From positions 412,891 through 476,890 of the forward strand of contig MPNW01000102.1 of assembly GCA_011800805.1 (NCBI GenBank): a stretch of 64,000 bases of DNA, in the 5' to 3' direction. Positions within the stretch are counted from its first letter, which is position 1; each line of letters begins with the position of its first letter. The DNA is from Hirudo medicinalis (taxonomy: Eukaryota; Annelida; Clitellata; Hirudinida; Hirudinidae). The notes beneath the pieces were generated by a model that saw only the letters and a program-made list of their open reading frames with translations, did no database searches and was not told the DNA's origin. A program made the position numbers and the translations under genes. Positions 1 to 64,000 of this stretch are shown here, one piece after another.

Positions 1-1075
1 GGGCAGAAGTTGTGTCGATGGAGAAGAATGGATGGATATGCCAAATTGTCTAGATGAGATGATTGCTTGATTTGACGATGGAGGCGGAATGTTCTTTGAA
101 GCTGAGATGAGAATCAAAAGTAACACCGAGGAGTTTAAGAGTAGTAGAAGAAGGAAGGAGGGTGACATTTGTGGAGGATGGGGAGACAGAGATTTTAGGC
201 AGGCAATCTTGCTGATGAACATGATTTTGGATTTCTGCAGATTCAGTTGAAAAAAGTTAATGAGATGCCAATCATTGATTGCATTTGTGCACTTCCACAA
301 ATTTCCGAGTTGATCGGACAGCTATCGCTGGAGAGGATAGAGAAGAGACTTGTGTCATCTGCATATTGATGGAAAGATACTTCGAAGTCATGAAGGATGT
401 TGGACAGGGGTGAAGTGTAAGTTGTGAAAAGCAAAGATCCTAGGACAGAACCCTGAGGAACACCAGCAAGAAGTTCAACTGGAGAGGAAGAGTGGTCACC
501 ATGTTTCACGTACTGGATTCTATTGGAAAGGTAAGGTATCCAAGAAAATGCAAGGCCATTGATTTCAAAGTCGGACTTAAGTCTCTCCAACAGTATCTGG
601 TGGTCGATAGTGTCAAATGCCGCCGAGAGGTCCAGATCGACCATGACGGCGCAATTGCCCTTGCCACATAAGTCAGAGAGATTATTGAAGATGTGTGAAA
701 AAGCAGTTTCTATAGAAAAACCGAGTAATTCAGATTGGAAAGAAGAAAAGTTAGAGAATGCGGTAATATGGGGACGAATTCTGGACAGAATGAGTCTTTC
801 GAGCAGTTTTGACATGGTAGAAAATTGGTCATAGGTCTGTAATTGGCAGGAGAGCTTGGGTCAAGACTTGGCTTTTTAAGAAGGGGGAGGTAAAAGTGCC
901 AGTGCTGAAAAGGTTAGCAAGTTTAGAGAATTGGAGATAGGATTAGGGCTTATTTCTTGAGCAAAGTAGTGGGGAGAGTCAAGAGGAGCCAATTCAAGAG
1001 AGTCATCATGGAGTGATTTCAGACCAAATCCATTCGTAAATTCAAATAAAAGTTTTTGAATGATTAATTTATTTA
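1..1075 (-). mobile_element. Non-LTR retrotransposon (L2/CR1-like) reverse transcriptase fragment
   Basis: Minus-strand translation gives the core of a LINE reverse transcriptase. An upstream KKPSLDPSSPANYRP-type segment lies near 840-880. It is followed by SKLLERLILSRI, a palm motif with LSAAFDTIDH, then GVPQGSVLGSLLF and finally the YADD catalytic box near 330. A LGVTFDSHLSF segment, typical after the RT domain, lies near 100. The reading frame shifts at about 290 and near 840, so this is a dead copy. It is cut by the left edge of the window. The motif wording fits the L2/CR1/Jockey group; the exact clade needs a tree. It lies just upstream of a cyclase gene stump and may have replaced that gene's 5' part. 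Confidence 0.85.
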
Positions 1076-1469
1076 ATTGATTAATTTTATTGATTATTAT
1101 TTGAGGAATCATCAACTTTTACCATACTTCATTTTTTATACGTGCGTAGAATCCAATCGTCAATTCAAATAAAAGAGATATTTTTATGGACCTAAATTTG
1201 GTATTTTGGATAAACTACTCAGCTCCGGATCTACCCCGGATCTACAAGCCTTTGCGCCAGTCCTGTTGCCACCCCCTGACAAGCGAATTAAGAAGGTTTC
1301 TTTGGTTGGTGGAGGCCCCTGTGCCCTAAATCTGGCACTGGAACTACTTAATTTAAGGACAAAAACGACTTTAATTTTGACTATAGAAATTTGATAAGAT
1401 CAATATAATTTAGTCATATCTCTTTTTGTTGCTTAAATTAAATTAAGAATCATGATTCATTCCTTTCAG

Positions 1470-1739
1470 CTTCCAGAATACATCTATCGGAATCCACCTT
1501 CTTAAGCTTAAATGATACGAATAATTACGTCATGATCAAGAGAGGCGTGGTTGAAGTTAAGGTGAGTTTTCGTGCTGAGGAAAATAAATATGCTTTGGTT
1601 ATTAATAATTTGTAATTATTTTAATTATAATTAAATTAAATTGTTAATTTAGTAATTATTTTGTCGTTTATTTCCTTCCTAGGGCAAAGGAGCAATGATG
1701 ACTTACTGGTTGGACGGAAAAGTCTCTAACGAGAACTAA
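1470..1739 (+). pseudogene. C-terminal stump of a receptor guanylate cyclase (copy 0)
   Basis: Two exons are readable. 1470-1561 begins after a cttttcag-like acceptor and encodes SRIHLSEST through RGVVEVK; 1683-1739 encodes GKGAMMTYWLDG and ends at TAA. This is the end of a class III nucleotide cyclase domain (RG.VEVKGKG.M.TYWL), and it matches the last two exons of the two cyclases downstream in sequence and intron position. No upstream catalytic exons are visible between the LINE fragment and 1470. Either the gene was truncated by the insertion or its earlier exons lie outside the window. The exons themselves are intact. It is the first of three tandem cyclase units. Confidence 0.75.
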
Positions 1740-2531
1740 AATAAAATATCAGAATTAAAGTCAGTTTTGAAATTGAAAACTTTATCGTTTTACATTTCCG
1801 AATTTAGATATTCTCTCCGCAATAAAATAGCTAAATTGTCCATACGACATATTGAGCACAAATCCGTCTGGGAGTTTAAAAAAATTAAAGATAATTGAAA
1901 TTTGCATTGAATTAAATACATTAGTTCAAGAATTTGAAAAAATTCTAAATAATTAAATTAAATAACTTAATTTTGCAAATAAATTCCGAATCTGAAGATG
2001 GGAAAATCAACTGAGTCAAAATTCACTAATTTTCATCTCATTTTTCTTTACAAAATATGATCAGAGAATGAGCGTAATTTAAGCTTAAGTTAGGCTTGCT
2101 TGATGAGTCAGGAAGAATCTAAAAAGTTTCTGAGTTCATCGAGTTTCAAGAGACTGTCAACGAGTTCTTGTCCATTAGCCCCATAATTAAATTCAATCCG
2201 GGAATAATTGTAGCGAATAATTACAAAGTACTTGTTGCGAAATCCGTTTGGAGGGTTGACTTAATGAGAATCTGAACCGAGGGAACACCATGTGTTTCTC
2301 AAACTTCGACAAGTTCTTCAGACTAAATGTCTCTTCCAATGACTATTTTTTAACGCTAATTTGATGCTCTAAACAATTTAAATACCGAGGGATATCTGAC
2401 AAAAAATCAGTTTTCAGATTACTTCGGAAGCAGAGTTTCAAGATTTTGACTACAGCTCGCAACTTCATTCCGATGCTTACTTTGAAAAATTATTTGAGGA
2501 TTTTGTTTATTGACGTTAATTCAACCTCGAT
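1740..2531. other. Spacer between cyclase copies, no gene seen
   Basis: AT-rich sequence with no convincing exon. The upstream exon or ATG expected for the next cyclase was searched for here and not found. Confidence 0.5.
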
Positions 2532-4945
2532 TTGGGGGAGGTCAGTCCAAAGGTTTCGATTGGTTGGCTTCCATCAATTCCTGTGGTAATTGTTGTTGCC
2601 GTTTGCGCATGGCAATTGGTTAGTTATCGCAAAACAATAGCAGGTTACAGAGGAATGTATGACAGGGCAAAATTCAGATACACCGTTGCACAACTCATAG
2701 CTAAACTTGACGACGAAAGGGCAGCTTTTGTGAGAGAAATATTATTGCAGCCCAGTGATAGTACAAGGTAAGGATTTTTTTAAATTTTGAAATCTCAAAC
2801 TACAGCCTAAGAATAAATTAAAAGAACACAAGGATTATCATTATAAGGCGTGTCTTCGTGTAGCATGTTTGTCTTAAACATCATTGAAAAACACAGGGAG
2901 CAGTTGCAATCATGCATCCGAAAGAACAACACGGAAATATCCGACGCAATTAAAAGTACAGATGAAGTTTTGATCACTTTTCTTAAAATCCCCTACGTTC
3001 CTTCAGAGGACGAAATTCAAAGTAGAAAAAATGATGAATTCAAAAACGTATACAATTCATCAGCATTCTTGATGTTTTTGGATAAACTGAGACATCTCAT
3101 CATGAACACAGGTCCATCCGACTGCGAAATGAAATTTCAGTTGCTTTTGACTGTCTACACACGAGCTATTGCGCAAGCAATACTCTTCTCTCCAAATTTT
3201 TACGAATCCGAACTTTCCAAGCTGACGTTCATGCACGTGTTTGCACTCCAACATGCTCTCGAAACTCACCAACACATGTCAACCCTCTGCTATTTGGCCT
3301 ACGAGTACTTCACTTATGGCATGTTTATAAACCTGGAAACTGAGATCGATTTCGTACTCAACGTCAGCGCTGCCTTTGCTGCTCGAGACCTGACATTGTC
3401 TTTGGACGATTCGATATCAGAGCTATATCACAGGCTACTACTGAATCAATCCTTTCCCGTCCAAGAATTCACAGAGATTACTAACTCTGTTGTGGAAGGC
3501 AGGCAGGTTAGCTTGTCATTCTCACAGTGGTACCATATGTGTAGACATGTCGCCAAATTCAACGAACTCTTTGAGGATGAATTGTCAAAGAAGATCAGGA
3601 TGGAAGGATTCGATGTTGAGTGGAGAAACTGTGTGGCTGGTGAGAAGGTCTTTTAAATGAACTTTGTTGAAATATGCATGGTGGTTGTCATTTCCAGGTA
3701 TAATTTTTTATTCTTTGGCGATTTTTATCAACATTCCGGCATTTGCTCTGATCTTCATGAATTCGGAAACGACTGTCAGAAATCTCAGGCAATTTTCATC
3801 ACTTTTTCAAGGCCAAGTTGACAAATTAGTGGAGGAAAAAGTTAAGTCTGAGATGCTATTGCATGCTATGCTCCCAAAGACGGTGGCTCGCCAGCTGACC
3901 ATGGGAAGGACCATCGAAGCAGAAACATTCGAGGTTGAAAATGCAATGAGTCATAATTTATACGTTGCAGGAATTTAACAACTTTTTCAACTGTTTCAGA
4001 GTTCGACGGTTTATTTCAGCGATATAGTGGATTTCAATGAAATAATTATAAATGCTTTAGAATCAATACAAGTTGTGGATCTACTGAATGCTTTGTATAC
4101 CCTTCTCGATTCGAAAATTGAATGCTTTGACGTATATAAGGTCATCCGTTTTCATCGTTCGCCTTTCGTGAGAAAATTGTAATTGTCCAAATATATTCAA
4201 GGTGGAAACAATAGGAAGCGTGTACATGGTGGTGAGTGGAGTTCCAGTACGAAATGGTCAGCAACACGTGGTCGAAGTGGCAGACATGTCTCTCGATATC
4301 TTGGAGGCCATTGATCGTCAGANCAGAATAGGCGTCCATACAGGTTGGTGAGTCGGAGGATCTGAGAGGAATTGTTGAGCATGATGACTGATGTAATCTC
4401 GCAGGACCGTGTGTTGCAGGAGTGGTTGGCAACAAGATGACGAGGTACTGCTTGTTCGGTGACACTGTCAACATGGCATCCAGGATGCAGTCCACAGGAG
4501 CAGGTATAAGGCGCATTGTTACAATAATGCCCTCAATTCAACGTCATGAACATTTTTGAAAATATGTTGTTCACCTTCAGCTTCCCGAATCCACTTGTCT
4601 GAATCAACATTCGATCAATTGTATGCAGCCAAAAATTATATTTTACAGGAAAGAGGAATTATCGAAGTTAAGGCAAATATCAAAAATGTTAATGTGATCT
4701 ATTTAATTACGTGAAGTTAATACAAGTGAGTTAAATGATGATTGAGTTGATTGACACTTCAATAGATGCACAATCAGTCTTTCTTTCCAGCACAATGCCT
4801 GACTGAAGCCTCATGCAGCTGTCCACACGTGGATTCTACAAATTTATGAACTTAAAATAGTACTTGATTTTTATTTTCAGGGAAAAGGTCTCATGACCAC
4901 ATATTGGCTTTGTGGAAAAAGCCAAAGATCTCTGACTAGTTGAAT
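2532..4945 (+). CDS. Receptor guanylate cyclase with NIT-like ectodomain, damaged copy 1
   Basis: A membrane guanylate cyclase would make cGMP from GTP. Exons read: ~2532-2769 (first membrane segment [15 protein letters not shown], then the L..ER pattern of nitrate-sensor NIT domains), ~2850-3640 (ectodomain), ~3700-3942 (second membrane segment, then the dimerisation-helix box [15 protein letters not shown]), ~4009-4140 (VYFSDIVDF, first metal Asp present), ~4201-4351 ([13 protein letters not shown]), ~4407-4503 ([17 protein letters not shown], with the catalytic Asn and Arg), ~4581-4673 and a last exon ending at TGA 4943-4945. Oddities: no ATG opens the first exon (in-frame TAA at 2517); the second metal Asp (normally GDAY) is Ser/Val; a single n at 4323 replaces 31 bases present in copy 2; the donor after EVK is GC, not GT. 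The cyclase identity is certain, the NIT call likely, and activity doubtful. Confidence 0.85.
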
Positions 4946-5687
4946 AATACTGTTCACTCCATGGATTGGTACTTGCAATTAAACGTGCACCTTAAATATG
5001 GACAGAATCATCTAAATTTATTGTGATATTCTTTTTTATTGAAAGATATTTCATGCCACTTCATAAGATTGTCATTGCAAGAAAATTACTGAAATATTAA
5101 AGCATCACTAAATATTTCAAGTAATGAATAAAATTATAACAAACACGTGATTGACAATTAATTTCGATAATAATTAATTTAATTTTCATTGATTTTTATA
5201 GTTAATTAATTACTGTTTTTTTTTAATTATTTGTTCTTCGGAGTTTAATTTGTATGGATCTTTACGTGTAGAGCCAACTCAAGCCCTTAACCAAACCATG
5301 CGTTTATTATTATTAAGCACCAATGCAAGCTAGTTTGCAAACATGATACAGGATGCTAGTCATGCAAGAATGCAACCATGTATGAGGTAACCTATAGGTC
5401 AAATGAATCGCTTAAAACAAATTTTGATCAATTACGTGAGCTTATTAATCTACGTGAGTTGGTGCACAAAAGCACAGTACACAACGTAACTCATAAAAAA
5501 AGCATTAAACATTTCACGTCCTACCTTGTCCTTGCAGATTCCGAGAAGTAGGGATCTCAGTTCTTTGCCTTTCTGTTCATTCATTCAATTTCTCTACATA
5601 TTTCACCCACTTAATTAATAACCTACCACAAACTCACAAAACTACCCTAACAACAAAACTAAAATCTTTCTTTCAATTAAAATCTGA
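4946..5687. other. Convergent intergenic spacer, no gene seen
   Basis: AT-rich spacer between the 3' ends of the cyclase and EFL1. No exon or repeat recognised. The two genes converge here. Confidence 0.5.
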
Positions 5688-8600
5688 TTATTTATTCTTT
5701 TTCAAGGTTCTCTGTTTTTCACCAAACTCTACAAGCTTCTCAGTTGTTCTTAAGCCTTTCCTCCTTCTAATATCATTCATGTGCTTCCTTGCAACGTTCT
5801 CAGAGTCTGCTTTCTCACCAAAATGAGTGTACTCCTCATCAGTTGTTGGAACCCAGAAAGGGTCAATATCAATGACCTGCAATCATTTAGAGGTTTTCAA
5901 ATCTCTAATTAAACTATTAACTCAAATAACTAACAAACCTCCCAATGGCTAAATTTCAACTGTGGCATGGCTAGACCGCTGGTTTTTTTACGAAATTCTT
6001 CTGCAAACCCAAAGCTTTCAATCACAGGTAAAACAGCAGAAATCTGGAATGACGTTGAACCTTCCTTCATTTCTTCACTCAATATCCTTCCATGCCTCTT
6101 CCCAAGCACTCCATACATCTTTCCTTTTAAGTAATAGAAGTTAATTTCTGCTAACCATTAAATCACTTAGAAAGTGAGATTCCAACCTAAAACTTCAGCT
6201 GTGGTCTGAATGACACAAGTGTACATGGCCCACATAAGCCTCTGTGGCTGAGCCTGGAATGCTCTTTTGCAGCACTCCTTCATGCATGAAATTAAAGATC
6301 CTTTGAATTGCAGAGGAGCTCTGATATCAGAAATTGTCTCTTCAGTTTCTGTACCATCTTCTCCCCCAACTTTGTCATCAGATTCTCCATTTTGATCATA
6401 TTCATTTTCCAATTGTCCGGAGTCCTGTTTCTTACCTACTTCAATCCAGTTTTCAACAATAAAACAAACACCAAACATGGGTTCTTCACACAAGGGACCA
6501 GAATTGCTGGCAACTTCAAACCCATTAATTATGGACCTGTCCATGCTTCTCAATCTTTAAAATAAATAACTTATGTCAGATTATTGTCAATTTAATTGAA
6601 TTATAAAAAATTAATGACCTCTCCATAAGACTATAATCACAACACTTGGCCAAATCCCAAAAAGAGGGTCTGTCATATCCAGGAACTTGATTGATGAGAA
6701 TATTTGAACACATTCTTCTAGGGTCAACAGACCACAAGTGTTCCATGAAGCTACAATCAACACCCATCTCCTCTTGAAATAGTTTGCTCAACTTTTCTTT
6801 CAAATTAGTCAATGCAGATGAAGTTTTGTGATCTATTGCTTCTATTTTTCCTGAGCTAATCTTTCTAGCACAAAGTTTCAAGAGTTGAGAATTATCACCA
6901 AGAACTTTGATGACTCCTTCTGAGAGAGGCATGGCTCTTATGGTAAGATGCCAGGAATCAGAAATTAGGTTGGCAGACAAGGACTCCTCCTGGTCATTTT
7001 TCAATTTCATGTTTGATAACTGATCAGCAATATTCTCATTGACTCTATCAATAGTTGGAGGAAGCACAACTGTCTCTCTAAATGGAACAGTGGGGGATGA
7101 TACTGTGATGTCTATCAAAGCAAACCTAGAAATAAAAATGTTCTTTACTTTCATATAACTAGCATATTGATATTAATAGCGAATGTTAAAACCTCTGTCT
7201 GAGATCATCAAGACATTTGTCCAAATGGACTTCTCCTGATGTCACCAAAACATGTTCCCCTGTCTCCTGAACAAAAACTTCTACACATGGATCTGACTGA
7301 TTCAGAAGTTTAAGACCATTAACCAGCTTGTCAAGGTCATCTAAAAATAAAGTGTTTATTTATACAATTATTTTCATGAGCAATATGACTTCAATGCTTT
7401 AATACTTGTATATTTTGGTTCCACTGCAACTCTGACAATCGGTGAAACTTCTTGGAAGAGGTCGGTGAACGAAGGACAGAATAAACTGTCCGACAATGAT
7501 GCCGATTTGAAAACCAACTCGTCCAAACCGCCAACACCTTAAGTCAGATAAATAAAAATGTAACACAGTATCTCATTTAAAACACCAATAATAATTATTT
7601 AATGATGGTAATAGTAATGACATTCACGTCGTACCAAAAATATTTCCTGCAGGAACCTCATCAAGACATTCAAGATCCCTCCCCATCAACAGATACAAAT
7701 CCTTCACTTGGATCTTTGCCACATTCAGATTCTTCAATTTGTCTTCATCCTTTTACATAATAATGTTTAAATTATAAAATATTTCACTAAATGTAGATGT
7801 GTAAACCGAAAATGGAGGACCTTCAGATCAATATTCAAGAGGTTATTGGGGTCGTGCCTCGGACCAAACACATATAACCACTGCCCCTTCTTAATTTTCC
7901 CACTAAAAATTCGTGCAAACGCGACGAAAATGGTGCTCTTTTCGTTATTAGTTTCTGTTTGATTTTCTTCAGAATCTTGATTGGAAAAAATAAACTTATT
8001 AAGATTCATTAAGAATGAACAAATGACGTGAGAAGCATTTGCAGATTATACCTAAAGGAACAATGCTTGATGAAACAAAGCCATTGGCATTGCCTTCGAG
8101 TCTTTTCTTGAGAATCATTTCTCTTTTAGCAGCTCTTTCTTCAGCTGTCAAAGGCCTTCAAAAAGCAAACAAAGATCTCATTTACTGAATAAATGCTTAA
8201 AAATTAAACATACTTTGGTTGATTTTGTGGCAAGAATTTTGTTTCAAATGGAAACATTTTTGAGATGAAGATGATCGTAGGAGAGCAATCTGAAGAACTG
8301 CATTTGGAGAGACCTGGGGTTTTATTTAAATATTATGGTTAAAGAATTAATTTTTTAACAAAATATATAAAGTCAAGGTAACTTTGCACTAACCTTCTTT
8401 GAGTGACATGGTCTCAGCAGGAACGGAATCAATGGACGCATTTCCCTTCAAGAATGTCAACACCCTTTCCTCTGAAATGCTTAGTGGGCTTGGAAGAAGC
8501 TGGCACACCATCTCTTAATAAGAAATTTGCCTTTTCATTAAATAACAAATCCATTGAAATTAATAGCACAAAATCTCACCAAGCACAGAACTTGAGAGTG

Positions 8601-10715
8601 GTAGCCACTGGCTGAAAATGGATTGCAATGTTTTTTTAGGATCTGTCGTCTTTACAACAACCTTCAGACCCAATGTTTCAACAATTTTCTTGACCAAAAG
8701 TTCATCTCTATAAAAACATCTCATTTTGAAAGAAAATAAAAATTAAATTAAATTTAAGTGATCCTCACTTCTTATTGCAAACACAATCATAAATCTTCCA
8801 CATGTTCTCAAGAATCAGTTGATTAAACAACGTCTTTTTGCCTTTACTCTGAATAAGTTACGCTAGCGATAAATTTCAAACTTGACAAATGCAATACTAA
8901 ATATGATAAACATCACAAATACCTTTGCTCCCTTTTTTACTGATTTGGATTTTGGATCCAAGTAAAAATCTCCCCACAATGTCTTATTCAAAACTTCAGA
9001 ACTGACACCCAGTTTTTTGGCATATAGAGAAGCAAAGGTGGAAATCCTGTAACAAGTTATAGAATTGAATTGCATTAAATCTGAGAAATCTCTTAAAGTG
9101 CTTTAATACCTGAATCCCCAGCCATCAGTGGCACTGCTAAAAACCACATTTCCCTGATCAGGTGAGAAGTAGAGCATGGAATCATCAAGATCTTCAATTC
9201 CCGTGTCCCACTCATTCAAATCGAACTGAATTTGTCAAAATGTTATTATTATCACCATCATTGACATCATTTTTACCATCAGTAAAGCATTGCCAACATT
9301 GGTACATAGGAATGTTAATAAAATGTGTTGCTATTAGTGATAATAACTAAATTATTATTGCAATGCAATTGTAATCATCAACACAAAATTATAGGCATCA
9401 ATCAATTATCATTTTTTTTTATTAAGCTGTTTATTTGGATTGTATGTAACCAATAAACAATGGAGAAGCAAACTAAAAAAATGACAGTCAACAAAGAAAT
9501 TTATCCAACTATTTGAACTGCTCAATATAAGAAATGAAAGAGTTCATCAATTTATCATGATTATGTTAATAATATTGAGCATCAGTTTATTACCTGGTTT
9601 CTTCTTTCATCACAATTTTTTTTCTGAGTGTCCTGAAGTAATTCAAATAATGTAATGAAGCGTTTTACAATCAACAACTGAACAACAAAAATCAAAAGAA
9701 TTCAAACCTCTTGTGATGACTTTGACAGCACATCACTGGTAAACAACTCTCCCGTGACAGCATTGATCTAAAAGATTGTTGACCATTAACAAATAATCTG
9801 ATTTAAAATATTTTCTTAATTTCAAAGTGACAATGAATTAAATCTAAAGTGAACCTGTTCAAAGAGTTGTGTTAGCCTCGTCTCTGCTTCTTCTGGGGAC
9901 AACTTCAGCTCAAGAATGAGGCGATCGATTTTGTTTAACACTAGAACCGGTTTGATGTTCTGAATCCATGCTTGTCTCAGCACGGCTTGTGTCTAACAAA
10001 AGGATGTTTAATAAAAAACATTAATTTTCGCCAAATTCATCAACAATGTAAATACATAAATATATCAATTAACCTGTGGACAAATTCCTTCGACAGCATC
10101 GACAAGAATAATTGCGCCGTCACAAAGACGAACAACAGTAGACACCTCACTGTAGAAATCAATGTGTCCTGGAGAATCTATCAAGTTGACGAGATATTCC
10201 TTTTTTTCCTCTTTTAAGATAAAGTTATTTACTTTTAATGGGATCTATTGGTAACATTTATATGTAAATAATTCATACGTGAAGTATAATGTAGAGAAAT
10301 AGCGCTGGATTTCATGGTAATTCCCTTCAATTGTTCATCCTCTCTACTATCCAAGTATCTCAACTGCAAGCAAAACCACCAATTTAATAAAAACAAACTT
10401 ACTCCATAACATTTGTTAATGCTTCTTAAAGCCATTATTCAATGCTTAACGAATCTTTTAATAGATTTTGCTAATAAATGTCTCATCCAAACCTTTCCTG
10501 CCAATTTGGGAGATATGATGCCATTGCTTGATATGAGATTATCGGCTAACGTTGTTTTGCCTTCGAGATAAATTCAAAATCGATAGTTAATAAGGTTTAA
10601 TAATCTAAGATACGGTTCACATACCATGATCGACATGTGCCAAAATGCAAACGTTCCTTATGTGAGAGGCCTCCTTTTGGAGCTGGCTTATTTTTTCAAC
10701 ATTTATTCGATTCAT
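5688..10715 (-). CDS. EFL1: Elongation factor-like GTPase 1 (60S ribosome maturation)
   Basis: EFL1 (yeast Ria1) is an EF-2-like cytosolic GTPase. With SBDS it releases eIF6 from pre-60S subunits. The first exon starts at ATG 10713-10715 ([16 protein letters not shown]) and reads [13 protein letters not shown]; the G1 loop is completed as [15 protein letters not shown] in the next exon, so an intron splits the P-loop motif. Next come [19 protein letters not shown] (switch I), a [13 protein letters not shown]3 region near 10180 with [12 protein letters not shown], and a G4 NKIDRLI near 9920. Later exons follow down to the C-terminus at 5688 ([26 protein letters not shown] region, the typical EFL1 ending). 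At least 14 exons are visible, none with an obvious break. The [12 protein letters not shown] segment and the C-terminus separate it from EF-2. The nearest gene upstream points the other way, about 0.5 kb off. Confidence 0.95.
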
Positions 10716-11224
10716 TTTGAGAACAAAGCTTTATAAAATTTAATTTACAAATAATGAAAAACAATGATAAATGGCACAGTTAACTGCTATTTAAGGGGTT
10801 AGTAAATAATCTAAAACGTGCGTAGATGTAAACAAATACAGTAATGTATAAAAAAGAATGTAAGTTATTATTTTAATTTTCTTTAAAAATCAACTTATTT
10901 GTTATGATTAAATTAATAAAATAATAATTAAAAATACTTAAAACTCTGTGCACTTAAAATTAAAATAAGTTCATTTTATGAGAAATGTTTTAAAGTTATC
11001 TCAAGGATGGTAAAGTGTTTTACATCACCCGCTTTGTAGCTCTTTGATCGCAAATATTTACATCAATACTCATTACTAGTATTTTAAGCGAAGTCACTGA
11101 AGGCCAGGTGCGAAACTATCGCTATTTTGGTTGTTGAACGTTGCAACGGTGGCTAGTCCTCTATTTAGTACAATATTCTGCATTCTGTTACTTCTTTCCA
11201 TGCCTTGCGGTAAATAGGAAATCA
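10716..11224. promoter_or_regulatory. Shared upstream region of two divergent genes
   Basis: About 510 bases separate the EFL1 ATG (minus) from the first ATG of the next gene (plus). No exon is seen, and no clear TATA box or motif stands out, so a bidirectional promoter is inferred from geometry only. Confidence 0.35.
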
Positions 11225-12700
11225 ATGGAGCACGTGAAAACTCGTCTGACGCTGAAAGCTCTTCTGGAAATGACTCCTTATTTTGGAGAAGTGGATTATT
11301 TGAAACTCGCTGCTAAACATTTATTTTTGAATCATGTAAAAAACCATCCGAAGGTAAAAAATTTGTTGTTTGGAGAGGAGTCGAGTTCGAGTAAAGTCGA
11401 GGTAAATGAAAGTATAGTTGGATTTCCAACAAAAAAGGAATTGGAAAATACGAACTTTGATTTTGGTCATTTTGCCATTTTATTCGTCTGCAAGGCAATT
11501 TGTGGACTTAAAGGAGAATTCGGATTCCATGAATTGTTAGACAGAGATCTTATTGATTCAGAATTACAAGGAATTTATAACAGTCGTGCCTGGACAGATG
11601 TTGGTTGGTTTTTTTGAATATTGAAATTGAATGATCACATTTATAATATCATGATAAATTGTTCGAGGTCTCGTCTTCTACGTTTCCGCGTTTAAAGAAC
11701 TTTTAAGAGATAGATCCAGTGGTGAGAGCTTCAAAGATTTTATGGACGATGACGGGTGGTTTTACACAAATTTGTAACTTTACTTGGAATTAAAACTTAA
11801 TTTCATAACGTTGAATGTTTTAAAGAGAAAAGTGGGGAAGGAAACTTTCAAATTTCTACCAATCAGAGCTTGCGGTTCTCAGGGATTTCCCGATATTTAG
11901 TTCTTCGCCCGATGTCATCAAGAGGGATTTAAATGTCCTCATGATGAAAGTTCATATTCTCAACCCAAACCTTGTCGAGATCACTTTCAATCTAATCCAC
12001 AAAAGTGAGAAAACCCCAGTTAATCTAATGTGATTAAATTAAACATGATTAAAAAACGTTAAATTTATAAAAAATTTAGTCAGTTAGATTTATCACTTCC
12101 ACCTTGAATAAAAATCACACATGAATATTTAGTGGTGCCAGACCTTGACTTGGAATTCCTGTCATTTCCATATTTGGGCGACCATCTGGACTGGATTTTA
12201 ATAAAAAGTCAGGTGGGGGAAGCCATCATGAAGCCATCAATACCAAGCAACGTCTCCAAGTTCTCCTTGTTTGACATCGAAGAGTTCTATGGCGTTCAAG
12301 TTTTTGAATTCATCACAACAGAGGCCAAAGAACTCGGGTTGTGGACTGGTAAATATCCAAATAACCACAGAATCTCCACAATCACTGATAGATGCACCGT
12401 GTCTTAACGTTCGGAAACTGAAGAAGAAACTTAACATGCATCACTTGAATTTAATTTTACCAGAAATATTAAAAATAATTCCAAACTTAACATTGGGAGA
12501 TGCTTAAATTACAATTTCTCTAACAGGTTATGGTAAATCCTGAAAAAATGATTATATGAGATCAAATTCAGAAGAATTTCAGCCCAAAATACCGACCTTT
12601 ACATTCAAAATGAATTTTTCTCACGGTAATCATCAATCCACATTATTAACTACTTTCATATATTTAATTAAGGAAATGTAATAAAAGTCAAAGCATGTTA
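11225..12700 (+). CDS. Unrecognised multi-exon protein
   Basis: I do not recognise this gene. The first in-frame ATG is at 11225 (MEHVKTRLTLKALLEMTPYFGEVDYL region); the frame is open further upstream but only from non-ATG codons. Likely exons: 11225-~11602 (to RAWTD, donor gttggt), ~11667-11755 (GLVFYVSAFKELLRDR), ~11830-12008 (FYQSELAVLRDFPIFSS region, donor gtgaga), ~12132-12345 (VPDLDLEFLSFPYLGDHLDW and LFDIEEFYGVQVFEF, donor gtaaat), ~12585-12626 and a short terminal exon near 12673-12700. The readable exons look like a soluble, mixed alpha/beta protein with no signal peptide or membrane segment. Clean splice sites in sequence argue that it is real. Exon ends after 12345 are uncertain. 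It diverges from EFL1. Confidence 0.55.
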
Positions 12701-13042
12701 AGGGTGGTGAAGATGGTAATCGAGTCCGTGTTTCCATAACGATAAGGATATTGAAACAAAAATTAATCCGATAACTTATTCTTACAATCCATTTCTTCCG
12801 TGATTGAGACACTGAAAAAGTAATGGCAAATATTATATATATGTATATAAGTTATAATATTACCTAGTGGTCAAGGCATTCCCATACCTTTCAAAAAGGC
12901 AGCAGTGGTTTTTCTCAGGTCTTTCTACAATATTGCTTAGATAAAACAATAAATAAATAAATAACTTTGTCTTATTTATCGTTTTAATAACAATATATAA
13001 CTTTGCCTTATTTATTGTTATTGGGGCAATATCAGACGGCCT

Positions 13043-13110
13043 CTGTAAAACTTTAGAGCAGGCATGTCAAACATGCGGCCCTTTACAAGCACACCTGCGG
13101 CCCGCATAAA
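13043..13110. mobile_element. hAT-like terminal sequence
   Basis: The stretch gcaggcatgtcaaacatgcggccc and, shortly after, tgcggcccgc resemble the ends of hAT-family elements, which commonly read CAG..GTC.AAC...GGCCCGC. No transposase frame is seen beside it. A short AT-rich near-repeat (cttatttat...taataacaatatataactttg) lies just upstream at about 12970-13020. Confidence 0.45.
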
Positions 13111-13318
13111 GGTTTCTATAGCACTTTGTATCTTCGTAACTTAATTTAATAAAAAAAACATTTTTTTCGATTCTATCGTTTTTTTTGTGCGATTTTTGGC
13201 AACTACTTTTAACTTCCGGCGAATCACGCTCTTTGTAAGTATGACGGTCACCTGGAAATGTAAAAAAAATTGATTTGTTATCAAAGGAATTTCAGGAAAA
13301 GATTTTGTGATTTCCCAG

Positions 13319-13437
13319 TCGTGTTCGAAACCCAACCTGCACTGCCGCAAGCGCCAATGGAAAGGAGCGCTATGTAAATGGTTGACAAAAAGCGCCTCTG
13401 ACGCTATGCATATGGCGCTATATAAATGAAAAATGAA
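13319..13437 (+). repeat. SINE copy, 5'-truncated
   Basis: Starts near the B-box (cgtgttcgaaaccca) and continues through the family body with gagcgctatgtaaatgg, aacaaaaagcgcctctgacgc and the end ggcgctatataaatgaa. Matches the fuller copy at 21377-21548. Confidence 0.8.
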
Positions 13438-13819
13438 GTACACATGATAACACATATGTGATCCATGCTACCCTCGGGGTACCGTCATTTTTACGTGTCT
13501 GATGTAGAGTGATATGGATTAAGACCCTTTTTCAAAAGAAAAGAAATGAGCGAATAGATTGCAACCATGCCGAGAGTTCCATTCACTCAACACATTTTCA
13601 CGATGGAACCCACAGGTTCCGACAAACTGAGGTGAAGGATGCCGACCTCTTGAAACTGTGGGGCATGCACAACGTCGTTGTTAAGGACGTGATCATAAAC
13701 TTCTAATTAATTAGATCGATCCCTTTTGGGCGTAAGAGCTGGATAGAGATGGGAAAATGGCTCGTCGCTAACAACCGTGTCTCGGGAAAGATATTGATAT
13801 GTAAGAGAAACAAAAGTGA

Positions 13820-14120
13820 TAAGAAGATTTAAGAAATTTGAGCTATGAGGAGAGGTTAAGAAGAACTAAACTGACCACATTTGAAAGAGACTATGGGAGA
13901 TCTCATAGAAACCTACAAATAATTACTGATAATGAAAAAATTGATCCATGAAAGTTCTTTGAGGCAGTCAGGGATATAAGAACAAGGGGACACCGGTATA
14001 AAATGTTGAAAAAAGCAACAGGGATTTTTGGAAGATGTCTTTAGAGCCATAGTGGCTGATAGCTGGAATCAAGGCCAGAACCGCAGATGAATTCAAGATT
14101 GGCCTAGAGTCTGATGGCTA
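13820..14120 (+). mobile_element. Non-LTR retrotransposon 3' ORF fragment (L2/CR1-like)
   Basis: In shifting plus-strand frames one reads pieces that resemble the end of L2/CR1 reverse transcriptases: YEERLRRTKLTTFERDYG, then ETYK-type and IDPxKFF, then IRTRGHRYKMLKKATG and a DSWNQ-like segment. These follow the order RL..L..RR..GDLI.TYKI...ID..KFF...TRG, then WN.LP. Stops and frame changes show decay. The 5' part is missing, as is typical of LINE insertions. Confidence 0.6.
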
Positions 14121-14765
14121 TTAAATAAGAAATTAAAGTGAAATAATTCTTTCACACAGGAGATAATCTTTAAGGGCCACTATAAATTGTTAAGTTAAAT
14201 CCAGGTAGCAGCAACAGTGCCAAGAAAAATGGTAGTGGCCGACAACATGTCGATATGTCTTTTTATTTTCTAATATTCTCGATTTAAAAACATTTCCAGT
14301 GTAAGTCCTCATAACTTGGCTGCTTGTAAGTGTGCACACCAGCTATCGAGGACGTCATTTCAGAAAACTCTCGCATAACTTCTTGAAGAGATGACTTTTT
14401 TGCTTCTAGCCAAAAATCAGGTGAGAACACGATTCAGGGAGGGAAATATATCGTCCCTGGGGGATGTAGATAAATCTCTGTTTTAGGGACCAGAAATTTC
14501 TGTCGGCGTCCCTGAAAGTGACCATTTTAAAGCTCCAGAATTGATTCAAATAATGCTCAATTATGATAAAAAAAAAAAAGAATTTTTCTCTTCTGATATT
14601 TTGGCATTTTAGATCTTGCTAATTTTAATTTTCTTTAATTTTAATTTTAATTTAATTTTAATTTTAATCTTCGGGTGATTGAAATCACGGTTGGTCATAT
14701 TGTAATCCTCATGACTATCCTTGTAAGATTCTCGACTTAAAAACATTTCAGGTAAATTGTTTAAC

Positions 14766-14947
14766 AAGTGACAAGCAAAAGCCAACTCACAGGCAGCCAC
14801 TTTTGGTACATAACTCCATCCCTAATCTTTAACCTACCATACCCCTACCCCTGACCTTACGCTCAATTGACCTTACCTCATGCCCCTGGAAATCCATGTA
14901 GAACTGACAAAATTTGCTGCTTGTGAGTTGGCTTTAGCCTGTCACTT
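14766..14947. repeat. Imperfect inverted repeat, 32-base arms
   Basis: The left arm 14766-14797 (aagtgacaagcaaaagccaa...) is complementary to the right arm 14916-14947 (ending gtcactt) at roughly 28 of 32 positions, with about 118 bases between. A related single arm (ttggctgcttgtaagtg) and a copy of its flank (tctcgatttaaaaacattt) occur near 14278-14332. The structure suggests a small transposon end or a hairpin-forming repeat. Confidence 0.65.
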
Positions 14948-15439
14948 CTCCAGGTATCCATTTTTAAGGACCCACGCTCTAGGTTTTAAGATCAACTGGG
15001 GACCACAAAACCGAGAGAACATAATTTGGTCGGGTTGTCCTGGAGAAGGGAGTTTTTGTGAAACATTTTTTATTTGCATCATTAACATCCATGTTTGAAC
15101 ACTTACAATTTGTTGACATATTCTGAATTCGATTCATAGAATTTATTTAAGGTTATTTGGTACGTTGTCAATATTTTTATTTAAAAAATAAAACCTAAAA
15201 TTGTTCAAATAACAATTTAAAATACTAAAATACTTACAAATGAGTGGCTAAAAATATCGACATTATTTCAAATTAAAAATGCTAAGGAGAAAAATGTAAT
15301 TAATTCCACATTCTAGAGTCTTTTGGAGAGGTCACAGCTGTGAGACCGTTTTCTCAACAGTTCTCGAGATGTGTTTAACTGACACCTTCTTCAACGTCCA
15401 TATAAAAATGTAATCTTGGAAAATTAGCTTTAATCCAGC

Positions 15440-17928
15440 ATGCCTGCTCAGGCATCTGCCCGTTTCAAGCTCTGCTATAGATTCAAACTGCTTGGTATTC
15501 CAATAATTCCTCTGGCAATTTTCATGGTAGTTTGCGTCAATCAGTTGGTTTCCTATTCAAGAACATTTGCTGGTTATGAAGGAATTTTTGATAAGGCAGA
15601 GTTTAGACACGTTATTGGAAACTTTGTGTTTTCTCTCGGTGTTGAAAGACAAACAATTGCTTACAGTTACATCACGAAAGAGTTAGTATATACATTTTTT
15701 AATTGAAGCACTGAATTGAATGAAATATTCGCATAACAGATTATCAAATAAATCGTCCAATTCGAGTGTGTGTCTGTCCAAAAACATTAGCCTGCTGAAC
15801 GAAGCTTTCAAGAACACAAATAACGCAATGTCACGATTGATGCCATTCCAGTGGAAAGCGAAGGATGGGGGAAAGAAAAACTATGATTTCTTTACTTCTT
15901 CTGGTCTCCTAAGAGTGGAGTCAGAGATATTCGAAATGAGATCAAAAGTTTTGACCGCGTCAAACTGCTCAGCAAGATATCTGGAGATGACAGGATTCTA
16001 TTCTATATTAATAAAAGAATGTATCGACCATTTGCCAAGTTTTCACGAAGCAGAACTTTCTAAAATTACTTTCATGCACATTCATGCTCTTCAAGATATT
16101 CTTGAAGCATATGAAGATTTTTCACTGCTGTGCTGCGTGGAAGGCATGCAACTACAACTTGATGAAACAAAAATACTCTTCATAAGTTTAATAAGCACCG
16201 GATCGGCAGCCATTGACCGGTCTTTAGAGGGAGATAATAGTTTGTTACATTTGTACGAGGGACTCAAGACTAAGTTTCCTGATGTCCATTACATTCTCGA
16301 TGAAGGTGGTCGGTTGGAGGTCTATGAGAAAATGCAGGAAAATCCCTTGATATTCCGTAAAACCTGCCGCCAGGTTGGAATGATGCTGAAGCAGATGGCC
16401 ATGGAAGTTTATCATGGAGAAAAGGAAGAAGGATTCGAGAAAGAGTGGAACAAATGCTTAGCAGGTGAGTTCGAATAAATAATCCTCAACATGTTCAATG
16501 AATCAATCGATTGTTTACTAAATCAGGTATGGTTATTTATTTGATGGCCTGCGTTGTGCTCGTACCAAACATGGTGGCTATTTATCGAAATGCTGAGACG
16601 ACAATTAATACTCTTCTCCAATTTATAAAGTCACTTCAAGCTCAAGCGGATAAACTAATGGAAGAGAAAGATAGAAGCGATGTGTTGCTGTCTGAAATGT
16701 TCCCCAGATCAGTCGTTTCTCAGTTAAAGAACTCGAACGAAGTTGAAGCGAAACTTTTTGAGGTTTATAATACAAAATTTTAAAAATATTACAATTCCAA
16801 ATTTGGACCGTAATGTCATTTTATATTGTTCAATGCATTTTAGTAAATATTATTATAAATAGATTTATATTTTTAGTCAAGTACGGTGTGTTTCTCTGAT
16901 GTTGTTGACTTCAACGACATAATTTTTTCACACCAACCAATACAAATTGTTGACTTCCTAAACTGCGTCTATAATCTCATCGACGGCAAAATAATCTTGC
17001 ACGATGTGTACAAGGTTAGTAATTAAATAAACGTGTCAATGCTATCAAGTTAAAATTAAAAAAAAATCTAAAGGTGGAAACAATAGGAAGCGTGTACATG
17101 GTGGTGAGTGGAGTTCCAGTAAGAAATGGTCAGCAACATGTGGTTGAAGTGGCAGACATGTCTCTCGATATCTTGGAGGCCATTGATCGTCAGAAATTTC
17201 CAGACATTCAACGCAAGGTTGAACTCAGAATAGGCGTCCATACAGGTTGTGAGTCGGAGGATTTGAGAGGAATTGTTGAGCATGATGACTGATGTAATCT
17301 CGCAGGGCCATGTGTTGCAGGAGTGGTTGGCAACAAGATGACGAGGTACTGCTTGTTCGGAGACACTGTCAACACGGCATCCAGGATGCAGTCCACTGGA
17401 ACAGGTGTAATACATATATAATATATAAAATATAATAATGTATGCATTGATACGACGGTGCCAGGTCCTCTCTTTCCAATTTTTTTTGAAATTATTTATT
17501 CCAATGATCTGATAAACAGATTTTTATTAAAAAATTCACCTCAGCCTCTAAAATTCAAATCTCTTCAACAACTCACTCCCTGCTACCCTGCGATGGTTAC
17601 ATCACGGAAAAGAGAGGAAATGTACAAGTTAAAGTAAGAAAAGTTTGACAAAAAAAGCTCATTATAAAAGGTTAAGAAAAAACACCTCTAATGCTATTCC
17701 CAATCATCTCGTTACGCAAGGGACTTTAATAAAATAAACAAATAACAAAATAACAAATAAACAAACCAACCTCTGACGCTATGCCGCCGTCACGAGCTGC
17801 AATCACGAAACCTAATTTGAACCAATTTAAGCTTTATTGAGGTTATCTTGACTATATCATGTTTCTAATTTGTGGATATTCAGGGAAAAGGCATTATGGA
17901 GACATTTTGGTTGCTGAGAAAATGCTAG
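15440..17928 (+). CDS. Receptor guanylate cyclase with NIT-like ectodomain, copy 2
   Basis: The best preserved of three tandem cyclases. Start ATG 15440 ([15 protein letters not shown]). The first membrane segment [14 protein letters not shown] is followed by LG.ERQT, which fits the ER signature of nitrate/nitrite-sensing NIT domains. Exons: 15440-~15682, ~15741-16464 (ectodomain), ~16527-16760 (second membrane segment, coiled linker and MLFPRSVV-like dimerisation box), ~16877-17012 (CFSDVVDF, first metal Asp), 17074-17246 ([13 protein letters not shown] then RIGVHTG), ~17307-17404 ([17 protein letters not shown]), ~17545-17631 and 17884-17928 (ending RKC, TAG). The catalytic Asn and Arg and the guanine-recognising Glu are present. 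The second metal Asp is replaced (GSV for GDA), so catalysis may be lost or changed. The cytosolic side is short, without a kinase-homology domain. Confidence 0.9.
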
Positions 17929-18711
17929 AAATCTGTTTAATTGGAAAGAAATCGTTATAAACTTCTTAAACACTTGTAATAATTTCTGGTTACATACTAT
18001 TGTGCTTCACTGTTATATTGGTGATTTTATCTGTCAATATTAATGTTAATTCACTGTTTTAAATTAGCATTTTTGGAAATAAAGATTGTATAGAATAGAA
18101 GCGATGTTAATCATGATTAAGTTTTGAATGATTTAACTAATCATGTGATTATGCATTGTTGGATTAATAAAATGTTAACTATTTGTTTACTAGTTTAATT
18201 TAATTCTCAAACTAGAGTAACTAGAAATAAATAACTAGACTCATTATCTGATGTTCTGAGTCAAAACTTTACGATTAGTTTTGAACTTTAATTATATATA
18301 TGTAAATATAGAAAAGATGGTGTTGAATAAACTTTGAATATCCCAAATTCTTTATAAACGTGAAATTATGCTTAGACAGGATTTTTTGTAAATCACAATG
18401 TAGCTTTTGGGGATTATTTTGCAGTACTAAAATGTGCGTAAAAATTCATGTTTGATATTTCACAACTTAGTGACGCCCACAAGAATAATGTAAACAAGGA
18501 TGGTGATTTGGTCGGTGGATATGTCATACTAAATTGTGAGGTTAATTATTCACACATTTGCAGACTCCTGTTTGCTTTGAATTTGAACACTTTTTGAATT
18601 CATCGTGTTATAAATTTTTTTTAGATAAATGAACTTGACTGGAATTTACAAAGAATAGCAAAGTTATTTCTAAAAATTTGCTTTTTCTTTTGGGGAATTG
18701 TATCCGTTTTA
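17929..18711. other. Spacer between cyclase and RME-8
   Basis: AT-rich. An aataaa at about 18078 may serve as the cyclase polyadenylation signal. No exon recognised. Confidence 0.45.
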
Positions 18712-21700
18712 ATGAAGGATAACAAAGATATTAGTTGCTACTTTACAACAAAGCACTCATGGAAAGGGAAGTTAGTTTTGTCTAGATTTTACGGCCTGCG
18801 TTGAAGTTGCATTGAAGTATGCGCATCTATTTTGTTGTGCAGATACAAAAGAATATTTTCTGTGGGCACCAAAGGTATAACTACGTATAATCCCTCCACC
18901 CTTGAGATAACAAACCAGTGGCAATATGAAGAGTTTGTCAGCATTAGACCAAATGACAAAATGCCAACATCAAATGAATTCTGCATAATGATGAAGAAAG
19001 GAGCAAAAAAGACCGACACAATGAGGTTTTCAACAGAACATAGATCTGATCTTCTGACTGAGGCTCTGAGGCATCACAAGTTTTTTGCTGAAAAGATTTT
19101 CTCAACAAAAGTCTGACCAAAGTTTATTTGTTTGTTTATGTAGCATACCATTTGTACATCATTTGTTTTTAAGTGAATTAATCACATGTTGCAATTGTAG
19201 TTACATTCAAAATAAACTTTGGATTATGACATTGTTTTCATTTTCAAGATGTTCCGTGCTTGCAAACACCATTGGTCGGACAAAAAGCTGCGTGTTTTGC
19301 TCGAAGCGGGACCGGCCTCGTTGAATCAGATCGATGAAGCGAGTGGTAGAATACTATGCTCTTACGACTACAAGGACATTGAAGGCTTAGCTCTCGTGAG
19401 TCTTTTGCAGCGTCCGACTTCAGAATAACTCGAAGTTAATTACTTCAAATTACATGAAAAATGCATTTTATTTCAGTTACTTAGCATGTGTAATAGTACA
19501 ATGTGTAATAATATTCATGTCGTACTAGGTCAAGGACTATGCCAATGGGGTCACCATCATCCATGGAGGGTTTGGCAGACTTGTGAGAATATTAAAAATG
19601 TGAAATTATAGTATTATATTACATAATATTAATTAAAAATAATTTCCAGCACTTATTTCAAGTGGAGAATAAAGATGAGTTGATAAAAGCCATTCAAGAC
19701 ACAGCATTTAATTACATTGGAATAAACATCAAATTAAGCAGGGATGCAATTTCCTTTGAACATTTTCTACTTCAGAAATTTGGCAAATACAGGTGTTCTT
19801 GATTACGAATTCCATGACTTTAATAAAATCTTCCCTTTGTGAAAGATTGTGCTTTTAGGCCTGATGAGATGACTCCATTGCAACGCGTAGTCTAATAAAA
19901 CATTTTTCCTCAGCAACGACGAGTCGTTGACGTCGTGCTCCGAATTCGTGGTGATGAAGTTGAGCACGAGAAGCGACCGTCCCGTCAAGAGGAACTTCTG
20001 CTTGACGGAAGCTTGCGTCGTCGAACGGGATCCGCTGACCTACAAACCTGTCACCTGCAAACCTCTCTGCGACGTGAGTTTCGTGCGTTCGTCGATGTTC
20101 GCGGTCACTCGAGCCCGGTTGTCTTTTCAGATTTTTTCGATCGTTCGCTCATCAGAAAACCCTCAAGAGTTGAGCATTGAATACGTGAAAGGGGAGATTC
20201 GAAGGTACACCTCGACAGACAGGTGTGTTGTTGTCGTTGTCATTGTCGTTGTTGTCGTTGTTGTTGTTGTCGTTCTCAAAGTCGTCGTTGAGAAGTCTGT
20301 TCGATCCTTTTGCAGGGATGCACTGCTGGCAACGTTGATGGACGGAGTGAGGTCGTCAGGCAACAAGGATGTCCACATTAAAATGAATCCAACCAACAGG
20401 GGGCACAGATTGGGTACGAACATTAAATTCTGTTCGACGTTCGGAGCTTGTCGGTCTTTCTCGATCGTTTTGTCGTGCTCGTTCGGCCGATCGTTGCATG
20501 ATCTTTTGAATTATTTATTGCAGGTCCGTTCACAGTGCCTGTAGATGAAGAAGTGGAGAGTCAGCATCTCAAGTTCCTCCAAAATCCTCCGAATGGCATG
20601 ACTCCGTCCGAGACTTTGTCGAGATTCAACAGCAACATTTCTTACAGCGGTCTGCTTCATGCAGTCACAGCAGATGTGAGTTTATTGTTGGTTGACGTTA
20701 TAAACGGTCACGATGTTCATTTATTTGAACAAATTCTTGGAAGACGTTATTTGCCGAGAACAAAGAAAAGTTGATCAATGGAGCCATATCCTCTCTGTTG
20801 GATGGCACTAATGACGTTAAGACGATGCCCCTCGAAGAACTCGAGGCACAGCTTCAGGCCCTCAGAAGACTAGTGGCTTCAAAAGCTGGTTTCTCAGCCT
20901 TCACCACCCTGCCCCAGTAACCATTTATTGTTTGGTGATGAGGTTGGTGACGATGATAGTGATACCATGATGTTTCATCGTTTTAGTATGAGAGAGAAAG
21001 TTGGTCTAAAGGTTGTGAAGGCATTGAAGAGAAATGATCTCAGCGTCAGTCATGCTGCCATTGACATGCTGTGTTCACTCATCCAGGTGATTTATTACCT
21101 CGAATCACTACTCAATTAAATCATTAAATTGTATCGCTAAAAATCTCAACTCATGTATATTCATGAGGCATCATCAAGTTGCATTTTGAAATGCATTGCA
21201 GCCCATGCACGAGAACTATGATCTGAGACAGGAGCAACTCAACAAGTCCTCGGTGTTGTCCTCAAAAAAGTTCCTTGAGAATCTCTTGGACATGTTCACA
21301 GGCCACGTGGTTAGCATGTCCCGGATGCTTTGTTGTTGCTAATTATGATTTATTACTCACATTACAAAATATTGGCGTGCAGGTTGGCCGAACGGGTTGC
21401 GTTCCTGCATGTGTCGGTAATGGCAATGGTCGTAATGCGTCGTGTTCGAAACCCAGCCTGCACTGCCACGAGCGCCCTTGGGAAGGAGCGCTATGTAAAT
21501 GGTTAACAAAAAGCACCTCTGATGCCATGCATATGGCACTGTATAAATGAAGTACATTTACATTTACATTACTCACATTACAAAATATTACTCACATTAT
21601 GAATTATTACTCATGGATTAGGCTTGTTTTTAGATGCGAGGTTCAGGAGCTCTCGTCATATGCGCCATGCTCGACTTCCTCACGTACTCACTGTGTGCAC

Positions 21701-24700
21701 CATACAGTGAGACAACCGACGGGGCCTGCTTCGACACCCTTCTTGAAATGGTAGCAAACAATGGCAGATCCATTTTTAAATTGTTCCAGGTAATACTACT
21801 CTGCCTTGTATACTACATATTCATAGTTATTTATTATTAATAAATTAGAAATTATATTTCTCGATGTTTTTCAGCATCCCTCGATGGCCATCGTGAAGGG
21901 GGCAGGATTGGTCATGAAGGCCATCATAGAGGAGGGCGACGCAGAGATTTCCGGTCGAATGCAAGATTTGTCGCTGGCCGAGGGAGCTCTCCCGCGCCAC
22001 CTGCTGACGGCATTTTACACGCAAAGTACAGACAACCGCCTCCTCACGGCGAGGTGCGTCGAATTTAATTTGCGGATTTTAAAAAATTTACCGCACGAAT
22101 TAATGCCACATTTGTCCGACGGACGTCGCAGGCAACTCAGCAGGCAATTGATTGCTCTTTGGGTTACCGGACACGAAACGTCACTCTGCCTTCTCAAGAG
22201 GATTTTGGTAGGACCTCGTTATTTATGATGTCAGTCCCTCGTGTTTATGAAAAGGTTACTGCTCCTTAGCCGTCCGGACTCTTGATGTTTTTGGACTCTA
22301 AGGATGAAGTTCCAGAAGATGAAATTGATAGGATAACTGTACGAGACAATCTCAAGCTTGCTCAGGTGATTGCCAAATAAGAGATATTGATTCTAATAAA
22401 GAAGTATATTATCAAACATTTTTGTTAATAAGAATCTAATAATATCTATTATATTATTTTAAAAATATTACTGTATTATCTTTAAATCAAATACTAATAA
22501 ATGAATGTGAAATTGAATTTAGGAGCAGGAAGACAAGAGAAAGAGAAACATTCATTGGAAACAGATTGAAAAGCACATTGAAGACCTGCTCATGCATTGG
22601 AAGTCAAGGATTGGGATGGAGAGTGTTCAGGTGAGAGAAGGTTTGGGATGAGTTGAATCCTGTTGTTATTTCATTTACTGTTTTTGTATTCTGTTGTTAC
22701 TTCATGTTGATAAGTTCAATCCTGAACTTCATGTTGTTGATGAGTTGAATGCTGTTGTTATAGAACATATTGTTGCACCAGGCACAACAACAGGAGAAGA
22801 TTGTTATTCTAAGAAAGAGGAGGCAGAGAATAAAGCCAGTTGCCAATTGGAAACTTTTCTATTATCAGTTCTCAAAGGATCATGCCAAATCTAACCTCAT
22901 TTGGAACTTTAAGGTAGCTTTGCGAGCGCTCGCACGTTGCTTCGTGTTGCGATGAACGTTCGGGAGTCGCACCTGGATTTCATCGGCCCCTGGTTACATT
23001 TGTTAATATTTGTCTCCTGAAGCAGGATGTTAAAATGTTTGGTAAGGTGTGCATTTGAAATAGTTATAAAAGAACAGCCATGCAAATATCAAATAAAAGC
23101 TGATGCGTTGAACTGCTCGTGCTGTTTATGCTGAGGTTGAAACATAAACATGAGTCAATAAAATGTTGAAAACATAGACGAGGCTCGTTCGAATTTCAGA
23201 CGAGAGAGGAGTTGAGGTGCGCTCTCGAGGATGAACTTCGGATTTTTAATGCCGACAGGGATTTGTCCGGAAGTGCCGTTATTTCTTGGAACCACCACGA
23301 ATTCGAGGTCCGTTACGGCAGCCTCGAAGACGAGATCCGGATCGGTCGGTTGCAACTCGTCGAGTCGACGAGTCATTCGTTCGTTCGTTGCAATACCTTT
23401 AAATTCGTCGTTAGTTTAACGAACGGTCGATTAATTGCAATACTTTTTAACAGGCGATTATTACTTGAGGATATTATTGGAGGAAGATGAAAAAGATGCG
23501 GGCAACGTCATTAGACAATCGTGAGTTTGAAATCATTTTAGTGGCATTTGGTTTCTTGGAATTCGAGAGGAATTCTTGTTTCTTGTACGTTCAGATACGA
23601 GTTCTTCAACGACCTCTACCATCGTTTCCTGCTCTCCTCAAAAGTTGCCATGAAATGCATGTGTTTGCAGGCCATGTCCGTCGTCTACGGGAGGTGTCAC
23701 GAGGAAATCGGGCCTTTCAACGACACGAAGTCGATCGTGTCGATGCTCGAAAGGGTGAATATTTGCAATGATTCGATGAAAATAAATTGATTATTGAAGG
23801 ATCTTGTTTATTTTTATCGTGCAGTGTTCTGATAGGTTGGAGAGGGACAGGCTGATTATATTTATCAGCAAGTTGGTGCTCAATAAAGTAAGACCAACTC
23901 AGCCTAAGAGATTTTGTTACATTACGAAGATTAAATTGTAAAGAATTTATATTATTTTTAATTTATATTGTTTATTTTATTATTTAATTAAAATACTTAA
24001 AATTTAATTAAATTAAAATAATTTACTTGGATTATAATTGTTTCAGAGCAACGTCAAAGATGTGATAGATAGTAATGGCATAAAGATACTTGTTGATTTC
24101 CTAACTCTTGCCCATCTGCACACTTCGAGAGCTATGGTCCCAACACAAGTATTGTTCCTTTTTAGGATGTTAAGAATCGTTCGATGTAAAAAATTGTTTA
24201 AAAAAACTCGCAGACCAACGTCATCGAAGCCGCACCAAATTCTCACCGAGAAGGTGAGAAAGAGTGGTACTTCGGAAATGCAGACAAGGAACGATTGGGA
24301 CCGTACGGCTTCGAGGAGGTTGTTGACTTCAAATAACTTAAAAGCAAATCATTCGAGATGCTTCGTGTCTGCAGATGCAAAGGTTTTGGAAAAGCGAAGA
24401 AATAACGGCCAAGACGAGGTGCTGGGCTCAAGGTATGGAAGGGTGGCGACCGCTGCAACTGATACCGCAACTCAAGTGGGTCCTCGTGGCCAACGGTCAG
24501 CCTCTTCTAAACGAGAGTGAACTGGCTATTCTCATTCTCAACATGCTTATCAAGATAACAGAGTTTTACCCCAGCAGGTAACAATTAAATTGGTTCGTGC
24601 TTTAAAAAAAATCTCCGTCGAACGCAGGTCGGCCGAACGGATTGCATTCCTGCGTGCGAGCGTAACGGCGACGGTCGTGATGCGTCGTGTTCGAATCCCA

Positions 24701-27700
24701 GCATGCACTGCCACGAGCACCCTCGGGAAGGAGCTCTATATAAATGGTTAACAAAAGCACCTAAGATGCTACGTACCGTGGTGCCGTACAAATGAATTAC
24801 ATTACGCAAACATTTGCATTTGCAGAGATGCCGACAATGCGGTCGTCAGGCCTCTGCCTAGAATCAAGCGAGTGCTGTCCGATGCTTCTTGCCTTCCTCA
24901 TTTGGTCCAGGTTTCAGCCTAATTAATACTTAAATTTCATCTCTTTGTAGATGCTGGTTTTGAATGTTTCTGAAAACATTTTAGATTTATGTTTAGGTCA
25001 CTTTCTTATTTATATTTACTCCACAAAGTTAAATGTACAAATTGCCAAATGGAATTGTTTTATTTTAAATTTGAAAACCATCATATCAGGTGCTGTGTAA
25101 CATGAGTTAGTAATTGTTGCTTTCTTACCTTCAGTTGTTGATCACATTTGACCCCACATTGGTGGAGAAGGTCAGCACCCTCCTCCACCTGGTGATGGAC
25201 GAAAATCCAATCATGCCTCGACTTTATTTGTCTGGAGTCTTCTATTTCATCCTCATGTACACCGGTTCAAACGTTCTGCCCGTGGCCAGGTTCTTGAAAG
25301 CCACGCACATGAAGCAGGCCTTCAGATCAGATGAGGTGAGATGAGTCATACTCTGAAACTAAAATAATTTACTTGTCAAATTGTTGGAAATTTAAGCAAG
25401 ACAAAACAAAAATTTTAATTAACATTGGATGCATTTTGTTATGACTGCAACAATTTTCAAATTATTTTTGAAGGACCGATTAAATTTGGCATATTTAAAT
25501 TTGTGAAAAGAAAAATTATTATTACATACATTTAGTGCTTCATCAATGATGCACTTCACGACCAATGACTTTTGTGAGTCGAAATAATCCAAATATTCCT
25601 CTAAATGTCTTTGCAAAATGACATTAAAATCATCTAGAATTGTGATTTTATTTGGACTTCAACATTCACCATTATGGAAGGAAGTATTTCCATTAAAGGC
25701 CTAAGAAAATTGATGATATCTTAGAATCATTTGTAATTACAAAATGCTCTCCTTAGATGAGGGATGCCAATCATGAATGGGTTTTGATACTAGTTGTCTA
25801 GAGGATTAAAATTTCTATTGAAATATTTGTTCGCAATACGATTGCATAACATGGCCACAAACATGATTTTAAAGACGGCATTTCACCGCGAAAGTATTTC
25901 CTTACAAAACTCGATCCGGTTTGTTTGGATTAAATACTTCTGAACGGAAGGTTGCACACCACTTCAAGTATTCCACTTTAGAAATCTCTGCTGCATTTCG
26001 TAAAATGTTCTTTCAGACTATGTAGAGTTATGTTAAACTTTGGTGTTCTTCATCACATAAAATGCCATTAAAACAATATTGAAATTCAAAAAATGTCAGA
26101 GAATGCAGAATTATTTTTCAAATAAAAAATTAGGAGTTTTAATGATGCTCTCTTAGAAATATGAGCTTGAGAGATAGATATGATAAACATGAGGTAAATT
26201 AATTTCAACATTTTTTTTTTTATTTTGTAGAATAAAGGATCGGACATAATGGTCAAAAGTGTTTTGGGTCATTTGCTGCCAGAAGCAATGGTTTGTTACC
26301 TGGAGAATTATGATCCTGAGAAGTTTGCAGAGATATTTTTGGGCGAGTTTGACACCCCAGAAGCAATTTGGAACAGAGAAATGAGGTTTTTCTGCAATTT
26401 CAAAGCCCTTTGTAACTTCAACATGAAAACTTGCTTTCATCGTGGCAGACGACTGATGATCGAAAAGATTGCTTCCCACGTTGCTGACTTTTCTCCGCGT
26501 CTGCAGAGCAACACGAGAGCTCTTTACCACTACTGCCCCGTTCCCGTCATCGTCTACCCGCAACTTGAAAACGAACTCTTCTGCAGCATTTTTTACCTCA
26601 GACATCTTTGCGACACACTCAGGTTTCCCGATTGGCCTATAAAAGAACCGGTACGTATCGCATTTTCGTCACCCGTCGTCGCATTCCTGTCTCGAGCGGA
26701 GATGTTAATAAGATTCAAATTTAGCTTTGTTTGTGACTTTTCTCTTCAATTGCATGATGATGGATTTCATAAAATGTTTGTTGTTTTAAGGTGAGGTTGT
26801 TGAAAGACATCCTCGAATGCTGGAAACTCGAGGTTGAGAAGAAACCTCCTTCCATGTCTGTCGATGATGCTTTCGAAACTTTGTGCCTGGACAAGGATGT
26901 GATAGGGTGAGTCAGTTACTTAGTCGATCTCCTGTGTTGTTGTTTTGCTAATTTTAAATAATTCTTCAGGTTGGATGAGGCAAAAATCAGAAAAGCTTAC
27001 TTCAAGATGGCTCAAAAGTACCATCCTGACAAAAATCCTGAAGGAAGGGTGAGCGATTTGGTTGTTTGATTTTTTAATATAATTTATTATAATCAGAATT
27101 TGACCTGATTGTAGGAAGTCTTTGAAAAAGTAAACAAGGCTTACGAATTCCTGTGCAGCAGATCCAAACTGGTCGAGGGACCGAACCCCAAGAATATCGT
27201 GCTCATTTTGAAGGCTCAAACAATTCTTTTCAGCAGATTCAAATCAGGTAAGATGTTTATTTGTTTTAGAAATATTTTTATTACATTAATTTAACTTTTG
27301 CAGTTCTCGAACCTTACAAGTATGCTGGCTACCCCACCTTGATTAAGACCATCCGGTTGGAATCCACCGACGAAGGACTCTTCTCAAAATCCGTTCCTCT
27401 GCTCAGTGCCGCCGCCGAACTTTGCTATCACACGATGAATTGTTCTGCTCTTAACGCAGAAGAACTGAGGAGGGAGAATGGCATCGAGGTGAGGTTCCGA
27501 TGTTTCGTTGAGCGATCCGAATTATCCGAAGCCATTTGGCATTAGTTTAAAAATTTAATTCATCCATTTAAAGGTTCTGCATGAAGCTTTTTCAAGATGT
27601 GTTGGTGTTCTCAGTAGGTCTTCAAAATCTGAGGATCTTTCAGTACAAGTAAATGCAATTCAACACAACTGATTGAATATTCTTGGAAGTATTTGAATTT

Positions 27701-30700
27701 TTCAATTCTTTCCCTTTAGGTTTGTTCACATGTTGTTCAATGTCTGGGAGTATCATCCCAGTTTGAATCTTGCAGAAATCAAATTGTGGAAATGCCGACC
27801 GTCACCCAAGAAATTTCTAGAATTCTCTACTACCGAGTAATTGTTCATCATTTGCCGATGTTCTTGAGGACTAGATTTTATGATTTCTTCGACCTGCAGA
27901 ATGTTCCAAAGTTGTGCCAACATGCCACCGAGTGTGTCAGCCTGATGTCCATAGATCTTCTTCTGCAGACCCAGTTGTTCAAAGCTGGTGTCTTGTGGCA
28001 CCTATTACTGTTTCTCTTTGATTATGACTTCACACTGGAGGAAGGAGGTGTGCAGAAATGCGACGAATCCAATCAACAGGTGACCATAGCAGTTTACCTA
28101 TGCTCTTCGTTCCTTCTTTAAAATTTATTTCATTCATTAATTATTCTATCATCCGTTAGGAAATTCAAAATTCTTTGGCTAAACTAGCAGCAAGGAGTTG
28201 CGCCAGATTGGGTGGCTACTTGTCGGGCGAAGATTCGACGCCCGAGAATCCGCCCATCAAGAAATCTCTCTGCGCTCTCCTCACGCCATATCTCGCCAAC
28301 AAGTTATCGCAAGGCAAACCTGCAGAGGTCAGTTGTGGTGCAGTTTAATAATGCTTCGTTATCTTACGGACGTGCATTATATAATATATTATAGATAATA
28401 ATGTCATGATTATCCACAGTTGCTTAAGTTGTTGAACAGCAACTCTGAAAACCCGATGTTGATTTGGAACAACGAGACGAGAGCAGAACTTGTAGAATTT
28501 CTGACAGATCAACAACAACAGAAGATAAGAACGGTAAGTTATTGGGAAAGTTCTTAAGTATTCGTAAGTATTATTGGGAGTGATCATTTAATGGTTCATC
28601 ATCACCTGGTTCTGCAGGGATCCTGCGATGAGGATTATGGCAGCAACTTCCAGTTTTCCTCATTGAGTAAGGAACTCATCGTAGGAGATGTCTTTGTAAG
28701 AATTTACAACCAGCAACCCACCTTTCCTTTGGATGTGAGGAATTGCTTTATTTCAAAATGATCTGATAAATTTTAATTTGATAAATAATAATTTTTATGC
28801 ATGGTTTTTTTTATTTTATTACATTTTATTATATTTTAGAATGCCAAAGGTTTTACTATAGAACTTTTAGACCATTTGGGATCCCAGGCACAAGTATTTC
28901 AATTATTTTCAAAAACAGTTTAAAAAGTTGTAAAGTTAAAGAAGTGATTGTTTGTTGTGCAGTATCTTCATTCCTTGATGACCCTGCAACAGCAGCAAAA
29001 CAATTCTGCCAATTCCAGCCAGGAGAGAATTTCAAACGTGGCCGACTGTCTCGAAGCCCTGCATAATGTCATTAAGAACAATCCCGGTGCGATTCACTTT
29101 TCATGTTTTATGTCAGTAGGAGCATAAAATGTAATTATACATTGAGTAGAGATGAATCATTTACGTTTACAAGGCACCCGTTATGCGCGACCCACAAAAA
29201 TAAAAACAATACATTTGCTATTTATTATTATTGCAGGAGTCGAGATGCAATGCATTGGTCATTTCAAACTCCTCTTTTGTCTGCTCAGAATTGAAGGCTT
29301 CTTCGTGGTCCAACAGAAGGCCCTTGAGGTTTGTTAATTGTTCGAGTGAGTCACAAACCGTTGCTATTATTCATTTCACCAACACAAGCGAGAAGACCTT
29401 CACGAGCGATAAGTGGAATCACATGTTTAAATGCACTTTCAGTTTCCGTGACTAAAAGTTATTATGTTCAACAAAACTCATATTTGTAATTCAGCAGTCA
29501 CACAAATATTTTCAAATAGTGGTTCTTGGTTTACGGGTTTTGACTATGCGAATGAATAATGATAAAACCACTTCAGGTCATATCATGTGTGACAGGCAAT
29601 CAGGAGTGCATCAATGACATATCTGCCTCTCAAGTCATGGCATACCTTCTTCTGGCCATCACGTCACTCCCTCAAAGTTCGTTGAATAACTTTGTAGCGA
29701 GCTCGGTAAACGATCGGCAAGGTCATTCAAGTTCGTACCTGTGTAATGTGTATAATTCAACAACAAAGACTTCAGTGTCTCGTTTGTTATTTTAAGCATC
29801 GTTCGAGTGCTCGGTGTATTTAAATCCTTGGTATTTTTCAGTCAATCAACTGACACTCCAAGTCATGTACCCGTTGACTTCCAATACAAAACTTCTCAAG
29901 GAAATCATAAACAAAGGTAGTAGTTTTTAATATGAGCAGTGAGCAGACACAATTACGAGCAATTCCAATGCATTCTAATCAGGTGGACTGCTTTACCTCC
30001 TGGATCTCTTCTGTAGTTCCACAAGTCCTGTTACGAGGCAACAATGTGCAGAATTGTTCGGACGCACGCTCTCCGACAAATTGGTCGGTCCTCGAGTGAG
30101 GATCATCATGATGAAGTTTCTTCCTTCCCTCCTCTTGGATGCCATGAGGGATTCCCCTGAGACAAGCATCCATCTCTTTGAGGGTTCATTTATTCAAATA
30201 TTTGCCTTCAAGTTATTAATAAAGTTTAAACTCTCGTTCTTCCTTCGAAAGGCACCCACGAAAACCCGGAACTGATCTGGAACGACGACTCGCGACAACA
30301 CGTCACCTCCACTGTCAAGGAGATGAGAGAAAAGTGAGTCCATAAAGTGGCAGTTCATAAAGAGGTTTTTTTATAAATGTTTCTTTGAATTGCAGCCACT
30401 ACAACCTGCAAAAGGATAATCCATCCGTGAAGTGGGCTTATGACGAAGAAATGGAATGTTTGTATGCTGGAGGAAAAGGTGAAGTGGTTGTGGGTGATGT
30501 GTACTTGAGACTCTTCATTGCCAACCCCGGATGGGTGGTGAGGAAGCCGAAAGAATTCCTGGTGGAATTATTCGAGAGGTGGTCGCAACTCGTATCCCAA
30601 CCTCGTTTTGACGTGAGTTTTCAAACGTTATGTAATTGCACCGTTCGTTACACGTTTGTTTTTAAAACAGGGGGAAGCATTAGAGATGGTCACTACAGCT

Positions 30701-31767
30701 CTTGTGTCTTTCCTGAATCTCCAGTCGGCTTTACTGGATCAGGTGCCCCAGCTGGGTCTCATTCCAAAGTTATTTAAATCCATGACGAACGGAAACGATG
30801 CCATTCCTAAGTCGGCACTGCTGATCGTACAACAACTGGCGAACAGTGAGGTCTGTCTTCACATTCGAATGTAAATTTTAGTTCTGCATTTCCTGAATTG
30901 CAATAAGTTTGTGTTTAAGATGCATTTTTAATTTGTTTCTTTAAGCAATTTGTTGGATCAAAATCGTTTTCCTTTGATCAGGTTTGCATAAGAGCCATTG
31001 GTCAAACGAATTCAATAGGTCCAATGAAAGAAGCCATGCAAGCTAGGGAGGACATGGTCGGAGTGGGCTGTGAATCTTTGATGAGAATGTTTGACACAAA
31101 TGATGAATGCCTTGTGGAACAAGTTTGTTTTGGAAATGTTTAAACTCAGTTTCTAATATTTTAATTAAAATGTAGGTGAAATTAGTAACATTAATTTGAA
31201 TAATTTTGTAATCATATGGATGTGAGAGGATTTGCAATCGCTGATCAAAATTAATGTTGGATATTTTAAGGCACTGAAAACTGAAATAATTTCTTTCTTG
31301 TTGAACTTGTTGGAAAAAGATGTATTAGAATTTGTGGAAAACATTGCCTCAGTAAAAGCACAAATTGTAAAAGCTCTCAAGGCCATGCAACTCAATCCAA
31401 AGTATGGAGAGCAGGTTGATGATTTAACTTTACACTTGCTTTGGAAAGAATGGAATCTTCATATTCATGGGTGCTTTCTTGCAGATTAATGAACTACTTG
31501 AAAAGAGCTCCATTTGGAAGGATTACAAGAGTCAGAAACATGATCTCTTCCTTTCTGATAGGCCTTCTGCAGGCTACTTGACAGGTGATCGTAGATGACT
31601 ATATTTATCTGAGTCAATTATTCAATTTGGTATTAATAAATTAATTAATAAATAAACATCTAATCAGCTTAAAAATAAAAATTGCAGGATCTGGGGTGGC
31701 AGGTTATCTGACCTGCTCAAATCCAGCAAACTCGGCCATTTCAAGCATCCCTCCACCTATGGTGTGA
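18712..31767 (+). CDS. DNAJC13: RME-8 / DnaJ homolog subfamily C member 13
   Basis: RME-8 is a large peripheral endosomal protein. It recruits Hsc70 to control clathrin and retromer-dependent sorting. ATG 18712 opens [20 protein letters not shown], followed after one intron by [19 protein letters not shown], the family N-terminus with PH-like repeats. Conserved landmarks in order: [14 protein letters not shown] (~20155), [13 protein letters not shown] (~20640), [10 protein letters not shown] (~21700), [14 protein letters not shown] (~21900), [10 protein letters not shown] (~22850), [13 protein letters not shown] (~23280), [11 protein letters not shown] (~23690), [12 protein letters not shown] (~24430), [13 protein letters not shown] (~25260), a DnaJ domain with HPD in [12 protein letters not shown] (~27020), [13 protein letters not shown] (~27450) and a C-terminal [13 protein letters not shown]. 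Stop TGA 31765-31767. Around 30 exons, no break found. Two SINEs sit in its introns. Confidence 0.96.
20223..20300 (+). repeat. GTTGTC-rich microsatellite in a short RME-8 intron
   Basis: Imperfect (gttgtc/gttgtt)n tract filling most of an intron of under 100 bases between [11 protein letters not shown] and [11 protein letters not shown] of RME-8. The open frame makes the intron look coding (VVVV runs), but the family has no such insert. Confidence 0.75.
21377..21548 (+). repeat. tRNA-derived SINE, fullest copy
   Basis: The head at 21377-21463 looks like a tRNA: gtgcagg at 21377-21383 is perfectly complementary to cctgcac at 21457-21463 (7-base acceptor stem). An A-box-like ttggccgaacggg and a B-box-like gtgttcgaaaccc lie at the expected spacing. 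The body follows: gagcgctatgtaaatgg, aacaaaaagcacctctgatgc, and gcactgtataaatgaa at the end. It is in an RME-8 intron, sense orientation. The end resembles the GCGCTATATAAAT tails of L2-clade LINEs, which suggests trans-mobilisation by such an element. Confidence 0.85.
24624..24795 (+). repeat. tRNA-derived SINE copy
   Basis: Near full length: acgcaggtcggccgaacgg head, B-box region cgtgttcgaatccca, then gagctctatataaatgg and an end at gccgtacaaatgaa. It lies in an RME-8 intron, sense orientation, and has diverged from the 21377 copy mainly by point changes. Confidence 0.85.
25346..26229. other. Longest RME-8 intron region, content unresolved
   Basis: About 0.9 kb between the DEVR/LK and [18 protein letters not shown] exons. 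The minus strand has a short open stretch ([19 protein letters not shown] region, ~25419-25616) and, further up with stops, VFNPNKPDR. These could be a decayed transposase, but I could not assign a family. Confidence 0.35.
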
Positions 31768-34377
31768 CAGAGGATTCATTTCATGAGGCTCTTCATGAAG
31801 GAAATGAGATAAAAAAAAAATGTTATAAAATATATATTATATGAAACTCTTTAGTATTTTCAATTTGCATTTGAGGAAAGACATCCTTTGAAACTTTCAT
31901 GACAGCTTCGTGTTTGTCTCAAGTATTATTGATGCCGAAGGATGTAAGCTTTTAAAGTGCATTGACTGTCAGCACCTTCAGTTTGTACTTCATCATGATT
32001 TTGTGATTGCTTGTTGTTCTTGTATTTCTGCTTCCAAAATAGCGCTAAAGAATGGTAAGGGAGATAAATTTGAAAACATTCGGGAGGCAATCGTAATTAG
32101 GTTAAAACTTGTTGGATTGACGTTGCTTTGTTATCACCTTCGTTACTGTTGCAGTCATCAACGTACAAGGTGAGAGCACAGTTGACGTCAACTTGAGATG
32201 TTGGTTAATAAGTGCGATTTAGGATGATTGCTTTGGGGATGTGTCATGCTTGTGGCTTAGTAACCCTGGCGACAGGTTCACCATAATTTTCGTGGTTTGA
32301 AATCTGAATCATTTGTCCCAATTTTTGTTTTTCTGAAACGTCCTTAAATCATTACAATCCAGGAGATGACTCCTAACTTACATCGACTCCTGCTTACGTT
32401 TGTGTTTATTATGAGGCTGGAGAATCCGCGTTCCTTTACATTCCGACTTGGGAGCAACGAGTGGAGCACGATATATAATAATTACAAGGTGATTCGTATT
32501 GTCTGGTCAATAATTGGTCAAAATGGTTGGCTGTCTTGTGTGTTCAAGTTACATCATAGCTCGAAAAGTATGTTAATGTTTGGGATCTATCACCATTTCA
32601 TGTCGGCTGTGCTGTACTCGCTGTTGAGGGTTCCCTATGTTCTCATGCCATTCAATCGATTTCTCGTTCTTAGGAGAAAGGGACGTCACTTCAGCTTTTT
32701 CTGAGGTTGGGAGAAATTTATTTACAACAGCGGTTGTCCATTCGGGGGGATTGATACATCTGTTTAAACAAGACCCCCAAAAACAAAATTTGAGGACATC
32801 CTCCTCCCAATAGCTCTCTTAATTTTTCATAAATAAAATTGTAAATACTGTTTTGTGTATGAGTATACATTTGCAACGAGAACAATTTGTATTTGTGGTC
32901 CACCAGATCCTACAATTTGTGGATTGAAAATTTACAGAAATTACAAAAGAAGCAGATAAAAGTAATAGTATAATATTATTACAAATTTATAAAAAATATG
33001 AAATTAATGTAACAGAACGCAGGAGCAAACTTAATCCAAACTGGCGTCGTTTGGTTTCCCATAGCAACGCATTTGTGTAAGAGTTCATTTTCTTCGCAGA
33101 GGCATGAATTCCTTATGTGTAATATGCAATAGATAACTAATTAAATAAGGTTTCTCCGTCCAGCTTTGTATGTTACGTCAGCCAAATTGTCGGTCATTTA
33201 TCGTTGTTCGATAAACAAAGTGGCCGATTAGCGATGATTAAATAATGCAGTGCTTGGTTGGTTGTTATTTACGTCCATTTCATTACTAGATGATTACGAC
33301 GGACAATATAGTTTCTGCTCCACAGCCCTATATTGAGGAAAGATGTTATTAATTTGAACAGGTGAATTAAAATTTATAAATGTAGCTTTTAAAATTCCAG
33401 GTATATTCCACAGTCTCTCGGCTTTGCTTATAAGCTTGTTCGGTAGTTCGTTGGCTTTTGCTGGCCTACTGGGTTGCTCGCCTGCTTGCATTGCTGGCGG
33501 GCCCGCCCGATGGCTGGCCGACCGGTTAGGAGGCTTGCCGGATTTGCCGGTGGATTCATGGGTTAATTTGCTGGCTTTTCAGTGGGTTCGCTGGCGGATC
33601 AGCAGTTTGGGCGGGACCCTTGCTAGCTTTGTGACCTTTTTTATTGCACCTCACCAAAAGTCACCAAATAGCGCTATACAAATGGTTAACAAAAAGCGCC
33701 TCTGATGCATATGGCGCTATACAAATGAACATTTACATAATGTTTTTTCGCCAAATTCCTTTTACTGTCCGATGATGAATAAGGTTAAATACTGTGAATG
33801 CTAAAGCAATTCCTAGATTTAAAGACTCAATCGATGAAACTATTATCAGCAGAGCCACGACCTACTTCGGCAGTTTCGATCGAATGCCTAAATCTAAACT
33901 TACTATTTTGCTCATCTAAAGACCTTATTGGCCAGATCACGTTTTTCACCGCCATTTTATTTTTCGGGAGGAGTTGTGCAAGTAAATGAAGTGAATGTAT
34001 CTCAGCCTCCTTTGTTGTTTTGCTAGGGAAGATGACTTTATGATCCAAAACATAATGCGTTGCGTATGATTGTGAGAGCATATTTAACAGTTTTAAGTAT
34101 AACAATTTTAGTATAACAAGTTTTAAGTTTTAACAATAACTGAGTTGACGATTACCGACAACTACTTGTTTAAAACTATTTGAAGATTTATTAATAATAG
34201 GTAAATACTTTATTATTTATAGTAATCGAAAGGATCTGTATGAACCACTAAATTGATTTCCAAAACACAGCAATTCAACAACGCAAAACCAGCAACTAAG
34301 CATCCACAGAACAAAAAGCAAATCGTATTCGATTCAACATAATTTAAACTTTTCTGGATTGTTATAATTTTTCATCT
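31768..34377. other. Intergenic region without recognised genes
   Basis: 2.6 kb between the convergent 3' ends of RME-8 and the myosin. Holds a GC-rich ggctttgctggc-type degenerate repeat (~33440-33640), a SINE tail (33668-33729) and one half of a 28-base exact repeat (~32758). Open frames at 32366-32704 and 33424-33705 have no start context, splice support or family resemblance. Confidence 0.5.
33668..33729 (+). repeat. SINE tail fragment
   Basis: Only the last part of the SINE family is present: gcgctatacaaatggttaac, aaaaagcgcctctgatgc, atatggcgctatacaaatga. The tRNA-like head is absent; a GC-rich degenerate repeat stands in its place. Confidence 0.75.
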
Positions 34378-37300
34378 TTACGATTCATTCACGTCCTTTT
34401 GATCTGTGAGAATTTTTGCTGTAATAACACGAAATGATCACAGCTTATATTAAAACATATTTTATTCTTGGAATCCAATCATTCCTTACCTTTAACGCTG
34501 AGAATTCTTCGTTCTTTAGCCTTCCTCGTAAAGACTCTAGTTGTTCCAAAACTGCAAAAGGTTTCCCTCTAATGTCTTCTATTAGAACTGAGGTTAAACA
34601 ATCACTCACCATCTGTACTTCCTATTAGGTCCAACGCGGATAAGTTGATCAGGAGTACACATAAGTTCGGATTGTTAACTCTTTCATTGAAATTGATTGA
34701 AACGCCGCAGTATGAACAAAGTTCTTCGAACTCTAAAGGAAGATTATGAATCTTTTCTAGTATTTTTGCTTTGCATGCGTCCATATCAAAAATCTGTTCG
34801 ACGTAGTTATCATCATAATCAGTTAAGCTATGTTTATGTTAATGCCACCTTAAATCCTTAAATTTTACTTTACTGGGAGCCTCCACAATCTTTTCGAAAG
34901 ACCCTTCGTGTCCGTTTCCGGGGACTTCAAAATAAGAAGGGACATAATTCATCTCCACTCCAGATTTGAGTTTCATAGCAAATATGTTTCCATGTTTATC
35001 CCTCCTCAGAAGCAAACCCTGCAATTAATTTCTTTTCAGTTCAACGAAAGAAATTTCAATGCGCCAACCTCGTGAAGATTATCGATGCTATTCTTTCCAA
35101 TCCTTGTCAGCCAATTGAAATCTGGACTTTTTAATCCCAGTCTGAATTTTAAGAACAACATTTTTAGTTACTTTTTATGAAAAAGTGAAAGGAATTGTCA
35201 ACATTTTGCCATCATATTTATTGGCGCTGTTATTAACAGTGACTTCGTCGTCTCTGACGTAACACTTCACTGCGACATTTTCCATTTCCACGATGATGAT
35301 TTTCATCCAATATGTGCTGCAGAGTGTTGGAAAAGAATCCAAACAATCTTTGATCAAAAACTGGAATATGTAATTTTAGAATGGAGGTCTACAGTGTTTG
35401 CAAATATTTATTAATTAAAAGAATTTTTGCCTCAACTGCTTTAAATTACGAATTTAAAAAAATTGTTATAGCCAGAATCAAACCTTTAAAATTGGCTTCA
35501 CTAAACTTCTACCAACTGGTTCGATGTGAACGGATAAAGACTTGTAATATTTTTCGGCGATAAATCTTCTTATGTGGGCCTGACACTTCCTGATTTGTTC
35601 TGTTTTTAATTCTACCAGCTGATTCAATCTTCTCGAACAAGCGTAACTGAGGTAAATCTGTTGAAATAATAATGTCGTGATTTTATATTTTATTGCAATA
35701 AATAAAATTACTATTATTATTTTAATTTTTGATTATTCTTCACTTTAATGTTCCCAATTTCATGAAAAATATTGACGATTAAGAAATTATTTTCGATTAA
35801 GAAAGTATTTATAATACTCAAAAAATAACATGTCAACAAGAAATGTTGAGAATAAATTCTAAATTAAATCAACCGATTTCAATGAACGAATCACCTTCGT
35901 TTTTCCTATGAAATACTCGTTAAGCCCCAACGAAGCCAACAATTTCACGCAGTTACTGAAATTCATCTCGGAGTTTGGCAGCATTGGCAAGCTAATAAGC
36001 TTATATCTTCAGGGAATAAATATAAATATTTTAAACGATGTTTAATAATTACATGATTGTTGTTGGTTATTTAATAATTTAGTAAATAAAGGAAATAAAT
36101 CATTGAATCAATCTCAAGCACTTATCGCTAACTCGGTCAGAAATTGAACACTGTCGAGAGAGATGTAATTCGTTTTACGGTGGAGGGCGATGGTGTTTGG
36201 GATGTTGTGGAGTTGTATTTGCTGCTCAACGAACCTTTCATCGAATGACTTTAAGGAGTTCTTAGGCGTTGGATTGATACATCTGTTTAAACAAGACCTT
36301 TACCTTTATCTTTACGACCATTTCGAAACATTTCTCCATCCGTCACAAGTGAAGAAATAAAATTATTTCCTTTATAATTATCAGATAAATCAATTTACCA
36401 ATAGCAAATAAACTTATTTACCTTATAAGTATCGTGGGCATTTCCAACTCCGAAAAAAGTTCTTTGAGGCTTTGCTGCAAACATTTGTTGATTTGATTTA
36501 TTCGGCTGAGTGATTTAAAGCCTTGAGGTTGAATAGAAATGCTTCAATTTACATGACTCCGCATGGACTTAGCTACTAAACCATTTGCCTATAATGGTTA
36601 ACTCAACCTAATTTAATGTCATAATAATATATAATGTTATAATAATACTTAATTTAATATGGTTTAACAACTTATTATTGCATTATTATTATTCCATGCG
36701 TACTTCTTTAAACCATTTATATGGAGAACAAAGAAAAATAGAGTTTAAATTATTGTTGTTTGCTTGCATCAGCTGAGGATATCATTCTATTCTTTCTTTT
36801 ATATTATGTTATGCTATGCTATGCTATGCTATGCTATATTATATTATACTTATATTATATTATTCTTTATAATGGTATTTATTTCTTCAAAAAATACATT
36901 AAATTTAATGGATCTGTTGAGAACCTTGAAGTCATGTGTCAGAAAAATTTCCTTCTTTGACCAATTCGTGTCTTTTTTGCTGAGTTATTAAATTTGATTT
37001 AGTTTTAATGAATAATGTTTGCACCTGTTACGAAGATGTAGGCAGATGCAGGTTAACGTAAATAATTAACGTTCTACATCAACACTAACTCAAGTAATTT
37101 ACAGGCAATTACAGTAAAATTACAATTAATTAAATACAGTAAATTAAGTCACAACGTTTTTTGCGAGGTTTCCACTTTTCTACCCGCCAACAAATTTGAT
37201 GCATCTTCTTGTCTAAAAATGTAAGACGACAAGTTATTCGTAGCATTATTAATTTCCCAAAACGACTAAACATTGCCATTACTTATTAATCATTACTTAG

Positions 37301-40300
37301 TAATTCTTACTTATGATTGGGTTTGCAACGAAGCATATTGATTACAAATTGACATTCAGACTTGTTAAAACATTCAATCAAGTCATTGGCAAAGGATCGC
37401 CCCCGATTTTTTTCAATAAATCCATGAATGGAGTACACGACCTATAAGCAGAGGATATTATCATCATTATTGTTATATATTATTACTTCGTACATTCGTA
37501 TGTCTTAAGAGTATTTCTTACTGGGCACAAGGTGTGGTTGATGACAAATTGCAAGCTGTTGTTTTCTACTTTATTAAAACCCTTGTGATTGTCAAGGTTG
37601 TGGTTGATTTGTTGAATGAGGTCGAGGTTTGAATGCTTGTGTGAAGACGTTACTTCGTCGACGATATTCAAGAATGTTCCTGGCTAAAAACGTTCAATGA
37701 GAATAAATTATTAAGAAGTGATATTAAGAATAATTAAGAAATAATGTTAATGCTTAAGAAATAACACTAGTAATAATTTAGTAATAAACAAAATAATTAA
37801 TAACAACTCTATTCCACCTCAATCAGAAGATCAATCAAGAGGTCATTTGTGCTGAATTCAACTTCGTTTATTGAATCCTGACTTGCTGGGAGAACGTGGA
37901 GACTGTTGTTAAAATGTTTGAACAAAACATGGTTGGAATGCCAGACGAGTTTTTCATTGAACGAGTTGATGATCAGTTGCTCCAAGTGGTTGCTCTTCTT
38001 GTGTTCGAATCCGAACGCATCCAAGATGTTTATCTTTAACTTTTCGAACCTTTTGGTGATTCGATGAGTGAGAGATGAACATTATTTTGAAACATCTTCA
38101 AATTACCCCGAATTTTTTGGAAAGAGGTTGTAGTTTATCCTAAAGATGATGAATGTCACCATTTGTTCGTACAAAAACCTCACAGAGGAATCACAGTTCT
38201 GGGATACTTCCTCCAAATTTCTTAAATTTCTTACTTTTTCGCCTAAAAAAATGTCTAATTTACAATTGTCAGCCAAAATGCTGCTTTAAATTTAAAGTTG
38301 AACTACAGAAAATGTGACCTTTTTCGATAATTTCTTTTGTCAGCAGAAACTTTTCAAGTTCATCCACATCGAGTTTCAACAATCTGCTAACTTTAGAAAT
38401 TCAAGGTTTATGAAATTAAAACTTCAGCTATCATTTACGTATTTATATTTTTAAAACATTGTTGTGCCAAAATAACCTGTTTTAAGGGTTTTATCACTTT
38501 CAACAGAAACATTATAAAATGAGTTTTTACAGAATTTCATGTCTTTTAAAAGAATCACAGACGTCAGGATGTCTATAAGATCTTCTATTTCCTATTTCAA
38601 AATAATTCCCCTTTTGAATTGTTTGATTTTAACCGTAAACCGGCATCACCAACTTTCGAAGTAAAGCCAAATGAAAGCAGGCATTGGACAACATCCTTCC
38701 ACTGATAAGAAAATGATTCTTCTTTCGTTGACGCAGAGAAGTCTTGCAAAATATTCGCTCGTGAAAGTCTGGAAATGGTTCATGATTTTATGGAGTGATT
38801 GAATGTTGTGAGGTGTTGAAAAGAACCTGTGTGAATTTGGATCTTTTATTGAATTCTTGGAGAGTTTCTGTTTATCGACTCCAAAGAAATAATAGTAAAA
38901 TATGTGGAAACTCTTCTCGCCAGTTTCCAAATTTGTCAGTCTCAATGATTCGAGGAGGTAATGCTTCACATTAACTACAGTAAAACATGTTTAGAATTTC
39001 CATATTCTCTCATGCACATGTTTATTACACACTGAGTATTGTATATTGAATACTAGGTGAACACTGTATATAGTACTAAATGCACACTGTATATTATATA
39101 ATGTACTAAATGCACACTATATATTGTATATTGTACTAAATGCACACTATATATTGTATATTGTACTAAATGCACACTAAATATTGTATATTGTACTAAA
39201 TGCACACTGTATATTATATAATGTACTAAATGCACACTATATATTGTATATTGTACTAAATGCACACTGTATATTGTGTAATGCATATTGTCCATAAAAC
39301 ACCATTTAACCTCCTATACAACTCCCATCTTCGTTGAAAAACAACTGAAACAACTTGACGCATCTCGTGCTGTTCGGATGAAGGTCTGTTTCGGCATTTG
39401 TGAATGCTTCGAGGAGTTTGTTCAACTGAAATCGTGCGTAAAAGCTTGAATGATAATTGGTGAAACACAATTAGGGGAAAATGATTGGTGGAAAGTGATT
39501 GGAGGATTACAAAAATCAACCATCATCATTTTTTTCATCAGCACTTTGTCTTTGACGCATTCCGTCTCCGCCATTACTTCCATGATATTTTCACAGCAAT
39601 GAGATTTTCCTTTATAAGCAATAACAATAATATTAACATTCAACAAATGAGTGACTTTAACTTTCAAATGTGTGCAGATTAGCTGAGAGTTTTGAACATA
39701 TGACTTATGTTGGCGGTAATGGCGGTATTGGCGGTAATGGCGGTATTGGCAACATTCGTAAGGTTCCGTGCTCGCAGCACAGCCCAGCTTGCACTGCCGT
39801 AAGTGCTCTGGGATGGAGCGCTATATAATTGGCCAACAAAAAGCGCCACTGAAACTGCATATGGGGCTATATAAATGAACTACATACACACTAAGTTTTT
39901 GTAAAATCATATTTCATCATAAATCGATGAACTTTTTCCGAAAAGTAATGAAAAAGGGTTTAATTCTGCTCAGTTAAATAAAGTCACTCCAACACCAAAT
40001 TTCTAAAATCACATATAAATAGCACTATGTAGTCCAAATCATCTCAGTCATGCAACGGCCTTTAACCAACTAAACTAGTAGCTCTATGACTTCCTGAAGC
40101 CTTCCTTTTTACTGAAGAACTTTTTGGACCTTCTGGAGCTTCATGAAACTTTCTAGAACTTAGTACAAGTCTCGAACTTTCTGGAACAATCATTGTTTTA
40201 AAGCAAGTAAGCTTCCTGATTCAACAACATTAATTGCTCTTCTGAAAGATCTCCAAGTATGATTTTTAGTTATAGTGTCTCATAAGAAAAGTGCTTGTAA

Positions 40301-43300
40301 CACTGAAAGAAACAAAGATCTCAATTTCAAGAATCACATAGTAAAAGAACTGTTCCATTGAAAGAACAATCATAGAAAAAGCAAGGCGTGCAGGTTGGCC
40401 GAATAGGTTGCGTTTCCCGCATGCGGTGTAATGGCAACAGTCGTAATGAGTCGTATTCGCAACCCAGCCTGCACCGCCAGGGAGCGCCCTCGAGTAGGAG
40501 CGATTGATGATTGATGGTAAAGCGATTGAAAATGCCTTCACATCCCATTCTGATTTATAAGGCGCTCAATAGGTCGGCTAAATGCAACAACAAAAATACA
40601 AAACAGCAGGATACCACTAGAAATCCGAATTGTTGGTCGCTATCCGAATAAAATGCCTTGAGCATCATTCAAAGGAGGGAAAAAAGACAAAAAAGAAATT
40701 GCGAAAGCAACATGTTTAAAACATCGAATATCCTTATATCCTGGAACAATGTTCATTTGTCTCGGGTTGCTTTTTTTTTTTTAAGAAACTGGAAGATTTC
40801 CTAAAGTCAAGTTTCAGAAAATACTTGAATGGAATTCAATACTTGAATAGAATGCCATTCCAAGAGCAATACTGTTCGAAATTTTTAAATTCATCTACAG
40901 ATAGACGAACCATTAGTTTACTGACCAAATCTACAGTACTTATGTAGCAGCTTGCAGGTTCATGAAAAAGCATAATACTCTGTGAAGAAATTTTGGAATC
41001 AAAAACCATCAGTGACTGAAAATTTCCAAATCAAATCAACATGCAGAGCGGGCAATCAAGTGCCTTCGAGATCTTTATGATATGAAATCTATATAAAGAA
41101 GATTAAATTTGTTTTGTTTAACAAAACATAATAATTGCATATTATGCCATAATTGTGTTAAATAATCCGCGATCTTTTTCATTATATAACTATTCGCACT
41201 TGTAGAATTGAAATGTAAGTTTGTAATTGTAGAGTGGTGGATTTAGAGGGAACGGGGAGGGCCCCCCCCCCCGTGATTTTTAAAATCTAAGGTAAAAAAT
41301 CTGTTTTAATTTAATGAATTTATTTTATTTCAATAATTCACGACTTTGGACGAAAGTATTAGTAGCTGTGGTAAAGCTACTAGAATTGTCGTTGTCGATC
41401 CATTGTTGTAACTTCTCAAAAACCGTTATTATTAAATAGGTAATGGTTGGTAAAATCAGATCACATAAAATTTCCGAATTTGATAAACTTTCTCTATCAA
41501 ATAGCATATCGAAATTTGAGTTTTTAAAAATAATTCACTCAAAAGCTATCGTAACAAATCATAGAGCTCCTAAAGATGTGCCGATCACTGTACCAGTAGA
41601 GGTAATAGTTGATAATTTTGGTAGATTAGGTCGTCTTGCATTTTTTAAACTGTAACTTTGAATAAATTTGAATACAAAGTTCCTGAAACCATTTTATAAT
41701 TAATAAGCAAAATGGCTATAAAATATCAGCCGGCTTAGCATTATTTGCATCAACAAGGGGTTTAGAGATTGGCAGTAAGGGGTCCAGGTTCCAGAGTGCG
41801 GCCCCCTTGCCAAAGTATTTTAGATCCGCCCCAATAATTGTATATGCTATGTTAGAGCAATGAACTGTTAAATGCTTCAAAATCTGCGTAAATACCATCC
41901 AATTACATCATTACAAATGCAAGATAACGCTTCTAAAATATTTGGAATTTTTTAGGCTTATTAGGTAAAATCGAATTAATTACCTCTGATTTTTTTTGGG
42001 GGTTACCTTTTTCAAAGACTAAATCAAATTAATGTCTTTTCCATTACTTTTAAAGAAAAGTTCATCGATTTATGAAACAGGAACATGGGTACCAAGAAAG
42101 TTATAACCATAACGCACACACTCCTCCAAAGCATGAAACAAACCCGATCCACATACTCCTGTTGGAATAACACAGCATTTATAGCCCTTCAGCATTTTTA
42201 AATGTGCTCGTGAAGCAATGTCAAGCATGGATGGAACCACTTTCTTCACAAATTGATGATGTTCCTGTAAACGTAAACACCTTTAATACTTGTTTATTAT
42301 TTACATCTCATTCACCTTCTTCGAGTCTTTAATTGCTCCTCCTGGATTGACTGATATCAGAACATTTCTAAGGTACGTCTGTGGAGTAGCAACTCATTTG
42401 TGGATGCTCTATCACATTTCATTTCTTCAATTATGACAACACATTAATTGTGTTGTTAAAACAATACTCGAATTGCACATCAATATGATGATATTATTAC
42501 GTATGACACGCCTAACTGATCTGATTATCCTAGGAAAATATTCTAGCAGGTTCATGATTTTCGAAATGGCACTAAACGCAAAAGGTTTTCTCTTTAAATA
42601 AATGTTTACATTATGTCGCCATTCTTGAAATATTTTGCGACCTTGAAACGGGCATTCCATCTTCTGATATAGCCACGGGAGGGCAAAGAAAGGAAACTGC
42701 CCTCTACCCCTGTCATTATGCCCCATTATATTTGTCCAAACCATTATACTTTTTCTTAATGTGGGGGTATGAATAGCTAATCTCAATAAAATAAAAACAA
42801 TGGAACTATTACATATTATATGTTAGTAATTTAGTAATTTAAATTAGTAATTTATTACACATTGAAAATTTCGATAACTAAATTACTAATGCTTTTGTAT
42901 TTTTTGCCGATCATTCGAGTGCCTTATGTATCCGAATAGAATGCGAAGACACTTTTTAATCGCTCTACCATTTACATAGCGCTCCTAATCGAAGGATTAG
43001 CAGGTTGGGCTCCGAACACGACACATTGCGACTGTTGTCATTACGACCGCATGTAGGAACGTAACCCATTCGGCCAACCCGCACTGCTTTCCTTATATGT
43101 CGTTAGTGTGAAATTATTTGTTTGTCGTTATTCCAGCATCAAACAAGAATTGAATAAAATATTAAAATTCATGTATGCAATGACGATCATATACCGTTCG
43201 TCTTGTTATGCTAGAGAACTTTAATTTAATAAACAAGAAAGCAATCAACTACAAGTTAAATTTATGTTCCTGTTCAAGATTTAATGAGATTGATTTTTTT

Positions 43301-44350
43301 TTGCTTTGATCATCCATTATAATATCATTCAATATAATATCATTCAATGTAATATCATTCAATGTAACATCATTCAATATAACATCATTCAATGTAATAT
43401 CATCTAATATAATGTCATTCAGTAGGCAGCTTTTTTCAGCACACTTTTTCGTAGCAAAAAGAGCTGGCGCAGCTGGAGGACAGGTTTCCAAAGTTTTAGA
43501 AGGTTTTAACAACTGGGAAAAGGCTTTGGGTAAAAAGGCAGGTTTTGAACAGAGTAATGAATCAAAGGTCATTTAAAGGCAGAGCAGGCACATCTAAATT
43601 TTTTAAATAAAAAAAAACATGTTGATGTAATATCAATAGAAAAAAGAAAGATAGGTTTATGTACAAAAGACGTACTTTGCGCTCCTGCATGCTGCTAATA
43701 TGGCAGTCGTAATGTGTCGTGTTAGCAACCTAGATTGTTAAGGGTTAACGAAAATCGACTCCGCTCTATGCATTGGCACTTTATAATAAATGAACTACAT
43801 GTACGACTGCAGTCTGATGGAAACTGGTGTAAGATAGGAGTATAATAAATATTTATTAAAAGCAAATAAAATCGTGCCACCCACTTGCGACTGACCACGT
43901 TTAAAGCGATCATGAAGTTCTCTGCAGATGTCTGCAATATCAGTCCCATCAACATCCAACAAATTGAACTTGTCCTTGGTCATATCCATTGAAACTGTGA
44001 ATAAAGTCACAATTTTACATCTAATAATATCTGTTGACCAGTGAAGCTTAACGAAACTTAATCATCGAATATCGAAATGTAACTTTAATTAGCTCCACCA
44101 ACAATAAAACATATTATTGATGACAACGACATTAATAAACGTCATAATAAGAATAACGATATTGATAAACTCGATATTACTTCGGGCTAAGTTCACATAA
44201 TTAAAAGTCTTAGAGTTGAAACGAACCAACGATCAGCTCGTCTTCATTGAACTTATTTTCGGAAGCATTCAGTAGCCATTTCACTTCTTTAAAATTCAGC
44301 ACGGCATTGTTCGGTCGCTTAACCAGAGCTATAAGTAAAGACGCCTGTTG
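34378..44350 (-). CDS. Divergent myosin with a degenerate P-loop, IQ region and MH2-like tail
   Basis: Exons read on the minus strand in order: ~44227-44350 (5' end open, no ATG), 43885-43994 (MDMTKDKFNLL, RELHDRF), 42316-42378 (TYLRNVLISVNP), 42093-42264 (P-loop position reads PTGVCGSGLFHA), 39521-39609, 39311-39425 (LLEAFTNAETDLHPNSTR, switch I), ~38930-38975 onward (KHYLLESLRL, FHIFYYYF), ~38500-38760, ~38330-38400, ~38110-38240, ~37809-38040 (DAFGFEHKKSNHLEQLIIN, switch II/relay), 37483-37680, ~37320-37440, ~36425-36480, ~36125-36245 (converter), ~35905-35990 (IGKTK), ~35530-35660 (one IQ-like helix), then four tail exons 35175-35361, ~35065-35145, ~34870-35022, 34602-34798, and perhaps 34378-34419. 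Phases agree at every junction I checked from 44227 to 39311. The landmarks leave no doubt about the motor fold. Loss of the P-loop Lys and Thr suggests it binds no ATP, so it may act as a scaffold. Confidence 0.85.
34602..35361 (-). other. MH2-like C-terminal domain of the myosin (four exons)
   Basis: Part of the myosin gene, given separately because of its interest. The tail reads YWMKIIIVEMENV, then VTVNNSANKYDGK, LGLKSP, RIGKNSIDNLHE, GLLLRRDKHGNIFAMKL, KIFDMDACKAKILEKI, FEELCSYCGVSINF and CVLLINLSALDLIG. This follows the order of Smad MH2 landmarks: W.I.YYE, VTVDG, CLGLLSN, HIGKGV.L...GG.V.A.CLSD, KIF....F...L, FE.VY.L..MCTI..SF, and WIE.HL..PL..LD. The spacing is similar and the splice phases join cleanly. 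I inferred this by pattern, not by a profile search. The SxS phosphorylation tail of receptor Smads is not seen. Confidence 0.5.
36271..36298. repeat. 28-base repeat shared with position ~32758
   Basis: ggattgatacatctgtttaa plus acaagacc occurs here in a myosin intron and again near 32758-32775 and its flank in the intergenic region, same orientation, about 3.5 kb apart, with flanks that differ. Confidence 0.7.
36806..36838 (+). repeat. ATGCT pentanucleotide microsatellite
   Basis: About five copies of atgct/atgtt in tandem, then (ttata)-type sequence, in a myosin intron. Confidence 0.85.
39062..39290 (+). repeat. 30-base minisatellite in a myosin intron
   Basis: gtactaaatgcacac recurs at 39073, 39103, 39133, 39163, 39193, 39223 and 39253, exactly every 30 bases. 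The unit also carries tatattgtatatt. Because 30 is a multiple of 3 the minus strand stays open (a YTIYSVHLVQ-type 10-residue repeat), but it lies between conserved myosin exons and is intronic. Confidence 0.92.
39690..39885 (+). repeat. SINE copy, head replaced by a ggcggta repeat
   Basis: A short ggcggtaatggcggtattgg tandem leads into SINE sequence: cagcccagcttgcactgcc, gagcgctatataattgg, aacaaaaagcgccactg, gggctatataaatgaac. Sense is opposite to the host myosin. Confidence 0.75.
40385..40510 (+). repeat. SINE copy, 3'-truncated
   Basis: ggcgtgcaggttggccgaat head with intact A-box-like sequence, B-box region changed to cgtattcgcaaccca, cagcctgcacc acceptor strand, ending at gtaggagcg. The tail is missing. 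Myosin intron. Confidence 0.8.
41225..41835. mobile_element. Short DNA-transposon-like element with inverted ends
   Basis: The left end reads agtggtggatttagaggg...gagggcccccccccc. The right end read backwards gives ggggcggatctaaaa...aagggggcc, so the ends are imperfect inverted repeats about 600 bases apart. The inside has one plus-strand open frame (41443-41655, 70 codons, ending FGRLGRLAFFKL) with no transposase motif. It sits in the large myosin intron. Likely a non-autonomous element; the superfamily is not determined. Confidence 0.5.
42955..43086 (-). repeat. SINE copy, minus orientation
   Basis: Reverse complement of the family: catttacatagcgctcctaa, ggttgggctccgaacacgac (B-box), cattcggccaacccgcac (A-box and 5' end). 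Located in the myosin intron between the ISVNP exon and the 43885 exon, in the same sense as the gene. Confidence 0.8.
43318..43427. repeat. 15-base minisatellite
   Basis: Seven or so units of aatatcattcaatgt with small changes. The minus frame gives LND.xLND repeats (a 107-codon open stretch 43249-43572), but it lies between myosin exons with no conserved protein around it. Confidence 0.85.
43680..43802 (+). repeat. SINE copy, degraded
   Basis: gcgctcctgcatgctgctaa, cgtaatgtgtcgtgttagca, gttaacgaaaatcgactccg, gcactttataataaatgaac: the middle and tail of the family with many changes. It ends about 80 bases from the 43885-43994 myosin exon. Confidence 0.65.
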
Positions 44351-44409
44351 AAGCTTGTGTAGTTCACCATAATTTGTAACACAGAAATAGGAAGCTCAAC
44401 GTAATTTCA

Positions 44410-45800
44410 ATGGAAGAGGAACTGGACGGAAGAGAAAAATTTGAAAGTTTTTTAGAAAGCATTAAATCATCCGATGTGCAGAAAAGTTTGATTTCCTTAT
44501 TTTGCAGATTCGTTGACGTGTCCTTCACAGCAGGGTCAGTGTTTTGCCCTGCACTGGGGTCTGTCCACAGCATTGTCAAAATGTTCTACCCGAATTACAG
44601 TCAGGAGGAAATCATGAAGAACTTTGTTGACCTCAAGCGAATGATCAACAAGATGAACAACAAAATGATGGAACTTCTGTTGAGGAAAGATGGAATCACA
44701 TCAAAACAAGATTCCTCGATGACATCGAAAGTCTCGAATCAGCAATTCAAATAACCTCACTTGCCCTGAAAGCAGAAAAGGAAGAATTTGCAAAGAATTG
44801 GATGGAAGAATTGATGGATCGAGGCAGAGGACTCATGCGACCACTGAACCACTTGCTGGACGGAGTTGCAGGTGAGGAAAGCCAATGTGAATTTGACGAT
44901 CAAATTTTAATCTCTTTTTCCAATTACACTGGCGGTGACAAAAGAAAGATCGAAAGATTTTGCTTGTACTTAGATCAACTCCTTTTAAATGGGCTGGCTT
45001 CTTTATGCGTCTACCTTACTTTTAGGAAAGGAATTGAATGGTGCCATGAAGTCGTTGACAGCTTAAATTTCGAACAGAGACTTACGAGGTCAGTTGGAAA
45101 CATGATGGTAGTTCTAGAGAGATGCGAAAAAGAATGCACAATAAACATGCGCAAGGACGCAAAGGAGATTTTAATGAAAGAAACAGGTGATGTTCAAAGC
45201 AGTCTCTTAAAAATCTCAGAAATCTATTTCAAGAAATATTATTGGATGGAGACCTTTTTCATATTTTACAAATTAATTGGAAGAAATTCTCAAGTGAACC
45301 CGAAAGATGTTTTAAGCGATAAAACAGCGGTTGCTTCTGTGCACAGCACGGATGAATGTGATGGGCAAGACTGTGATTATGCGATTAGCGAGGGCGGGAT
45401 AATAGAACATTTTGATTCTGGTAGCGACAAAGAAAAGGTTGACGAAGTCGACTTCTCCAATCAAGATGACAACAAGCGTTTTGTTCTCTTAATTTTCGCG
45501 CGAAGAAAACCTGTCGAAGAGACGTGTCTATCAAAGTTGGAAGCCACCAGAGTAGCAGAAGATTCTATTAGCCTGAACAGAAATTCAAGAACAGCTTTTA
45601 GAAAAATAAAAAACGAACTCGATTCCAAAGGAATAGCCTACTGGGGCTTGGCCGTCATGAAACATGCCGGTCATCTTTGGACATCTCGTGCAAGCATTTT
45701 CAAATCTGGGAGCAATGAAACCTGCGACGTCGTTTGGGTGGTGAAAAAGAGTTGCACTGTTTGTATTTTGTTGGGAGACGGAGACAGTCAACTTCAGTGA
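44410..45800 (+). pseudogene. Intronless unknown protein gene interrupted by a frameshift
   Basis: ATG 44410 opens a 114-codon frame (MEEELDGREKFESFLESIK, with a hydrophobic VSFTAGSVFCPALGSVHSIVK segment and a helical NKMNNKMMELL stretch) that stops at 44754. A second frame runs to 45800 and stays open upstream of its own ATG (44802) to about 44684, where it reads on as the natural continuation. A one-base change near 44680-44700 explains both. The second part holds SNYTGGDKRKIERFCLYLDQLL, an acidic middle and a KRFVLLIFARR / AYWGLAVMKHAGHLW region. No intron, unlike all neighbours but the light chain. It faintly recalls rapunzel-like helical proteins of animals; I would not name it. Either a sequencing error or a recent pseudogene. 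Confidence 0.6.
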
Positions 45801-46354
45801 CGACCCCAACCTCAAATTCTTGAGCAGTCCAATCAACTAATTTTATAATTCATTGTAAAACTTCAATTACTTTGTTTGCACTATCTGCATGATTTGAAAA
45901 TAAACAAGTTATATTATGCCATCTGCCTAAAGGCTACAACAAGAACAAAGAAATAAACTTTCACTGAAGCTTCAAACGAAAGCAAACCTTATTCCCCCAT
46001 TTATTCATAAAATGCCAAACATTTCAAAGTAACTAAATGGTGAAGGTTTCATATTCAGACACCTCCAGTCAAATGTTGATTCAGCGACAATGGTAACTGC
46101 TAACTTAAACAATCTCTAGTTTGCTAACAAACCATATTTGCTAACAAAAATTGCTCATTTGTATCTATTTCAATTCACTTCTAATGTCTCATAATCAAAC
46201 AAAAGTTCACTTTTCCATTCAAAAAGTGTGAAAACATGTAACAAAGTCATCTGAAAGAGTTAACATATAAATGACATGAAACCAATCTTTATTTAAAATA
46301 AATTGTGCCAGTACTTGCATAACCAGCAAATCCTACACATATATGAGTTCATCT
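45801..46354. other. Convergent spacer
   Basis: No exon. aataaa motifs at about 45899 and 45952 may end the upstream transcript. Confidence 0.5.
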
Positions 46355-49300
46355 TCAATCAGCTTCAGGTGGTGCATCAAGGTCTGTATAACTCACGACA
46401 GCTCTCGGGTCTGCTCTCATTCTGAAAGGAATGGCAACAGGTGATCAAGATTCAAAACATCCCCACTAAAATCCACTCACCTGTCTCTTCTTGGAAGCGC
46501 ATGCATGTTTTCCCTCTCCCTCCTGAAATCTGCTCTGTATGAATCATGTCCCCTCACGGCAAATGGAGTTGGATAAACACCTGAGAAATGTTATCGACAT
46601 TTAATTTCTCTACTAAACTCATTCAATTATTTGACAGATCTTTTTATTAAGCAATTAATTAATTAAATGAATCTGACATCCAGGTGAACAGTTTTAGAAT
46701 AAGCTAACTTTATCTAATTCTAACACGATGAATATCAAATATCCTGCTTATCATGAGATTTCGAGGTTTTCAAAGTTCAATTACTTACCAGGATAGAGCG
46801 GTGGCCGATAGAACGGGTGGTGAACAAATCCATGGGGAATGGGAGGAGGCAGTGGATTGGACACCTGTCGTGTCGATGGATGTTCAGGCAGCTGCAATCT
46901 TCTTGGATCGTTGAGATAATTGTTAAAATAGGCAACCTGTTATGACCAAAGTGATAAGTGTCAACATTTTCAGACCAATTAGTCATCATAAAAAAAAAAA
47001 AATATAAGAAATTTAAAAACCTAATAGGGAAATTTCAAACACAAAAGTACAACAAAAAACAAAACAAATCCTAACTTCTTTCTTGACATCATCGATCTTG
47101 TCTTCGTGCTTGCTCAAAATGTGCTTCTTGACAAACTCAGGTCCTTTGAATTTCTTTCCACTGAGAGGACACAACCATTTGTCCTTTCCAAGCTCCTGCA
47201 TGTTGGAAGCAATGAACTTCTCCACTTCTTCCTCCTGGTTCTTCCTGCCCAACTTGATGGCGTCGGCATCATCGAGTTCAAACTTCGGATTCAAGAAAGG
47301 TCCTATCTTGTTTTCAAATGAGCTCATCCACTCAGTCACTAGAAAGTGTAAGTGCATTCACTGATCTTTCATCAAATGACAAAGCTGATTTAACTACAAC
47401 TCACCATCCCCAATAGTAATTTTTGCAACAGTGTTGAGACCCCTGGCATGTATTATGCCACACCTGTGAGGCATTTCATCTTCATTGGGGTACTCATATG
47501 CTCCGTAGTAGTCGATCGAATAAACAATCCTCAGATACAACAGCATGCGGTCCAGCACCTGAACAAATGGAATATATTTTAATGATCGTCCTGGCCATAA
47601 TTTTGGACTAAAAAGGCATCACCATCAAGAGTTCATCATCTCTTTCAATAACCACTTCAGAGCTCGAATCTTTCTCCTTTCCTGATCCTTCTCCTGCAAT
47701 AAAATATTGAGTATCTTCAATCAATTTTATTGATAATAAAAAAAAATTAAATCTTCTGTAATTGAAAGAATAAAAGATACAAATATTTAAAGATGTAGAG
47801 GGACAAATTGCTCACCTAGGGCTGTATCTTCATAGTCAATCTCATCGACCAAGAATTCTGTGATGTTCTTAAGAACTGGATTGTTGGTGACAAATCCCTG
47901 AAATACATAAAATTAATATGTAACCACAATAAGCATACATACATTATGGTTGGCCGTTCTACTGCATATCCACTGACAACTGCACTCATGAAGACATGTT
48001 GATAAAATAATCTTTTGTGACAATTCTGCACTATTCACACATGGCATAAAACTCACAATTTTCTGCTCCTCTTTTTCTCCTGTAGACTTCTCATCCCACA
48101 TTTTCCACCTTTTGTCGAGGCTTTGAATGATTTTAGCTGCATGTTTGATGTCTTGTTTAGCCACTGATTTGTGTACAGATAGTCCGTTGACAGCCCTCAC
48201 TCTCTGCCTCAATTCTCTGTTGACTATGGCACCCATGTCACAATCTCTCACCTATGTTCATCAAACAATCAATATTAACCCATTTAGCAATGATTTAATC
48301 CAACACTTACTCTCAAATTGTTCAAATTCCAGCAGATGTCCTTTACATTGACATTCCTATCAAATGTTATCCACCCGCGTCTAGCAAATCTCCTCTCAGG
48401 CTGAGGGTCTTGTATGCTCACCCTAAGATATCCAGGGTATCTCTTGCAAATCTGCATTAGTCCATCATGGGTTTTGATCATCATGACATCCAAACTACTT
48501 GTAAAAACATAACTCCCACCGATTCCACTTCCTGCTTCGTGATGGAAGGGATAAGATTCCTCAAAAATATGGACTGTGTTTTGTGAAGAGCTCTTGGTTT
48601 TGGCTCAACAGAAGTTTCCCCTGATGCATTAGTTAATCAACTTTCAGATCAACAAAATTTTGTGGCATATATATATATATATAATCATTAATTACCTTTG
48701 ACTTCATCAGTTATCTGATTCTCCTCTGGATCTTTATTTGATTCTCTTTTAGTCTCGGTTTCCTCACTGATTTCAGGCTGTAACAACATCTATGGATACA
48801 AACTCAGAACTCACCACAAACAAAGGAACATAAAACATACCTGCTCCTTGTTCTCAGCCAAGCTGTCATCCTCTGTTTTGGATGGACAAGTCTATTTTAG
48901 AAAAAAAATCAATAAGATGCAATCTTGAAATACAATACTATAATCATCTTTATTTTACCTCCATTGCAACAGATTCTGACTTCGTTGCTGGTGAGTCCTT
49001 TTGGTCTTGATCACTGGTGAAGCAAATAGAAAGATAAAGCAGCAGATGAAGATACTCCTCGATAACATCTAATTCTCACTTCTTTTCAGGGTTTTCTTGA
49101 GCATTCTCATTAGCTGTCATGTCTTCAAGGATGTCAAGAGCTTTCAGATCAAATTCTATGCCTCCCTCCATTAAAATAACGGCTGCAATAACGAGCGGAT
49201 TAACATTTGGTTGCAGAGTATGCAACAATCATGTAAACGAAAGCAAGCCATCATATGATCTAAAGATAAAATTAGCTCCAGAAAGCATGATAATATTTGA

Positions 49301-51044
49301 CGAGGAAATATTCTCGACAAATCCCCCAAACCTGAATCGAGGAGACGAACAAGTTCGTTGCTGCAGCTCATATCAAGAGTCACAGCTGAAATGCTGCCCA
49401 TGTCCAAGAGCTTCATGAAAACATCCCTTCTATGCTTGAGTGAGGAATTCATTTCTTCTTGCCTCAAAACATACTCATCTGGATGATACTTGGATCTAAA
49501 CCTTGGTGACAAAAATTAATGACTTTAATAATGAGAACAGTAAATGAAAAGAGGCCAGTAGAATCCAAGCTTTAATAAAATGCACTCAACATCCCCATCT
49601 TACCACACAAGAGATCCAGAAATTCTTTCAACGAGTGTGGCATATCATAACAGATCAAAACTAAAGGCCTAACTACCTTACTTTCAACCAAGCTCAAATT
49701 AAATAAAAAGCTCAAAATTGAGGATATAAGCATGTACAATCCAGGTCTTTCATGCTTCCCTGTTAAGATAGCTAGCAACACAAAGAATGTGATGAAAAGT
49801 TTTTGTCATTTCCTACAAACAGCAATTATGGCATACCATTCCTCCTCTTTATGTTGAAGAAAAAATTCTTTTATCTGCTCTTTCTTGAACTCTAGTTTAT
49901 ACTCATTGTAGCGCTTAAAGCTTTCTTCATCAGTAATGTTGTCATCCTGAGTGGACAAGAAGTGCTTGAATGACATCATGGGAGGCTGGGTAGGGTAATC
50001 AACTTCTGACCTGAACAGAAACAACTCTCACTCTCAGTTCACATAACACTTTAGTAAAACAAATTATACTTCACTAGAAAAATGATACTCATTGAATCAT
50101 TTACCCTTTCTGGTTCTGGATTCCAGACGAGTGAGGAAGCATGGAGATGTCACCAGAAGCTGAGCTCCACATGGGGGGAGGCGGACCATGCAACCTGGGA
50201 CCGTAAGGCACGTCATAATGTGGATAACCCTCATCCCTGTTCGAAATAAATATGACAGATTTTTGACTGCTGCAACTCGAAGAATAAAACAAGCCATAGA
50301 TCAGCACCAGTCTCTCCTCATCCGTTTAGCTTGAGGACTGCTGTCATTCCTTGCAGGACTCCTTCTGTCTCTGTGACTCCTGTCTGCATCCCTTCTGTCA
50401 CGGGATTGTTTTGACCATCCAGACCGACTGCAAATGCACAAGTATTTTAAATAATCACATGTCTTGAGAGTTGATTTTCATTTCCGCATAAAGAATCATC
50501 ATGTTTATGTCAGACTCATTCCCTCACACCATCCATTCATCTTTGAGCCAATCTAAAAATAACTGTCATGCTTTGCTAATTTAAAGGTTGTTTAAAATAA
50601 TTGTGAATTGCTTCTAAAGTTGGACTTTCAAAATCTGACTTAGTTTTTCAATAAATTAATCAATAATGTACAGACTTCAATGTGAAATAAATTCATAAAA
50701 TACCTACAAACAAGAATTGTACCATGAAATAAGGGATTTTGATCCTCCTAAAACCGAATAAAAAGAACGCCAACCACAGATTGCACATGTGTCCCTACAG
50801 GCCTTTATCATGTCATTGTAATATATTGTAAACCTAGCAAGTTGTTTTCACTGATGCTCATCTTTAATATCAGCATAGAAAAACGAGAAATTGGAGCTAA
50901 GCACATGTATAAGTTTTTGATGACTCCAATAGAGAACCTGTTCTGATCGCGACTGCGTCTTTCATCTCTTTGATCGTAGTCATTTCTTTCGTGTCGGAAT
51001 TTATCGCGACTCCTCCTCTCGTATTCATCATCACTGTCAACCAT
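46355..51044 (-). CDS. SRRT: ARS2 / Serrate RNA effector protein, copy A
   Basis: ARS2 binds the nuclear cap-binding complex and links capped RNAs to miRNA processing, 3' end formation and decay. ATG at 51042-51044 opens [20 protein letters not shown], the family N-terminus. Next come an RS/RD-rich exon (~50320-50430, KRMRRDW), [18 protein letters not shown] and [11 protein letters not shown] (~49810-50010), RSKYHPDEY (~49490), acidic exons, an RRM-like domain with KRYPGYLRV and [20 protein letters not shown] (~48300-48480), a helical region near 48060-48240, and a zinc finger [19 protein letters not shown] with CxxxxGx..H..KH (~47080-47180). The C-terminus, [17 protein letters not shown], ends at TGA 46355-46357. 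All expected domains are present and no break was found. This looks like the conserved working copy. Confidence 0.95.
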
Positions 51045-53351
51045 CGTGAGCTCGTTGTCTGAAATACATCGAGAGCATTTTAAGGCCCCATCAAAATAAG
51101 CTTCAAATATAAACATCAAGGTAAGCATTTAGGTTCGCTTTGACAAGGTAAGCAAAAGCTCTCTATTGATAGTTTATCGAGTGACAGGGCTATGGGCGCC
51201 ATAGTTAGTGAGCAAAATAATGATGTCATAAATTACTTTCTACAAAACTAATTAATTGTATCGAACTGAGAGGGAAGATTGGAATTTGTCTCAGGATCCA
51301 AAATAAATAAAATTATAAATGGCAGCCTACTTGCAAAATTAACAAAAGCCGCCCGACGACAAGCGAAAACAATCTGGCGATAAAAAGAATTCACGGCGAT
51401 CTTTCATTACAATTATTAAATTATTAAAAAATTTCATATGCAAATATATAAAGAGTGCCAAAAACCAAATTAAAATAAAATATTATTTATATGACAAACA
51501 TTTTCTTGTCAATAGTTTCACCTTTTATCCATTTTAGATAATTGCAAACTGATTAAAATTACCTGCAAAATATCTTTTAATTCACTCATTTACTTAATAA
51601 CTAAGTTAGACACTGTTGTATATTTAATCTGTAGATTATTAAATATTGCCTTTAAATTTTCTTGTATAAAAAATATTATTGGATATATTCTACCCTGATA
51701 TCCAAATAATTTAATGATTGACCAATTCGGCTTAATAAAATAGTAATGGTGATAAGTAGTAATAGTAACATCATTAACGATTTTTGCTATTATCAATCAT
51801 TAATTGTCCTAATTATTTTTTCCTTATTATTCCTCAACTTAGATTATGCGAAGCTGATGTGGAATTGTTTTTCTGACATATTTTCAGTGAAATTCAATAG
51901 TCTTACTCATTAAACTGTATTTTGCTTATTTCTACAAACTCGCGATTTCTTTGTTCGCGACAAATTTTCTGACAATTCTCGAACTCCCAGAATTTGTCCA
52001 CGGGAGATTAACCAAGAGTAGGGTGCACTTACTTAAGCCCTCTCCATGATCTGACCTTTTTTTTGCTTCGTCAAGGCAATATTAATCTAATTTCTTCATT
52101 TTAGACATTTACAAAAGTCGGGGTTTAGCTTCATGGGGATCAAAATTGATCACCCTCTCAACACTTGGATTTTAGTTTTCTGGTTCTGGTACAAACCGAT
52201 AGAGGTGCAGTTCCTGAGGTGTCCATAAAAATCTGGTGGGGATGGGGAGCAGCTAGGGGTTTTATTTTATATTTTATGGGCGCCCCTGATAATTTGGTAC
52301 CTCCCAGGCACGGCCACTCCCCTAGATACTCCATTGGGAGAGGGGAATGATCTCAGCAGCTTCAAATTGATCTCCTGCTTCGGCCATAAATAACGAAAAA
52401 ACAATGGAATTGTAAATTGCGATTTAATTTCAATAATTATTGAAATGAGTAGCATCCAAAACCTTCGGATTACTAAAATAGCGCCACTGGATTGCCTCCT
52501 TTTATGAATGTTTAATTCATTTGTCCAATTTTGGTAGATGTGGTGACATTGCCATTAAAAAAAATAAGTGTTTAAATTTCTTATTCATCTTAACATTGAT
52601 TTACTCCGATTAAACTCCGCCTAAATTTTGCCCCTATCGATCCGTAGTGGTGAATGTATCGATTCTACAACTAAACATCTTCATAGCATTTGAATCCTTT
52701 CTGGGAAAGTTTGGAAACAATCTAATTGGACCTTGAATGTTTAATTGAATGAGTAGTTATGGCAATTATTTATATAGAATGGCGTCAACAGGACCCAACG
52801 GCTTACCGACCATGAAATATAGTTTAATGCTTTTATTTAATTTAGTATTTTTGATGTAATTTGTTGATTGAGATTTTGTTGTTTAACCTATTCAACGACA
52901 TATTTCAATTCCCACTCAACGTCAATTATTTTTTAAACTTGCACCATTTTTACTGATTTAATTACAATAAGCTATTTAGAATATTTTTATTTATTTTTTT
53001 ATTTCTTTCAACCAAAAAGAGGGTCACACGTGACCACTAACACAAATTGGAGTCGGTCAATGTAAAGTGCATAGAAATTTTAATAATTTGAAGTCATTAA
53101 ATTGTTAGATATTTTGTTAGATCAGTGTTGGAAATGCAGGCTTTAAATCTACTATGGGTTGTGGAGCTGATAATATCTGGGGGCAGAGTTCCAGGGTTTC
53201 ACGATGCGATTGATGAGGAAATGGAGCCTGTGAGTGGTGGAGCATTTTTCTTGACGTTATTTTCTTGATATTAGCTAATAGCGTGGAAACACTTTATTAA
53301 CTTAAAACAATCGAGCATGATTTATTATATTTATTAAACCATAAATTTCCA
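51045..53351. other. Spacer between the ARS2 copies, with transposon-like debris
   Basis: 2.3 kb. The stretch ~52115-52500 contains tcggggtttagcttcatggg, gggcgcccctgataatttgg, cacggccactcccctag and ccactggattgcc, which look like ends of decayed DNA transposons. No gene recognised. Confidence 0.45.
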
Positions 53352-56300
53352 TTAATCAATAGGTTCAGCATCATAATCGTGATAGCTTATGATTGGTCTT
53401 CTATCGACAAGATGCCTGCAGACAATAATCAACGATTAAAAATGTAAAAATAAATACAATCGTTTCTCATCAATACTGTCTACGTTAAATATGAATTTAA
53501 CAGCCACTTACCCGCTGTTTCGATCCCCAAAAGGTATATTCTGCGGATATCTTCCTCTTCTCGGATATTGTTGATGTCCGTTGAAGCCTATCACATTAAA
53601 TATTAACAAAATAATATTATTGAGCAATTGAGTGATGAAGTATTTTACTATTATCCTTAGTTAACTTTTTGTTATATAACATTACTACTAACATGGACCA
53701 TCGATTTTAAATCTTTCGTATGAATTATCAAATACAGGTTGAGGTGGCAACGCTGAAAAGTGATGGTGGTTTGACGGATGTTCGGGCAGGCTTGGACGAT
53801 TGGGATCACAAAGAAAATTATTGAAGTAGTTTATCTGAAATTTAATGTAAATTTAATTAATCGCGAATGACACACAAGATTTCCTGTTTTAACTAACCTC
53901 CTTCTTGACATCATCGATCTTATCTTCGTGCTTGCTCAAAATGTGCTTCTTGACAAACTCAGGTCCTTTGAATTTCTTTCCACTGAGAGGACACAACCAT
54001 TTGTCTTTTTCAATCTCTTGGGTATTGGAAGCAATGAACTTCTCCACTTCTTCCTCTTGATTTTTCATACCAAAATCTAAAGCTTCTACACGGTTCAATA
54101 CATATCTTCTATTTAAAAAGGGCTGTGTATTTGTCTCTTGCATCTTTAGATATTTATCAACTGAAACATCGAAAATGGATTAGATGTAGTCGCTTTTATA
54201 TGAGTAGGATAAAAAAAAATAAGTTTGGCATCTATAAGCTACCTTCAAATTGAGTGAAATGTTGTTTGGCATTAACACCCCTCACATGTATGATGCCACA
54301 TCTGTGAGGCATTTCGTTCTCCTGATGATATTCATAGCTTCCGTAATAGTCAATGGAGTACACGATTCTGAGGTACAACAGCAAACAATCCATTACCTAT
54401 AAAAACAATCGTAATAAAATTTCGGCTTTTCACAAATCAAGTAAATTTACAAATTACTTTTAGAAGTTCACCATCTCGATCAATTTCTATCTTAAATTCT
54501 TGATTGTGATTGTGATTGCTAACATTCCCTGAAAACATTAATTGCAGTTAATTTCCAAAGCTTTTCTTTTGATAATGACCACGAGAACACAGAAATAACC
54601 ACGATGTGCAACCAACCTAAAATAGCTTCTTCGTAATCGATTTCGTCTACAAGGAACTTTGAAGCATTTCTTAAAATTGGATTTTCATGAACAGAGCTCT
54701 GAAACATAAATTTAAAATTGTCAACGACGTCCATTACATTCAGTTTTTTTTCGATGAATTTATGTTCTAAGTGATACTAAAAATAAGGCTCACAATTTTC
54801 TGCTCCTCTTTTCCCCCTTCAGACTTCTCCCACATTTTCCACCTTTTGTCGAGGCTTTGAATGATTTTAGCTGCATGTTTGATGTCTTGTTTAGCCACTG
54901 ATTTGTGTACAGATAGTCCGTTGACAGCCCTCACTCTTTGCCTCAGTTCTCTGTTGACCACCGCACCCATGTCACAGTCTCTTATCTGAAAAAGATCAAG
55001 ATCGTCAGTATTTTTCATTTAAATACAATAAGGACACCTTCAATTAAACGTAAAGAATCCAAACTCACACGTGTTTTATTAAGATGTTCACATATCTCAA
55101 CAATGGCAGCATTCCCGCCAAAAGTAATCCAGCCCTTACGACTGAACCTTTTCTCAGGCTCTGGATCTTGGACATACACTCTCAAAAACCCTGGGAAATT
55201 TTGGCAGGTCTGCAAAATAATGACACACATCTAATTTCAAAACCGTCCATAGGAATTCGATTCTTAGAGAAATCAACTTACCGATTTTATTTCACTTGCT
55301 GCGATTAGAGGGCTGATATTTTTTAGAAAAATAGATTGAATTTGTGTTTCGCTTGATTTATTATCCATGAGATTTGATGCTACAATTTTAGTTTTAAGTT
55401 TGATTGATGTTTCATTGAAATCGTTAAAACTTTACTTCATCACTTACCTAGATCGAGTAGTTTTTCAAGTTTTTCACTACAGCTTGTGTCAAGAGTCACA
55501 TCCGACAATTTACCCATACTCAAAAGCTTCATGAAAACATCTCTTCGTTGCTTGAAGGAAGAATTTCTTTCTTCTTCCCTGGCTTCGTATTCTCCAGGGT
55601 AATATTTGCATTTGAACCTACAGCATAAGAAAATTAGATAAAACCAGCGTTATTAAAACCGGCGCACTTGAAGATATTTTTATCTTCGAAACAGGTGGGA
55701 GAATGCTTCAAGGGGAATTTTTAGAACGTCATTTAGCTTCGAAGTTTATCACTTACCAATCCTCATCTTTATGCTTAAGAAAAAATTCTCTGATCTGGTC
55801 TTTGTTAAATTCCGCTAAATAAGTTTTATATCTTTGCATGCTGTCTTTCTCCGTTACATCATCTTCCAGAGTTAAAACGAAGCGTTTAAAAGTCAGTTTT
55901 GGAGGCTGCGTGGGGTAAAGAGCTTCAGGACTGCGGTGAACATCAAATTGAGTAAAACATTATCCAAATTTAGTTGATTTATAAAATGTTAACATTTCAA
56001 ATCCTTGAACTTACCAAACGTACATAGATTGAGGCTGAAATGGGACTGGGAATGGAGCCACTTCGTTTCCACGCCTACAATTATATTACAATATTCGTAA
56101 TTAGTATTCATCGTAAATTCAAACAATATAAAAAAATGATGGTGTTTACCCAAAACGCCTGAGAGTTTCATTATTGTGATTGTGAGTATTAGGACCCCAT
56201 TTAAAGAAATTTCTGTCATTCCTACCAAATACAAATTTTTCATAATATTTTGCATTTTAAAGTTTGATGTCAGTCGAATATAGATTTAAAATGAAAGATT

Positions 56301-56773
56301 TTATCAACGAAGATACAACTTCTTGGTAAAGTTGTACTTATGAAACAAAGATCAGAATCAAAATTGTTTCTAACCAGCTCCTTTTTTCCCTTCTGTTGTT
56401 TTGTCCTAAAAAGTCATGACGACCATGTTCAGTGTACCTAGATGAGTTAAAAAATTTATTTCTAAGGGCACTCAAACCAGATTAATAAACTTTAATCGAG
56501 CTCAGTAATTATTAAACATTTCTGGTGACAAAATAACTGTTAAAATAATAACCTATTTCGTCTCTGATTTGACGGATTGTTAAACTTGCTTCTTCTTGCA
56601 GATCCCCTGCTGCTTCTACTTCCGCTTCTCGACTCCCTTTTAAATCTTGAAGCTTCGCGTCTAATACTTCTACTTCTACTTCTACTTCTACTTCTACTCC
56701 TACTTCTGTCGCGTTCCTCATCACTACTGCTTGAGACATCACTATTGCAGCGACCTCTGAATTTCCTTCCCAT
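53352..56773 (-). CDS. ARS2 / Serrate paralogue, copy B, with an RS-type N-terminus
   Basis: A diverged tandem duplicate of the ARS2 gene upstream of it in window order. ATG 56771-56773 opens [20 protein letters not shown] followed by an RS repeat (~56658-56702, encoded by near-identical agaagt codons) and a second RS-rich part. Then come [19 protein letters not shown] and [11 protein letters not shown] (~55755-55920), [10 protein letters not shown] (~55600), [16 protein letters not shown], an RRM-like part with [19 protein letters not shown] and [20 protein letters not shown] (~55085-55210), the helical region (~54792-54975), the zinc finger identical to copy A (~53902-54010), and a short end [17 protein letters not shown], stop at 53352. 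The DSDDEYERR start of copy A is absent. Frame appears intact, so it is probably expressed, perhaps with a narrower role. Confidence 0.88.
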
Positions 56774-57926
56774 ATTGTTGTTTTGAATTTTATTGCTCTT
56801 AGAATTTGTGACCTTTGGTTGGCTTTATAATATAGAAAAGCTGCTTTAACTCCCATTACCAAATAAACGAATAATCATGAATAGTTTTAAATATAAATAA
56901 AAAGTTAAAAATTTATTATATTAAACAAATAGTTTAAGTAGCGGTTTGAATAAAAATTTACAATTTAGTTTTCTTATTTAGTCTATTTTAACTTTCATTT
57001 AGGTTGAAATAGATTAAACACTATTGTGTTGTCTAATGCTTACAAATATTTTAAAGCCAGATATTAATTCTTTAATTTCTAGTGGTACCCATTCAAATGG
57101 CAGCGACTTCCCCCGCAAGAAAATCAAAATGGGCTCTTTGAAGCTCCTTGAAGGGTTGCGTGTAACTTACGAAAAAATCATAATGCACGACAAAATTAGA
57201 TTATGAGCAAGTGCCCGCACGTTACAAAATATTATAATTTTACAATCATGACCTTTTTCTTTTTTGCCTTCCTATTACCAAATTGACATAACATAGGGGT
57301 CCGAAATTTCTGTCGGTGACGTCGGCCCTGGATAACATGAACGCATTTGTTGACTTATATTTTTTAATTTCTTTTTCCTCCTCTTTGCTGCTCCACTTAA
57401 ATTGCTTGCCATGATAAATATATTAAAAAGTTTATAATTTATCTTTAAATGAAATATAAAAATCTAATAAATTTAAGACGAAATTTTTTCAAAATGGCAA
57501 ACGAGAGCTGGCGATAACCGAGAAGGCAAAAATATGAAATAAAGATACAAAGAAAGTAAATTGCTATAATGCTGTAACTCATGCTATACTAGAAGACGAA
57601 ATAATGTTTATTTAATAATAATAAACTCTAACTCCAACGCCTGTCAGGTCATCACTCTCCCTCTTCACTCGCGGTCCCTCTTCAAAGTATGTCTGCTAGT
57701 CTCGTGTCATGGCACGATTGGCCAGCTTATCAGCCAATCATGTCGGGGTCAAGTGCCCGGAAATTTCTTGCCGCCCGGTTTTTAAAATATTACAATGCTT
57801 TACTGTTGTAATATTTACGTACACATACAAAAATTTGCCCCTACCTCGATCGATTTTAAAATCATGGCTAAGCCACTGCTCTAACGTCAAAATTCTGAAG
57901 GAAAATTCATTATCCGTGATTTATTT
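56774..57926. other. Spacer, no gene seen
   Basis: AT-rich. Contains ggggtccgaaatttctgtcgg near 57297-57320, which shares gaaatttctgtcgg with a spot at ~14490. Short open frames at 57024-57206 and 57709-57966 lack any support. Confidence 0.45.
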
Positions 57927-58466
57927 TCATTCAAAATATACGGCAAAAACTGTAGCAACTGCGTAGAAAGAACTATTGTTAAAAACTACGGATGAATAAG
58001 AATCAGTGCTTGAATTCCAAAGACATCGACTGAAGAGATGAATGCTAGGTCTGTCTTTCGAGTCGCCAATGTTGAGTATCGCCACTAGCTTATAACGTTT
58101 CGATTTCACCTTAACTTCATTCAAGATTTTTTTGGTCAGAACCAAAGACATTTTCTGAGCAAATTCTGAAGTATAAACAGCGTTCTCTAGCTCGGACTTC
58201 AACAAGTTATGAATAATTCTGTCTATCAACTCGCAATCAAATTTATCTTTGGGGTCAGGCACCAACTTGAAAGTATTCTCGAATATTGTTTCTCGATGAT
58301 AATTGCCATAATGTGAAAGATTGTCTTTCAATGGTTCCACGAGTCTCTCTTTCATCAAACTTTTGTTGTCGTCGCTTAAGAGTTTCTTTGAATCTTGCTT
58401 CGATCCATTCTCTCGAATAGAAATTTTATCAGCCACTGATTTTTTATCCAACGTAATCCTAGACAT
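57927..58466 (-). CDS. Tctex1-type dynein light chain (DYNLT5/TCTEX1D1-like)
   Basis: A 179-codon intronless frame from ATG 58466. The first ~70 residues are variable and charged. The Tctex1 domain follows: ENTFKLVPDPKDKFDCELID (residues ~75-95), then KRYKLVAILNIGDS and FSRCLWNSSTDSYSSVVF, ending NNSSFYAVATVFAVYFE. This C-terminal pattern (RYK.V....IG......SRCLWD...D...S..F.N.S.FA.A.V.AVYFE) is diagnostic. Tctex-type chains bind dynein intermediate chains in cytoplasmic or ciliary motors and in intraflagellar transport. Length and wording fit the TCTEX1D1/DYNLT5 group better than short DYNLT1. The absence of introns allows a retrocopy, but the frame is clean. Confidence 0.9.
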   Translation of the reverse strand: MSRITLDKKSVADKISIRENGSKQDSKKLLSDDNKSLMKERLVEPLKDNLSHYGNYHRETIFENTFKLVPDPKDKFDCELIDRIIHNLLKSELENAVYTSEFAQKMSLVLTKKILNEVKVKSKRYKLVAILNIGDSKDRPSIHLFSRCLWNSSTDSYSSVVFNNSSFYAVATVFAVYFE

Positions 58467-58729
58467 CTAAAACCTGTTTAAGACTTCTTAAGTGACAGCA
58501 CATATAGAGTCCGAAAGTAAGGTCCATTGATGTAGATAACCATGACAACGTAAACAACTAGAACTATGGCAATACAAATGATTCATCAAAATTGTTATTC
58601 ATTTCAATGTAGTCACTTTAAATTAAAGTTGTGATTGTTAGTTTATTAATTTTGTTAATATTTTTGAACTATATAAAAAAAAGTCAAACTGTCTTTAGCA
58701 GAACAATTCAGCATTAAAATTTTAAAATT

Positions 58730-59520
58730 TGGATGTCACTAACCAAATGTTTAAAAAAAAGTCAGAAGATTGAAAACAGGCAACGCGACAACCAATCTCA
58801 AATGATTGCTTATTTCACGAAAAAGACGGGTGGACCTCCTTTCCGTGGCATGAAGGACGTGCCCACAGAGCGATGACTTCTGTCTTTTATTATTTAAAAC
58901 GAAACGTGGTCTTATGTTTCCCATCAATCCTCAACTTAGAGACATGAATAGGTTAGGAACCTATGTTTATAATGATATGATTATTGATCTCCAGCAACCT
59001 TGATAAGGATCAAAGATTGTTCTTTGATTGTCTATATTATATTATTATAACAGGTTACTTAATAGCAATATTTTGCTTCTGAAGGCAAATTTAACTGGAG
59101 AATCTAAAATTAAATAATTTGCCTTTCTAGGCAAAATAATTCCTAAATTATGTTTTATGTTAAATTCAACCAATATCAAAAGTTGACAAAAAAAATCAGA
59201 TGCAGACTAACTGATGAAAATCTCTCCAACCAACTACGAACTGCTACTTCAAACATTCAAGATCTGTGTCATGAGGTGGCAGATTTAATTAAATGTAGCT
59301 TATAAAATGTAGACTAACAGTTGTAAATTAATTTCATAAACAAAAACTTATTTTATTTTTCATTTTTTAATGTAATAGATATTCATAATGAAATTAATCG
59401 TTCCCATAAAAAATATTTACTGAATAAAATCAATGTTAACTCATTTTCTGATGTAAATACATTGGCAAAAAAATGGCTCTCTATTAAGACAGGTTGCCCA
59501 TCCTTGCCCTAGCCATTCAG
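58730..59520 (+). mobile_element. hAT-like transposon debris
   Basis: Near 59195-59290 the plus strand reads CRLTDENLSNQLRTATSNIQDLCHEV, which follows the RLTDEHL...LRIATT.I.PD...L pattern seen at the C-terminus of hAT-type transposases domesticated in several animal genes. At ~59489-59515 caggttgcccatccttgccct resembles a hAT terminal repeat. Upstream, with stops, lies a segment reading MIAYFTKKTGG. The element is decayed; the other end was not located. Confidence 0.55.
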
Positions 59521-59973
59521 CTACTGATGCCCAGGTTCCAACAATCTACATAAATGCAACAAATCCATCTGACATCCCTGTCATATCCCTATGACAATCA
59601 TCAAGGGAGAAGATTAGATGACTCCACAATTTCATATCCATTCAAAATGAAATCGATGCATGATCCTACCACAAAAATTGCTGTTGAGTGGCACACCTCA
59701 CAACAATTATAAAGTGCCTTATTTTGTAGAAGTCCAATACAATGATAAATTCACAATGTTAATGAAGCCATCTTTATTCAGGACAAAACATTTTCATCAT
59801 GCTACTGCACACAAATCTACATGCACAAGATTACAATGAGGCCAACAAAGTTTCATTTGTCCAATTGCAATAAAGGTAACTTTAAATTTCAATAAATGAT
59901 TTGTTTAAAAACTTCAAGACAGTGATAAATAAATGTCCATGCAATTGCTTTGTATATGTTTTAACAATTTTAA

Positions 59974-62900
59974 TTAACTAAAAAATGGATGAGTGAGTGC
60001 TTCGTTGAGGGTGATTCGATGGGATGGTTTGTAAACCAACATCTTCCTTATCAGGTCAAACAACTGCCTATGTATCTCTGAGCTTGATCTTCTGTATCTC
60101 TGTCGATGAAAGCTCACTTAAGTGCTAATGAATTAATATTCACCCATGAACACAACTATTCCTTCTTGGTCAGAAATTATTTTAGCTGATTTTAGATATT
60201 ATTTGCAAATCAATAAACAGCTCATTAATACAACAGAGCAACAAGCGGCCACAGAAACATTTGCATTGCAATGCAGACATACCTCTAATGGTTTGCATTG
60301 ATCCCTTACGGCCAGACCATCATCACTGTTTTCATCCCAGTCGAGATGACCATTTCGGAAGTACTTTGTTTTCCTACAATGGGGAATCGCACATTGCAGA
60401 TGCAAAAAATGCAAATAAATTAAATGGCAGACAAATGCATCGTACGAGGAATGCTTTATCATGGACGATGGTAGAGGTCCAAGAATTCTTTCCATCATCG
60501 CCAAATGCTCCAAGTTGTCATGAGTCTGAAAGATGAGTTATGCATTGTTTACAAGTTTTTATGAACATATAAAAGCAATAAATAAGCAATAAATAAGCAA
60601 TAAATAAGCAATAAATAAGCAATAAATAAGCAATAAATAAGCAATAAATAAGCAATAAATAAGCAATAAATAAGCAATAAATAAGCAATAAATAAGCAAT
60701 AAATAAGCAGTAACCGATAAAATAATTAAGCCATAAAAACCATCAAATAATTTATAAATATTAAAATTCAATCTGGTGGATCAGATGAGAACGGCCATTA
60801 GCATTCTTACCTGGAACATGGTGTGGCCCGTGTATAGTTCGAACAAGATGCAACCGATGCTCCACACGTCGCAGGGATACGACCACCCGAGTTCTAAACG
60901 TAACGTCCGAATTATTGTCTTCCAAAACCATAAAGAAATTGCGAATTTTAAGACTAACCCAAAACGACTTCGGGGGCACGATAATGACGAGTCGAAACCA
61001 CCCTGCTGTGGTGTTCGTCTTCAAAAGTTGCAGATCCGAAATCGATTATTTGAACGTCGGCACACCTCACCCTTCTAAGTTCCCGGTCCTTAAATGCATT
61101 AAACATAGAATCTTAAAACCATTGATAAGCAACGTGTAGTACATGTAGTGCATATTATATTGGTAGTTACATTATAAATTATCAACACCATTGACATCTA
61201 CCTTGTTGTGAAATCTTTTTGTTTTATAGTATTCAGATGAAGAATCTACAAACAAAATATTCTCTGGCTTAAGATCTGTGTGAGTCAGCTTGTGATCGTG
61301 CAGAACTAAAAGAAGAAACAAACGTTGTGATTCTACCATTTAATTTATTGATTATTATATTCATCTTATATCCTACACTTTACTCCTCTGACCAACTGGT
61401 AAGACATCTGTTGAACATGTTCCATTGGATAAGGATAATAATAATTCTTTTTCTGAAATGCAAACTTTTCTTTAATATTTTGATTTATCCTTTTTACATG
61501 TCTAAATGCGTGCAAGGTAGTCTACCATGAAATCAAAAACACTTTCTCCAAGTAGTTCAAAAACAATGCAGATGTGTCCATAATAATCAAACCAATCCAA
61601 CATCCTTATGCAGAGGCTGCAACAAAGTATTCATATTGATACCAACTTAAGATAAGTATACGTCAATAGCAAGAATAACAATCGTCTAACAATCTCCCTC
61701 TTGATTCGGTCCTCTGTATTTTGTCCAAAATCTCAACTTCTGTTTTGGCAGCTTCCCTATATTTTGGCACATTTCTGATTATTTTCACAGCTACCCTCTC
61801 CCCACTGAAATTTTCATCAAATTAGGCATCGAACATTTAAAAAAAATATTAACATGAAAACTACTTAAAAGTATCTTTTGTCTCCACCACTTGACCGAAC
61901 GTCCCCTGGCCCAAAGTTCTTATAAGTTTATCTGGGTGAAAAAAAATGTTTAGTTGGGATCTAGTGCAAAAACCTCTGAAAAATATTAAAACTTCATGCA
62001 TCTATGTAATCAAGTTCACTGAGGGATAATAACGGAGAGAGAAGAATAGGAATGACAGAGTTATCTACATCTATCACGAAGGAGATCCCCCTCTTTGTAC
62101 ACCAGATGCCCTTCTTCATCATTCTTGATTTTCTTCCTTCGTTGGTTATGTCTGTGGGCCTGCAGCACCAGAGGTCGTCGAGCACAATCACAGAATGTTT
62201 CATCGCCATCATCATTTGGGACAAAAGCAGGTCACAAGCAAAAGATAGAAGAGGAGGGAAAAACAAATTATCATCATGGCTTCAATGAACCTCTAATTAT
62301 TCCATGCAATTATTTTAATTTCATGTGGAGTCTAACTAATCATCCCAGCATGTCCAACCCACCCAAGAAGAACTTGTTCTTGAGCTACGAGACGAATCTC
62401 TCCAGTGCTCCTTGTCATCATCCGACGGTGATCTTGATGAAGGACTTTTATCATTGGTGCTACAATCCCTTGGCGACCTTGCATTGGGAAATAGCAAAAG
62501 AATTGAACTTATGCATAATAATTAAGAGTTATTCTTGATGCCTACTTGTGTCCATTTTGGTAAATAGAATCATGAGAATAATCTGAGGTTCTTTTATGCT
62601 TATATTTGTATATCTCTTCTTCATCATTATCATGAGAGTATTTCCTTTTGTGCTAAAATAGTATAAAGTAACTATTAGTCAGTTATTGTACACAAATATA
62701 AGATTTCATTTGACGATGTTAAAGTTCTGATGATGATATGGCTTGCAAATTCATCTACCTTTTAGAAACCTAAGATGTCTACCTACACTAAATATGCATC
62801 AGAAAATTATACTGGTTTAAATGATTTATACTGTTTCAAAACAAATTACTACAATAAAAGTTATTTCAATAAGTCTACTATTTCAGCATGTTTTCAAGAT

Positions 62901-63229
62901 GCACAATTACTTTGTGAAATCCAACTTATCTGTCTGATCTTAAACAAATGTCTTAATTGCAAGGCTACGTTCAAACAAATTTTTCGTTGGATATATCTCA
63001 TTCCTTGACTAAATTTCTGTGTTTGAGTTGGTATTTTATTCTATTATAAAAAAAACCCGTCTTCACTGATGACCCGATCCCATAGAACCCATCCTCCGCG
63101 ATAAATGGCAAAATAAACATGGAATGATCATTTCAAATTATTATATCCGGAACATGAAGTATACCAAAAGCACAGTTTAAAGTGATTGAAATGTGAAATA
63201 ATCACCCTGTTGTAAATATGAGTCTCCAT
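59974..63229 (-). CDS. LAMMER dual-specificity protein kinase (CLK/Doa family)
   Basis: CLK kinases phosphorylate SR proteins in the nucleus and so control splicing. ATG 63227-63229 opens METHIYNR, joined in phase to [20 protein letters not shown] (~62545-62652). Next come an SR-rich exon ([20 protein letters not shown], ~62390-62470), [12 protein letters not shown] (~62075-62110), [14 protein letters not shown] (glycine loop, ~61870-61930), [21 protein letters not shown] (catalytic Lys, ~61720-61800), [16 protein letters not shown] (~61540-61600), [13 protein letters not shown] (catalytic loop, ~61230-61300), [13 protein letters not shown] and [12 protein letters not shown] (~60960-61060), [18 protein letters not shown] (~60810-60890), [18 protein letters not shown] (LAMMER motif, ~60450-60520), [11 protein letters not shown] (~60290-60370) and [17 protein letters not shown], stop 59974-59976. 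All catalytic residues are visible. Confidence 0.95.
60573..60708 (+). repeat. 11-base minisatellite in a CLK intron
   Basis: About 12 nearly perfect units of aagcaataaat between the LAMMER exon and the DVWSIG exon. Eleven is not a multiple of 3, so a continuous frame (the [11 protein letters not shown] pattern) is a by-product. Confidence 0.92.
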
Positions 63230-63507
63230 TTCGCCGATAAAGTTTCTCGACAGTGAAAACACAGTAGTGATGCAAAGAATATAACGCCTAAACACGATAT
63301 AATATACTACACATTTTCAACCTTGCTATAAACCATTTTTACAAAATTATTTTAAGAATCAAATTTAAAAGCGGTTTATTAAGAAAATCTAATTAATTTT
63401 AACAATTAAAAGTTGACATTTATAATTCGTATCCGTTCGCATATTTACAATAATAACACAAAACACAAGTAGAGAATTAACAAAATTTTGATATGATATG
63501 AAAAATA

Positions 63508-63541
63508 CCGCACATATATATATATATATACATATATAAGT
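63508..63541. repeat. TA-rich dinucleotide tract
   Basis: (ta)n with interruptions (catatatatatatatatata then catatataag), in the spacer upstream of CLK. Confidence 0.8.
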
Positions 63542-63843
63542 ACTTTGCATAGAACATATATGGAAATATAAATTTGGGATAATTTATTAAGAAAGTGTTG
63601 ACATTAAAGGACGGTTTTCGACACTGTTACTTTACTGCTGCCCAGCTCATATTTGATCATGTTTTATTTTATTTATTTATTAAACGAGCAGAGATCCCAG
63701 ACTTTATCACGTCATTTATGAAATGATTGTTTGAGAAACATTGCTGTTTAACCTCAATTATATTATAATAATTCAACGTTAATACAATAATTAACATAGG
63801 GATTTAAATATCTAATTTTAAAATATGTAATAACACATAATTT

Positions 63844-63942
63844 ATGGAAGCATTAAATCACAAAAACATGCAGTTTTCCGACGTTCTTGCAGAGATAAAT
63901 TGCGAATTACTTGAAACATTATTTGCCGCTCGTTCAAAGCAG
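63844..63942 (+). CDS. Possible first exon of a gene leaving the window
   Basis: ATG 63844 opens MEALNHKNMQFSDVLAEI, continuing to a strong donor at gtgagcc (~63943). The 33 residues read like a helical N-terminus. No family is recognisable from so little. It points away from CLK, with about 0.6 kb between the two ATGs. Confidence 0.35.
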
Positions 63943-64000
63943 GTGAGCCTTTTGATAAATTTGTTAGAATATTCTATATTAATGTTTTTAATTAGCTCTA

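Follow-up and report, generated by a model that had tools for sequence, protein, structure and literature searches.

Described Myosins With MH2 Tails and the Expansion Family

The order of a myosin head followed by a C-terminal MH2 domain has already been published for Salpingoeca rosetta, Oscarella carmela, the class-80 myosins of Ambulacraria (echinoderms and hemichordates) and orphan myosins of annelids and molluscs (PMC3942036; PMC5583752; accessible parts of both texts). In choanoflagellates the single MH2 domain is borne on a myosin, though these organisms have no Smads (PMC3942036, accessible part). Lophotrochozoan MH2-myosins are polyphyletic and fall as sister to, or among, the class-36 myosins of molluscs and annelids, which are linked to chitin synthesis and whose tail is chitin synthase itself (PMC5583752, accessible part). 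MH2-myosins were catalogued in 2014 and 2017, and no function for them has been found in the literature searched.

An MH2-type domain is also present in Expansion and Rebuf of Drosophila; in Expansion it lies N-terminally, with other motifs behind it and no myosin head. For chitin export, flies depend on the domain of Expansion (PMC9894549, accessible part); a part in RTK signalling has been ascribed to Expansion as well, and its N-alpha helix blocks the trimer face (PMC4388265). A literature search has returned no paper tying Expansion to myosins. Loss of catalysis, finally, is known from the class-18 myosins, which have negligible ATPase, still sit on actin structures and, in Myo18A/B, are proposed scaffolds or brakes (PMC11112018, accessible part).

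Gene Structure

The gene considered here lies in the window, i.e., the whole stretch of 64,000 nucleotides of Hirudo medicinalis DNA that was analysed, and is predicted on the minus strand from 43989 to 34389, where 23 coding exons yield one open frame of 944 codons (Table 1). Each of the 22 introns has GT-AG borders, and the exons on either side agree in phase, the splice sites having been hand-chosen to preserve the frame. The start codon is uncertain, with a possible 5' exon at 44344..44227 that lacks an ATG, and a small exon may be missing at loop 2, which is very short in the model. The initial annotation had proposed more than 15 exons with clean phases that encode a myosin motor and an MH2-like tail, and this has been borne out: its motifs are found on the minus strand within 34378 to 44350, and the five longer ones recur outside the gene only as one FHIFY at 33003. 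The exon join is supported because inclusion of exon 8 raised the Pfam Myosin_head score from 211.4 bits (951-aa model without this exon) to 248.4 bits (944-aa model). With a myosin profile built from 35 database matches plus the window protein, and thus partly circular, 13 open reading frames of the window exceed the inclusion threshold, all of them within this gene. Elsewhere in the window, a tRNA scan has placed one tRNA-Thr at 21377-21464, and an Rfam search has given no match.

Table 1. Coordinates of the predicted exons and motifs within the window.
Feature	Position	Strand	Basis
Exon 1, first in-frame ATG at 43989, motor start	43896..43989	-	gene model + myosin profile
Exon 2, TYLRNVLISVNP strand of motor	42316..42392	-	gene model + myosin profile
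Exon 3, degenerate P-loop	42093..42264	-	gene model
P-loop GVCGSGLF (consensus GESGAGKT), Lys to Leu, Thr to Phe	42136..42159	-	alignment to relatives
Exon 4, donor uncertain	39521..39609	-	gene model
Exon 5, LLEAFTNA + switch I	39311..39425	-	gene model + myosin profile
Switch I HPNSTRCVK, NINAC-like	39354..39380	-	alignment to relatives
Exon 6, FHIFY	38827..38974	-	gene model + myosin profile
Exon 7	38654..38768	-	gene model
Exon 8, ILTSVILLKDMKF, included after weak myosin-profile match	38477..38591	-	gene model + profile
Exon 9	38319..38390	-	gene model + myosin profile
Exon 10	38107..38242	-	gene model + myosin profile
Exon 11, switch II + relay helix	37818..38049	-	gene model + myosin profile
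Switch II DAFGFE, Asp/Gly/Glu retained	38004..38021	-	motif inspection
Exon 12	37522..37683	-	gene model + myosin profile
Exon 13, end at loop 2	37311..37441	-	gene model + myosin profile
Exon 14	36422..36505	-	gene model
Exon 15, SH helices region	36133..36282	-	gene model + myosin profile
Exon 16, converter, IGKTK	35895..36006	-	gene model + myosin profile
Exon 17, neck	35484..35657	-	gene model + myosin profile
Exon 18, N-alpha helix region + first MH2 strands; top place of genome-wide Expansion query	35203..35360	-	gene model + tail alignment
Exon 19, MH2	35069..35141	-	gene model + tail alignment
Exon 20, MH2	34869..35018	-	gene model + tail alignment
Exon 21, MH2 to last strand, short L3	34610..34793	-	gene model + tail alignment
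Exon 22, C-terminal segment	34490..34551	-	gene model
Exon 23, C-terminus QKFSQIKRT + stop	34389..34418	-	gene model

The predicted protein thus firmly combines a myosin head with an MH2-like tail, the same order as in the published MH2-myosins, so that the annotation, which knew of no well-characterised family with this order, was incomplete on this point (PMC3942036; PMC5583752; accessible parts). Where the accessible descriptions of those myosins have been compared, and the comparison is by description only, they mention neither a dead P-loop nor an Expansion-type tail.

A Myosin Head Without P-Loop Lysine and Threonine

The 944-aa protein matches Myosin_head at 1.8e-73 with 248.4 bits, where the cut-off is 33.3. 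The match is a single stretch that covers profile positions 14-678 of 679, in line with the motor that had been proposed from its motifs. The motor of the 951-aa model matches solved myosins at 8.5e-42, the best of them being myosin-X and not a class-III protein. Judged from the sequence, the similarity to myosins is not a chance one. The IQ-like helix of the initial annotation has not been recognised by Pfam at E up to 1.

The nucleotide site, however, deviates from that of the relatives. Among 35 aligned relatives, one of which is gapped at the P-loop, the lysine is present in 34/34 and the threonine in 33/34, whereas in the window head leucine and phenylalanine take their places; likewise, the switch I asparagine, found in 34/34 aligned relatives, is a histidine. 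Switch II with its Asp/Gly/Glu, the relay helix and the converter are all retained. The head looks catalytically dead because its P-loop reads GVCGSGLF, with leucine at the conserved lysine. The loss of the P-loop Lys and Thr is firm at the level of the predicted protein and a loss of ATPase very likely, and both speak for the pseudo-motor of the initial annotation; the absence of a functional GESGAGKT bars any claim of a working motor and leaves myosin ancestry unaffected. GESGAGKT or GESGSGKT is still found in at least two further myosins of this genome. Altered nucleotide motifs are shared with Myo18A/B, although these belong to another class and have another tail and other P-loop changes.

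We regard the motor as class-III-like on the basis of its best database match and of switch I rather than of a tree. NINAC, a class-III myosin, was the best match of the first database search (5.3e-34), with other myosins following within about three orders of magnitude. The switch I STR of the window head has been seen in 4/35 database matches, all of them NINAC, and NPNSTRC in 2 of these 4. Class III carries an N-terminal protein kinase, but none has been found for the window myosin, neither in the 944-aa model (Pfam) nor in 20 minus-strand open reading frames of at least 35 aa at 44213-46590. That first search, run against a collection of 5.8 billion proteins, gave motor matches only, 35 among 7993 scored candidates. 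Within the genome, a motor search has returned 20 places, of which 15 are the window gene; the remaining five (C61 twice, C424, C984 and C35) are 26-38% identical, and no close second motor has been seen in this search, which scores only its best candidates.

An Expansion-Type Tail

The tail had been described as following Smad MH2, and of this the MH2-likeness stands but the Smad assignment does not. The Pfam MH2 profile matches below its cut-off of 25 bits, both with the 944-aa protein (0.0025, 18.5 bits) and with the tail alone (0.0004, 21.1 bits). Drosophila Expansion is the only convincing match among solved structures (1.4e-6), followed by a poorer one to Vps38 (0.006), and reaches 2.2e-18 with a profile of the tail and its paralogue; in neither of these searches, both made without Expansion in the query, does a Smad come up among solved structures to E 10. 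With Expansion added, Smad4 is reached at 3.8e-8 together with 22 further Smad chains. By hhalign, the tail attains 98.5% against Expansion and 15% against the genome's own Smads, the latter being collinear (E 0.0017); the z score is 19.8 versus at most 3.7. A Smad-type tail has been rejected on the missing Smad match without Expansion in the profile, this z score and the 15% of hhalign, and with it the notion of a borrowed Smad-type interaction module.

Further traits are shared with Expansion/Rebuf: L3 is short and the C-terminus QKFSQIKRT has no S-x-S. Residues of the tail can also be aligned to their extra N-terminal helix, which may be present here. Measured from Phe to Trp/Cys, which differs from the published L3 count (11 and 17 in PMC4388265), the L3 gap is 9 in the window protein, 14 in the paralogue, 12 in Expansion and 18 in an own Smad. 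An MH1 domain is absent among Pfam matches of the window protein up to E 1. It is through its match to the N-alpha-MH2 domain of Expansion that the tail is assigned as an MH2-fold domain after the myosin head; the window protein lacks the Expansion/Rebuf arrangement of an N-terminal domain without a motor. NCBIfam has given no match to the tail, and in the 5.8-billion-protein collection no relatives have appeared to E 1 among 792 candidates or to E 10 among 980, such share-a-word searches being weak for a divergent tail.

A second Expansion-type tail is encoded on contig C311, where it is preceded by a myosin neck; 62 tail residues are identical between the two. Besides the neck reading frame, nothing on either strand of this 64-kb contig exceeds the inclusion threshold of the motor search, for which the 13 passing reading frames of the window serve as control, with the window protein in the profile. 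Queried with Expansion, the genome has yielded three places, each a weak match: the window tail (E 0.25), the C311 paralogue (E 0.36) and a Smad (E 1.1). A Pfam MH2 search of the genome gave 13 places on six contigs, with the window tail and C311 both absent. A candidate third Expansion-type gene at C1166 (E 0.71) contains three stops and appears to be a chance match. The same genome contains two chitin synthases, both with QRRRW and WGTREVK (WGTRE motif). A nuclear cox1 fragment can be read well under the invertebrate mitochondrial code.

Possible Role and Evolutionary Origin

The initial interpretation is partly supported as a whole, and its actin-related scaffold is probably right. We tentatively favour a class-III-like myosin that, with its P-loop devoid of Lys and Thr and its Expansion-type tail, would act at the cell cortex as a non-motile actin-anchored scaffold that presents the tail to chitin synthase. 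By analogy to the class-18 myosins, the head would bind no ATP usefully yet still hold actin, and the tail may, following the fly model, recruit the export machinery to this enzyme; the head would then substitute for the apical-targeting part of Expansion. Compared with class 36, the tail would be a regulator and not the synthase.

A possible though more doubtful reading keeps the non-motile scaffold but has its MH2 tail bind different signalling partners at the cortex, unconnected with chitin. The dead P-loop, the general use of MH2 folds as interaction modules, the RTK signalling credited to Expansion (PMC4388265) and the MH2-bearing myosin of choanoflagellates that have no Smads (PMC3942036, accessible part) would all suit it, but the tail is specifically Expansion-type and the documented role of that domain is chitin export (PMC9894549, accessible part). 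Decay towards a pseudogene would account for the divergent motor, its weak database matches and the motor not found for the C311 paralogue, but appears improbable, as the chosen model has 23 exons with canonical splice sites and no stop or frame break, and 62 tail residues have stayed identical with the paralogue. Still less credible is a slow or regulated yet working motor with an MH2 cargo domain, which the complete fold with relay, switch II and converter would allow but the missing P-loop Lys and Thr and the His in switch I contradict. We dismiss as very improbable a Smad-like oligomer that feeds TGF-beta signalling, to which the sub-threshold Pfam match, the Smads reached by the Expansion-supplemented profile and the collinear alignment to the own Smads (only 15%) point, but which is opposed by the absent S-x-S end, the L3 gap of 9 against 18, the lack of Smad matches without Expansion and the N-alpha helix, which in Expansion obstructs the trimer face (PMC4388265).

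One may speculate, though we consider it rather unlikely, that MH2-myosins and Expansion/Rebuf are one family, in which the arthropod chitin-export regulator would be an old pseudo-motor myosin minus its head. The leech genome would show both states, an ATPase-dead myosin with tail in the window and a motorless neck-plus-tail on C311, and the MH2 fold, before there were Smads, would have served ancestrally to link matrix secretion with the actin of the cortex.

The window gene supplies a myosin head from which the P-loop lysine is naturally missing. The link of its tail to Expansion offers the MH2-myosins a concrete possible function, chitin export, and may provide a route by which one fold passed between cytoskeleton, matrix secretion and the transcription factors of TGF-beta signalling.

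Architecture of the Predicted Gene

The leech myosin gene has been modeled with 23 coding exons, all 22 introns of which are GT-AG with consistent phases, and which together give a stop-free reading frame of 944 codons. The exons were joined by hand, seeded by motor landmarks from the initial annotation (e.g., LLEAFTNA, FHIFY, IGKTK), and one missed exon was added after a profile search. The start is uncertain, as the first ATG lies in exon 1 and a possible upstream exon has no ATG. Of the combination of myosin and MH2 proposed initially, Pfam profiles recovered the head in a single stretch (Myosin_head 1.8e-73; 2.8e-62 and split into two stretches in an earlier model lacking exon 8), while the MH2 match stayed sub-threshold. 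Judged from sequence, the architecture of a motor followed by an MH2-like tail is firm for the predicted gene. Searching the genome (133 Mb, 1557 contigs) with the motor yielded 20 places, 15 being its own exons and the remaining five other myosins of 26–38% identity; thus, no near copy was found among the best-scoring candidates.

Further features are collected in the table. The ARS2 pair is perhaps a local duplication. The two plus-strand ORFs nearest the window start are related and sensor-domain-like by eye, and the weak HNOBA match after the first gives an order as in guanylate cyclases. Since the COX1 frame on contig C459 looks bacterial by eye, sequence from a symbiont or a contaminant may be present in the assembly.

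Location of features in the window and on other contigs of the genome
Feature	Location	Strand	Remark
Myosin gene (predicted)	window 43989 to 34389	minus	
30-base tandem repeat, 7 copies	window 39065-39277		within myosin intron
Two overlapping ORFs	window 44380-45797	plus	head-to-head with myosin gene; no Pfam match
ARS2 domain	window 47016-47357	minus	8.1e-38
ARS2 domain, similar copy	window 53892-54179	minus	1.7e-33
RME-8 (DNAJC13) gene exons	window 18805-23487	plus	
ORF	window 2847-3975	plus	no Pfam match; HNOBA follows (0.0005, below cut-off)
ORF	window 15720-16475	plus	no Pfam match
Reverse transcriptase fragment	window 246-860	minus	2.2e-18
Gene with paralogous tail	C311, about 25582-20700	minus	
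Nuclear copy of mitochondrial cox1 piece	C456:12202-13068		readable with invertebrate mitochondrial code
COX1 frame, 639 aa, uninterrupted	C459:20000-23000		adjoins COX2-like frame

Loss of P-Loop Residues

The pseudo-motor character suspected from the sequence is supported by the P-loop, which reads GVCGSGLF at the position of the aligned GESGAGKT. Among 35 aligned database hits, many of which are near-identical plant sequences and therefore not independent, the lysine is present in 34/34 and the threonine in 33/34 hits with a residue there; the leech protein carries leucine and phenylalanine. In switch I (HPNSTRC), the first Asn of 34/34 hits is replaced by His, and the T is common to four of the 35 hits, every one NINAC (NPNSTRC twice, NSNSTRC and NNNSTRH once each). 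Switch II (DAFGFE) retains Asp, Gly, and Glu. ATPase activity of the predicted head has very likely been lost. The P-loop loss is not general in the genome, as two other myosins keep an intact motif (GESGAGKT on C61, GESGSGKT on C113; pattern search of five loci).

NINAC was the top match of the motor in the first database search (5.3e-34, other myosins close behind), and the top solved motor structure was myosin-X. A putative class-III affinity, taken from the best match and from switch I, fits the available text of Sebe-Pedros et al. (2014, PMC3942036), where MH2-myosins are placed as myosin-III-like.

An Expansion-Type Tail

Alone, the tail matched Drosophila Expansion among solved structures (4r9p, 1.4e-6), followed by the poorly aligning Vps38 (0.006) and myotilin (0.69), with no Smad among the matches. 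A second such tail on contig C311 was found weakly by the first (0.083, 31% identity); it scores 38.3 bits for MH2 (cut-off 25) and alone reaches Expansion at 3.1e-11. A profile of both tails matched Expansion at 2.2e-18, then five unrelated chains at 0.34 or above; even with a limit of E 10, no Smad was listed. Once Expansion was included, 23 Smad chains were reached, headed by Smad4 (3.8e-8). Direct scoring gave z 19.8 against Expansion vs. −1.2, 0.0, 0.2, and 3.7 against four own-genome Smads, and hhalign 98.5% vs. 15%. On these grounds Expansion is the bridge from the tail to the Smads, and the Smad-type tail initially proposed has given way to an Expansion match. Querying the genome with Expansion returned the two tails and one Smad, all weakly. 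It counts against the tail reading that the Pfam MH2 search of the genome, with matches on six contigs (five read as Smads by eye), lists neither tail.

The tails have five intron positions in common, phase included. Three are of phase 0 (preceding FLIKD/VFLKE, GLLL/GIEI, and IFD/VYD), one is of phase 2 (within GKI), and one is of phase 1 (preceding VLE/VLK); the agreement is partly by choice, because the C311 exons were chosen under guidance of the window gene. Upstream of the C311 tail lies a neck exon (VFLRHYH, with an IQ motif of 20.0 bits, just below the cut-off of 20.3), and no motor exon rose above threshold on the plus or minus strand of this contig, which holds one ambiguous base in 12.5 to 64.4 kb. 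The C311 gene may descend from a form that had a motor, or the missing motor may reflect an error in assembly.

Relation to Known MH2-Myosins and a Possible Chitin Role

The predicted gene is of a known but uncharacterized kind. According to the available text of Sebe-Pedros et al. (2014, PMC3942036), Salpingoeca and Oscarella each have a myosin with a C-terminal MH2, and MH2 has been proposed to have begun with myosins. In the accessible parts of Kollmar and Muhlhausen (2017, PMC5583752), class-80 myosins with a C-terminal MH2 are defined in Ambulacraria, annelid and mollusc relatives are noted as polyphyletic in trees and as sister to, or grouped with, class-36 chitin-synthase myosins, and non-functional P-loops are mentioned in general terms. 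N-alpha-MH2 has been described by Beich-Frandsen et al. (2015, PMC4388265); the word "myosin" is absent from the main text of that paper and of a 2023 chitin study (PMC9894549). No literature joining Expansion and myosins was found, in a coverage excluding most subscription journals; PMC10870801, on a chaperonin going by its title, has each word once. The apparently dead P-loop of an MH2-myosin and the Expansion-type tail are two points not found in print.

The genome encodes two chitin synthases, one on C823 and one on C53. Read by eye, both carry QRRRW and WGTREVK, and a stretch that is charged and coil-like comes next; no myosin head lies in either 10-kb stretch around them. In Drosophila, as far as the accessible text of PMC9894549 goes, the WGTRE motif and coiled coil of Kkv have been studied alongside Expansion/Rebuf; with N-alpha-MH2 removed, Rebuf localizes to the apical membrane, but extracellular chitin is not deposited, while N-alpha-MH2 by itself is cytoplasmic and inactive. 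In a natural reading of these data, the myosin head of the leech protein would do the placing and the tail the licensing. From homology and genome content we infer a possible chitin role, in which the protein would be a fixed actin anchor presenting N-alpha-MH2 to the chitin machinery.
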